Part shown: in pieces, positions 1 through 64,000 of the stretch
How positions within the stretch are numbered: position 1 is the stretch's first letter
Layout of the letters: each line of letters begins with the position of its first letter
Assembly: GCA_012932295.1 (NCBI GenBank)
Contig: JAAONU010000004.1
Coordinates: forward strand, 12,214,630 to 12,278,629
Direction: 5' to 3'
Length of the DNA stretch: 64,000 nt
Source: Cyclina sinensis
Taxonomy: Eukaryota; Mollusca; Bivalvia; Venerida; Veneridae
Position numbers and translations under genes: made by a program
Notes under the pieces: generated by a model
What the model was told of the DNA's origin: nothing
Seen by the model: only the letters and a program-made list of their open reading frames with translations
Database searches by the model: none

Positions 1-2289
1 ACTTTAAATTAAATGATAAAATTATATTTCTGATCAAACTCAGGTAAAAGAATATGGCTAATTTTATAGCCTGGTTACATATTTATAAAGTAGGCGAAGT
101 TGAATTAAATAAAAAACGTAAGTACAAGACACTTTCTTCTTGCAACAATAAAACAACAACAGTTGTGTTTACTAAATATTGATTCATTGATAACATTGAC
201 GAATTAATGAATTTGCTGTTAGATGTCCCACCAGAGTGCTGGATTGTTGAATATAGACAGACAATATAGGGAGCCGTTATAGGCCCCTAGGGGACAAGGT
301 TGTCACAATAAAATGTCCATGATGCATCAGAATTGACAATGAAATCAGCACCTTAATTGAAACGGTCGACACTGTCATCTTCTTAATTGATTACCAGTGT
401 ATATTGGCAGATAATACCAAATTTAGTCTGTTAATGGAAGCTAAAACATTATAATTTCATATCCACTGTCTGTTTTGTTATTGTTTCTGTGTACAAGTGA
501 TTCCACCATTTTTATAGCACTTTAAAACATTCCTGGATTTTATAGACTTACTTTGTATCAGATTTTTATTTTTCTGAAATGTTGGAGAAGACTTACAGAG
601 TTTGAATGACATCTGCCTGTACACATGTGGATGTTGAGATAAGTTTCATTCAGCGAGGTAAGGTTAGACTAAAAGTATTTCCGGTAATATCTGGTTGACT
701 GTAGATTCCGATATTAAAGATTCTACTTAAGTTGAAACACTTTTATTTTTGTGCTTAAGTAAACAGATGGAGATGGTATTCACTGAATTCTGTCAGTTGT
801 GCTAAATATCAATGATAGTCGTTATGTCTCTTAGTTATAAGGGGAACATCTAAATACAAAAAAAAAATGTGTGTGGCCAAATTCATTCAGGTAATGGAAA
901 CACTAAAGATTATGTAACTTTTCTGACAATATGATAATAAGAATATAAGTGTTTGCTGCATTTATTTATTTCAATAAAAAACTTGTTTGGCTTTGATGCT
1001 TCTATTTAAAGAAAATGATGTATTAATTGCAAGATTTTGGCAGTATGTTTGTCAGGGATATCAGACAGGTCAAACTTATCAGAACTTATTGTTGAATAAG
1101 AAAATGTGCAGACTTGTTGTTTTTTTTTCTATTACATTTAACACATTTGAAGTTCTATTCCTTAGTGCAGACTCTGTTTGGCACTTTTAATCACATGATA
1201 TTTATCTATGATTATTGTATTTAAAAAATAAAAAAGATATAAAAAATGTTTAAAATGATAGAAACTTGAATAAAATCAAGTCAATTCCAAATCCCACAGG
1301 TCTGTAAATTTGAATGACCATTCACATGAAATGACACAGTATTACAGTCTTCAGAAATCATCAAATATTGACCATCATCAATTTATATTTAATTTCACAG
1401 TGTCCTGTACTAAGATAAATACTGTATCACAAATCTTTTAAGTGACTGGACAATCCACTTCAAAATCTCTTCAGATTTGAGATAAGTACTTTAGGGGGAA
1501 AGTACGCAACAAGCGTATTGTACTGGTATGTGCTTGCACATTGTACTACATGTGCACGATATTTGTCATTTTTATCGTCACTTGCATTTTTACGGAAACT
1601 AAATTTGAAGGAAACAAAATTTTTGTGGTTAAAATGAGGCTGTTTCATTGAATTATGTCGTATCTTTTTGCAGAACATAGTGTACTAGATGTTTGATAAT
1701 AATTTTTTCACACGACATATTTATTCATGAACAAATGATATCTTTTCTAGGGTAATTTGTGATAGTTAAACAGTGCTAACGTTTTTAAGAAAGTGATTTG
1801 TTTTAAAAGTGACTGATGTTCAACTGAAGAAGAATTATGTAAGTACAATGAGTGTAACTATGTTCTAGCTTTTTTTTTTCTCTGTTATTTTTTATTAAGT
1901 GGCTCATACCATTTTCCTGGTTAATTAGCAGACACATTCCTTCTAGTAATTAGTAACATAATTGAAAGTTTTTTACTGTATTATTGAAATGTTGCTATGG
2001 GGAGATTTTTACATAATTTACCATTTGATGGCTGGTTAGCTTCTGTAATTCCATTTGATTTTTTTGGGTCTGTCTGGTTTAACTTATTTATTGCTAGTAT
2101 GGCCTGCCTCCAAAAGAGTTTAGTCATTTTAGAATCTAGGAAATAGTGCAAGGTAAAAAAGCACCCAGGTTTTAGAAACACTCCTGCTTCCGTCAGTCTG
2201 TTTGAGTTTATATATATATCATCATTATACTAGTTGCCAAACAGATTACAATATATAGAGCAATTTGCCCCTGCAGAGTTTAGTTGACT
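1..2289. other. Non-coding AT-rich upstream DNA
   Basis: I see no convincing exon, RNA gene or repeat here. Open frames are short, lack homology-like composition and are not bounded by plausible splice sites. It may be intergenic or 5' intronic DNA of the receptor gene further downstream. Confidence 0.5.
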
Positions 2290-2487
2290 TTTAAGGTATG
2301 GGAGATCATAGTGCAAGAAACAGAAAGCATCCCATTCCAGAGTCACCCCTGGTTCTTTTCCATGCTCAGTGTGTAGTACTGATACATTTAACCTTCATTT
2401 AAGATCTCATCTGACAGTTAGTAATGTGAGTGGAGGAGCGGGGATCAAACTCACAACCTCTCACATTACCACTAGACTAAAGATGCT
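2290..2487 (-). repeat. tRNA-derived SINE, copy 1
   Basis: Read on the minus strand, the sequence starts with an A-box-like GTCTAGTGGTAATG, followed by a B-box-like GAGTTTGATCCCC. A conserved body follows with the words CACTGAGCATGGAAAAGAACC, GACTCTGGAATGGGATGC and TTTCTGTTTCTTGC. The same body follows similar boxes near 26.8, 49.6 and 53.9 kb, so this is a dispersed SINE family and not a functional tRNA. Its 5' end directly abuts the tandem-core element that follows. Exact ends are uncertain. Confidence 0.7.
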
Positions 2488-2488
2488 C

Positions 2489-3402
2489 TTGTTATACCCC
2501 CGAAACGAAGTTTGGGGGGTATATAGGAGTCACCCGGTGGTTGCTCATTCAGGTGGTCGGTCTGTCCGTTCGTTGTCCGGAGCATAACTTGAAAACTAAT
2601 GGTTGGAATTCAATGCAACTTCATACAGTGGTCAAGCACAATGACAGGAAGTGCATTGTTCAAGAATCATAACTCTATCTTCACTATTTGCACAGTTATT
2701 GCCCTTTATTGGTTTTCCTTGTCCAGAGCATAAGTTGAAAACTACAGGTTGGAATTTTGTGCAACTTCATACAGTGGTCAAGCACAATGACAGGAAGTGC
2801 AGTGTTCAAGAATCATTGTACTAGTTATGCTCCATCTTCACTATTTGCACAGTTATTGCCCTTTGTTGGTTTTCCTTGTCCGGAGCATAACTTGAAAACT
2901 AATGGTTGGAATTCAGTGCAACTTCATACAGTGGTCAAGCACAATGACAGAAAGTGTAGTGTTTAAGAGCTATAACTCCATCTTCAGTATTTGCACAATT
3001 ATTGCCCTTTATTGGTTTTCCTTGTCCGGAGCATAACTTGAAAACTGCTGGTTGGAATTCAATGCAACTTCATACAGTGGTCAAGCACAATGATTGGATG
3101 TGCATTGTACAAGAGCTATAACTCTATTCTTCACTATTTGCAGAGTTATTGCCCTTTTGTTGGTTTTCCTTGTTAAGAGCATAACTTGAAAACTTATGGT
3201 TTGAATTCAGTGCAACTTCATACAATGGTCAAGCACAATGACAGGAAATGCAGTGTACAAGAACCACTATCTTTAATTGCCTACAACCATTACTCTATTT
3301 CAATTCTTTTACAAAGTATTCTGTTACTAATAACTTCCTCAGTTTCGAAGCAGTCTTTCGGGGGTATTAATCACATTTAGTGATAGCTCTAGCTCCTGTT
3401 AT
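2489..3402 (+). mobile_element. Tandem-core element, 5 units of about 146 bp
   Basis: The 5' end is a hairpin (TATACCCCC, a short loop, then GGGGGGTATA). A TCTGTCCGTTCG stretch follows, then five tandem cores beginning near 2575, 2721, 2878, 3024 and 3172, each opening with a form of GTCCGGAGCATAACTTG. The 3' end, ATTTAGTGATAGCTCT before CCTGTT, resembles the end of the element at 15.5-16.3 kb. There is no transposase frame, so it is non-autonomous. The layout fits the bivalve pearl / Helentron-associated class, though family assignment is inference. Confidence 0.7.
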
Positions 3403-4375
3403 TTTTAATAACTGTGTAGTTTATTATTTAAGCACTGCTTCAATATGGGACCTTGAGTTACCATTCTGAGAATGTTAACACTTTTTACATACACATGTCA
3501 GCGGCAAGTGTTTTGTTTTTGTCTGGGTTTTTTTTCTTTGCTATGGGGTTGGGCTGTTATTGTTAAACAGTAAAAAAAAGTTTGAAAGATTTCAGTTTCT
3601 TAATCAGCTAATTGAAAGAAAAAGCACATCTCAAGTTCAGTGGATCAGGGATTTTTCTTTTTTTTTCATGAAAAAGTGTAATTACAACAAAATGACAGAT
3701 TGAATTGTCACTACATCACACTTGACTGTGCAGTTCTGACAACCAAGGTTTAATACCTAGTCAGTCCACAGATAAAGCGAAATATCTGACATGGCTGTCT
3801 GCTACCACGTCATAGTTATAGTACCCACAAGAAAAGGAAAATTGAAACTCTCCGACTTTATTTCTTCAACATAATTTCAGAAACTTTTTCCGGCATGAAT
3901 GATAAATCAATCAGGAAAACATTCATCATTTTCTTTTATTTTTTTGTCGTATATTCATAGATTTATTACCTAAATTTGTTACAGTGTTAAGAATGTGTTA
4001 CATGAATTAGATAAACTGCAAAATATACTGATATTTACAGAATGAGCATTAGTCTTATCTTTGTTAGGTCATCCATCAAAACAAATTTATCGGCAGACTT
4101 GAGGCGCTGAATTTGAAATATTTTATAGATAAAGAATCTTGAAACATATGCTTTTGCAACAGGCTGTTTTATCTTTCAAACTCAAACAAGCATTCAAGAC
4201 TTGATGTCATTCCAAATCTGTTCTTTTTTATGCAATATCTTTTCACCTTGCAAGACATTATATTATTAGTATTACATTTAGTATGAAACGGTCACTGTAC
4301 CCTTAAAAAAAGCTTACTTCTGCAGTCTGAGATAGAGATGAAATTGAAGTCCTCAGTTCCATATAAGACTTGTAA
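3403..4375. other. Non-coding, nothing recognised
   Basis: AT-rich DNA with a few homopolymer runs. No exon, hairpin-bounded element or clear tandem repeat was found. Confidence 0.5.
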
Positions 4376-4610
4376 ATTATTATTCCCCCCACCCCCACCC
4401 TTCAAAGAAATAGGGTATATTGGTTTGCAGTAGGACCTATAGTCCTCAGATTTGGTGGACAGGTTGGCCACAACCTGTAGATGACCCATATAGATTTTGA
4501 GGTCAGTTGGTCAAAGGTCAAGGTCACATTTAGAACTTCATGTACATTGTAACAGGAGTAATTGGTTGCAATTAGTGGGGGGCATATATGTTTCACAAAC
4601 ATCTCTTGTT
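4376..4610 (+). mobile_element. Short dispersed element with hairpin 3' end
   Basis: The right end is the hairpin ATGTTTCACAAACAT followed by CTCTTGTT, nearly identical to the end of the element at 27.8-28.3 kb. The interior phrases CTCAGATTTGGTGGACAGG and GTTGGTCAAAGGTCAAGGTC are typical of tandem-core units, but only about one unit remains. The left limit is approximate, placed at the C-rich stretch near 4383. Confidence 0.5.
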
Positions 4611-4682
4611 ATAATTTAGCCTTTCATCTTCCTGAAGTCATAATACCAGTAGTTTGGGTATGTACAGACTGTGATTAGAACC

Positions 4683-5347
4683 GGGGGGGGGGGGGGGGGG
4701 GGGGGGGGGTACTTGAAAAATTTTTGGCGGGGGGGGGTTCGGATAGAGGTCTTAAACCCCGACCCCATTGTAGACTACTTTTTCCTGAATACGCAACCCC
4801 ATCGTAGACTTTTTAGGCATCTTAGAAACCCTATTGTAGACCAACATGCAAAATCATACACCCCTTTTTCAGGTGTTTATACATTTATATCATAAAATTT
4901 TAAGACAGTATGAAGCATAATTTTATTTTAACAAGATAAATTAAGACGTAAACTCAATGACAGTCCTTGCTCTCATGGACCGCCTTTCACCACTTTCTTG
5001 TCTGGGTGGTGCAGATGTTATTTCCTGCTGTGCAATACTTAGAGATTGTGATAAGGGATGTAATTTATATAATAATTATGAGATAAGCTCTAAATAACAG
5101 GGTATTGTTATAATCCAATAAAGATGCTGACCTGCTATGAGTAAGATTCAATTACAACCCCATGGTAGAATTATCTTTGCTAATTATAACCCCATTAGAG
5201 ACTAGATTTTACAGACCCCTTCAGAGACACAGTAAAAATGACATACCCCATTGTAGACAAAAATATGAAAAAAATACCCCCGTTTGTCAGAACCTCCCCT
5301 AAACCCAATATATAGCAAGTGCCCCCCCCCCCCCCCCCCCCCCCCCC
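4683..5347. mobile_element. Element bounded by poly-G / poly-C inverted ends
   Basis: A run of 27 G (4683-4709) opens the interval and a run of 26 C (5322-5347) closes it. Inward of both lie matching inverted sequences: on the left TACTTG, then a G-run and GGTTC; on the right strand CACTTG, then GGGGAGGTTC. Inside, a motif close to ACCCCATTGTAGAC recurs at about 4762, 4796, 4827, 5157, 5189, 5215 and 5244, spaced roughly 26-34 bp in two clusters around an AT-rich centre. No coding capacity is evident. I do not recognise the family. Confidence 0.5.
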
Positions 5348-5609
5348 TCCACTCAGAAGAGTACTCATGTAGGTGTTATACCTTTTCAGTGAACGGTATG
5401 AGGTCCAAAAACATTCTTTAGTTTTTAGCTTGACAAAGTATATGGGGAGCTGTCCTACTCACATTGGCATCTGCTTCTGCATTCAGATTTCTGATAAAAG
5501 TTTTTGTGTAGTAAAATATTTTTTGATATAACTTATTTATTTCTTGAGGAATTTACTTCAGATATATGTTCCTTATCTCCATACATGCCGTTGAGGGTTG
5601 GATCATTAA

Positions 5610-6572
5610 CGGGAGATTTGTGGAAAATCGCTGGGTTTTTGGACCTCACAACAGGGTAAAAACGAAAAACAAAAAACAAAAAAAACAAAAAAAAAAAACG
5701 TTCGCTCGTATCAGGACGAGTATATCTGATTGCTTGTCCTGCAATTCGCTGTCAAAACGAAACCGGAAGCATGAGTAAGGGGGAGCACTGCGCCTTTTTA
5801 ACCGCACCGTACTGTTGAACTTTTTTCTCCTAGGTCTCCAGAACTGGTGATGGTGATGCAGGACGAGTAGAAATTTTGGTCACTCGTCCTCGTCACTGAA
5901 TGAAAAATTTGTTCCCTGGATTGATACGTATAATAGACTTGCAAATACAAAATAATTGCCTACCGCCTTCTGTTTTATTTACACATTGATGCAGTGTGTA
6001 ACTGCAAAATTTTTTTTAAAAAATACACTTTTAAATGGTGTATTTCGAAAATAACTCGCTTTGTTACTCAATTTCCAATCATCAAACAGTATTGAGCATA
6101 AAAAACGCACCGCTAATTCAGCTCCAAAGTAACTGTGTAAAGGTCGTTCATCTTTCAGCAGACTTCAAAGGAGCCGACTTCTACGAACACGTGGGCTGAC
6201 GTAGTACTAGCTGCAAACATTAGGCTAAAGGATTTCATTTATTAATTCGAAGGCACCGACAGAAGCTATCAATTATCGAACTTGTTTTTCACGGTCATTT
6301 GGTCTTTGACAAGTTTATTAGGGTGTCATTGAAACGGATTAGCGAGGTGTGATATACACAGTCGGTCCGGGACTTATGTTGTGGATTCGTTTTTGGCAGA
6401 TTTTTATACTGTCTGGATTCAACGAATTTTATGGATTTTTTTTTTCTTTCAAGGCAAAATGTTGATTTATCGGGAGAATGGGTGCTTTGCCGGGGCGCCA
6501 GGGTATGGGTCTAAATATCGGGAGAACCCGGCGAGTAACTCTAGAACCCAAATTTCCAGAATAATCTCCCCT
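5610..6572. mobile_element. Possible piggyBac-like MITE, CpG-richer than surroundings
   Basis: The left end CGGGAGATT plus TGGAAA and GGGTT is mirrored at the right end, where the reverse strand reads AGGGGAGATT, then TGGAAA and GGGTT. TTAA lies just outside both ends (5606-5609 and 6573-6576), as expected for a piggyBac-type target duplication. TTAA is common in AT-rich DNA and the inverted repeats are imperfect, so the call is tentative. The interior has many more CpG sites than its flanks and no long reading frame. Confidence 0.4.
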
Positions 6573-6795
6573 TTAACTTTAGAAATTTCCTTAAAATTGT
6601 GTACTATTTTACTTTAACTTCTTTATTTCTTGAGGGATTTTCAATGATAAACAAATAAATATTATATGATATTTCATCTACCATGCAGAAAATTCTACTC
6701 TTTATATCTGTAGGTCTTGAATTAAATTGATTTCTTATCCCTTTCTTAATGATCCAGTACTTAAATAGTCAAGTGTGCTGACAGCTTGTTTTTTA

Positions 6796-7340
6796 TGCCC
6801 CCACAAAGTGGGAGCATATAGCGTTGCACTTGTCTGTCAGTCCGTACGACCGTACGATAATACGACTGTACGTCTGTACGTTCGTCCCAAAATTTTGTGA
6901 ATGCAACTCCTCTTAAACTGGATGGCAGATTTTGCTTAAACTTTCAGGGATGAACAACCTTAATGTTAAGATGATATTTAAGGAAGGAATTTTTGCTTCG
7001 ACCAAATTTAACGGAATTATGGCCCTTTGTTGATTTTTTCACTATATACCATATAGCCAAATAAATTTGTGAACGCAACTCCTCATAAACCGGATGGCAG
7101 ATTTTGCTTAAACTTTCAGGAATGAACAACCTTAATGTGTAGATGATAGTAAAGGAAGGAATTTTTGCTGCGACCAAATTTAACAGAATTATAGCCCTTT
7201 GTTGATTTTTTTACTATATACCATAAAGTGAAATAAATTTGTGAACGCAACTCCTCATAAACCGGATGGCAGATTTTGCTTAAACTTTCAGGAATGAACA
7301 ACCTTAATGTGTAGATGATAGTAAAGGAAGGGTAATGTTT
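6796..7340 (+). mobile_element. Tandem-core element, 172-bp units
   Basis: A 5' hairpin (TGCCCCCACAAAGTGGGAGCA) is followed by a TCTGTCAGTCCGTACG-type stretch. Three tandem cores begin near 6894, 7066 and 7238, exactly 172 bp apart, with phrases such as ACTGGATGGCAGATTTTGC and GGAATGAACAACCTTAATG. The third core breaks off near 7335. A separated 3' end of the same style lies at 7779-7819. Minus-strand frames through the cores are products of the repeat. Confidence 0.7.
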
Positions 7341-7778
7341 TTTACGAGACCTGACACACCTGGGGTTTCTATACTTTAATCTGTAGTTAACTTTCATGTG
7401 TAACATTTTTTAAATTTTACCTGCTCACTTTAATATCAGCAACATGTAATTACTTGTGTGTCTCTTTCTTCGTCTTCGCTAATGTGATTCCTCATAGTAC
7501 ATAAATATTTACAACATTTTTATGTCGACTATTCAAAGAATAAGGAGGTCTATTGTACTTGCGGCTTGGCTATTGGGTTAAAATTTTAGGGCAAGCTTCT
7601 CATTTTCACTATTTCTTCCCTTTCTACTGCAGATATTTGGTTCAAACTTGGCTGTAGACTGTGTCATTCCATCAAGGCCCTTAACTCTGTTAAGCATTTT
7701 TATTAGTTACGTATTCCCCTTTTAAGACTTTGAAAAATCTTTAATTTCAGGCTTTTATTATACCTTCAAGCACTAAGA

Positions 7779-7819
7779 ATAGTCAAGCGTGCTGTCCATC
7801 CGACAGCCCTTGTTTCAGT
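7779..7819 (+). repeat. Orphan element 3' end (hairpin plus CTTGTT)
   Basis: AATAGTCAAGCGTGCTGTCC followed by GACAGC and CCTTGTT forms a small hairpin (GCTGTC with GACAGC) before a CTTGTT end. A shorter version, AATAGTCAAGTGTGCTGACAG then CTTGTT, sits at about 6766-6792, just before the 172-bp element. Confidence 0.45.
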
Positions 7820-10800
7820 ATAAAATATCTAATTTTCAAATAAAAGGACAGCATTAATTATATACAAAACACCTCAATTCATTTGCAAATAGAGAAAAAA
7901 TTGTTTCCCACCTAAATCTTACATACAGAATATACATTCTCTTGTTTATGAGCACTTATGCATAGTCGGTGCATCCGTGTCCTATGGACACAGTAACTGT
8001 TCTAGTTTTACTCATAGTTTTTTTGTGGGGTTTAAAGTATTTACTTTTCTTTTATTTTGAATATATTTCATTTATTTATACAACCTTTTAACATGATAAA
8101 AGAAATGGAAATCAGTGATTTCAGTTAATTATTTTGCATATTTGTTTAAAACAGTATATGCATAAAAAAAATCATAGCTAATTTGAATCCTCCAAATTAT
8201 TTGTTGAAGTTTACTTTCATATCATCCCCTTATCATGCAGGGGGTGGAGTAAATTTGATGTTTCACCGCTTTAAATTATTAGCTTTGCATTTTGCATGTG
8301 TTTTGTCAGCTAGCTGTCAATAGATCTTACTGTGAATGTTTACATATGATATGTTGCTATTGCTTTTATGGTCAGATGAAGAAAAACTATGCCTTTGTGT
8401 TTAATACACATTATATCTGGTGAGGTTTGATGTGAATATATGTCATATCTTGAAAATCTCATGATGAAAGCATTTTACCTATCTTGCATTGTCTATATTT
8501 TGTCATAGATAGTATGTGTCATATAAAAGCTCAATGCATAGAGTGTTAAAAAAAAGTTTATTGTGGGTCTATTTAAATACCTAAATTAGTGTTTTATCTT
8601 CTACAACAAAGTTGGAACATATTCTGGCAGAAAACAAAAAAGAAACAATCAAGCAGCTTTAGCTGACAAAAATACTATTGTGTAATCTGCTGTGATGATG
8701 ACATAGGCACCTTCTCTGTGACTGGTTCCAAACTGTGAACATGTTTCTAGCAAAAGAAGCAAAACAAAAGAAAAGTTTCAGATGTCAGAAATACCATTGT
8801 GTAATCTGCTGAGATTAACACCTATTGAGTGAATGTGTCAATGACATATAAGCACCTTCTGTGTGACTCTGGTTTCATACTGTGAACTTATGCCTGAAAA
8901 AAAAGCAAAACAAAAAATACCACCAATAAATAATCAAGCAGTTTTGTTTAGACCAACAGCAACTGAGCAAATGTGACAGTTACAAAGAAGCATGTTCTGT
9001 GTGACTCTGAATGGCAGTTGAAGCTTAGATATCTTTTATGTTGCCAGCAGGCAGATTTTTAATGGATATAACTGACCTCTCACAGTCACTGCAATTGGCA
9101 GGTTTTCAAGAGTGACAGTAAATTGTGGGATGAATCTTTATAGTGTTTTATTTATAAAGTTACTAGTTTATGTCACCTATTTGGATTTTCACAAATGTCT
9201 TAGTAATATTTCATTTTTAGTCTTTTCTTTTTTTTAATTAAAATCGGTTTCTTTGTTATTTATGTCAGATAAGATGTTTTGAAATGCCAGATTTTTATTT
9301 CCATGGTTGTATATAATGAGATGTTTTAAAGTATGAAAGTAATTTCATATTCATATCTAGTTTCCAGGAAATTGTATTTGACTTCTGCCACAGAAGTACA
9401 GTGTATACCTGGTTATTGGAGTTGGTGGCAGGCGTAGCTGATACGGTATCGTGCAGTTATCAGAGAGAAAATATTAGAAATTTTGCACTTGAGTACAGAT
9501 ATTTCCTGCAAGATCTAACACCTTATTAGATCTCAATTTTCTCTGTAATGCCTAATTATACATAAACTTAGCACGATAAAACTCTTATGTCATAAATTTG
9601 ATTTTACTACAAAATGCATTCTAAAAAATATGGTATAAAAATGGACTTAGTTCTCAGTATTACCAGGTAAGTAAATAATGAATGTTGTAAAATGTGGTTA
9701 ATTGCTTGTAAATTATTTTTCAATTATTATTATTAATATTATTATTATTAGTTATGTAATAATTAACTTTTTTTGTAACTGGGGAACAAACAGAAAGATA
9801 AAATCTCGTTTTAAAAAAAGTGTATAAGCTTATAATAATTTTCTGAAGTAAAGATAAAAACTATAATCTGTCAGCAATTTTGGTTTTGAATGCAGGTATC
9901 AGTATTAATAATAAACTTTACTTGATGAAGCTTTTACACTGAAATGCAGACAGAGAATGTTATTGCTTAAAGATACACTAGAACAACTTAAGTGTACCAT
10001 TTGATGTTTCTGGTAGAACATTTTTATTTGAAACAAAAAAAATGAGAAAATGCAGTTTTGCTGTAAGACTTAATTGTTTTATCAATAGTTGATGTTAATT
10101 AAATTCTACTTATAATTTCTATAGGGTAATTATACAAGTATAATTTATTTATATTACGACACTTGAAGAATTGTTTAACAGCTGAACAATCCATCTCTTA
10201 ACAGCAGTTCTTTTATTACTTGAAAAATTAATATATTTCAAGTTTATCCATCTAGTGCCATTTAAAATTGGCAGAATGAATACTTTTTTCTATAAACAGG
10301 ATTCCACTGTTTTATTAAGGATACATTTACTCCTGAAGTGGTTTGCTACAAGTTAAATGAGGTATGGAAAACTCTTCATCCAGGAGTCAGAAAATTTAGT
10401 GAGGAAATTTTGCAAAGTAGGTCAAAGGTTAAGGATGATATTCATCCTGTGGATTACACCTCTAACTCTTAGCACAGGATACTTATATTTTGTAAAGAAA
10501 TGTTTGACACCATTAGTAAATGTTTGTTTTGCCTAAATATTCAGAAATTGCGTTGACACATGGATCTTCATTTTTTACATTTTCTGTAAGAGCTATATTG
10601 TATATGATTATAAGTTGCCAGATCAGATGTCAAGGTCCTGTTGGTCTCATTAATATGTAACCTTATTTTGTGCAACCATAGATGTAGTACTGCATGTATC
10701 AAAGCTGAACTAGTGTGTAATCTTTTTTTATTTTATGCCTACCAATGAAATATAGGGAAATATCAGTGAGATAAAAGTGATAATACACTGTTTTGAATCA

Positions 10801-11140
10801 GTTAATTACCATTTTGATAATACATGTTTGTGCCCGAACTATTGAATTTTGAGTATTAATCCGCTTTTATAATTAAAGTATGTATGGCAAAATTCAATAG
10901 ATATTGATAAACTGTGTAGACAAAAATAAATATTATTTGATGAAAGTGTATTGAGTTTATTTCAGCAGAAGTAAACTTATCATATGTATTGGAGATTGTC
11001 TGCACTTTTTTTTGTGCGGAGTAACCAAAGTACGCATTAACTGGTTTGGGGCTCACCATGGGGAATTTATTGAAGGCCCTGATTAAAAATGTCATAAAAA
11101 AACCCATTTTTGACGTGTTGGCATAAAATAAAAAGAAAAT
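7820..11140. other. Non-coding; degenerate repeat at 8640-9010, microsatellite near 9726
   Basis: Most of this span holds nothing recognisable. Between 8640 and 9010 the phrases ACCATTGTGTAATCTGCTG, CACCTTCTGTGTGACTCTGG and AATCAAGCAG recur two or three times about 120-150 bp apart, suggesting an old decayed tandem repeat. An ATT-rich microsatellite lies at about 9725-9752. Confidence 0.45.
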
Positions 11141-11290
11141 TTGTTTGTTTTTTATTGGAAGATGGGAATTTATTTCATCTCGTGAACACCATATGTTGAT
11201 ATTTTCACTCGTGGCTGCGCCACTCGTGACAATATCACATATGGTGTTCACTCGATGAAATAAATTCTCATCTTCCACAAAAACAAACAA
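11141..11290. repeat. 150-bp near-perfect palindrome
   Basis: The two halves are near-perfect reverse complements around a TGC loop (11216-11218), flanked by GGC and GCC. The outer arms are TTGTTTGTTT and AAACAAACAA. Few mismatches are visible, e.g. GATGGG against CTCATC. The minus-strand frame of 169 residues crossing it has no protein-like character. It may be a foldback MITE or the hairpin core of one. Confidence 0.75.
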
Positions 11291-12956
11291 ATATCCTCTA
11301 TATGATATATAACATGGGTAAAATGTCATTTTTGATGTATCCAGGTTTATTAGACAAGATATCACTGTTATCTCCTTCCTGAAAGCTCATTTAGTGCTTT
11401 GATTTTGGATTACACTGGTTTGATTGCTATGCTTAAAATTTAAGCTGAAGTTTTTTGGGTGGGTTTTTTTTGGGGGGCGGGTAAAATTGTGACAATGAGA
11501 TTAAACTGTATCTTCTAACAGATCAAAGTTTGGGTTATCTTTTTGTGACAGAGCTAGCTACCATTTTAATTAAATGATTAAGTGATACCATACAACTAGA
11601 AGAATTCTACTTATGGAGACAAACTATTGGAATTTTACTTATGGAGACAAATTCATTAAGAATTCTACTTATGGAGATGTACTTGAAAAATTTCAGCAAG
11701 AACCTGGCTATTTCTTTCGCTTCAGTGTTCATTTTTAAAATGTTTTTTGCATCAGTTTTATAATTATATATTTCATAACAATAGCTAAAGAAATGTTTAC
11801 CAATCTGGAAGCAGTGCATTCATGTTGAAAACACCCATATTATGATATTGGAAATATAAGATTCCATTATTTAGTTAAAAATACCCAAATGGGCAACATG
11901 AACATGAATAAGAATGGAGGTAATTGTGTCTTGTAGAATCGAATGAGGTGACATTGTCGAAGGGTAATATCAAGTATTATCTTACACTTCACAGGGTCAA
12001 TAAAATATGACAGATTTGTAAGTTTTATGTGTCTGCTGATACTGCTTACTGAAAGGGCAGTCCTTGGTTTTGTAAAGGATCATAATTCTTTCGCAACATT
12101 GACGTTACCAGAAAATGTTCTTAACAATGTTTATCTGTCCCTCTATATATAAGTTTTGTTTTTTTCTAATCATTAAAACCTTTATCCTTAATGTTTATTA
12201 AAAGGCTATACCATATTGGTTTGATAAAAAAAATTGTTTTGATTTGTTTGGAGATAATCACAGAAGTCACGTACAATTCTGAACCTGGTGTCAGAAATGT
12301 ATTGTTTGAAAGATATTTGATAACACATATACGTATTAACATTATTTAGCAAATGATACTTAGTTCAGTAATATCTTTCTGTAGTTAATTAAGGACTTAA
12401 TTGATAAAGTATAGGATAAAATTGCACAATCACATTGCTCTCTGTAGTATGTATTTATTCAATTCTTAAACAAAGACACAAACACAACCAGATATATTCC
12501 GAAGTTAGGTTTTGGTGGTATAAGTAATAGAAAACATGTTTTTCATGGATCTTTTCCCTAGAAAAGATGTGAGTGCTGTAAAACAAGCTATCCAGCTAAA
12601 GTGTATAAAAAGAGCTTTATTTCCAGGAATTAAGTCACAGGTGTTGTTTGCATTATTTTAGGAACATTTCGTCTGGAAGGATTTTTTTTTATATAAAAAT
12701 GATTTCCATACTCCTGAACATTCTTTTCTAGGTAAGTAATAAATCATAATTAATACAAGATACAACCTAGCTTTTATCAACACCTTAACCATGTTATCTT
12801 AATGTTTGTATTTCATAAGTAGTCCAATTAGAAAAACATGAATTGCAGACTAATCCTAGGTCTTAGTACCTCTCCCAGTGGTTTTCTCTCATAATTCTGG
12901 TTGTTTTGATTGACAGCCTGTTACTTGAAAAACAGACTACTTTGTGAATCATTGTT
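11291..12956. other. Non-coding; 28-30-bp triplication at 11603-11680
   Basis: AATTCTACTTATGGAGACAA recurs at 11603, 11631 and 11661 with minor changes, a three-copy tandem repeat. The remainder shows no exon or element that I can support. Confidence 0.5.
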
Positions 12957-15263
12957 AGCCCACCTGAGCACAATGTCCTCATGTGAGATATTGTGATCAC
13001 ATGATGTCCGTCATCCTGCTCTAGTGTATGTGTTAGTGTGTGAGTGCATTAGTGCATTAACATTTTGATTCAAACAACATCTCCTCTTAAACCATGTAGC
13101 CAAAATAAATAAAACTGAGCAAGGATGATCCTTGCATGAAGCTCACTACCACACTTCTTCAAAGAATTCAGTTCCATGCAAAACTCTAGTTGCTATGGCA
13201 ACCAAAAGAAAAATCTTTAAAAATCTTCTTGTCTGAAACCACAAGGCTTAGAGCTTAGATAGAGGTTTCTCTACCAAAGTTGTTCAAATTATGTCCCAGG
13301 GGTCAAAATCGGCCAAGCCCTAGTGGGGTCACATCTTTTACATAGAAATGTATCAGAAAAACTTTAAGAATCTTCTTCTCTGAAATCACAAGGCCCTAAG
13401 TTCTAAAATTTTGCACAGTGTTGTCTAGTAGTCCTTTACCAAAATTGTTCAAATTTTGTCCCTGGGCTCCTCTACAAATTTTATTCCAATTATACCCCAG
13501 GGGTCATAAATGGCTCTATTATACATATCTTCTGTGAAACCGAAAGGCCTAGTGCTTAGATATTTTGTATGGTGCATCATCTAGGAGTCTGCTACCAAGA
13601 TTGTTCAAACGATACTCTTGTATTCAAAACTGACCCCACACCTGGGGTCACTTGATTTTTGTAATGATTGACACAGAAAAAAAATGTTCTGGTCAGTATC
13701 CACAAGGCCTCAGTGTTAAGATATTTGATGTGTAACATGGCCAAGTAGACTTCTACAAAGTTTGTTCAAATCTTGGCCCTGGTGTCAAATTGACCCTGCT
13801 CCCGCATCACCAAGACTAAAAATAGAATTCTCCAATTTTTGCCATAGAGCCTTAATTTATTGACAGATTTCTTTAATATTTATTATATAGGCCTTTGCAT
13901 GAATCTCTGCCATTCAATAGGATCTAAGTCAAGGTCACCAAGGCAAAAAATAGATTTTTGTACTTTTTTCCTTAGATTCTTCATTTATTGTGTCGCCCTT
14001 TCAAAGAAAATGCGATACATAGGGATCGCTTTGTCCGTCGGTTTGTCCGTCTGTCATGAAAACTTAGCATAGTCTATAACTTTGCCATTTCTTAACATTT
14101 CCTGATCAAACTTTCAAATTATATTGCTTCCGTCAACAGAGTCATGATGATGCCAAAATCTTTAGGTCAAGGTCACATTTGACAGAGTTATGCGCCTTTA
14201 ACTAGGATTTTATCATGAAAACTTAAAGTTGGCAATAACTTTGCCATTTCTTAACATTTCCTCATCAAACTTTCAAATTATATTGCTTATGACAACAGGG
14301 CCTTGATGATGCCAAAATGTTTAGGTCAAGGTCACATGTGACAGAGTTATGCCCCTTTTTGTACTTGGATTTTGTCAGGAAAACTTAACATTGGCTATAA
14401 TTATGCCATTTCTTAATATTTCTTCATCAAACTTTCCAATTTTAATGCTTACAGTTGTTTCACTTATGACATAGGGATCACTTTGTCCATCTGTCCATCA
14501 GTCTGTCCATCACGAAAACTTGACATTTGCTATAACTTTGCCATTTCTTAACATTTCTTCATCAAACTTTCAAATTACATTACTTATGACAATAGGGTCG
14601 TGATAATGGTGAATAAAGATCACATTTAGTGGAGTTATGCCCCTTTTTGTACTTGGACTAGCATGCTATCTTTTCCAGCAGGCTCTTGTTTACCTTTTTA
14701 GTTATTCTAACATAGTATCCAAGGGTGACACAAGTGTTCAAATGAACACTCATCTAGTTGATCTTTATCTGAGATACTTGGTATGTAGGTAACTTACAAG
14801 GACCTCTAGCCCTAGGTGGAGTTTGAGGTTACTAGGTCAAGGTCACTAAGTCTAAAAATATATTTTTCTACTTTTTGTCATAGAGCCTTTATTTACTGAC
14901 TGATGTTTTAAATATTTGGTAAAAAGACACCTTGCTTGAACCTGTTCAATTAATTTGCTGTTTAAGTCACCAAGGCTAAAATAGATTTATCAACTTTACC
15001 TATTAGAGCCTGCATTTATAGACCAATATCTTTGATATTTGGTATGTAGGTTGGATTTGACATTTAAGGGATCATGGTCACTGCAGTTAATAATAGATTT
15101 TTCTACCAAAATTTCTGTCATAGAGCCTTTATTTATTGACTGATATTTCATATATTTGGTTTGTAGGCACCTACAAATCTTCAATCAGAAAATGTAATAC
15201 AACTTTTGACATATGCTTAGTACTCAAGTGAGTGATCCTGATGGCCATCATGGCCTTCTTGTT
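12957..15263 (+). mobile_element. Large tandem-core element with a nested second element
   Basis: The 5' end is CCCACCTGAGCACAATG with CTCATGTGAG, a hairpin-forming pair. The 3' end is the hairpin GGCCATCATGGCC then TTCTTGTT. Degenerate cores include AACCACAAGGC, TTGTTCAAAT and CATAGAGCCTTTATTTA phrases. A second element is nested at about 13991-14690: it starts with a TCGCCCTTTCAAAGAAAATG hairpin and TCCGTCGG / TCCGTCTGTC, has cores carrying ACTTTGCCATTTCTTAACAT, and ends in GGCTCTTGTT. No transposase frame was found. Confidence 0.7.
13991..14690 (+). mobile_element. Nested tandem-core element, about 0.7 kb
   Basis: It lies inside the larger element and has its own 5' hairpin, (TCYG)-type stretch, repeated cores (TTGCCATTTCTTAACATTTC at about 14083, 14242 and 14542) and CTCTTGTT end. 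The (TCYG) block reappears at about 14484-14510, preceded by TTTCACTTATGACATAGGGATC, suggesting two tandem or serial insertions of one family. Confidence 0.55.
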
Positions 15264-15287
15264 TATGTTGTTGTTGTTTCCTCCATT

Positions 15288-15326
15288 TGTGTGTGTGTGT
15301 GCGTGCGTGCCTGCATGCGTGCGTGT
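15288..15326. repeat. GT / GC(GT) microsatellite
   Basis: A run of GT dinucleotides passes into GCGT and GCAT tetranucleotides. It sits just after the end of the preceding element. Confidence 0.8.
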
Positions 15327-15539
15327 TTTGGTTGTGGATGTTGCAAGGAGGGGGATAAATGTTTAAATTGTCTAAATATTTAAAATGTCAGATATCAAAA
15401 TGTCATTATGATATTTCATTCTTTTCCATACAGAATATGAAAATAAAGATAAGATTTAACTTAGTGGCAGGGCTTTAAATTTGTTATTTACTGGCTAGAT
15501 AGAACATCTGGGGGCTAAATTGGATTCATGTGCATTGGT

Positions 15540-16340
15540 CGATCAGTAACTATTAATCAGATTTTAATAATACTTTGCAAGAATAATAAGTACCAGGCCT
15601 ATTTGTGCATATCATTGTCATGTTCCACGATGATGATTTTTCATTTGATATATTTTAACACATCAGTTTGTCCAGACTGTTTCTCATTAACTATTAATCA
15701 GATTTTAATAATACTTTGCAAGAATAATAAGTACCAGGCCTATTTGTGCGTATCATTGTCATGTTCCACGACGATGATTTTTCAATGAGTTATGGCCCTT
15801 TAGTATATTTTAACACATCAGTTTGTCCAGACTGGTACTCATTAACTATTATTCAGATTTTAATAATACTTTGCAAGAATCATAAGTACCAATCTGAGCT
15901 GTGTATGTTGATGCAGTGTTCCACTGCCATGATTTTTCACTGAGTTATGGGCGTTAGTTTTTATGTAACATATAGATGTGTCCAGACTATTTTCTCAGCA
16001 ACTATTTCTCACATTTTAATAATACTTCACAAGAATCATGAGTACCAATCCCAGTTCTGAATGTTGTTGCAGTGTTATACTGACATGATTTTCTCTGAGT
16101 TATGGGCCTTTGATTTTTTTTCAACTTATACATGTGTCCAGACTATTCCTCAGCAAGTACTATTTGTAAGATTTTAATAATACTTTGCAAGTATCATAGG
16201 TACCAATCAAAATTGTGTATGTCATTGTTGTGTTCCAGTCCAAAGAATTTTCACTGTATTATGGCAAGTTGACTGTGTAGATATAAAAAATACTGACAAA
16301 TATCTGGTGGTATTCATCAGATTTAGTGATAGCTCTTGTT
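15540..16340 (+). mobile_element. Tandem-core element, 5 units of about 141-157 bp
   Basis: Cores start near 15547, 15688, 15843, 15998 and 16156 with variants of TAACTATTAATCAGATTTTA and AATACTTTGCAAGAAT, and each ends with a GTCCAGACT phrase. The terminus is TTTAGTGATAGCTCTTGTT, close to that of the element at 2.5-3.4 kb. The 5' hairpin is not evident, so the left end may be truncated. Confidence 0.65.
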
Positions 16341-17053
16341 TTGACTCAGCTATAACAATGTCAATCTTTACTGAATATTTCTTATTTTCAAGATGTATAT
16401 AGAATTTAGTTTTGTGCTTCTATATGGTATGCTGATCATAAACAGCTGACAGAAAAATTTTGATTTGGTCAAAGTTTTGTTCTTAAATGTCAGTCCTCAA
16501 GTTTGTCTCTTTTTTGTATAAATTCTATGTTGACATCCAAAATTCTGTGGTCTGCTAGATTTTCAAACATTGTATGACAGAATTTAAACGCTTTCTGGAT
16601 GAGGGTTAAAATCTTAAGTTCTTAACTAATGAGGGAATGGTATAAGCTTTCTGGTAAAGTTTTTTCCAATTTTAAATATTGTATGAAATGTTTCATTTGA
16701 GTCTAAATCTGGAGTTTAGTTGTTATGAAGATCTCTGATCGAATGAAGTAAATGGAATATTGTTCCATCTTCTGCAGCATTTAAATGGTGATATAATATT
16801 GAATTATCTGCAATCATGGTGGTTATGACATGTAATGTATTGCATAATTCGTACCAATTCCCTAGGTTATAACACTGCACATATTCAAACATGTAATTCT
16901 AGGCTTATAAATTATACTCCTTTTCTGCAGGAGAATGAAAATTACCATCCATAAATCAACTAGTTTATGATGGAATACTGATAAGATTTCCTAGTGCTGC
17001 AATCTGATACAGACATGCACTTTCAGATGGTCAGCTATTTTTAGCTTTTTGTG
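16341..17053. other. Non-coding, nothing recognised
   Basis: AT-rich DNA without a supported exon or repeat. Confidence 0.5.
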
Positions 17054-17244
17054 CTTAACTTTTACCCTGCTGGAGGCAACTCTGCCTTTGCGACCAGTGC
17101 AGACTCAAGATCAGCCTGCGCATCCATGCAGTCTGATCATGGTCTGCACTTTTCACCATTCAGTCCATAATTTTTCAACAAGCACCCCCAATGATCTGTC
17201 CACGGACAAGTCCATCTTAGATATTTAACATGGTAAGGGTTCAA
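17054..17244 (+). mobile_element. piggyBac-like MITE family, eroded copy
   Basis: The body matches the copy at 57603-57802: CCCTGCTGG near the left end, GCCTTTGCGACCAGTG, AGCCTGCGCATCCATGCAG and GTCTGATCATGG, then GGACAAGTCCAT and a TAAGGGTT right end. The ends have decayed, so TTAA flanks are no longer clean. Confidence 0.6.
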
Positions 17245-19077
17245 TGATAAATCAATTTTGAAAATTAATTTGAAAAAAACAAAACAATATATACTCATTA
17301 CTAATCATTTATAGAAAAATTGAACAATGAAGAGAAAATAAGGGAAGAAGAGAGCATTATTCAATCCCTCAACTGCATGTACTCTGCTGGTGTTAATGTT
17401 ACATCATATGAGTATGTTTGCAAATTTCTTGTCTCAGTTAGAGGTTAAAGCCTGTGGCTTATCAGTATCTTTAGACTACTCCAGACCTTCCTCAGGGTAC
17501 ACTTAAGTTACTCATTTATTGAATAAATAGGATTTTTACATCATTTCCCATGTTTTATCTGAGTACGCACAAATATATTCACATAAGTGTACTTATATTA
17601 CTAGCTAAATTACAGAGATTACAATCTCTGAGTAGTAGATACTGTTCATCTTGTGCGAATGGAATAGAAAATAAAATACTTGCATTATCTTCACACACAT
17701 TGACTCTATAATTATAACATTTATTTAAAAATTTTTAGGAAGTTTTTTTTTTTGACATTACAGACTAAGCTGTATTAAAATCAATTTTGACCTGCATTTG
17801 TAATGTATGAAATTGTTAGATAAATATCTTTAGCTAAAGGAAGTCATCTATCAGTTAAATTTTAGGGCAGAATTTGTAATTGTTAGTTTAATTGCATCTG
17901 AAAATAATGCAATAATAATAACATTAATACAGCCGTAAATTAAATATCAAAATGTTTTAACCATGAAATATTATACTAAATGGAATAAATATGTAATAAA
18001 TATGACTAAATATTTAATTTATTTCATTGAAAATGATATTGACACTTTTAGCATTTAACTTAACATTTTTGTTAATATCCTAAATGCTGTTATATGGAAA
18101 TAGGACATTCCATTACTCTGTGCTTTATCTTTTGCCAGTGTCTGAAAACTATATACTTATATTGGGTGTTTCACTGATCATCTCTTCTAAAGATATTTCT
18201 TGTTTTTGATGAATTCTAACTGTTCACATATTGTTATGACAGCTACAGAACTGGAAAAAGTGGGACTGGGTTGTTGCCTGTGCTGAGGAAGTACCTTGGG
18301 AGCATAATTTTCAGAAAATCTTAAATAACTTTTCATAGTAATTCATCACATTGTATCACAACCCTGTCAAAATAATGCTCCGATTCAATATAAAACAATG
18401 TTTATTTTCAACGGTTATCTTTTTGTATGCAGTTGCATACCTTTTTTCCAGAACATGGTAACCAGAAAGGTAACTGTGATACTGAGTCAATATAAATAGT
18501 ATTCAATTACAATGTCTCTAAACAGCTGTCATTGATCACTACTTTGAAATGCAACTAATTGTCCACAAGGTATTAGCTTATCATACTCTCAGTCCTGTAA
18601 CATTGTTTATTCAGTTAATTGCATTCAGTGCAGTTTACAGCAATATATTTCAATGAATTATTTATTTTAATTATAGAATAATGGTTTTTTAGTCTACATA
18701 AAAAACGGGAAATGCATGATTGTGCATCCCCTGTATAGGTGTTTTTTTATGTCATTAATATAAATATTTCATGAAAACTCTCATATCTAATTATTTGAAA
18801 TATTTTAATAACAACACAGTCTTGACAGAATTTCAGTAATCAAATTAAATATTTGCAAGATGGCAAAAACTTTATTTCAATATTTGCTCAAAGAAACCCT
18901 GATGAAATATGCCATGAACTACCATGGTAAACCACAAGTATAGTTCATGGTTGTGAAACCTATCAGCTATGCAGATGTGAAACTGAGTACCATAGTTTGG
19001 GTAATACAGATATGTTTATGACATTCTAGTCAGATACCATTGTACACTTACATGATATTCACCTTAAACCATCTAAG
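17245..19077. other. Non-coding, nothing recognised
   Basis: AT-rich DNA. ACCATGGTAAACCACAAG and GTTCATGGTTGTG phrases near 18.92-18.96 kb resemble words of the following minisatellite but do not form an array. Confidence 0.45.
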
Positions 19078-19485
19078 TTCATGTTGTGAGGCAGTGGACA
19101 ACCATGAAAGTTCATGTTATAAGACAATGGACAACCATGAAAGTTCATGTTATAAGACAATGAACAACCATGAAAGTTCATGTTATAAGACAATGGACAA
19201 CCATGAAAGTTCATGTTATAAGACAGTGGACAACCATGAAAGTTCATGTTATAAGACAATAGACAACCATGAAAGTTCATGTTGTGAGACAATGGACAAC
19301 CATGAAAGTTCATGTTGTGAGGCAATGGACAACCATGAAAGTTCATGTTATAAGGCAATGGACAACCATGAAAGTTCATGTTGTGAGGCAATGGACAACC
19401 ATGAAAGTTCATGTTATAAGACAATGGACAACCATGAAAGTTCATGTTGTGAGACAATGGACAAGCATGAAAGTTCATTGTATAA
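19078..19485. repeat. 33-bp minisatellite, 12 units
   Basis: Units of exactly 33 bp begin at 19078, 19111 and so on to 19441, followed by a partial unit. The unit reads TTCATGTTATAAGACAATGG then ACAACCATGAAAG. Because 33 is a multiple of three and units vary only by substitution, several frames stay open on both strands (174 and 78 codons on plus, 145 on minus). There is no splice context or non-repetitive flank, so I do not call a gene. The 13-bp word TACCATAGTTTGG occurs on both sides (about 18990 and 19498). Confidence 0.9.
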
Positions 19486-19530
19486 AAACACATCATGTAC
19501 CATAGTTTGGTTGTTCATGTTATTTTTTTT

Positions 19531-22256
19531 TAGCTCACCTGAGCATGCTCATGTGAGCTTTTAGGATCCTTGATTGTCCGGTGTCCGTCCGTCCGTCCGT
19601 CCGTCCGTCCGTCCGTCGTCCACAATTCATTCAAACGACATCTCCTCTGAAACCACTGGGCAAAATTGAATGAAACTTGCCTAGAATGTTCCTTGCATGA
19701 AGCTCTACCAAGTTTGTTCAAATGGTTCCGGTTCATTGCATTTCTGGGTCACATGAGCTAAAAACAGATTTTAAAAGTTGGATCTTTAAAAATCTTCTTG
19801 TCAGAAACCACAAGGCCTGGAGCTTTGATATTTGGTATAAAGCATCATCTAGTGGACCTCTACCAAGTTTGTTCAAATCATGGCCTCTGGGTCAAAAATG
19901 GCCCCGCCCCAGGGGTAACTTGTTTTACATAGAGTTATATAGGAAAAACTTTAAAAATCTTCTTGTCAGAAACCGTAAGGCATAGAGCTAAGATATTTAG
20001 TGTGAAGCATTGTCTAGTGGACCTCTACCAAGTTTGTTCAAATCATGGCCTCTGGGTCAAAAATGGCCCCGCTCCAGGGGTAACTTGTTTTACATAGAGT
20101 TATATAGGAAAAACTTTAAAAATCTTCTTGTCAGAAACCGTAAGGCATAGAGCTAAGATATTTAGTGTGAAGCATTGTCTAGTGGACCTCTACCAAGTTT
20201 GTTCAAATCATGGCCTCTGGGTCAAAAACGGCCCTGCCCCAGGGGTAACTTGTTTTACATAGAGTTATATAGGAAAAACTTCGAAAATCTTCTTGTCTGA
20301 AACCACAAGGCCCTGAGCCTTAAGATTTAGTATGTAGCATTGTCTAGTGGACCTCTACCAAGTTTGTTCAAATCATGGCCTCTGGGTCAAAAATGGCCCC
20401 GCCCCAGGGGTAACTTGTTTTACATAGAGTTATATAGGAAAAACTTTAAAAATCTTCTTGTCAGAAACCGTAAGGCATAGAGCTTAGATATTTGGTATGT
20501 AGCATTGTCTAGTGGACTCCTACCAAGTTGGTTCAAATTATAGCTCTTGGGTCAAATTTGGCCCAACCCTGGGGTCATTGGTTTTACATAGGCTTATATA
20601 GGAAAAACTTCGAAAATCTTCTTGTCTGAAACCACAAGGCCCTGAGCCTTAAGATTTAGTATGTAGCATTGTCTAGTGGACCTCTACCAAGTTTGTTCCA
20701 ATTATACCCCTGGAGTCAAATTTGGCCCCCCCCCCCCCGGGGTCATTTGTTTTACATAGGCTTATATAGTGAAAACTTTGAAAATCTTCTTGTAGAAGGA
20801 GAAGTAACATTTTCAGTCCAAATAATCTGGAAATTTGTCAGACAGGTTGTTTCTATGATTTCTAGCTCAAGTTCGAATATGGGTCATCTTGGTTCAGAAA
20901 CTAGGTCACAGAGCCCAAAAATAGAAAAACCTTGTTAACAATCTAGAGGTTACATTTTCAGTCCAAATATCCTGGAAATTTGTCAGAAAGGTTGTTTTGA
21001 TGATTTTTAGCTTAAGTTTAAAATTGGGTCATCTTGGGTCAAAAACTAGGTCACAGAGCCCAAATATGGAAAAACCTTGTTAACACTCTAGAGGTAACAT
21101 TTTCAGTCCAAATAACCTGGAATCTGTCAGAAAGGTTGTTTCAATGATTTCTAGGTTAAATTTGAATATGTGTCATCTGAAATCAAAAACTAGGTCACAG
21201 AGCCAAAAAATAGAAAAAAACTTGTTAACACTCTAGAAGCTACTTTTCAGTCCAAATATTCTCGAAATTTGTCAGAAAAAATGGTTTAATGATTTCTAGC
21301 TCAGATTCGAATAAAGGTCATCTGGGGTCAAAAACTAGGTCACAGACCCCAAATATGGAAAAACCTTGTTTACATGCATTGGGGTAACATTTTCAGTTCA
21401 AATAACCTTGAAATTTGTCAGAAAGATTGTTTTAATGATTTCTAGCTCAGTTTTGAATATGGGTTATGTAGGGTCAAAAACTAGGACACAGGGCCAAAAA
21501 GTAGAAAATACTTGTTAATGCTCTAGAGGTTACATTTTCAGTCCAAATGTCCTTGAAATTTGTCAGAAAGGTTGTTTCAATGATTTTTAGCCTAGATTAG
21601 GATATCGGTCATCTGGGATCAAAAACTAGGTCACAGAGCCCTAAAATGTAAAAACCATTTTAACACTCCAGAGGTTACATTTTCAGTCCAAATATCCTGG
21701 AAATTTGTCAGACAGGTTGTTTTGATGATTTCTAGCTCAAGTACTAATATGAGTCATCTTTGGTCAAAAACTAGGTCACAGAGACCAAATATGTAAAAAA
21801 CCTTGTTAACACTCTAGAGGCTACACTTTTAGTCCAAATAACCTGACAGTTTGTCAGAAAGGTTGCTTCTATGATTTCCAGCTCAACTTTGAATATGGGT
21901 CATGTGGGGTCAAAAACTAAGTCACAGAGCCTAAATATCGAAAAACTTTCAGTCCAAATAACCTTGAAATTTGTCAGAAAGATTGTTTCAATAATTTCTA
22001 GGCCAAGTTTGAATATGGATCATCTGGGGTCAAAAACTAGGTCACAGAGCCCAAATATGGAAAAACCTTGTTAACACTCTAGAGGCTACACTTTCAGTAC
22101 AAATAACCTTGAAATTTGTCAGAAAGATTGTTTCAATAATTTCTAGGCCAAGTTTGAATATGGGTCATCTGGGGTCAATTAACCAGGTCCATAGCAACTT
22201 TGTTAAAAGCAGTCATATTCAGGTGAGCGATATAGGGCCATCATGGCCCTCTTGTT
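19531..22256 (+). mobile_element. Largest tandem-core element, two core types
   Basis: The 5' hairpin is GCTCACCTGAGC with GCTCATGTGAGC (19532-19559), followed by a perfect (TCCG)n run at about 19583-19618. A first core series of about 164 bp (AATCTTCTTGTCAGAAACC, TAGTGGACCTCTACCAAG, TTCAAATCATGGCC) fills about 19.79-20.80 kb. A second series of about 145 bp (TTTTCAGTCCAAATA, TTGTCAGAAAGGTTG, CAAAAACTAGGTCACAGAGC) fills about 20.81-22.19 kb. The 3' end is AGGTGAGCGATA, hairpin GGGCCATCATGGCCC, then TCTTGTT. There is no transposase; it is a non-autonomous element. Confidence 0.8.
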
Positions 22257-24135
22257 TACCTATAAGCTCAAACAAAATACATCTAAATAAAGTTTCACTC
22301 AAGAAAAAGTACTGCATCATATTATTTATATTGTTTAATGGAACTGTGTTTATTGAGGTTTGCCATGCATTATCACCTATGACCAGTTCACTGTGTTATT
22401 TCATGGATGTCAATTCAAAGCCATACAAACCACAGTAGACTTTGGTGTTTTTTTAAATCTTGGAAGATAACTGGTGCTGATATGTTGCAACTGGAGAACC
22501 CTATCTTCATAACAAAATTACCCTTTCATATACCATCCAAAAGGGGATGCAATATAGTTACTCCAGGCCAATGCCAGGATGTTTCGGCATTGTTATTATA
22601 CCTTACCAAATTAAACCGAAATATGGACAAAGTACTTTGGTGTGCTTTTATTAGTGCAATCATTATTCTTCTTTTCTAAGTGTTTTGATACAGAGTTTTG
22701 GACTCTATATTATGAAGACATGGGTTTGAATTAATTCAACCCTTGAAGCTGGAAGTTAAGTCTTTTGGCATACTTGGAACTGCTTAAAGCTTTGTTTCTG
22801 AATTGTAGGAATTAAAACAAAGGCTAACAGTACAATGATATTTTAGGTGTTTCCTGAAATATTGTTAAGATAACTACAATGCAGGGGTGCATGCCACAGC
22901 TAGATTTTTGCATTTACTCTGTAGGTGACAGAGGTTTGTTTTTTTTTTGCCTTCTCTGGCCTGTGCAGACTGTGACCCGAGCATACACATCCATTCATTC
23001 TTACTATCTTCTGCTCTGTTCACTTGTAAGTCAGTTATCTTAAATCAGACCCCCTATAAAATTATAGATATTTCATTGTCAGCTTGAATGATGGCTATAT
23101 CTCTTTAAAGATTTAACAAAAGAAAGGCTTTTATACTTCATTTCAAAGTGTGGGTGGCTGCTTCATCAGTAGACAAATGAAACTAAATCACTTTCTGAAT
23201 AAAAAAAAAAGTTTCTGATGCTACATTTTCATGTATTGTCATTTCATTGTTATCTTACTACCAAAAAATAATTATTGTTTCTTTATTAATACCATTCATT
23301 ATAAATATCTCTAAAAATTCGCCCACACATTGAGAAGGCTGTCTGCATATTTTTATTGAAGTTTGTCAAAAAGAAAATTCGAGAACAGGTTTTAAAAAAT
23401 GGAAACCAGAATTAGACAAGTTGGCTTCCTTTAAAAAGTAAGCCAAAGAGAGGTCAGCAGCTGCCGTCAATGAAAGAATGAATCTACTTGTTTCCAAGAT
23501 CATTTTGAATTTTTTAAACGTTCTGTGACTTAAATAATTATAACAACTAGTAACCTAACTATTATTAATAGTTAATACCTTATTAGGCAAAATGACTGAA
23601 ACTGACTATAATTTAGTTATTTCAAATGTTTTTATAGTGGCGTATCTATCATTTAAATAAATGAAACAAATTAAGATAACCTCATGTATTTCATACCTTG
23701 TAGAATCTTGGGGATCTTCTTATAAGCCCCTAAGGCTTTACTCCCCCCTCTTTTACAACAATGCATGTAGTTGTTGAAGCCAGAACTCCCATGTTAAACT
23801 GCTGCTTTTTTAGGCTCATTAAGTTTTGTTTTCCCTTTCAAGCTTTAATTACACCTCCAAATATTTTACAAAATAATCAGCGATAGTATCTGTTAAGCTG
23901 GACTTAATATTAAAAGGGCGTAAATTTGATCCAAATCGAGGAAATGGACTTGTCAAAAATCCTCTGAAATTCGTAAAAAATATTTACCATTTCTTCATGA
24001 CCATGGCTAAATATTAATTTGTTCAGCAGGCTGATGAGTTTCTCAGAAAAAAAATGCATTTTAGAATTTGTAGTTTTTTAAAAGTAGCATGCATTATAAG
24101 AAATGCATCCCAATAATTGTATTTTTTGTGTTTAG
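22257..24135. other. Non-coding, nothing recognised
   Basis: AT-rich DNA with short open frames only. No splice-bounded exon, hairpin-bounded element or tandem repeat is clear. Confidence 0.5.
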
Positions 24136-24138
24136 TTA

Positions 24139-24555
24139 AAGCGACTGACTCACAGTATTTTGCTGATTTTTTTTCTTAAAATTTAAGAGAATTTAATATA
24201 CTACGGAAAACAACATAATATTATGCTTCTATACGCCATGAAAACTGAAAAAAAAATCTTAACCAGGATTCGAACCCACGACCTTTCGGTCAGTAAAATA
24301 AGGAGGGACGATATAGACCACTGAGTCACAGCGCGTACTTGAAATGCGTCAAAATTAATGTTATAACTGAAGTATCTTACCTTATTTTCTTACCGATAAA
24401 AGTGTGTAAAACTTTATATTTTGATGTTTTTCTGTATCAAAAAATGAATCAGTAACTTAGTTTAAATATGTTCTTCGCAATTGCAGCAAAAACTTCAAGA
24501 TGTAAGAACATGTTCTTTTTTTTTTCATCGTCGGCCCATCTGTAAGTCAGTCGCT
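24139..24555. mobile_element. TIR element enclosing a tRNA-like sequence
   Basis: The left end AGCGACTGACTCACAG (24139-24154) is the reverse complement of the right end CTGTAAGTCAGTCGCT (24540-24555) apart from one base. The interval is about 417 bp and has no protein frame. A tRNA-like segment lies in the middle on the minus strand. The target duplication is not clear. I do not recognise the family. Confidence 0.6.
24258..24340 (-). tRNA. tRNA-like sequence (pseudogene or SINE head)
   Basis: On the minus strand, an A-box-like TGACTCAGTGGTCTATA is followed at normal tRNA spacing by a perfect B box, GGTTCGAATCC, inside GTGGGTTCGAATCCTGG. The T arm pairs only in part and the acceptor ends (GCGCTGT against TTAAGATT) do not pair well, so a working tRNA is unlikely. 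It could be an internal Pol III promoter relic carried by the surrounding element. Confidence 0.5.
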
Positions 24556-24589
24556 ATAAGGGAATACAAAATTATTCTGTACGTTTTGT

Positions 24590-24645
24590 TCATAATGGGC
24601 CATTTTAACCATGGGCCGTTTTAACCATGGGCCGTTTTGACCCGA
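24590..24645. repeat. Short tandem repeat GGGCCGTTTTAACCAT
   Basis: Three imperfect copies of about 19-20 bp (GGGCCATTTTAACCAT, GGGCCGTTTTAACCAT, GGGCCGTTTTGACCCG). Confidence 0.7.
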
Positions 24646-24856
24646 TGTTAAATTTTGGTTTCGTTTAAATAAATTCGTATTTTGATTCGGAACATGCGCA
24701 TAACTATCTTTGTAGACTGGTTTTCATGATTTTAGGCTTAATATGAGATCATTAACTAAAATTTGATACACAAAAATGGATGCCGCCAGCAATTAAAGCC
24801 AACACTGTGGAGAGGTCTGATGACCTCTCCAATAATGTCAACTTTGAACAGCAACC

Positions 24857-25006
24857 TACAATGTCATTCCAAAGTTGTACAAAATATTTTCATATTTCCC
24901 CCTTTATCATTCCAAAGCTGTACAAAATAATTTGATATTACGCCCAATATCATTCCAAAGTTTTACTAAATGCTTTCGTATTCCCCTCAATATCATTATC
25001 AAAGGC
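24857..25006. repeat. Degenerate tandem repeat, about 55 bp, 3 copies
   Basis: ATCATTCCAAAGTTGTACAA-type phrases recur at about 24860, 24907 and 24952, followed by TTTCATATTTCCCC-like words. Confidence 0.55.
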
Positions 25007-25074
25007 AAGTATAAATTATTTTGATAATATTTGTCCAAAGGTTTCAGTCAGAATATTTTTTATAAATTTTTTGT

Positions 25075-25406
25075 AATTGTCCGTCTGTGTTTCCATCCAA
25101 AAACTTTAACATTGGTCATAACTTTCTTATAAGTAAGTGGAATTACTTCATACTTGGACACAACATCCACTCGGACAAGACCTCCCACTGACTTATATTT
25201 ATTTGACCTTGACCCCTGAATGACCTTCACCTTGAAGATCAAGTTGTCCAAAAACTTTAACATTGGCGATAACTTCCTTATTAGTAAGTGGATATACTTC
25301 ATACTTGGACACAAAACCCCTTTAGACTTTGACCTATATTTATTTCAGCTCAAAGGTCAAAGCACCACTTTTGGGGCACTGTCATGTTACAGTGACAGTT
25401 CTTGTT
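25075..25406 (+). mobile_element. Small tandem-core element with hairpin 3' end
   Basis: Two cores of about 170 bp share CCAAAAACTTTAACATTGG, AAGTAAGTGGA and TACTTCATACTTGGACACAA. The end is the hairpin ACTGTCA ... TGACAGT followed by TCTTGTT, the same terminal plan as the large elements. A TCCGTCTGTG stretch marks the left side. Confidence 0.6.
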
Positions 25407-26744
25407 TTATTCAATTATACTATATTCTTACTGTCTGGTGCTCCAAATTTTGAAGTACATATTGCACCATTTTTGCATGTCATAACCTTGCTCCAAAACT
25501 TTTTTCGTGTTTTGATTTACTTCCTTTCACAAGACCACTTGTGAGTAAAGTTTTCTGTGTGTTACAAAAAGCTGTGGTATATTAAATTATTTCCATGAAA
25601 GAAACTGACTCAAATGCAAAGGTGGGTTGTTATAACCAGGAAACCTTGGGCAGATATAATATTTCTTAATGCAACTTAATACAATTGACATTACATTGCA
25701 GCGTTGTCCTGTTTCTACAAAACTGTTTTACAGTGTGAATATTTATGGTACATATATATGCAGACTAAAGGAATGAATTTTACAAGAGTGAACTTTTTTT
25801 AAACAAATGAAATGATTGCCTGGAGATACAATGCCATATTTCTTCAATATAGTTGAAAGAAAAAATGATAGAGAACTTATACTATAAGTACTGTAGTTGA
25901 AAAAATAAACTTTTATTTTCATTATAATGAGGAAAGTTTTCCCCTTTTAAATGAAGTGTTACAGTTCATGAACTTTTTCTGAATAGTTCATGCCTAGTTC
26001 ATGCACCCAGTTCAGGAACAGATAATAAAATTTTAGTGAACAGAAAATGGAATGTAGTGAAATATACAGTTTGATGGATGGTTGCTTTGAAATGACTTTA
26101 TGACTTCATGAACCATTTTTCACAGGGGATGTGTCCATTTCCTTAGTGTTGGTCTATACGGTTACAAACTACATGTAAATGGTTTATTTCAGAAGTAATA
26201 AATCTTTTTTAACTGTTGAAATGGTTTCATATAGATGAATTTTTCCCAAATCTTAGTTAGTCTTATGGATTTGAATAAAAAAACTGCCTTTAATGGTACT
26301 AGCTTGAGTAATTTACCTGTAAGCACAACATGAAAAGATCATTTATATAGGGTACCTAAATTAATGAACAAAGTTATCAACAGAAGTTCCGTTAATGTTC
26401 AAGAAAATGTAAAAGTTTTGAAGCATGTGTTCCGAAGGAAAGTCTGTTTTTAATCATACATGTAAATTTGCTTTTGATTGCATTATGAAAGATCTAGATT
26501 GAAATTTCTCCAAGTAATAACTTCTTGTGACAGAATTTAGCAATTTCTTGAAATGATTTTAATTAAAACTAATTAATGAAATTCACATTGGTGTCAGGCA
26601 AATTAACACTATGTGGGAAGCTGTTTGTTTCATTGCTATGATATATATTTTGGTCTGTTGTTAATTATGACTGCTTTCAACTGCTGAACATTTATTTGAC
26701 TTTCACCTTCCCATGACCTTGACCTTTAGTAATGGTGCTTGAAC
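25407..26744. other. Non-coding, nothing recognised
   Basis: AT-rich DNA. GTTCATGAAC-type words cluster near 25.97-26.02 kb but do not form a tandem array. Confidence 0.45.
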
Positions 26745-26749
26745 TTAAC

Positions 26750-27020
26750 TCAGAATGGGTTGATTAGTGGTCTAGTTGTAATTCGGTGGATTGGTAATTG
26801 AGAGGTATTAATTTGATCCTCGGCTCCTCCAGCGTCACTGCAGATGACGTTTTGTTGAAATGTAAACCAAGGATATAATTGTATCATACTACACACTGCA
26901 TGAGCATGAAAAAGGCCCAAGGATGTCTCTGGTATCAGGTGCTTTCTGTATCTTGCACTGTCCCCCACAACCTACCCTGGCTGCAGGCTATATGATGTTA
27001 ATTAAACTCAAATTAATAGA
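26750..27020 (+). repeat. tRNA-derived SINE, copy 2
   Basis: ATTAGTGGTCTAGTTG (A-box-like, from 26763) and TTAATTTGATCCTCGG (B-box-like) are followed by CTCCTCC, ACACACTGCATGAGCATG, AAGGATGTCTCTGG and TGCTTTCTGTATCTTGCAC, the same order as the other family copies. The minus-strand frame of 72 codons here is not a gene. Confidence 0.7.
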
Positions 27021-27802
27021 TAGACAGTAAAGCTACCTTGGATTTAATGTTCATACTAAGGCCAGTGTCTATGAGACATTTAATAGACGTAGGCAGAAAA
27101 TGTGGTCTTGCAATTTGCAGATATGAAGAAATATAAGAAGTTAACTAATGTAATTTAATCTAATCTAATGAGGATAGGAAAACAGATTTGGCTGTGAAAT
27201 TGCAGTCCTTAGATTATTTTAGAACTAATTTATTTACAGGCATATACTGATATTTTAGAATATAATCGTTAAAAAAAGTTCTTCACTGGGGGAAAAAACA
27301 GTTAATTGTTCAAAAAATGCCATGTATTTTCTGTGTATGTACCTTTCACTCATGATAACAGAAAGCTATTAAAAGACCCAGTTCCCAAAAGAATAATCCC
27401 TTCAGAATCAATTCATAACAAATGTATGAATAATTTACCAGCAAAGTGATTACTATCATTATCTTGTGTTAATCAATCTTTTTGGGGGCATATGACCAAG
27501 GGATTGACAATATTTGGAGTTTTTGTCCATTGTTTGTAATAATTAATTGTATATTGTTTTTTCCATATTCAATGTGATCCTCTTCAGGTAACATTGCAAA
27601 GCTATAAGCACAAGGGGGAATAGTTTTATCTGATTTTATGTGTTAGATTATTGATGGCTTAATGGTACCCATTGTTATAAACTCTTTCAAGTACGTATTT
27701 TTTCTGGGCAGTGTAGAAATGTTTTGAAACAGCATCATGCTTCTTTTAGGTATGAATGGTATATACTTAAACCTCATTACAAGAACAGTATTACAAAGTG
27801 AA
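27021..27802. other. Non-coding, nothing recognised
   Basis: AT-rich DNA with no supported feature. Confidence 0.45.
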
Positions 27803-28286
27803 TATGCCCCCAAACGAAGATGAGGGGGTATATAGTTTTGCAAATGTTGGATGGGTGATAGACACTTTCATTTCTGATCAATATCTAGAGAACCTTTGGA
27901 CCAACCTTCCTCAGACTTGGTGTGTAGGTTGGCCATGACAGATTCATCAGACTTAGTATGTAGGTTTGTCATGATCAGTAATTTTCAAGTCATTGCGTCA
28001 AGGGTCTCAGTGACCTTGAAAAGCAAAATGGTTTCTGATGAATAACTGAAGTAAGCTTGGGCCCATGTTCCTCAAACTTGGTATATAAGTTGTTCATGAC
28101 TTTTAGATGAGCCCTTTAGTTTTTCAGTTCACCAGGTCAAAGGCCAATGCCACAGTGTCCTTGATTAGCAAAATGGTTTCCAGTCAATAACTACAGAACT
28201 CTTGGTCCAAGCTCCTCAAAACTTCATGGCTGCCTCTAGAGATAAGGCACTAGAGGGGCATATATGTTTTAGAAACATCTCTCGTT
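27803..28286 (+). mobile_element. Dispersed element with 5' and 3' hairpins
   Basis: The 5' end TATGCCCCCAAACGAAGATG then AGGGGGTATATA can fold. Cores of about 150 bp carry AACTTGGTATATAAGTTG, AGGTCAAAG and AAAATGGTTTC phrases. The 3' end is the hairpin ATGTTTTAGAAACAT followed by CTCTCGTT, matching the end at 4591-4610. Confidence 0.65.
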
Positions 28287-28810
28287 TTTTTTTGTGTGTT
28301 TATAAAAACTGAGAAAATATACATGCACCTCTTTAGTCTTGTTTGTTACTTTGTTTATTTGTGATAATAAAATATAAGGACTGTTTCAATTACAGACTGT
28401 CTGAGCAAAACATGTGTGCGTAAGAATTTATAGCCATAACAAAAGCCATCATTGTTGTTAACAAGACAGTTGCGGCGTTCCATAATGGTTCTCTTTATTT
28501 CTCACAGGGATAAGGGAGTGAAGAGTATTTCAATATTCTGTGCACTTATAAGCTTCATACACATCATCTAACATATAAAGAATTAAAAATATTTTGGCAG
28601 GAGTATGCCTCTGTACACCTCCCAAACCCCTGAACTAGTAGATCCTACACTACCATTTAGAGGTAGCTATGCCCATGACCAGAGTATCATCAGTACATCC
28701 AAAGTTTCTATAAGTCTTTTGGCATTCTATTTCCATTTGCTATTAAAAAATTGTGTAAATAAATGCAAAGGAAGTTAGGCTAATCACTCTGTTTTTGTTT
28801 TTTTTTTCAG
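28287..28810. other. Non-coding upstream of receptor exon
   Basis: No promoter could be identified. A strong pyrimidine tract ends in TTTCAG at 28810, so this stretch is probably intronic, with an upstream 5'-UTR exon not located. Confidence 0.45.
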
Positions 28811-28876
28811 ATAACTTTACACAGATGACACAGGTTTAAGAATCAGTGCTGTATATTGTCAGCCACCTAGACCAAA
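28811..28876 (+). other. 5'-UTR part of receptor exon, with a 4-codon uORF
   Basis: The exon start is inferred from the pyrimidine-rich acceptor ending CAG at 28808-28810. Within the 66-nt leader, ATG at 28825 opens a minimal frame (Met-Thr-Gln-Val-stop, 28825-28839) that ends 37 nt before the receptor start codon. Confidence 0.5.
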
Positions 28877-29770
28877 ATGACGCTTCCAAACTTCCACAAT
28901 AAAACGACAACAACAACTTTTCTCACTGAGGAGACAAACTTTTCAAAGGAAGTCTTCAACACTTCGGATCACTTTGAAATGCGATCATGGAACGTCTTAG
29001 AAAAAGCTATTTTTGGAACTTGGCTGACGCTATCAATGCTTTGTGCAATTTTTGGAAACTTAATGGTTATAGTTGTTGTCATACGGCACAAAGGGATGCA
29101 GACTCGGACTAATATGTTTCTTGTTAATTTAGCAATAGCCGATTTCCTTGTCGGTATTTTACTAGCCCCATTTTCTTTAACAACTTTGATAAGTGAGAAA
29201 TGGATATTTGGGGAGGTTATGTGCAATGTAAATGGTTTTCTGAATGCTGTATGTTTTATTACATCTATTCATACGCTTATGTATATAAGTATTCATAAAT
29301 ATGTCTCAATTACAAGGCCATTTAGTAGAATTCTAAATCGCTGGAAAATTCTGGTTATGAGCTTTGCAGCCTGGTTGTGGGCCATAATTTGTGCCATATT
29401 GACTATGTTTGTGTTAAGCAAAGTTGTCTCGAAACCTGGAGCCATGCAATGTGGCCCTGAATATCCCAAAAATGATTTAGAGTATCTGCATCATGTGATC
29501 ATAACAGGATCAAATATTCTTATACCTCTGGCAATTATGACATTTGCTTACGCACGTATGTATTGTGAATTTAGAAGTCATGCAAAAAGACTTCGTAAAA
29601 ACACAAGTTTACAAACAGACCAAATTTTAGCGCAACAAATTCAAGTAACAAAGACGCTGTTTATAGTGTTGGCATGTTTTATGCTCTGTTGGTTGCCGTA
29701 TGCTGCTTATTCTTCATATGTTTCTACTATAAAGGACAAGTCTAAGATCTTTGCATGGGCAAACCCAGCT
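28877..29770 (+). CDS. Class A GPCR, coding exon 1 (residues 1-298)
   Basis: This exon encodes the N-terminus through the start of TM7 of a seven-helix receptor in the plasma membrane. The start sits in a good context (AAAATGA) after an acceptor. Three N-glycosylation sequons (N8, N21, N28) precede TM1. Landmarks: GN in TM1 (G60-N61), LAIAD in TM2 (D89), ECL1 WIFG (109-112), Cys116 and Cys192 as the likely disulfide, TM4 Trp, Pro217 in TM5, and CWLP in TM6 (271-274). The amine-binding Asp of TM3 (3.32) is Asn123, so a classical monoamine ligand is not supported. The DRY motif reads His140-Lys141-Tyr142. Intracellular loop 3 is short. The exon ends at a GTAAGT donor (29771) in phase 0. Reading through the intron would add 35 residues and a stop at 29878; I treat that as unspliced sequence. 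The family beyond class A orphan is not resolved. Confidence 0.9.
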
Positions 29771-30462
29771 GTAAGTAAAGGCATTCACTTTGTTCCTTTA
29801 CTGTTATATAAATTGAAACATATCTATTTTACCGCTATTGATAAACGAGTTCTTGCAACTTACATTGATCTCCACTGATTACAGCTTTTTGAATTCAAAC
29901 TTGTACTTTTGCTAAAAGTGTTGACCACAGAAAGTCACTGAATAACTTCACCCAAGGTGGGGTTCAAACTATAGACCTGCTGATATGAAGTTCCGAGCTT
30001 CATCCCTTTCAACCACTTCTCTTGTACTCTTGTTTAGATAAAAGTGTTTGCTATCTGAAGCTGTTTTAGGAAGAAACTGTAAATGTCTTATAGGTCATTG
30101 TTGAAAAACTATATGAAATGCAGTGTTTATTTTGTCATTTTCATTGAATTAGTATCTTGTTAGGAGAACTAATTAAACATTCAGTTAAAAAAGCAGATTG
30201 CAACAAATATGAAGAAACTTGAATATATATCATATCACTTCTAAAAAAAAAAGTCAATGTATAAAGTCAGGCATTTGGCTCAAAAGAAAAATTTTGGTTA
30301 TAATTTGTCAACTAGGTTAATTGTGGTAAAGTGACTACTGCTCAGAATACAAAACAAAACTGTCTGATAGTCATAAAAAAGAAGTCTTTACAATCAACCT
30401 CAAAATTTGTGAAGGAAATAAGCCTTAACTGAACTTCTTTTGTTTTTCCTTCTGTTTTCCAG
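29771..30462 (+). other. Receptor intron 1 (692 bp, phase 0)
   Basis: GTAAGT donor and TTTTCCAG acceptor. The splice joins ...WANPA to AYCFMYMNSGCNPIIY, completing TM7. Near 29945-30030 the minus strand shows a weak tRNA-like pattern (GTGGTTGAAAGGG, then AGTTTGAACCCC), perhaps an old SINE. Confidence 0.8.
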
Positions 30463-30586
30463 GCCTATTGTTTTATGTACATGAATTCGGGTTGTAATCC
30501 TATAATCTACGCATGGAGAAGTCCATCTTTCCGTGAGGGCTACAAGGAAATATTGTGCCAGCAGTCGGGATATATAGTCAGTGATG
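30463..30586 (+). CDS. Class A GPCR, coding exon 2 (residues 299-339 plus 1 nt)
   Basis: The exon encodes the rest of TM7 with NPIIY (310-314) and helix 8 (RSPSFREGYKEIL), ending near Cys330, a candidate palmitoylation site. It begins after CCAG at 30459-30462 and ends at a GTGAGT donor (30587) in phase 1. The frame is continuous with exon 1 across intron 1. At 124 bp it is too short to stand out by itself; the conserved TM7 signature makes it secure. Confidence 0.9.
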
Positions 30587-30841
30587 GTGAGTCTTCTGTA
30601 CTTAGCTTTTCACACTTAAAGCTTTCAATATTTTGAGCGTAATTTTCATTGTTGCTTCATTAGGTAATGTTGATAAAGGGCTGCTGTGTTTATGCCCAGG
30701 TCCTCATTTCAGCCGTTACAATCCTGCATTTTACCTGTGTCTAAAACTTGCCATTTATAATGAAGTAGTTTGTTTTTGGCTTGGGGTAATAGAAAGTTCA
30801 GGCCTTAAAAAGGTTAGCCTATAGCAGCTCTGTTTGTAACC

Positions 30842-30901
30842 CAGGTGTGTTTCCTACGTGACATGTCATTAAACGAGGGATGTTGTAATGAAACACACCT
30901 G
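30842..30901. repeat. Inverted repeat, 12-bp perfect arms
   Basis: CAGGTGTGTTTC (30842-30853) is exactly mirrored by GAAACACACCTG (30890-30901), with a second short pair, ACAT and ATGT, inside the loop. It lies about 255 bp after the exon 2 donor. Confidence 0.7.
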
Positions 30902-31877
30902 AGCCACTAAGAATATTATTTATTTATTTATGGTATCTGATAATAAGTCTAAAATTAAGAGAAAGGTTCATATGGTACCAGTTACGATAAAACCAATCTC
31001 TAGAGAGAAGAGCCAGTAAATATACAACTTTTTAAGTACCTATTACTGCATATTTCAATGCATCGTTGCCACTATCTCTCAGTGTAAATTACCATATCTT
31101 CAGATGCTGCCAGTATAGGTGGGGGTTGTTGCCATTGAATTTTTTAGTTAAATAATTCATTCATGACACATATGATAAATAGAAATAGAAAATAAAAAAG
31201 TGATAGGATTAGATAGAGATATCTAATTCTGTGAACATTTAACTTGTCTGTCTGAAATATGCCTGTTTATACCTCAAGTTATTATCCTTTTGCTCTTGAA
31301 TTGAATTGATTTATAATTTAGATTTGTATTGAATTGATTTTTGTTTCTTTCTATTTATATTGAATTGATTTTCACCAGAGAGTTTAGGACAAAAACCTTC
31401 CATCTCCCAGTGATTTTAACCAAGGTGGACAAAATCCTTTCTGAGATTATTCAAGATAGACAAAACCTGGTGCTTTTTGTCACCTATGTGAAAATCATGA
31501 GCAGTAGAGGTTTTGTCAGTCCCCGATTGTCTGACAAAACTCTACATTATAGTAAAGTAAACAATGAAATTCCAGACATTTGTAAACTGCAAACTGAAAT
31601 AAAAAAAAATCATACTGTTAGGAAAGAAAATTTATTTATCCCATCATTAATTACCGTGAAATTTAGGCCTAATACAAGATAAGAGATAGAGTTGTTTGAT
31701 CTTCAACGAAGTAAGTATGCAAGTCTAAACATGAGAAAAAGATGTTTCCTTCACAGCGTACCTGATGGCACTTATGCTTAAATTGCACCTGCAAGAAGTA
31801 TGAACAAGTAAATAAAGTGGCTAAAATAGTAATTACTCTTCTCTGTAATATGATTGGTTCTGTCATGAGTGGTGTCT

Positions 31878-32670
31878 GTAGGGATCAGTGTAAACTATTG
31901 TATAAGGCCATATTGTGTGTAGGGATCAGTGTAAACTATTTATCAGGCCATATTGCCTGTAGGGATCAGTGTAAACTATTGTATCAGGCCATATTGTGTG
32001 TAGGGACCAGTGTAAACTATTGTATAAGGCCATATTGTGTGTAGGGATCAGTGTAAACTATTTATCAGGCCATATTGCCTGTAGGGATCAGTGTAAACTA
32101 TTGTATCGGGCCATATTGTGTGTAGGGACCAGTGTAAACTATTGTATCAGGCCATATTGTGTGTAGGGATCAGTGTAAACTATTGTATCAGGCCAAATTG
32201 TGTGTAGGGATTAGTGTAAACTATTGTATCAGGCCATATTGTGTGTGGGGACCAGTGTAAACTATTTATCAGGCCATATTGCCTGTAGGGATCAGTGTAA
32301 ACTATTTTATCAGGCCATATTGTGTGTAGGGATCAGTGTAAACTATTTATCAGGCCATATTGCTTGTAGGGATCAGTGTAAACTATTGTATCAGGCCATA
32401 TTATGTGTAGGGATCAGTGTAAACTATATATCAGGCCATATTGCCTGTAGGGATCAGTGTAAACTATTGTATCAGGCCATATTGTTTGTAGGGATCCATG
32501 TAAACTATTGTATCAGGCCATACTGCCTGTAGGGATCAGTGTAAACTATTGTATCAGGCCATATTGCCTGTAGGGATCAGTGTAAACTATTGTATCAGGC
32601 CATATTGCCTGTAGGGATCAGTGTAAACTATATATCAGGCCATATTGCCTGTAGGGATCAGTGTAAACTA
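31878..32670. repeat. 40/41-bp minisatellite, about 20 units
   Basis: The unit runs GTAGGGATCAGTGTAAACTA then TTGTATCAGGCCATATTGTG. Units of 40 bp (TTTATCAGG, ATTGCCT) and 41 bp (TTGTATCAGG, ATTGTGTGT) often alternate, so a pair is 81 bp, a multiple of three. This keeps frames of 75-102 codons open that spell repeated CRDQCKLLYQAI-like peptides. These are products of the repeat and not a gene. The array ends in a fragment of the piggyBac-like MITE. Confidence 0.9.
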
Positions 32671-32748
32671 TAGTATGGAGTGCAGGCTGATCTACGCCTA
32701 CACTGGTTGTTAAAACAGAGTCAGTTGCCTTCAGCAGGTTTGGGTTAA
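32671..32748 (-). repeat. Truncated piggyBac-like MITE end
   Basis: On the minus strand it reads TTAACCCAAACCTGCTGAAG, then GGCAACTGACTCTG, ACCAGTGTAG and GATCAGCCTGCA. This parallels the left part of the copies at 17.05 and 57.6 kb. The minisatellite replaces the rest of the element. Confidence 0.5.
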
Positions 32749-33266
32749 CTTAATAGCTTTCTGTTGAATATTTGCCTTCTACTTCTGTTTTCAAAAAATG
32801 CTCATGATTATGACATAGTCATTCAAAAGGATTGCAAGTCTCACATTGTCCATGTTCTTGGTTATCTTAGCTACATGTTTAACAGAACTAGAGAAGTTGT
32901 GAAAACATATCAAAACTTCCTATGGTTTGCTGATATAATTAAGCAACTGAGTTGCTTGAATCAATGGATACACTGTGATGTTAGATGATATATTGCAGCT
33001 AGCAGATATAAAAGTTCCTTACAGGTGTCTGTAACTTGCTTATATTATGCTTATATCATATTTCAATTTGCTTTTCAGCTTTGAACATTATTATATAACC
33101 CCTGGCTTAAATCTGCTTTCTTTATAGATGCCTCAGAGTATGAAATCTACTAGTATTCCTTCTGTTGTAGATGTTAAATATTTTGTATTATATAAAAAGT
33201 TCTCAAATTTAAAAAGTTAAACTCCCTTTTATTATGTCAGTACATCTTTTTCAAGTTGTTATACTC
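32749..33266. other. Intronic, nothing recognised
   Basis: AT-rich DNA. A 74-codon frame at 32764-32988 has no protein-like features. Confidence 0.45.
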
Positions 33267-33930
33267 TCAAAAGGACATAATTATTGTATGCCCTTGGTCA
33301 TCTGTACATCAGCAATTTCTTGTCCACTCTGTATCTCTTGAACCAATTAAAGAAATTGAAACCATTTGTGTAGAATTGTTTACTATAATAAGAAGATCCT
33401 CAGAGCACAGATATCATTTGAACTGACTGAAGGAATTTAAAACTTTTTGGCAGAAATGTTAACTATAATTAGATGATGTATAGGTAAAGCATAGGTTTCA
33501 TTTAGGTTAGATTGAGGTCAAGGTCACACTACAAGGCTGCATGTCATGCATGTCATGCTGATATCTTCAGTCTGTTCTGTATGTCTTCATCATCATGAAG
33601 CAAATTGAAACTGTTGGCAGCAGTTTTTACAATAATGTGATGGTGTTCAGATCACAGGTTTCTGCTTCCTTGGATCAAAGTCAAGGTCTCACTGGCAACA
33701 TGTACCAGCCACTGTTTATCTTTTGAACTGCTTGAAGGAAGTTTAAACTATTTGACATTTTGTGTCCACTTCAACAGCTTGAAGGAAATCGAAATTATTT
33801 GACAGAAAATTTCACCATGCTGAGATGATTTGCAGAGCACATGTTTTGGCTGACATGGATCATGGTCAAGGAGTCACACTTAGAGGCGCATATTGTACAA
33901 TAACTCTCACCCTCTGTATTTCTAGAAGCA
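33267..33930 (+). repeat. Degenerate tandem-core element copy
   Basis: AAAGGACATAATTATTGTATGCCC, written here in parts as AAAGGACATAATT and ATTGTATGCCC, opens the copy as in the element at 35.95 kb. Repeated phrases such as GTATCTCTTGAACC, AATTGAAACC and TGTTAACTATAATTAGATGA follow. The copy is older and less regular than its relative, and the 3' end is not clear. Confidence 0.5.
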
Positions 33931-34003
33931 AAATATAAGTAGTCATCAATAAACAGACATTGTTATAATATTGTCCTTAAAATTTTTCATTTCTACAGCG
34001 TGA

Positions 34004-34030
34004 TCATCATCATCATCATCATCTTCATCA
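34004..34030. repeat. ATC microsatellite
   Basis: About seven ATC triplets with a single TTC interruption. Confidence 0.8.
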
Positions 34031-34226
34031 ATATTACTTTCATCATTCTCTACCTGTATTTAGTTCAATGTGATATAAATTTACTGCTGTTACCATTTTC
34101 TTCATGTTTGTGATCATCACTGACATCATTTAGAATTCCAGATATTTTAATTCAGTTGATAGATGTGATGATAGACGTGATGATCGACTACAGATGAACA
34201 CATATTTGTTCATTCCATTATAATTA

Positions 34227-34274
34227 TATAGACTGGTTACATGCTACAAATTGCTGGTATTTTAACTATAATTA
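34227..34274. repeat. 48-bp tandem unit, copy 1 (split from the others by an insertion)
   Basis: TATAGACTGGTTACATGCTA then CAAATTGCTGGTATTTTAAC and TATAATTA. The remaining copies stand at 35454, 35502 and 35550, on the other side of the inserted element. Confidence 0.85.
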
Positions 34275-35448
34275 CAGGGCTCTCACGAGGGGGCGAAATG
34301 GGCGAAATCGTCGCCCAAAACTCCCTGACTTCGCCTTTATGAAGCATCAAAGCGATATCAACTTCGCCGAAAATGTTTCATCTGCTGACGTCATTAACTT
34401 GCTCAGCTCCGGTTATGGGCGGAGCTTATACTCGGAAACGGCGATCAATACATACTACCTTCAAAGCACTGACCAATCAGACCGCATTTTACTGCTTTCA
34501 TTGAGTTAATCCTGTGTGTTGACACTCGATAAACAATTAACACATTTAGCCATCAAAAGGTGTTGAATTGGGTCAATAATTCCATTGGGGATGTACACCG
34601 AGTAGAAAACTGTTGTGAACAACAGTGGTCTACAAATCCTAAAAGTCAAGTAAATTATGTCTGAACAAATTAATTGAATGCTTAATTTTAAAGGCAAAGG
34701 GTTAAACATCAATGCCAACATCAATGCCTACCAATGTGAAAAAAAAGTGTATGAAAAGGGCAAAAATTTTTTTTGATATTTTTGTTTAAATTCTCGGATT
34801 TATTAATAAGAAAAAGTCAAGAAGATTAAAAAGAAGCTTAACAAATTGAAGGAAACAAATTCCAGCAAATATTTAGTTCATTAAACATGCAGTATCGAGT
34901 GAAAATCTCGGATAAATTCCGTTTGTCATATATTTCCGTGACCCCGTCGTATTTTGATATTTATAGAAAACAGTGTCTTGGAGACTATTTATATGGCAAA
35001 CTTACAACATTCAATTGATTGATTAAGATAAGTGGTCATGATTTAATTATAAGTACCTGTTTTTCATTGAAAAAGTTTCCTTTTCTCTAAGACTTGAATA
35101 TTTCTGTCGTACATGTATGTAGTTACTTTTGAAAGCAAGAATAATACTGATTCAACCTAATTTACATCTAAAAATTGTAATTTTGTTTAAAAAAATCTGG
35201 TGAAACTGGAAACACATCCTAGAGTTTTCACAAAAGAGTTACTGAATTTTGATGCCACAGACACATTAGTTTTTAACAGTAAGATGAATAAAAATCACTC
35301 CACATATATTTGCTGTCTGTCATGGTCATTCACAAATGGAACTGGCAATGCCAGTACTGACTTCTCCCAGGAGTCTTCTCACTTCTCCCAAATCTTGCCT
35401 TATGGAGAAGTCACTTCTCCCAAAATTTTGACCCTAGCGAGAGCCCTG
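34275..35448. mobile_element. Non-autonomous hAT-like DNA transposon, 1174 bp
   Basis: The left end is CAGGGCTCTCACGAGGG. The reverse complement of the right end is CAGGGCTCTCGCTAGGG, so the terminal inverted repeats match at 15 of 17 positions. Both flanks carry AATTA (34270-34274 and 35449-35453), a 5-bp target duplication. Subterminal repeats are visible: GGCGAAAT and CGCCC on the left, ACTTCTCCC several times on the right. There is no transposase frame. The CAGGGCTCTC terminus is hAT-like, but hAT elements usually make 8-bp duplications, so the family is uncertain. The 135-codon frame at 35200-35607 crosses the right end into flanking repeats and is not a gene. Confidence 0.85.
34386..34477. 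promoter_or_regulatory. Promoter-like motif cluster inside the transposon
   Basis: A perfect CRE (TGACGTCA, 34386-34393), a GC box (GGGCGG, 34417-34422) and a CCAAT box (34473-34477) fall within 92 bp near the left end. This may be the remnant promoter of the autonomous ancestor. Motif matches alone do not show activity. Confidence 0.3.
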
Positions 35449-35453
35449 AATTA

Positions 35454-35590
35454 TATAGACTGGTTACATGCTACAAATAGCTGGTATTTTAACTATAATT
35501 ATATAGACTGGTTACATGCTACAAATTGCTGGTATTTTAACTATAATTATATAGACTGGTTACATGCTACAAATTGCTGGTATTTTAACT
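35454..35590. repeat. 48-bp tandem unit, copies 2-4
   Basis: Three units start at 35454, 35502 and 35550. The first differs by a TAGCTGG variant and the last is cut at its 3' end. Together with the unit at 34227 they form a four-copy array that existed before the insertion. Confidence 0.9.
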
Positions 35591-35945
35591 TTTCAAGGAT
35601 CAAATAAGACCATGGAAATGCACATACACTCATGAAACAGTATTTGTCGGTACAGTATAAATACTAGGTGTAGCATATTTTATTCTGTTTAGAATGTAGG
35701 TATAGTTCGTTATGTTAAATGGATCACATGAATATGGATTGTTTCAGCATTGGAAAGTACAGTTTTGCATGTGCACTTTCCAAATTTGTAACATTAGAAG
35801 TTAATGCTAGCATATCAGTGTTGAAACCAAATATATTTGATTTATAAAAACTATAATTTTTTTAATTACCATAAAAGTTTTAATTAAAGATCCCATCACC
35901 ATTTATTATATAACAAAAATCACCCCCCTGTAAGATCTTCTTATA
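35591..35945. other. Intronic, nothing recognised
   Basis: AT-rich DNA without a supported feature. Confidence 0.45.
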
Positions 35946-37180
35946 CATCTAAAGGGACATATTATTTTATGCCCCAGGATGTCTGTCTGTCTGTCTGTCC
36001 TTAGCAATTTCTTGTCCACCCTGTATCTCTTGAACAGATTTCAGGAAATTGAAGCTACTTGACAGAAATGTTAACCATAATTAGACAATGTTCAGAGCGC
36101 AAGTTCCTATTTCCTCATATCAAGGTCAAGGTCATACTTAGTCACTATGATCTAATGTGTCAAATTTTTTGTCCACTCTATATCTCTTGAACTGATTTAT
36201 GATAATTGAAACTACTTTGCGGAAATGTTAATGACACAATGTGCAGAGCCCAGGTTCTGACTTCCTCAGGTCAAGGTCAAGGTCACACTTAGTCATTATG
36301 GTTCAATATGTCAAATTTTGTGTCTGTTCTGTATCTCTTGAACCAATTTAAGATAATTTAAACTGCTAGGCAAAATGTTAACCATACTGAGACAATGTGC
36401 ACAGTACTGGTTCTGGTTTCCTGAGATCAAAGTCATGGTCACACTTTGTTATTATTATTTGTGTCAAATCTTGTGTCAGCTTTGTATCTCTTGAACAGAT
36501 CAAAGGAGATTGAAACTACATGTAATGTTAAGCAGATAGAGTCAATGTGCAGAGTGCAGGTTATGGTTTTTTTGATGAAGGTCAAGGACACACTTTGTCA
36601 TTTTGGTTTTTTGTGTGTCTGCTCTGTATCTCTTGAATTGATTGAAGGTTACTGAAATTACTCTGCAGAAATGATAACCATTATAAGACAGTTTTCAGAG
36701 TACAAGTTCGAGCATGATGGGATCAAGGTCAAGGTCACACTTTGTCATTATGATTTAATATGTGATATTTTGCGTCTGCTATGTTTCTCTTGAACTGATT
36801 TAAGGAAACTGAAACTACTTGGCAGAATTGTTAACCATAAAGAGAGGATGTGCAAGTGCAGGTTACAGCTGGATTTCCTCAAGGTCAAGGTCACACTTGA
36901 CACAAACACACACAAGGTCATTTTTTGCCTAATTTGTGAAATTTTGTGTCTGCCCTGTATCTCTTGAATTGATTGAAGGAAATTTAAATTTGTTTGGCAG
37001 AAAAGTGTAAACGCTTGAAGGGACATATTATGTTGTGCCCCTGGTTGTCCATTTATCTGTGCTGTTGTCTGTCTATTAGCAATTTCTGTATGGCAGATAT
37101 GTTTGAAAACTGCTAGTTGAAGGTACCAGTTATTGAAATATATAGATTTAATACCATAAGAAGATATGGGTCATGGTTAA
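35946..37180 (+). mobile_element. Tandem-core element, about 7 units of 151-175 bp
   Basis: AAAGGGACATATTATTTTATG then CCCC is followed by a (TCTG)n run. Cores marked by TGTATCTCTTGAAC recur near 36021, 36179, 36330, 36482, 36624, 36781 and 36956, each with AAGGTCAAGGTCACACTT. A second start-like AAGGGACATATTATGTTGTG then CCCC at about 37018 suggests a second, truncated copy in tandem. Confidence 0.7.
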
Positions 37181-37330
37181 GGATACTTACAAGCCTTTTG
37201 GCATACTTACCTTGAACTGCTTGGTTAGTTAACCATGGAACCTTGGAATCATACTACATTGATGATTAAATCAGCTGGATTGAGTGTCAGTAGGGTAAAA
37301 CATTACTAAAGAATTAATCAGACCACATCA

Positions 37331-37633
37331 CTAGCGGATACAGAGGGGGGCACACCCGGCGCTTGCCCCCCTCCCTCCCCCCCCACCCCAAAAAAAAAAT
37401 CCCGCACTATAGGTGTTATTGTAGGTCTATTTTGAATATGTCTTTAAATAATGTATACTTTATTGTTCAACATTGAATTGAATAATAAAAGGCCCATGTG
37501 ATATTGCCAAATCAGTATACTCTAGCTTTTCCACAACCGTTCAAATGAGGTAGAATTAGAACGGACACAAATTGGGCTTCAGGAACATTTTGCGCCCCCC
37601 CCCTTACCTGAAATCGTGCATCTGCCCCTGTAC
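37331..37633. mobile_element. Dispersed element with G/C-rich ends
   Basis: CTAGCGGATACAGAGGGGGG with CACACCCGGCGC opens the interval, and C-rich CGCCCCCCCCC, then ATCTGCCCCTG, closes it in inverted sense. The interior has no coding potential. Terminal matching is loose, so boundaries and class are uncertain. Confidence 0.4.
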
Positions 37634-38282
37634 ATTTATATAACATTTTGAATTTATTTGCAGACATTGTTATGATATTGCCCTTATAAAGAAACCACAT
37701 TTCATCATCTTTCCTGTTGATAAAAAGTGTTTATCAGTTGTGAAAACGGTTCTACTGTCAATAGTTATATAGCCCTGCTTGACAGTGGAGCTCTTTTTAC
37801 AATTCATGTAGACAAAAATCAGGAAACTTAATCTTTAAGTTATTTTATAAGAAATGCTGGTTTATTTTATATATTAAAAAAAACTGTTTCAAAAAAAAAC
37901 CTCCAGGCATGCATATGTAGCCTATATCACAGGGTTTGCTATAGGTTAGATTTAAGGGAAGCTGGTTCATTGTACCGATTTAGAACTTTTTTCTGCATTT
38001 TACATAGTCCAGTATATATTTTGCAATCTTAATTAGCAGTTTCCGAAAGAACATTGATTTAAAAGTCTTTAATTAAGATCAGTGAGGAAAAGAGGTGTGT
38101 TAAGTTAACATTGCTATGCTATTGGATGTCATGTCTGTTGAACAAAATATAATAATGGTTGTTTTCTTAAATGGGTGGACATAATGAAACACTTCATCAC
38201 AAGAAACAGTTAGGTGACAGAATGTTTTACAGCCCTCACAGTATAATATTTTAACCCGAACTGCCAATGATATATAATTTTT
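37634..38282. other. Intronic, nothing recognised
   Basis: AT-rich DNA without a supported feature. Confidence 0.45.
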
Positions 38283-38283
38283 G

Positions 38284-38400
38284 TTTCGCCTGCCACAAAG
38301 TGGCCTTGACATATAGGGATCACTTCTCCATCGTCTGTCTGTTCATCCGTCACAAAACTTGTCCGGACTACTCTTCAAAAACTACCTTTTTGTGAGTTCA
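38284..38400 (+). repeat. Truncated tandem-core element (5' end only)
   Basis: A 5' hairpin (TGCCAC, AAA, GTGGC) precedes GACATATAGGGATCACTT and a TCTGTCTGTTCATCCGTC stretch, the standard left end of these elements. TTGTCCGGACTACTC follows, and similarity is then lost. Confidence 0.55.
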
Positions 38401-40084
38401 GCAGTGTGAAAACCAACTGATAAAGGTTTTTAACCTTAGTAAAAGTATAAAAAATGTCAACTTGAAACAGCTCCTTACTTTTCAGGAAATGATATGACTA
38501 ACTTGGATGAAAAAAGATGGTTTTTTTTAGAAATATTAGAAAGATTATTAATAATAAAAATTAGGCTAATCAATTTCAGGAGTTGCTGTACATGTATGTT
38601 TTCATAATTATTGGGGCCTGTTTTTCACTTTATACTCACTGGTCACTGTCATTTGTCACTTTATCACATTTTAACATGAAGTGATTAGTAACCCACAGTC
38701 ACAGAAAGTTATATCCATGGCAATATTAAACATTTGCAAGAAGTAAAATTACAGTAATTATGGGCCCTCAGAAGGCATGACATGACAAACTGACATGACA
38801 TGAAATAAATTTTTACCATGAAATAAATTACTTACAGCAAATTTTCTTGTATTGTGAACTTCCCTGCACACAAGTTCCAACAGTCCTCATGCCAGAGTAA
38901 GTTATATAAATTATACTCAAAATATCATTCTGTTAAAAGAATCCATGATTTGGCAAAGTTTCCTGTTTTATTTTTGTAAGCAAGGTTTGTTTCTGGCTAC
39001 GTAAAAAATTGATAATTTAATGAAACAGCAAGTCATGGATTGCAGTCTAAGTTTAGTTCTTATCAGTGATAAAAGATGCCTTGCAGATAAATTATTCTTT
39101 TGTCTGTTTTCTTGCCGATAGACAGATGTTTATGTTCCTTGCTATGTTTTGTCATGAAAGTGTTACATGTCAAGGGATTGTTTAGAAATTTTAGAATTTT
39201 ATGATGTTTAAGCACATATGTTATATAACAAACTGAAAATGGTAAACACAGTACAACAAATAAACAACAATTTCTGGTTTATCCTTCAGTTTCTTTTTAT
39301 CTTTTACTGTAGAGCACAAGGTGTGTTAACATGGTGGGAGGAGAAATCTCTCTTTGTACTGAACAGTCAATTATAGAAAAAGCAATAATGAGTAATCAAA
39401 GCTGATCTTCTTGTAGTCTTTTGTGAAGTACCTGGGAAGAGTTTTTTCTTGTTGTTAATTGTTTATCAGATAAGGAACACAGGTGTTTAATGTGGCACTT
39501 GACAGAAAGCAATTAGACTTGCCTTCTGTAGCGAGTTCTAGAACAGCCATTTAGAGTTTATTTCCTCCAGGAAGTAAAGTTTTAAATTTTAAATACTTTT
39601 TGACTGGTTAAAAAAAAGGGCTTCTGAACATGAGTGCATAAAGTTACATGTAAAGGAGAGCTCATGAATAATTCATGATTGGTTTGAAATGTTCATGAGT
39701 TCATGAACTGTTTTTCACCAGGGTTAAATAATCCAAAAATGTGCAGTGATATGTGATTTAATGCAGTGTAACAGTATTTATCGCAAGGCATGATAATGCA
39801 ACTGTAAACACATGTATTACTGAGTACATTTGAATAAAATATTGCTTAAACATTTAAATATTGATATTGAAAAGGAATTAACATTCAGAGATAAGAAAAG
39901 CATTTCTTTCTTATGTTAATACATACACAGTGTGATATTTTTTTAGTGTAGTTTGTCCTAGAGTTATACATGAAATTTTTGACAACCATTCATGAAACTT
40001 TTACATGAAAATATTCACATTAAACTTAATGAGATTGTTTACATTGAGATTTTACAAGAAATAGTTAGAGTATAATTACTTTCA
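38401..40084. other. Intronic, nothing recognised
   Basis: AT-rich DNA. TTCATGAAC- and ACATGAAA-type words begin to appear from about 39.65 kb and at 39.97-40.01 kb, probably decayed relatives of the following array. Confidence 0.45.
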
Positions 40085-40467
40085 CATGAAATGGTCCATA
40101 GTAAACTTTCACATGAAATGGTTCACAGTAAACTTTTACATGAAATGGTTCACAGTAAACTTTCAGATGAAATGGTTCACAGTAAACTTTTACATGAAAT
40201 GGTTCACAGTAAACTTTTACATGAAATGGTTCACAGTAAACTTCTACATGAAAAGGTTCACAGTCAACTTTCACATGAAATGGTTCACAGTAAACTACAT
40301 GAAATGGTTCAGAGTCAACTTTCACATGAAATGGTTCACAGTAAACTTTCACATGAAATGGTTCACAGTAAACTTTTACATGAAATGGTTCACAGTTCAC
40401 TTTTACATGAACTGGTTAACAGTTAACCATTACATGAAATGGTTCACAGTACACTTTTACATGAAAT
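40085..40467. repeat. 27-bp minisatellite, about 14 units
   Basis: The unit CATGAAATGGTTCACAGTAA then ACTTTCA repeats every 27 bp, with one shorter unit near 40291. As 27 is a multiple of three, frames stay open on both strands (151 and 111 codons on plus, 111 on minus) with repeats such as MKWFTVNFY. No gene is called. Confidence 0.9.
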
Positions 40468-40599
40468 TTTTGCATACATGCTTTATTTCTGGAGGGTCTG
40501 TCAGTGAGGTTTTAGTTGTCAGACAAGGATATTTGAGTTAATAATAAAACCTTGATAAATGACAATTTTTCAACCAGATCTTCATTTAAACAAGTAAGA

Positions 40600-42237
40600 A
40601 TGTTTGTTTTAATGATAACTAGATCATGTTTGAAAGTGGGTCATCTTGGATCAAAAAGTAGGTCACCTGGCTAGAGGTCATTTGATCTTGAGAAATTTTA
40701 AGAATGACTGTTTTGATGGTAAGTAGGTCAATTTTAACTCCACTTTTCATAGAAAAAAAGTGGGGCTATTATCATGCCCCTCTTTCTGTTGTTGGTGTTG
40801 GTTAACTTTTTTGTTAAGGTCCATTTTCTCAGAAACTATCAAAGCTATTTACTTCAAATTTTTAATACATGTTCACTATCAAAGTCTGACACCACTTATA
40901 AAGGGCAGATAACCATCAAATTTATTTTTGCAAAGTTATGCCCCTTTGATTGACTTCCCTTCAAAGTTGGAATACTTGATCACCAGCAAGACCCCTACAA
41001 AGACCCTGGGGTCAGAACTGACCCTGCCCAGGGCTTACTTGATTTACATAGAGTTATAAAGGGAAAACTTTAAAAATCTTCTTGTAAGAAACTACAAGGC
41101 ATGGAGCATTAGATGTTTGGTGTTGAGCATTGTCTAGTAGACCTCTACCAAGATTGTTCAAATCATGGCCCCTGGGTCAAAACTGGCCTCGCCCAAAGGG
41201 TTACATGTTTTACATAGAGTTATATAGCAAAAAACTTTAAAAATCTTCTTGTCACAAACTGCAAGGCCTGGAGCTAAGATATTTGTTAGTATGCACTGTG
41301 ACCACAGTGGGGTCATCCCCCCTCCCCTGGGGGTTACTCCCCCCACCTTCCCCCGCCAAAAAATGTTTTTTCTCATTTTTTAAGTTTTTCACTATGGCAA
41401 TAAAATTTGGACCATTTGTACAACTTTTCAAGATGATTTCAAAAGCATTATTCCTTGACCTATATTTTTGACCTACTGACCTCCTTTTTTTGTTTTTTCG
41501 CTACAGCAATGAAATTTGGACCATGTGAACAGTTTTTTGTTCCGATTTCAAAAACGTCATAGCATGACCTATATTTTTGACCTACTGACCTACTATTTTG
41601 TTTTAAAGCTATGGCAATGAAATTTGGACTGTGTGTACAGCTTTTCGTTCCGATTTCAAAAATGTTGTCTCATGACCTATATTTTGACCTACTGACCTAC
41701 TTTTTGTTTTTGGAGCTATCGCAATGAAATTGCATTGGTCCATTTCTGTGATATGCATCATTACATTCATAAAAATTTCTTTCATCTTTGAACCCAGGTG
41801 AACGCTTTAGGGCCATTGGCCCTCTTGTTGTTTTTGGAGCTATGGCAATGAAATTTGTACCATGTGTACAGCTTTTTGTTACGATTTCAAAAACGTCATA
41901 GCATGACCTATATTTTTGACCTACTTTTTTGTTTTAAAGCTACTGCAATGAAATTTGGACTGTGTGTACAGCTTTTTGTTCCAATTTCAAAAATGTCATC
42001 TCATGACCTATATTTTGACCTACTGACCTACTTTTTGTTTTTGGAGCTATGGCAATGAAATTGCATTGGTCCATTTCTGTGATATGCATCACTACATTCA
42101 TAGAAATTTCTTTAATCTTGGAACCCAGGTGAGCGCTTTAGGGCCATTAGCCCTCTTGTTTTTATTTTTATAAAGAAGATCATCAGGTGAAAGAGTTATC
42201 AGGTGGGAAATATAGGGCCAACATGGCCCTCTAGTTT
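40600..42237 (+). mobile_element. Composite of tandem-core elements with three 3' ends
   Basis: A hairpin CCACTTTT ... AAAAAGTGGGG at about 40739-40768 marks a 5' end. Cores include AATCTTCTTGTAAGAAAC and GACCTCTACCAAG (about 41.0-41.3 kb), then units with TGGCAATGAAATTTGGAC and GACCTATATTTTTGACCTAC (about 41.4-42.1 kb). Three successive 3' hairpins follow: GGGCCATTGGCCC (41810-41822), GGGCCATTAGCCC (42141-42153) and AGGGCCAACATGGCCCT (42214-42230). Each is followed by TCTTGTT or CTAGTT, which implies nested or serial insertion. Confidence 0.65.
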
Positions 42238-42712
42238 TAATGAAATGGGGAATTAAAAGGGTTGCTGTGATGGGGAAAATGACACCTTTTAAAGAAACTC
42301 GAAAGCCTAGGCTTATTCTGAAATATTTCTATACATTTTACAAAACTAATAATACATAATGCAAAAAGTTTTATCCAGTTGTGATGTGTGAGTCAGACCC
42401 ATACAACAAACTCCTATGATTTATCGGTCTGTTAATTCCATTTGATGACACCACCATGTATGACACAGTTACATGACATTCATAACATGTGCCTGTTAAT
42501 TTATTTCATCATCAAAATTATCACTTGCAGCAATTCTGATATTGCTTTGATCTAGCTGATCTGCTAAACTTGCAAAGTAAGATCCTCAGGAGTGTTGTTT
42601 TTTGTTTTTGGGGGTTTTTTTTCCCAAAGTTTAGTTTTCCAGGGAGTGTTTCAACTCTTGATGTGAGACAATATGCCTTTGTGAGATTTGCCCTCCTGCT
42701 GGGAAAATTGTG
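42238..42712. other. Intronic, nothing recognised
   Basis: AT-rich DNA without a supported feature. Confidence 0.4.
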
Positions 42713-42876
42713 GCATGAAATTGATATTAAATATTTAAATGACATTGTTCACAATAAACTTAACTGGGAATTGTTAATATTAAATTTTTGCATGAAATTG
42801 TTCACAATACATATTTGTATGAAATTGTTCACACTTAATTTAAAACATGAAACTTTTACATGGTATTGTTAACAGT
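42713..42876. repeat. Decayed relative of the 27-bp minisatellite
   Basis: GCATGAAATTGTTCACAATA, GTATGAAATTGTTCACACTT and ACATGAAACTTTTACATGG recur here with spacing near 27-30 bp. They closely resemble the unit of the array 2.3 kb upstream but have many substitutions. Confidence 0.65.
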
Positions 42877-45800
42877 GATACATTAACCACTTAAAGGTTT
42901 ACATCTTCATGTAAGAGATGGGCATTATTCTGTGGCAGCTCTCCGCAGAATTTCAACTCATCTGTGAAAATCAGCTGTGCTTCTGAATTACTTGGTCACA
43001 TGACAGGGTTAGTGCTTGTCTCTGATTAGCTAGGAGCATTGTGACTGGTACCCAGTAGAATAAATCTAGATCTGTTCAACCTTCCTTACTTTCTTATATG
43101 TTGATTTGAAAAGACAGGCAAAAAAAAAATTACATTTGGCATAATTGGACAGATTTTTTTTCAGTTTACAAATTCTTGGGAAATGCTTGTTTAAGCATTA
43201 AAATAGGAAAAAATGAAAACTGCTTTTTCACAGCTTGGAATTTATTCTTCCACAGAAAAAAAAAAGAAGCTAAACAAAAGGAGCCTATGAAGTCAGAATG
43301 ACCTAGATTAATCAGGTGCATGGACAGGCCTGCATGACGGGATTTATTCTTGTTGCATTTCCAGTTCTTTTTTGATATGTTGCATAAATACAGCAGATAT
43401 TTGGCATAGATGTTGCATAATCTGTTTTTTGTGTAGTTTTTTTCTAGCACATGTTGCACATTTTGCAGGTGTTATTATAGTTACACAGTTTGTTTGTTTG
43501 TTTTTTGCTTGGATATTTGACCCAACTTTTCCAGAGGCTTGATTATAAATGGACCATTAATATTTCCAGGAGTTTTAGACTTTTTCACACTCTTTATCTA
43601 CTTTTTTCATACAATATGAGATGTGTTATGAGGATGTGAATATTATGAAACAATTTTGATGATTAAGGATTTTAAAAAATGCATTTTGAAATAACAGAGT
43701 CTATTCTTGGATGTGGTGAAAATGTTTCACCTTGTTACCTGTCAGAAATGATGGATTTAAGATCATGCCTGTTGTCTATGTACTTATTCCTTTAAATGCC
43801 ATCATAGTATGGGGGTGTATTTAGTAAAAATGCCATCATAGTATGGGGGTGTATTTAGGAAAGACAGATATAGAGTGGGTATGTTGAAAATTTGAAAGAT
43901 GGGAAGAGCATAATAATGAGATGTTTCAAAGATGTACTGCAAGTGATGAAAAAATTTATTGATACATTCAGTGATAAGAAATCTCAAAAACAGGTTTGGC
44001 TTCTGGATGAATGATGGCTTATTAATGCTTTTAAAAGATTAGTATTGTTTTTGTGCATTTGTAAATCATGTTTATGTTATCATCTTTGGGAGAATAAAAA
44101 TCTGTCAGCCTGAACTTTTTATCTGCATGTTTCCTAGAATAAATGAATATTTTACTTGTATTGAAGATTTTGCTGCATGCACAAGATATGTGCATGTTAC
44201 ATTCAACAGACTACATCCATTAAGATGTATGGGGCAAAATCTTTCTGTTGATAATGATTTGTGTAAATTATTATGTTTAAGTTTTATCAGTGATTGCCAT
44301 GTAAAGAAATGTTTTAGTAAAAAAATACCAACATTTTTTAGGGTAATATTCTATTGTATGATTAGATTTAAAATTGTGCAAACTTTTTATATTGCCAGGT
44401 GAAGTCTGTAAGATATGTTTTTAGTATAATATTTGAGGGCTGTGTGTGAGTGTGTGAAAATTATAACTTGCAACATATATTAACATAAGGCTTTATTTTA
44501 TTGGTTGGAAGTTGTGTGTTAATAGAAAATCTTTTTCTTCGTTAGACACTAACAAAGTGCATGTGTTCTTTATTACAGCTTGTGTATACAGTGTTTGAAA
44601 GTTGTTTTATAACTGTTTGAGTGTTCTGATAATTGGTAAAGAAGTTACTGGTAGCCATTACCAACTTTTATACAATTTTCAAGCTATTGATAGCTAACTT
44701 AAGCACTGTTCAGTCCCTGATTGATGTTTGAAGATTTGAATATGTCTTAAGTGAAATGGTATACTTAAATGTAGGTATAATTCAGTGTATCTGATATCTG
44801 TATAAAATGTACACTACAACTGTATTGTATTAACAGGTGTTATTTTCTGGAAAATTTTCAGGAAGAAATTCAAGCATAAAATTCCATCCAATTTTATTTT
44901 GTATGTACCCAATATGTTTGGAATTTAGGAGTATTAATTTCTCAGGCATTTTCCTCAAATACTATTATATTTTATGGGTTGAAGGTCAGAAATAGAGCTG
45001 TTTGAAGAGATTCTGTGTTGAGGGTATTCATCACCCATAGTGAAAGCTCTTATTTTTTATTTTTATTTTTTAGACACCGTTAGAAAATAATACTCCTATA
45101 TTTCCTATTTAAGCCTGCAACAAAAAAAACAATGATATACATGTATAAATGGTGACAGAAAAACTAACACAGTTGTAACTTAAGTTTATAAGACAAAATA
45201 CTAATTGAAGACTTTCCAGTGATAATGAAGAATTTTTCAGTGATATGAAGACTGTCTAGTGAGCTGCAAAAATGGATAGATTTATTTCAGGGAAATAGGT
45301 ATATAGTATTAGAAGAAACCAATGAATCTGAGCGGTGAATGTGATTAGGTACTATCTAAAGTACTCTGAATGTTTTCACACTCATCCCTTTATTTATAGG
45401 ATATAGCTGTGATGTATTGTGGATACACAAGTAAAAAGTGATTTTTCCTGTATTTCCGTTTTACAAAAGGTTAGGTAAAAAAGACATGTTTGATTCAGTT
45501 CATGTCAGTTAGTAAATGAGTTACTAGTTGTTAGGGAACACCTACATGATTAAGGCCAGTTTATTTTGAAAATGCTTAAAATAAGTATGGTCATTGCACA
45601 GAAATGAAAATGTAGAATTTTTACATTTTAGTTTAGATTGTAGTTTTATTTGTAATTAAACTCTTGGTCTACTTTAAACAAGTATTTTCATCATTTTCAT
45701 GAATATTCATTTTATTTATATTTGCATCCTAGAGATCACAAAAATGTTTGCTAACCAAATGTTTGGTAGTGGCGGCATTTTTGGTGGTAGTGGTTTAAGC

Positions 45801-47506
45801 AAAGGGGTGAGCGCAGGTATAAAACAAAAGATATCCAAGTGTATCTTATCATCTCCTTTAGTGTGGTGGTGGGCAACTTCAGTTCGAACCATAGTGAATA
45901 TTGGTCGCACTAAAACTCTGGTTCATCCACAGTCCAGTTACTCTGTCATAAGTATTGAAAACTTAATAGAATTAGTTTGTCCAATATGTCAACCATGGTC
46001 AGATCTCGATATCACCGGTACATCACAGCTGAACTCTAGTTGATATTTGGACCACCTTAGTATGAGTTACCACGTTGACCTACGATCCATACTATCAGTG
46101 GTATAAACCGAGTTTTTAGCACAACTGTAGTCACTATGGATTTTGTTCGAAGTGATGTTCTATATCACCTCATTCATCAGCATGTGTAAACTTGTACAGT
46201 CGTTTTAACATAATGACATTTATGCATTTGACATTGGCTGCTAATGGAAACCGTTTGATTTTTAATTTATCCATTTGTCGGGTTATCAAATCTGGATACC
46301 ACTGACTTATTCACCATTCAGTTCTTTTCGTTTAAATAACAACAATGCAGAGATATATGAGAGAAAGTTAAAATTTCATTAAAAACTGACTGTAACGGGA
46401 CTTGATTGAATAGAGATGTGCAGTGTCTGTAATCCAGTATGTATTGTAAGCCTGGGAACTGTTAATTTCAATAGACTCCAAGCATGTGTTGTGGTCATGA
46501 TGAAAATTTTCAAGCATGTTTTAGGGGTTGATGAGCATGGTTTTATAAATGACAGTTTTTCATTATCTATTATTTGAGGTTCATATTTGCTGTTTGGAAG
46601 TTATGCTTGATAAAATGATGAATCTTGTCTGCAGATTAAAAACGTTACTCATGGTTATTGGTATAATGAAAACTGTTATTTTGTTTTTGCCTCGAAGCTT
46701 GATAATTATTGTATTTTTTTTATGAATACATTAAATTAATGAGGATGAAATTTAGAAACAAAGTTCATTAATTGACATCACTTTTATTACATGTACCAGT
46801 ATTTCAATCATGGATCATCCATTACTATTACATTTTCATGAAATTCTGTTTCTTAGAGTGTTCTTATTACTTAGATATAAATATGAGATAGATTAAATTC
46901 TTGTATAAATCATAAGGTTCAATGTAAAACAACATCATTACTGTTTGTGTTTAATTCTATTTGTGGGGAACCTTTCAATAATTGAGCTCAGCTGTGTGAA
47001 ACTGTACCATTGCACTGTGTGCTTTGATATTTCATATTTTCCTCGGCTCAGGAACCTGACTATTTTTTCAGCTTTAAAGGAAAACAGTTTAAAAAGAAAA
47101 CAAAATTTTATACACAATTAGCTCCAAAGATACTACAAATGTCAGACAGTACATTAAATAGGTACCAGTTTCTCACAGCCAGGCTCTTTTTTGTCAGTTT
47201 GTTTCATCTGAAAGGAGTAAAAGTTATGTAACTATTTCTATGCTATAATGCATATTTATTTCTGAACTATTGTTTTGTTGGAAACATATCTTCCCAGAGG
47301 TCTTTGTGGCTTTTAAAAATCAATTTGTTTTTTAAAAATTAAAAAATAAAATGTAATCTTGCAAGTCAAATTTGTCGAAACAGGATTATATATTGAACAA
47401 ATCATGATAAAATGAAATAAGGATATAGGATGAAAACATTTTTTGTCTGCTCAGAACTTTTGCTAGGGACAAAAGATATATTACAAAAATGCTATTCTGT
47501 GCAATG
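42877..47506. other. Intronic; 34-bp duplication at 43797-43864, otherwise nothing firm
   Basis: ATGCCATCATAGTATGGGGG, then TGTATTTAG, is present twice in tandem at about 43797-43864. A 114-codon frame at 45699-46043 starts with a Gly-rich segment and has a GTGAGC donor-like site after it, but there is no second line of evidence. A GGGTATTCATCACCCATAG phrase near 45025-45050 resembles the worn end of a tandem-core element. Confidence 0.4.
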
Positions 47507-48760
47507 GTTATGGCACGCCAATTGTCCAATTATTACGTGAACCTATGTTCGTAAAACTAGGATTTACGGTCGATAATCTAGGTTTTTCAAACGTAAAACC
47601 TAGTTTTTCGATTTTTAACCTCTATTTTCGAGCATAAACATAGGATAACGGCCGTAAACCGTAGTTTACTCTTGTGATCTTATGATTACGTTCGATAAAC
47701 TAGGTTTCTCAAATAATATTATAATTTCGTTCGTTATCCTAAGATTACCACCGTAAACTTGGGTTTGCGACCGTGAACATAGGTTTATGACTGTAAACCT
47801 ATATTTACATTCATAAATTCATATTTTTTCTCAGTAACTTAGTTTATCAAACATAAACCTAGGCTCATGTCCGTAAACTATGGTTCACGACCGTTATCCT
47901 ACGTTTTTGCTCGAAAACACTAGTTAAATTCCGTAAAATACGGAGAAGTCAACTGTCCAAAATGGTGAACCTATGTTTACGCCCGTTAATCTAGGATTTA
48001 CGATTGATAAAACAGGTTTTTCAATCGTAAAACCTGGTTTTTCGAATTTTATCCTATAATTACGAGCGTAAATATAGGATAACCGTCGTTAACACTAGAT
48101 TACGCTTCTGAACCTATATTTACGTTCAATAAACTAGGTTTTTCGAAACAATTGTAACTTAGGTTTACGAACGTGAATGTACATTTACAAGCGTGAACTA
48201 TGGTTCTCGACGTTATCCCATGTTTTCGCTTGAAAAAATATGATAGCCAGTCATTAACCTATGATTACGATCGTAAACATGGGTTCACGGCCGTGAATGT
48301 AGGTTCACGCTTGAAAACATAGGTTCTCGATCGTAAACACATGTTAAGGCTCGAAATTCAAGTTTGATTTCATAATCCTGAATATCGAATGTAAACCATA
48401 GTTTACGATTGATAAACTCGGTTTTTCAATTAAACAACGGATTTCAACCGTTATCCTATGTTTACGGACACTATCTTATTGTTACGCTCGTGAACCCCGG
48501 TTTACGCTCGTAAAAGATAATTTACAAATGTAACCTATATTTTCGACCGTAAACTTGTGTTTTCAAACGTGATCGATCTATGGTTTACGAGCGTAAACTA
48601 CGGTTTACGACATTAACCCATGATTTTGCTCGAAAATATAAGTTAATATTCGAAAAACTAGGTTTTATGTTTGAAAAACCTGGTTTATCAACCGTAAATC
48701 CTAGTTTTTTTGCCGTAAACATAGGTTCACGTAATAATTGGACAATTGGCGTGCCATAAC
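47507..48760. mobile_element. Hyper-palindromic foldback element with perfect 43-bp TIRs
   Basis: The ends are perfect inverted repeats of 43 bp (47507-47549 and 48718-48760), starting GTTATGGCACGCCAATTG. If the target duplication is TA (47510-47511 and 48755-48756), the element proper starts TGGCACGCC. The interior is almost entirely degenerate 20-22-bp units related to the palindrome CGTAAACCTAGGTTTACG. I count 10 GTAAAC and 8 GTTTAC half-sites. A worn internal copy of the terminal region (AACTGTCCAAAATGG then TGAACCTATG) sits at about 47951-47977, giving a higher-order period near 428 bp. CpG is plentiful against a CpG-poor background. There is no transposase. I do not recognise the family. 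Confidence 0.85.
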
Positions 48761-49448
48761 TGGTTGTCAGACTTACCCCCATTTTCAGAACTGCATTTCA
48801 ACTAGTGTATATATAGGGCGTGTGAGTCTTTAGATACCCCAGATACAGCAAAAGATCATGAAATGCAGATATCACAGTGTTGTTTTGCACTTAAGTTCAG
48901 CATCTGTTTCTAGAATTCTTGCTCATTCAGATGAAATTACCTTAGCAGTATTGTAGAACTTTCAAATTGTTTGCTGTTTTCAGCTTCATCTATATTGTCG
49001 TTCCATTTCAGTTTTTGACATGTGACTCAGTTTGTAATCTTCTTCCTGTCACATGGTACAGTTTTATTTTACATCCTGTTCCAGGTTATTGTTGTTGTAG
49101 CATGTCTGTTGTGGTACAGATTTTAAGCATGTTTGTATTATTTATTGTCGGTATAGTTTCTGTTATGATGGTTTGCATATTTACCTGTTATTTATGTGTC
49201 TTTCATTGAAGCAACAAAAAAAGTGAACATGAGCAGCTGTAGGAATTGTACATGAGGTTTTATTGATTAATTGAATAAATTTATTATTGTTACATCAGCA
49301 TGTTGGGTTACAGAGGTGATAGTGTTGTAACTAACTGTTTCTGTATACTTCTTCAGTTAAGTTACTGAAACAAATAATAATTTAAGCTGTCACATACTGT
49401 TACACTTTACAAGTTACAAAGCAGTTAGAAAATATATATAACAAGCAG
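48761..49448. other. Intronic, nothing recognised
   Basis: AT-rich DNA. An 80-codon hydrophobic frame at 48967-49209 lacks a plausible splice or start context. Confidence 0.4.
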
Positions 49449-49506
49449 GGACAGTACTCATGTGTAAGGGACAGTACTCATGTGTAAGGGACAGTACTCG
49501 TGTGTA
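49447..49506. repeat. 20-bp tandem repeat, 3 copies
   Basis: AGGGACAGTACTCATGTGTA in three near-identical copies, the last with CGTGTGT. Confidence 0.85.
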
Positions 49507-49549
49507 TGAATTTACTTTATTATGATATAAATGTAGATGATTTGCATTG

Positions 49550-49830
49550 ATATAGGGCAAATCAGTGGTCCAATGGTAGTGGGCTGGACCTGTAATGTTT
49601 GATCCCAAACTCCTCCACCAGGAACACAACTTATTGTTTTATGGATGAGCTGTTAAACTGAGGTCCAGTGTATCAGTACTATACACTGAGCATGGAAAAG
49701 AACCGGAGGAGTCTCTGGGATGGAATGCGTTCTGTATCTAGCATTAACCCCACCCCCGGCCACCCCACCACACACCACCCCCACAACAAACACACACACA
49801 ACATTAAATAACTAAACTAAATAAATGAAC
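49550..49830 (+). repeat. tRNA-derived SINE, copy 3
   Basis: A-box-like CAGTGGTCCAATGG (49563-49576) and B-box-like TGTTTGATCCC are followed by CTCCTCCACC, GAGCTGTTAAACTGAGGTCC, ATACACTGAGCATGGAAAAG, GAGTCTCTGGGATGG and TTCTGTATCTAGC, then a C/A-rich tail. This is the best-preserved copy of the family in the window. Confidence 0.75.
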
Positions 49831-51813
49831 TTGAATAGATAGAGTGATATGGTTATAACAATATGTGTCATATAATGTGCAATCCAGTTACATGACAAGT
49901 AACAGATCTGTTAAGTGTCATCGGTAATCTTAAATTAAGTCATGGTGGCTGTCATTGGTACGTTCCTCTGGAGAGTTAAGTGAATCCTGGATAACATGTC
50001 ATTTGCATAACCTTTTGACTGTAGTCCAAATAATTGTACTTGAATTGGTTGAACATCATACTAATTTTCTATTCAATGGTCAATATCTGCCTCTGAAAAA
50101 TGTCAGTCTTTGAGCTGACCTGCCATTGCAATCGAAATATTGAGACTACTCTAGACTAACAGTTGAGCTGCCACCGTCACATTGTCACATAGTTCTAACC
50201 AAAATGTATGACACAACTGTCACTTATGTTTGTCATGCCACCTAGCACATACTTGTACATATCATACAAACATCAGACTTTGGAGATATAATCAATTTGT
50301 TATTTTTTATATTTTTTTTTACAAGGTTACATTAATGAATAATTTTTTAGCAATCTTTGAAAAAATTTTAAAGTCAAAAATCAAATTGAAAACCCATGCT
50401 GTTCAAAGAGTAATTTGTCTAAGATCATTTTCAGTAGTAGATATACATAAAAGAGCCTGACCCACACAATGTTGGTGCCCAAAGTCATATGAATTTCCTG
50501 CTTATAGATCTCTTTAACCCTTAGAGTAACCCTTTAGTGTATGAATTCTTGATAAAGGGCCTGAGTGCTTAAATAGTTGCAGAGAATGCACTATTTAAGT
50601 GTTCATTTCAAAGTAGGCTTTGTCCGTATGAATGAAGATAAATGATGAAATCTGAATTTCATAACATATACAAGATGTCACAAAAAAGAGTTTTTAATTT
50701 CAGGATTCTGTAAGGATTGGCAGATAAAAAAAGTCATGTATTTCCAGCATTAGACATTTCATAAGCTGATTAGTTCTTGCAAAACAAGTATACAGAGTTG
50801 ATAGAGCCACATATGAGATTTAAAATTAGTTCTGGTGCATTCATGACAGCTGAGCCACTTCATAATTGTTAGTAAGAAATTTTGACAAGTTTTTATCTAA
50901 ATTCAAGTTATTTTTAGTTCTGTTTTTTTTCTGTATGAATGAGAAATACTTATATTTGTGCCTTTAAATTGATTAAATAAAGTTATCAAAACAAACTTGG
51001 TTGGTGCTTTTATCAACATGTATATATATTATCAGTAGTCTACACTGCTCATATTATATAGCAGATATATTCTTCTGCTATTTAAGGAACAATATAACTT
51101 AGTACAGTAACAATAAGATGTATATTTATGTATATAATACATTTCATAACAGCTGATTAATTTACAAAACACATAATGACTCGAAACAGATCAAAGCTCA
51201 GAAAGAACCTGCTTGTTATAGCCTTACAGCATAAATAACAGAAATATGAATTAAAATCCTTCTTCTTTAGGTAGTCTTCAAAAATAAGGACACATTGTTA
51301 CTTCATGCATGTTATTGGTTTGATGTTTATGGTCTTAACTTTGTTTGAAATTTTAGTGAAGTACTAACACATATAACTGATTACTGAAGCATTAATAGAA
51401 ATTATGCATAGTGCATGTACGTAAGTTCATTATGGTTTCATGTGGTTAAGTAAATATTTAGACAAATTATTTATTTAAATTTACACTATATACTATATCA
51501 GAAAAGTTTTGATTTCTTTCAGAACCTAAAGTAGCTTTCCATTTTGTAATTTTATGCAAAATACAGAATTTTGTAGGTTTTAAGTTACAAGTTACTGAAA
51601 TTAAAATCATTTAAATGAAAAATTCATGATCTGAATTTTAGGAAAATACTTCTTCATACTTCTGAAATAAAATAATGCTCATTTCAATTTGAATAATGTT
51701 ATTTTACCTAATTGGTACAGGTGTTTCTTTCATTTTTCTGTTGGAAGGTTCTCAGATGTTTTACAGTCTGATATGAATAATGATATATACAGTTTGACTC
51801 TTTATTGTTTCAG
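49831..51813. other. Intronic, nothing recognised
   Basis: AT-rich DNA. It ends with the acceptor of exon 3 (TTATTGTTTCAG). Confidence 0.45.
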
Positions 51814-52859
51814 ATACAATTAAAGACTCCGATTCACCAGGAATTATAAGACGACTGTCAACAATGCTTCATTCATCATTCAGGTCAACTCGACTCAGTA
51901 CACGTAGAAATTCTGAAGATGGATCTAGTTTAAACTCTGTGCATCTGTCACGAAACGCATCAGTTTCCAGTCCTAGTCACACTTTGTTGCGACGTGCTAC
52001 ATCAAAAACAGCTAAGGGTAGCTCTATTATTCGTAAAGATGGCTCAATAATCATCACCAAAAATGGGAAAATCATTTCAGTCAGAAGAGACATTGATTCA
52101 ATAAAAAGGGACAGGAGTTTTAGTGGGTTTGAGGATATAAAGGTCAGAAAATCTAACGGCATTTCTAAAAGTGTCAGCGAAATTCACATGACTGATAAGG
52201 AGAAAGTGGAACTGTCACCTTTATTGAATATTAAGCCTATGCGTAAATCTCCTCTATCTTCCAAAGAAAATATGTGCTCGAAATTTGGCCACACCTCTTT
52301 GACAAAAATTGACAGCGTTGATGAGACTGAGGTGGAGCAGCATGGTAATAGGCTTTATCCACCACAGCGACAGTGGTCAAGACAGAGCAAGTCTCTGATA
52401 GTATTACCAGGGGAGGAAACCTCACCATCTATTCATTCTCAGGAAAATAAGAGTAACTCCCCATCAGTTAAGTCTGACTTAGATGAAGTATTTATACAAA
52501 CTCCAGAACTTTTGGCCTACAATTCCCAGGAAGGTATGCTAAATGCTATGCCATTAGAACCATTTGTAAAAGATAAGAAAAAGCTGTCTAAAAGTGACAA
52601 TCGGTTAGATGAAATAGATCCATCACAGTCAGCTGCAAATATCAAAGACTCAAAGGTACTTGCCAAAAGTTCCAATGTTGTCTATAAAGTACCTCTTTTA
52701 AGATACCCATCGGTAGAGAAACTAGATGTGCCGTCACAAATCCCACGATGTTCGAGTGATGCGGCTTCAATTCACAAACTTGTACCAAGATCTCCCCTTT
52801 ATGTCCGACGCTGGTTGTCTAATAAAAACATAGATAGCACCCAAAAAAGTAAGACATGA
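51814..52859 (+). CDS. Class A GPCR, coding exon 3 (C-terminal tail, residues 340-687)
   Basis: The exon opens after TTTCAG in phase 1; the G of exon 2 plus AT makes Asp340, and the frame runs unbroken to TGA at 52857-52859. It encodes a 348-residue cytoplasmic tail that is long for a class A receptor and rich in Ser, Lys and Asp/Glu, with no helix of membrane type. Three PKA-type sites lie close to the membrane side: Arg-Arg-Leu-Ser355, Arg-Arg-Asn-Ser373 and Arg-Arg-Ala-Thr402. The tail is otherwise low in recognisable domains and likely disordered, a probable site for kinase and arrestin contacts. Linking it to the 7TM exons 21 kb upstream rests on matching phase, strand and splice sites and the absence of another stop-containing last exon. 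Poly(A) candidates are ATTAAA at 53231 and AATAAA at 53532. Confidence 0.8.
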
Positions 52860-53884
52860 ATCATAAAGGCTCGTTTTCCATTATACTGTAAAATCAGAAA
52901 TTTTTGGGAATCCTTATTTTGTATTGTATTTAATTCGCAAGTTCCTTCCATTCATAATACATTTTTACTTTATACCTGTATAGCACATGCATAATTGCAT
53001 TGATTGCCAACATAATTTGCTTTTTGTCTACACATTTTTGTTGTTACTCATTGGCATTTCCACTCACACCAATTCAATAGATGAACCAGTATTATCTTTT
53101 CTAAAATGCATTTATTTATTTGTTCTTAATCCGCAATTCAGCATTTTGCCTTTTTTTTACAGAGTGCCTAAAATTTCGAACTTACAAAAATATCTGATTT
53201 TACAGTATTTATAATTATGGGATTGATTTCATTAAAATTATGGGTTATGGCTTCCTGACTATGTGCTTAGACTACTTAAGAATTTTCCTTAATTCTGACT
53301 TCCTTAAATCTGATATGGTGAACACTATTTAATTTTGTCAAATTGTTAGCTAGTGAAGTATTTGTGTATATTAAATTTATTCTAGCTGTTTTAAAGTAAG
53401 TTTTACTTATTTTAGTGTAAGGAGAGGGTAGTTTAACAATATTTTGATAATGTTGTAATGTTACGAAGTCTGATATGTCATTGCATATCTTAGATGGAAG
53501 AGGAGTATTTCTTAAAAATTATCACATATGTAATAAATTTCAACCTTTGGTAGCTTACAGCATTTTCATTCTCACCCACTATGTTGTTGTAGTGGTAGGG
53601 TCTGATGAAATGTTCAATACAGTGCTTCAGCTGGTATTTAAAGAGTGCAGGGTGCTGCTGGGAAAATGGCACTAGGTAGCATGAAAACTGCAACAAGGGA
53701 ATTCTCACTTTAATTGAATCAGATTTAATGTTTAATACTTATTAAACAGATGTCTTCACTTGTGTCACAGTCTTGATGCCCTATAATTATATATCCATGT
53801 GAAATAGGTAAATGCAAGGTCCTGTCTTGAAGCAGGGTGCCAGAGAAAAGGGCAGGGTGCACAATATTAAGGGCTGGGTGATAC
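52860..53884. other. Receptor 3' UTR and flank
   Basis: Possible poly(A) signals are ATTAAA (53231-53236) and AATAAA (53532-53537). Nothing else is supported. Confidence 0.4.
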
Positions 53885-53892
53885 CCTGCTGT

Positions 53893-54175
53893 AGGGCAGA
53901 TCAGAGGTCCAATGGTGATGTTCTGTACATGTATTCCAGGGAATGTGTTTGATACCATGCTCCTTCACTAACATTACTAGATTTTTGTCTTTCGAGTGAG
54001 ATGTTAAACCAAGTCTCATATATGCTGTACACAGAGCATTGAAAAGAACCAGGGATGACTCTGGAATGGGATGTTTTCTGTATCTTGCAAAGTCCCCAAC
54101 AACCTAAACTATAAACTCTGCAGCATGCATCAGTCATATGGACAGCCACTATTGATGATAAATAAACTCAGATAT
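53893..54175 (+). repeat. tRNA-derived SINE, copy 4
   Basis: AGATCAGAGGTCCAATGGTG (A-box-like) and GTGTTTGATACCATGC (B-box-like) are followed by GAGTGAGATGTTAAACCAAG, ACACAGAGCATTGAAAAGAA, GACTCTGGAATGGGATG and TTTCTGTATCTTGC. The order is the same as in the other copies. Confidence 0.7.
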
Positions 54176-54869
54176 CCACACACCCTACCCATCTGTACTA
54201 GCTGTAGCACTGTCAGTATGATTTGACATTAGTACCAGAGATACCAGGTATCCATAAAATAAGAATCATTTGTTTCCATGACAGAATATCCATGCAATGT
54301 TATGAAGTCTTAAGCAAATGAAGAAATGAGTTATAATGTTTAAACTGCAGATAAATAGAATTTGGTGAATATTTGAGTTTTCTCAAAACTCGTTTAAAAA
54401 TGTGTTACTTTCAAAAGGATATGACAATGTACTTTGTATGTGTGTTTTCCCTATGTTTTCCATACATACTTTTTAGATATCATTATTCTTTTCAAGAAGG
54501 ATTATAATGTCCTTGGAATATCGTGTCATCTTTGAATAGTGTAGCAATGAAATATGGTAATGTTTCTTGAAGTTTCTTCAAGTCTGATATTCATTCATAT
54601 GATTTTTCTGTTTATTACATGTTATAAGATTTTTTAATTGTAATCATTATTAAAGTTCATTGTCTCAGATTTTTATCTTTTTGTCAAAATCATAACTTTA
54701 CAAGGTTTCCAATATTATGGCACTGCATGAGCACTTTATTATATTGTAAAAGATTTTTGATTTAATGTTTGGTCTTCACTATAGAGTTAAAGGAATTACA
54801 AATTTGTCTTTAAAATGCATTTTAGTCATTATTACATATCTAGCATCAAATATTACGTCCAATTAGTAT
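54176..54869. other. Non-coding, nothing recognised
   Basis: AT-rich DNA without a supported feature. Confidence 0.45.
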
Positions 54870-55560
54870 TTATGACATTACACTGTCAAAGACCTCTTCC
54901 ATTATAGTGATTATTATATAAAATGATAAAAGACTTCTTATTTTTGATTATTACATTACATCATCAAAGACTTCCTCTGTTTTGTGATTATCACATTACA
55001 CTGTCAAAAGCCTCTGCAACTTGGTGATTATTACATTACACTACACTTCCAAAGACTTTCCACTTGGTGAGTATTACATTACCCTATCAAAAACTTCCTC
55101 CTCTTGGTGACTTTTACATTACACTACACTGTCAAAGGCTTCCTTCACTACGTGATTATTACATTTCACTGTCAAAGACCCTCAGTACAGTCATTGTTAG
55201 ATAACATGTTCAAAGAACTTCTATTTAGTGATTATTGCATGACACCATCAAAGGTTTCCTCCTTTTTAATAGTTATTACATTACACTTTAAAATACTTCT
55301 TCCTTTTAGTGATTTTTACATTACATGGTCAAGGACTTACTCTTTTTAGTGATTTCATATGTTTTGTCATTATTACATTACATGGTCTAAGACTTTTCTT
55401 CAGTTTTAAGTGATTATTAAACATATAAACAGAGATTTTACCTCATTTTTATCATTGAATGTAGACATTACATTTATAATATGTATTACCTGGCCTTAAT
55501 TGTTTCCGCTGTTATGTAATTATTACATTTTTTGCCATTCAGTCATTATTACATCAGGTG
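54870..55560. repeat. Degenerate tandem array, about 55-65 bp units
   Basis: A unit of the form TTATTACATTACACTGTC then AAAGACTTCCTC and TTTTAGTGA recurs around ten times with many substitutions and length changes. The short frames inside, with repeated FHC- or HYI-like words, follow the repeat. Confidence 0.7.
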
Positions 55561-56084
55561 TTTATAGGTTATTAATATATTTAGACATATTGTCAAAGGA
55601 TTTGCCTGTGTTTAGGCAGTATGGTAGTATAAGCTTCTTCCTTAGTTATTTCTATATTACATGGTTTAAGTTTTCTTTTTCTCAGCCATGCCATAATTAC
55701 ATCACATTTTGTTATTAAGTGTGCATATTTTTCATCAAATTGGGCAGGTCCCATCATGTAACATTATGACAAATTACTTAGTCATAAAACATGCATCTGT
55801 AGCATTGGTCATTACCATTTTCAGAATATTGTATTAATGTTTTGTGATTGTAACTAACCATACATCTGACACTGTTGAAAAGTATTAATTATGTGTACAG
55901 TTTGTTTTTAAAATTGTTTTTAAGGTTTTAAATTTTAAACTACCAAATAAGATTAGATTCATACAGAACCTTTTAAGTGCCGTTTTAAAATAAAGTTTTC
56001 TCTGCATATTTTAGTACACAACTGAATAAGTGTGATAAAATAATTGATAATAATTTACCGGTACTCTTATATGAAACTTGATTC
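55561..56084. other. Non-coding, nothing recognised
   Basis: AT-rich DNA without a supported feature. Confidence 0.45.
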
Positions 56085-56089
56085 CCATT

Positions 56090-56180
56090 TTTTTATGCCT
56101 CTGGAGGGAGGGCATTTTGTTTTTTGTCTGTCTGTTTGTTTGTCACAAAACTTTAACATTTTTAGGGCCCCGCCGGAAGC
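56090..56180 (+). repeat. Truncated tandem-core element (5' end only)
   Basis: A hairpin-like ATGCCTCTGGAGGGAGGGCAT is followed by a TCTGTCTGTTTGTTTGTC stretch and AAAACTTTAACATTTTT. No cores or 3' end follow. Confidence 0.5.
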
Positions 56181-57529
56181 ATGGCATTCATTCACATGTA
56201 GCACTTGTAATGATAGTTTTAATGGTAGAAACACTAAATTCATTTTATTTAAATAAATTCAAAGTATTTCAGATTTCATTGGCAACAATTTTTTATTTAT
56301 GACTATAACATGTATAACTTTCCCAGAGAGTTGATCACTCACTTCAGGTATACACAGATATGTCATAAATGATTTCACTGCTATGTAGATCTTCCATGCT
56401 TCTATGTAAACCATTATTTTGAAATATTTTTTTTAATTTAGCACTTCTTTTTTATGATAATAAGTATTTTTAGCACCTCATTATATCTTGTTAACTCCTA
56501 AGTGTCTTCTTCATTATTTTATTTCTTTGAAGTTTGTCCAACTAATCAAGTTCTTTAATCCAGTGGGATGAGTTGCATTTATTTCTTTGCTATAACCAGG
56601 ACTTTAATTTACAATTAAAGCCCTGCTATAACTGGATTCATAATTTTGTGGTTAAAAGTTTTTGTTGTTGGCATAAAAACAGAAGTGTTTAAGCTAAATA
56701 TGAAAGGTAATAGGTATTTATACATTTTATAACCTCTTCAAAAAATCTTCAGATTTATCTAATTAAATGCTTTTTTGATTTTTTTAATCTTGATAATTTG
56801 CCAACAAATTCATTGGTACTAAGATGTTTTACAATTAAAGAAACAGAAAAATAATGCTAAGAAGAGAAATGTCCAGATTTAGAAAAAGAAAATTCAATAT
56901 GTCTGTCTGAAGTAGTTGTTTGAGAGATTTCTAAACAAGCCCCCTTTTTTCCCTACAATTTCTGTGGAAAGTATGGTTTAGGAGTTCTGAGATATTTCCA
57001 TCTTGATAAGAATAATTTAAGACAGTTTAATTTTGCATTGACCTAAATAAATATTGATTAATATTAATATGACAGTACATTATTTTGTATTCTAGAAGTT
57101 TCCAAATTCATCACAGATCTTTATCTTATATATAGTTATTCTTTGAGTTTCATCTTAGTTTTTTTTTCTCAGTGACCATGTTTTACCACCTCTAGATGCC
57201 ACATTGAAATTTTAATATTGTACTCTTTATCTTTCTAGATATTGTCTTTTATATATATCTATAGCTGTTATATTTCCATGTAGGTGTCTGTTAAGACCAT
57301 GAGAAAGTACAGTAGATAATTTTCATTTGAAATAATTGCATGCCTATGAGACTTCCGGATACATGTAAAATGCACATCTTTTATAGTGTGTTATCAAAGT
57401 GAAGATTAATTCCAAATTTATATACGCATGTCAAGATAAAATATTGCATGATTGTAATTCGTTGATTCCATTTCTTATTGTAGATGTTGTTCACCTTGGT
57501 CTTAACTTGAAGACTTGATAAAGTTTTGA
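56181..57529. other. Non-coding, nothing recognised
   Basis: AT-rich DNA with poly-T runs and no supported feature. Confidence 0.45.
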
Positions 57530-59322
57530 GATCACCTGAGCCCATTGTGCTCATGTTGATCATTTGTGATCACCCTTTGTCCATTCTGCATCAGTGCCTT
57601 AACCCTTAACCTGCTGGAACCGAAAGTGATTAGCCTTTGCCACCAGTATAGAGCCAGGCCAGCCTGCACATCCGTGCAGTCTGACCAGGCTCTATACTGT
57701 TGGTAGCTCCATTTTTGTATTTTAGTATTGAAATCCCTTTGAATGGACTGTTCCAAATTCAAAAGTGGACAAATCCATTACAAAATTTCAGGATGTTCAG
57801 GGTTAAGCATTGTCCATTGTCAGCTACTTCATTAAACATCATCTCCTCCTAAACCATTTTATTAGAGTTAATGAAACTTGACAAGGATGTTCCTTGCATA
57901 ATTCTCTACCAGATTTCTTCAGAGAAGTTGATTCTGTGCAGAACTCTGGTTGCTATGGCAAAGTCTATAAAAAAAACTTTAAGATTTTCTTGTCTAAAAC
58001 CAGATAGCCCACAACATTGCTATTTGTCTGATATGATTGTCTAGTCGAGCTCTACCATGATTGTTCAGATTATGTCACTGGGATCCCTAATGGCACCACT
58101 TGAAGAGTAACATTTATAGAGATGTATAGAAAAACATTAAAAGTTCTTTGGTCTTACATATGTCCCTGGAATCACTATTGGCTCTACCACATGGGTCACT
58201 TGCTTAGAAGCAAATAAAATTCAAAAATCTAACCATTATCTCCAAATGTCCTAAATTTTCCTTGAAACATTTTTCAAATGTTAACCCTGTGTCATTTAAC
58301 AACCTACTCCACCTCATGGCTCAGATGTTTGATATAGACTTATACAGCCCAACTCTGTAATTCAATAAAAGAAATCTTCTTTCAGAAGGGTGTGACTTAA
58401 GAACTTTGGTTTGTAACACTGTCTGTATAGTGAATCTGTACCAAGATTTTACAAAATTTGCCCATGGGGTCATTTTTGGCTCAACCCTCGGGGTTCAGAT
58501 GTTTTATATTGAAATATATATGGAAATTTCTAAAACGGTTCTTGTCTGAGACCAGAAGGCTCTGTGTTCTAAACCTTGCATGAACCTTTGCCTTGTGGAC
58601 CTACACCAAGATTGCTTAAATTTTGCCCCTTGCGTCATTTATTTGTTATTTAGCTTTACCAGGGTGTGGAGATAATTTTGAAATATAATAAAAACATTTT
58701 AGTCTTACTGTCTGACACTATAAACCTAGGGCTTTGAAATTTGACATATAGAATTTTCAAGCAGACTTCTACTAAGATTATTCAACTTTAGGTCCTGAGT
58801 CAATATTGTCACTGCTCAGGAGAGGGAGATTGCATGATTTACATAGAAATATGTAAGAAAACCTTACCTGAAACTACAAGGCCCCAGCAGAGCTCTGAAA
58901 TGTGGCTTGTCTGGTAGACTACTACAAAGATATTTCAAACCTTGCCCCTGGTGTCATTACTGGCTTCAGATGTTTTACTAAGTGTTATACAAAGAACAAT
59001 AAGATTGAGTTACTGAAAAGTGGTGTGTACCATTGTCTCTTAAGCCTCTGTCAAAGATTGTTCAGATTGTGCTCATCGGGATATTTTTTGCTCCACAATT
59101 GATGGGGGTTACAGGTTGTGCAAAGAAATATATAAAAATATATTTAAAACTTTTTTTCATAAACCAGTGAATCGCCTACATCTTTGATACTGGCATGCAG
59201 CTTGTCTAGTTCTTAATTATATTTTGACTATATCCCCATTACATTTCGCTTGTCATTTTGAGCAGGTGTATACTGTATTGTATACTCAGGTGAACAATTT
59301 AGGGCCATCATGGCCTTCTTGT
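57530..59322 (+). mobile_element. Tandem-core element interrupted by a MITE
   Basis: The 5' end GATCACCTGAGC with GCTCATGTTGATC can fold. Degenerate cores carry CTTGTCTAAAACCAGA, TCTACCATGATTGTTCAGAT and similar phrases. The 3' end is TCAGGTGAACAATTT, hairpin GGCCATCATGGCC, then TTCTTGTT. A separate MITE lies inside at 57603-57802. The body is the same family as the 19.5-22.3 kb element but more diverged. Confidence 0.65.
57603..57802 (+). mobile_element. piggyBac-like MITE, 200 bp with TTAA flanks
   Basis: TTAA lies at 57599-57602 and 57803-57806. The terminal inverted repeats are CCCTTAACCTGCTGG and, on the reverse strand, CCCTGAACATCCTG. TTAA flanks directly followed by CCCT are the hallmark of piggyBac-type insertion. 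The interior holds a hairpin built on AGTATAGAGCCAGGCCAGCC and its partner GACCAGGCTCTATACTG. It is inserted in an older tandem-core element. Related copies are at 17.05 kb and, in part, 32.7 kb. Confidence 0.75.
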
Positions 59323-59860
59323 TTCTTTCTGTCTTTGCTATTGTTTTAACTTGAGTTTCTGTTAAGTTTTTATTTCAGTGATTGAATTTATCACTATCTT
59401 TATCTTGATAGTTATTTTGCATTTGTACAAGGTGAAAATTGTTTTTAAAAATGTGTTACAGACACAAAAAATATATCCAGTCAGCTTTAAAATCTGTTTG
59501 TTGTGTTCATATATTATCGGTTATTGTAAATTCACAATGGTGTTTTTCTTTTAATTTTCGTTTTACTTATAATTTAACATTAAAAGTCATAAAATCTGAT
59601 AAGTTTTTTGTTATTTTGCCCTTTAATTAATGAAGCTGGTTATTGATTCAGATAAATGGTTGACAAATTTAATCTCGAATCTGATTTTGATGCAGTCAGT
59701 GAAGAGTTAAGGTTCCAAAAGGTATATTAGATTTACCAGTACCTTTGTATTATTTTAAAACAAGACACGAATGCTTAATTGATTGATAATACTGTCAAGA
59801 CAAATGTGATAGTTACAGTAATGCCTTGATTGAGGACCTGGTTACAGTATATGTTATTTG
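59323..59860. other. Non-coding, nothing recognised
   Basis: AT-rich DNA without a supported feature. Confidence 0.45.
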
Positions 59861-59980
59861 GGTTTTTGAGTGATATATGTGGATATATTACCTGCTAAGA
59901 TTTTATATCACCCGAGCCGATAGGCGAGGGTGATATTTTATCTTGGCAGGTAATATATCCACATATATCACTCATAAACC
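59861..59980. repeat. 120-bp near-perfect palindrome
   Basis: Arms of about 58 nt (59861-59918 and 59923-59980) surround a GATA loop, with few mismatches. Outer words are GGTTTTTGAGTGATATATG and CATATATCACTCATAAACC. Weaker complementarity extends some nucleotides outward. Size and plan resemble the palindrome at 11.1 kb, although the sequences differ. Confidence 0.8.
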
Positions 59981-61314
59981 TAAATTATAATTTTATTACC
60001 CTTCCCCTGCCGAGAAAGACGATTTTAAAATTAATCATTGCTGTTTTAAATGAAACGTCGAAATAAGATTCCCTTTAGGGTACCCCTACACCTCAAAATG
60101 ACGTCACAACATAATTTGTGCTGGCGAAAAGCGGTATTTTCCCAGAAGTGATATGTTTGTTTGAATATTAAATTTATATCTTTAATGAAAGCCATAAATT
60201 TGGGTTAATATTTCCGCGCATTCATTACAGATTATTTTCTTAAACTTTTTTATATTTTTATTTCAATAGTTCGTCTATAGATCTACATGAAATATTTGCT
60301 TTCGTACCTAACGAATGTAAACAAGAGAAAAGGAGTAGTCTGTTGAAGAATTAATATCAAGGTTTGGCGAGGTCATATTTGTTTCAAATACTACTGAGAA
60401 TATTTATCATTACTCTATTTTGGTATATATATCTTATTTGCCAATTAAAAAGTGTTTGTATATCGGAATTTACACTTTACAACATCGAACCGTACGCGCA
60501 TCGTCACAGCGCATGTTGTTTACTATGTGGGGTATCCAAAGGGGAAATTTAATGTGTATATTACCTGTCTGGCTCGGTAATATCAATTCCTTTCGACGGA
60601 TCAATAGCCAATCAAAAAGGAGAAAAAAATCTAGAAGGGCAATAAACATTTCTAATAAGATGAAGAGGCACTGCCTTATAACAAAGTCCAAAGAAGCGAC
60701 ATGTATATTCAGTTTTACTTTGCAGGTCTTTACAAACTATTTTTTATTTTCTTCAGACGAGCCCTCCTATAGGTCATTATCAGACTGTCGTCAGATATGC
60801 ACATCTGATCCATTCGATCCTTTCATGTTTTATTCATAGTATACTGGAATGTTAGGGTAGTAAGAACCTTGGGGGTCCGACAAGAGAATGGTTGTGCAAA
60901 TTGTCAAAATATATATGCATAGAGACTTGGACCATCTCCTTAAAAAATGAACGATTCTCATGCATGGAAGCTTTTAAACTTCTAGTATTTCTTTAGCTAT
61001 TATTTTCACAGAGAATCGAAGATGATACTTAATAATAACAAGGAAAATATAAAAAAAATGTACAAATACAGCCATTTAGTTTCGTCCAACAAGAAGCTAC
61101 AAACACAAATAGTTTTTTTGGATTAAACCACTTAAACGATAAATTCTTTTTTTTAGTATTTTCAGACAATTAAAAAGATTACTGTTTAAAAACATGCTCC
61201 ATATACACAGAAATACTTGTATGTAGAATACGCCACCGAAGATATTTCCTTTTTCAGAACACCACTGGTTACTTTGCAAGAAGAACTAAAGGTGCTGTGA
61301 TGAGTTTTTTTGTT
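59981..61314. other. Non-coding; CRE at 60099-60106
   Basis: A perfect TGACGTCA lies at 60099-60106. Frames of up to 139 codons (60420-60839) have no protein-like signature or splice support. CpG is somewhat higher at 60.0-60.6 kb than in the surroundings. Confidence 0.4.
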
Positions 61315-61470
61315 GTTGTTGATTTTTTATTGGGATTAACGCCAGTTTCAACCTCTTTGGTCACATCCCCTAACACGTGTTCCTGGGTATCCAATCAGCG
61401 ACTGATTGCTTCCTCACATGAAACAGAGGTTAGGGGCAAATGACCTTTAGATGCCTTGTCCGATGTTGTT
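61315..61470. repeat. Fragment of a mollusc-type dispersed repeat
   Basis: TTTTTTATTGGGATTAACGCC, TCAACCTCTTTGGTCAC, TGTTCCTGGGTATCC and CACATGAAACAGAGGT occur in order. I associate this phrase order with a dispersed repeat common in mollusc genomes, often linked to SINE tails. That link is from memory and not checked here. Confidence 0.4.
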
Positions 61471-61633
61471 TTCAAGTACTGTCTGAATGAAATGTGTTTT
61501 TTCTTTGCTTACTTACTAGGACTGTTGGCTGTAGTATTTTCGTTTGTTATTTGGATCCTTATTAGAAAGATTTCAATTGTTTGATACATATGTGTAATTC
61601 TTTATGAATCAAACCGTTTAGCTTTAAACCAAC

Positions 61634-61790
61634 GGACACGAGGAAATCACCCCTGGTTTGACAAACTTTGGTATGTCCTGACTGTATGCCCTGATAATGT
61701 ATCTGTCATGACACGACACGACAATGGACACGACGAAACATTCCACCATGTTTGACAAACTGTGCTCCGATTATGTATCTGTTATGACAT
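61634..61790. repeat. Diverged tandem duplication, about 92 bp
   Basis: GGACACGAGGAAATCACCCC, GTTTGACAAACTTTGG and AATGTATCTGTCATGACA recur from 61726 as GGACACGACGAAACATTCC, GTTTGACAAACTGTG and TTATGTATCTGTTATGACA. Confidence 0.7.
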
Positions 61791-62378
61791 ACAAGAAGTT
61801 ACCAACACCTCCAAGTAACAGGTGTTTTGCCTAAACAAGATTATTCGGTCAACGATTTTGAAGTTCTTTTAATGATGAGTAATTTTATTTACACATTCGT
61901 GTCACCTCGGTTGTATTTATTTGTAAACATGAGCAATACACCATACTGAACCCTCATTTGTCATAACAATAATGCTCCACCTTTGCTACTAGTATTTTGT
62001 CTGCCGTTTTGATTTGATTACCGATGCTCTTTTCAGGACATTTTCCATTATTTCGGTTATTCTTAACTAAAACAGAAAACTAAATTTTTGAATGTTTTAT
62101 TTATTGCAGGTTAATAGAGATTGATTATGATTTAAAATGTTTACAAAAAAAGACGTGAACTTCTGGAGTTGATATCGTGAATTGTAAATTGTCAAGTCAA
62201 CACTTAGAATTCCATTTATATTTTGTTATGTAAAAAAGGAATGAAAGTTGTTATGTAGTTTCGGATATGTAATGCAAAATATTGATATGTTAAACGTCGT
62301 GGTTTGATAAGTTAAAATAAACATAACAATATATTAAATGTTCATTCACTGATCGCCTTTTCAACTCTACAGATAAAA
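61791..62378 (-). other. 3' UTR region of the coiled-coil gene
   Basis: Downstream of the minus-strand stop, TTTATT at 62096-62101 reads AATAAA on the minus strand, about 280 nt past the stop, and is a plausible poly(A) signal. Nothing else is seen. Confidence 0.4.
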
Positions 62379-64000
62379 TCACCATTCTGAAGTCATAACT
62401 TCCGGTGCATATGGCTGACTGTGTAATGACGACATTGATTCCAACGCTTGCGTTTTATTTTGCATCGGTTGAATATGGTTTGTATGCGTCTGTGTTACTT
62501 GGTTATTGCTAGATATATTCCTCGAAACTGACGACACATGGCCGCCCCCAGGAAGAGACGTAATGAACACAGACAAAGGGTCTCCAACCGACGCATTTCC
62601 GATGAACTCTGTATTTAAATCGACAACACGATCGGGATCATATGTGACTGAATTTATGAATTCAGCTTTAAAAACAGGATGATCGTCCCCTACTGGCATA
62701 CCCTTTTCAAGCTGAAGTTGTTCTTTTACAAACTTTTTGTCCTCAGATATCGGTATGAGGGCTGCCTGAATGACTTTTTGCTCTTTCTTTGCTTTTTCAA
62801 GTCTTTGCTCTATTTCTTCACACTTATCTTGCACATCGTTTGTTGTTTGTATGACGTCAGCTTTAACCTCAAGTTCAAAGTTCATGTCGGAATCAGCAAG
62901 GTTAATACGAAACCCCAAAGTAGCTATTTGACGTTCCACAGCAAATCTTTGCAGTTTGTTTTTGTCATAAAACGCTTTCAGCTGTGTATATGTGCGCCTG
63001 TCATCACGTTGTACTGCAGCTGTGATTTTCTCACAAAGTTGCTCTCTTTCAGAATTCAGCACATGTAACTGTTCTTTTAGTAAACCTTTCCTTTTCTCCA
63101 TATCGTAAATACTTTCACTCAAGTTACTTGACCTGTTCTCTCTGTCTAGGAGATTGTTCAGCAAATTTGCTTTGGATTCTAGCTCGAGTTCTTTCAACTG
63201 GATTTCCTTTGAAAGAGAACACAGTTTTCTGTTCAAATCCTCCTCTAATTTGGTTAGTTTTTCCAGCTTGACATTGAGGTCTTTTGTCTTTTCATCATCT
63301 TTTTCTAGCCATCGCCTGGCTAACCAAGCCAATTTTTGGAACTTCAGAAGGATATCAGGCACGAAACGAATGATATTTTCATTTCCAAAGTTTGCAATTT
63401 TGAGATGAAATGCTGATCTGGAGCTATCCTGGCACATAAGTTGTTCGTCTAAAGAGTTCTCATTATCTAACAGGTGATCTGTTCTCTCCTTCAAATGGGA
63501 GAGTCTTTGTGCAAGCTTTTCTATTTCGGATGTGTCATATAGCTTCTTTATGTCACGAAATTCCCTCCCGAGTGCAATAAGCGCTTGTTTAGTAACAAGC
63601 TTCCTGCGAGCTTCTTGTGTTTCATGGAATCCAGATCTTGCGGAATGACTCACCGACAAGCGATCTCCTTCGGCTAATGTCGAAGTCAAACCACTTAGAC
63701 CACTATATCCGCTGTCAATACTACGAAATGATAACACACTAGGCGAGGACATGGCGGAGTCTGTAGTATTTTCACGGTCTGGAAGATCATACCCGACCAG
63801 ATAGAAATAACGAAACAACGGCGTGAAAATCCTTTCAACAAAATTATCACGAAGTCTGCGAAGGTAATCTAAATATTTGAAAAACCAAGTGAAGTAATTC
63901 ACAAGCTTTTCTTCTTCTGGTGTTGTTTTCACATGTCGATGACGTAATTTGCAACGAATCAGCTTCTTCAGATCGAGAAAGCACTGGCGAAGACTTGCAA
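62379..64000 (-). CDS. Large coiled-coil protein, 5'-partial
   Basis: The frame is open from the window edge to TGA at 62379-62381, showing 539 complete residues. No ATG start is in view; the frame continues upstream of a GTG at 63932, which I do not take as a start. Order of parts by visible residue: a basic, helical, aromatic-rich N-terminal part (about 1-72); a Ser/Gly-rich linker with an IDSGYSGLSGL segment (about 75-125); a mixed helical region (130-230) with LAWLARRWLEK; a long charged coiled coil (about 232-412) with heptad-like Leu spacing; and a polar tail (437-539). There is no signal peptide or membrane helix. Composition and length are clearly protein-like, and the minus strand is open for 1.6 kb, which is rare in this AT-rich DNA. 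It is probably the last exon or a single large exon of a cytoplasmic scaffold-like protein. I do not recognise the family. Confidence 0.85.
   Translation of the reverse strand, partial: ASLRQCFLDLKKLIRCKLRHRHVKTTPEEEKLVNYFTWFFKYLDYLRRLRDNFVERIFTPLFRYFYLVGYDLPDRENTTDSAMSSPSVLSFRSIDSGYSGLSGLTSTLAEGDRLSVSHSARSGFHETQEARRKLVTKQALIALGREFRDIKKLYDTSEIEKLAQRLSHLKERTDHLLDNENSLDEQLMCQDSSRSAFHLKIANFGNENIIRFVPDILLKFQKLAWLARRWLEKDDEKTKDLNVKLEKLTKLEEDLNRKLCSLSKEIQLKELELESKANLLNNLLDRENRSSNLSESIYDMEKRKGLLKEQLHVLNSEREQLCEKITAAVQRDDRRTYTQLKAFYDKNKLQRFAVERQIATLGFRINLADSDMNFELEVKADVIQTTNDVQDKCEEIEQRLEKAKKEQKVIQAALIPISEDKKFVKEQLQLEKGMPVGDDHPVFKAEFINSVTYDPDRVVDLNTEFIGNASVGDPLSVFITSLPGGGHVSSVSRNISSNNQVTQTHTNHIQPMQNKTQALESMSSLHSQPYAPEVMTSEW

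Follow-up and report, generated by a model that had tools for sequence, protein, structure and literature searches.

A foldback-like element of worn palindromic 20-bp units, tentatively read as an array of transposase-binding sites

What kind of element consists almost entirely of one short palindrome, and what might the repetition serve? The question is raised by an element of ~1.25 kb at 47507-48760 of the window, the 64-kb stretch of DNA analysed here, in which a palindromic motif of 20 bases recurs ~58 times in worn form between inverted ends. Judged from its sequence, the proposal that it is a non-autonomous, foldback-like DNA transposon, made up mostly of an array of putative dimer-binding sites that probably serve its own transposase, is close to evenly balanced, with a slight lean towards doubt. 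The features on which this proposal is based were observed directly, namely inverted ends, lack of a long open reading frame, modular arms, and conservation of a dyad-symmetric unit that persists after duplication of the module.

The outermost 43 bp on the two sides are exact reverse complements enclosing 1168 bp, and the perfect terminal inverted repeats of the original prediction were thus found at precisely the coordinates given there (Table 1). The 21-base tip had no second copy within the 64-kb window when up to three mismatches were allowed. No stop-to-stop frame of at least 110 aa overlaps the element, and 15 frames with a length of 40 aa or more touch it, the longest measuring 70 aa, in line with the earlier statement that no protein is encoded. 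With this longest frame and three copies of an end module, the element is modular and has little or no coding capacity. None of the Rfam families reached its gathering score in the 64-kb window, the nine matches with E values up to 1 in 47300-48960 all being far below the family cut-offs, and the tRNA search found none. A BLAST comparison of the rest of the window with the element gave a best E value of 0.065 among the 20 matches listed. Two classes of repeats are ruled against by the ends. Simple satellite arrays run head to tail without bounding inverted ends, whereas here 43-bp inverted ends with non-unit tips bound the array. Helitrons and Helentrons (HINE) are not known to have long terminal inverted repeats, and here the inverted ends are perfect over 43 bp.

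Table 1. Coordinates in the window of the parts of the element and of the possible target-site duplication
Feature	Position	Strand	Remarks
Left terminal inverted repeat	47507-47549	+	Perfect 43 bp; outer ~29 bp not unit-like, after which the first unit begins
Right terminal inverted repeat	48718-48760	-	Perfect 43 bp
Left end module (extended inverted arm)	47507-47711	+	~205 bp; inner boundary approximate
Right end module, inverted	48555-48760	-	Inner boundary approximate
Worn end module inside the element	47941-48147 (approx.)	+	Orientation of the left end; decayed non-unit terminus at ~47946-47963
Unit array	47537-48731	.	~58 recognisable 20-bp units, consensus CGTAAACCTAGGTTTACGAT; dyads at positions 9.5 and 19.5; A5/T14 near-invariant
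Possible left target-site duplication AATGGTT	47503-47509	+	Lacks one base of AACTGGTT; shares GTT with the 43-bp repeat; by eye, suggestive
Possible right target-site duplication AACTGGTT	48758-48765	+	Overlaps AAC of the 43-bp repeat; by eye, suggestive

The element has a period of 20 bp (self-match 0.46 at lag 20), with a start-to-start spacing of 21 bp in the first three and the last three steps of the array. The consensus of the units, CGTAAACCTAGGTTTACGAT, is a perfect palindrome around both dyads and alternates AAA and TTT runs at 9 and 11 bp. With up to three mismatches, the unit pattern was matched 29 times in the 64-kb window against 0.20 expected, and all matches fell inside 47633-48731. 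Fixed tiling with 18-mers recovered 52 units, while wraparound alignment with indels over 47537-48731 gave 60 rows with 15 deletions and 19 insertions; we count ~58 units rather than 60 because the row at the start is incomplete and a pair of rows covering a worn copy of the terminus (47932-47963) is unconvincing. Five single-base shuffles scored -317 to -390 and seven other stretches of the window -352 to -397, whereas this alignment scored +749. The palindromic nature originally attributed to the units holds for the consensus, which is self-complementary, but single units are poor palindromes today: centres with at least 7/9 palindromic matches number 18 in the element (14.4 per kb, against 3.7 per kb elsewhere), and only one centre in it has at least 8/9 (0.8 per kb, against 0.4 elsewhere).

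A three-way alignment identified a module of ~205 bp that is common to the left end, the right end (as reverse complement) and an internal stretch. The inverted arms therefore reach well beyond the perfect 43 bp, to ~205 bp, with an identity that drops inward (43/43, 25/31, 36/40, 32/39 and 32/47 in successive segments, followed by 22/49 and 36/60 past the arm); as had been predicted, the ends are more alike and the interior is diverged. Internal duplication, also part of the original prediction, is borne out by a match of 164 nt at 81% identity and an offset of 434, the offset at the worn end itself being 428. Long inverted arms that consist of tandem units, here ~205 bp with units of 20-21 bp, are characteristic of foldback-type elements, and arms built of short repeats occur in FB of Drosophila and TU of sea urchin. 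The element also resembles the foldback element Tetris, described in the accessible parts of its paper as modular, with inverted arms of tandem repeats (PMC4079207), but differs from Tetris and other foldback elements in that the palindromic unit runs through arms and middle alike. The Tetris paper does not contain the word 'palindrom' (PMC4079207).

Single strands of the element are predicted to fold far more stably than shuffled sequence. For the inner 1168 bp (47550-48717) the predicted energy was -227.8 kcal/mol, compared with -115.7 for shuffles (sd 8.0, n=40; z -14), and 20 other stretches had a mean of -110.9 and a minimum of -130.3; the region 47714-48554, in which the internal module is still included, gave z -9.2 against 60 shuffles. 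A dot plot against the reverse complement showed a dense inverted signal, with a density of 2007 in the element versus 86-252 in 15 other windows and 88-118 in three shuffles, a 16th comparison window (inverted density 807) having been dropped from this range because it overlapped the element. The direct density was 1845, which four of the 15 other windows approached or exceeded (1322 to 4670), as is expected where tandem arrays are present. The near equality of the inverted and direct densities in the element is required by a palindromic unit.

The stable predicted fold and the inverted density would suit a foldback transposon in which the units matter as structure, with strands or transcripts forming hairpins that drive replication, excision or the production of small RNAs. 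We consider this explanation unlikely, since any palindromic consensus would fold. When units were taken without gaps, the two halves of a unit matched at 5.0/9 positions, compared with 4.88/9 for halves drawn from different units (permutation p 0.22). As the ungapped 18-mers put 21-bp units out of register, a second comparison took the gapped alignment and those rows with 17 or more columns filled (57 of 60). There, the fit was 0.602 within units versus 0.580 between units (p 0.085), or 0.683 versus 0.661 with G-T pairs included (p 0.064), and in the 32 rows outside the modules it was 0.595 versus 0.556 (p 0.036), or 0.676 versus 0.643 with G-T pairs (p 0.054). This slightly higher fit within units is in favour of hairpins, but the excess amounts to only 2 to 4 points and is not significant on ungapped units, and is at most a weak sign that hairpins are maintained unit by unit. 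Accordingly, the multi-hairpin structure of the original prediction stands as far as the folding of the whole strand is concerned, and finds weak backing at most as a function of the individual units. The weak excess counts somewhat against the units being binding sites, or may reflect cooperative half-sites.

How the units have worn is more informative. With every column masked in the alignment used to score it, as a guard against circularity, column 5 (A) was at consensus in 57/58 units and column 14 (T) in 56/60, the mean of the 18 columns being 0.69. In 200 simulations of neutral decay, which presume an initially uniform array and a single mutation model and were processed in the same way as the real array, the best column stayed at or below 0.87 and the second at or below 0.84; none of the 200 reached the best column, the second-best column or the column variance of the real array. 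The same two columns stand out both in units that lie outside the end modules (32/32 for column 5 and 30/31 for column 14; heterogeneity chi-square 58.7, df 17, p 1.7e-6) and in units inside these three modules (25/26 and 26/29). The dyad maps column 5 onto column 14, and the distance between them is nine bases, roughly one turn of the helix. Pairing leaves the resistance of these positions in particular unexplained, and wear that avoids two dyad-related positions points to a duplex site rather than a hairpin.

Alternatively, the element could be an ordinary MITE or foldback element with a captured minisatellite, whose units are neutral and whose conserved columns reflect heterogeneity dating from the formation of the array. 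Tandem arrays are common in the window (45 rows), and foldback arms with tandem repeats are already known, as the available text of the Tetris paper describes (PMC4079207). This explanation is nevertheless quite improbable, as the differences that arose between modules avoid the two columns as well. Among the three module copies, aligned with columns 5 and 14 masked, 0/16 sites in these columns were variable, versus 51/138 elsewhere (Fisher p 0.001), and the pairwise differences were 0/16, 0/17 and 0/18 there versus 32/138, 30/151 and 43/154 elsewhere; this test is not blind, the columns having first been spotted on all units including the modules, but the units outside the modules would pick the same ones. 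The kinds of changes also argue against neutral units. Interchanges of A and T make up 103/160 departures at A/T columns, against a simulated maximum of 29%, and their share is above that of each of the control tandem arrays of the window (6-44% in the 12 of 45 rows that passed a size filter), although these controls are younger (consensus 0.82-0.96), with some rows overlapping and some resting on few changes. Micro-inversion as the origin of the A/T changes was rejected, because changes between C and G are rare (7 in 236 cells at columns 7, 8, 11 and 12).

The variants themselves are symmetric: the variant profile and its reverse complement have a JS distance of 0.022 at the dyad versus 0.268-0.458 at 19 other axes, and outside the modules the distance at the dyad is 0.043, where exact symmetry predicts 0.017-0.052. 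We infer that the constraint on columns 5 and 14, together with the symmetric variants, is the trace expected of a symmetric dimer reading duplex DNA. The alternation of AAA and TTT runs could instead suggest an array maintained for its shape, in which alternating steps rich in A and in T, spaced ~10 bp apart, yield curved or nucleosome-phasing DNA. This is very improbable, given that A and T are frequently interchanged within the runs (columns 4, 6, 13 and 16), a pattern that would be expected to disrupt A-tracts, whereas A5 and T14 are almost unchanged.

For the binding-site reading, two well-studied transposons provide the closest models. In the accessible portions of the papers on Galileo, an element of the P superfamily from Drosophila, tandem repeats of the long terminal inverted repeats hold extra sites for the THAP domain of the transposase (PMC3688188), and these terminal repeats grow by repeat expansion and are accompanied by a target duplication of 7-8 bp (PMC3688188, PMC4168063, PMC3573991). 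The element shares with Galileo its long, internally repetitive inverted repeats (PMC3688188, PMC4168063, PMC3573991), but the tandem repeats of Galileo are ~140 or ~210 bp in length and number, in the accessible text, 2 to 9 per region, compared by description with the ~58 palindromic 20-bp units that take up the element here. Hermes, a hAT element, has paired subterminal motifs in a palindromic arrangement, and its BED domains are reported, in the text that could be accessed, to bind this palindromic pair cooperatively and with strict phasing, the target site being 8 bp (PMC10368747). Unlike the ~58 units here, the motifs of Hermes and hAT elements are few and lie near the ends. Taken together, the extra transposase sites of Galileo and the palindromic pair binding of Hermes lead us to take the array as putative transposase sites.

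On this basis, the element would be moved in trans by a transposase; neither a transposase nor an autonomous partner was found within the window. A symmetric dimer would bind each unit as duplex DNA, and this protein would most probably be the accessory DNA-binding domain of the transposase itself, with sites comparable to the THAP sites of Galileo and the BED sites of Hermes. The array would concentrate transposase near the ends in large numbers, and the two contact bases would have been kept by selection over successive rounds of transposition while the other positions of the unit drifted. The arms would have grown via duplication of the end module, and folding of the strand would largely be a by-product of the palindromic unit. 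Constraint that is seen both in old units and after copying of the module would be natural if it acts at each move of the element. The same constraint data fit with a non-autonomous transposon whose array binds a host protein (a chromatin, replication or transcription factor) to the benefit of element or host, and nothing marks the protein as a transposase; we nonetheless regard this alternative as improbable, since constraint after module duplication would be explained most easily by selection at each transposition. Returning to the transposase reading, a more far-reaching form of it is possible but doubtful, namely that the transposon has been reduced to a binding platform that comprises, besides two short tips, ~58 dimer sites, each with dyad symmetry, arranged in phase. 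Every site would then be selected at two contact bases, and the element would compete for transposase through the number of its sites. If the binding-site reading is correct, it would bear, from sequence alone, on the standing question of what the long repetitive arms of foldback elements do: constraint within units would mark the repeats as sites rather than ballast, and the array would give a predicted 18-bp ligand for finding the transposase.

Assignment to a transposon superfamily was considered from the tips and flanks. At the strict boundary of the 43-bp repeats, the flanks have only TG (2 bp) in common, whereas TGGTT is common to them when the boundary is allowed to slide; an offset match of at least five bases occurred in 1.8% of 20,000 random flank pairs. 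A gapped reading by eye, AA[C]TGGTT, would yield symmetric 40-bp ends and an 8-bp duplication minus one base, the chance rate covering only its TGGTT part. As a target-site duplication, in this single copy, it is only suggestive. The same candidate, by eye, in one copy and with one base missing, would be the one to set against both the 7-8 bp duplication of the P superfamily and the 8-bp duplication of hAT elements. The YARNG type of tip typical of hAT elements is not seen here, the tips being GTTATGG or ATGGC, depending on which of the two boundaries is taken. A TA target duplication was rejected, as it is trivially present in any inverted repeat that contains TA. KolobokP of bivalves, a lineage of DNA transposons that occurs in Veneridae and in other molluscs, likewise has repeated ends according to the accessible text (PMC9587614), but Kolobok elements make TTAA duplications and the long terminal repeats of KolobokP are direct. 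The TTAA duplication of Kolobok and piggyBac is not present in the flanks, which read ...GCAATG and TGGTTG.... Since only one copy was seen, mobility is deduced from the ends alone.

Searches for further copies were made in viral or prokaryotic collections, so that misses say little on copies in bivalves. In viral contigs, an exact 23-mer of the end and two unit-pair patterns had no matches, and a 15-mer of the end occurred at 41 loci with at most 28/43 end positions matched, a figure that includes the 15 fixed by design; we judged these loci to be chance matches rather than copies of the element, only short BLAST matches being among the 20 listed. An 18-mer of the end likewise had no matches, nor had one end pattern and one unit-pair pattern in genome contigs. 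A match of 33 bases to a phage record (E 0.1) was also judged to be chance. A 16-base piece of the end and the 12-base centre of the unit were absent from the literature text that was searched, and none of the literature matches listed presented an element composed of arrayed 20-bp palindromes, as far as titles and the openings of abstracts tell.

The bivalve host assumed in the original prediction fits the only gene recognised for this purpose, and is probable from that one gene. The open frame at 28871-29878 (335 aa without a stop) encodes a putative rhodopsin-family receptor (Pfam 7tm_1), whose nearest named proteins are from Mactra antiquata (84% identity) and Mya arenaria (74%), each alignment covering 79% of the query; a further database record had 81% identity over 90% of the query.

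Elsewhere in the window, an array of 33-bp units spans 19022-19564 (12.7 copies with 92% matches at 19067-19485) and has open frames on both strands; its unit contains CATGAAAGTTCATG, which is itself nearly palindromic. Two adjoining arrays with units of ~165 bp and ~145 bp occupy 19784-22178, the second with longer periods of 291 and 436, and a 41-bp unit is repeated ~20 times with 91% matches at 31873-32676. Inverted repeats with short loops, possibly remnants of MITEs, lie at 59856-59985 (arms of 63 nt, 87%), 57640-57703 (30 nt, 87%) and 11123-11310 (74 nt, 77%). Finally, a run of 27 G (4683-4709) and a run of 26 C (5322-5347) are located ~610 bp apart in inverted relation.
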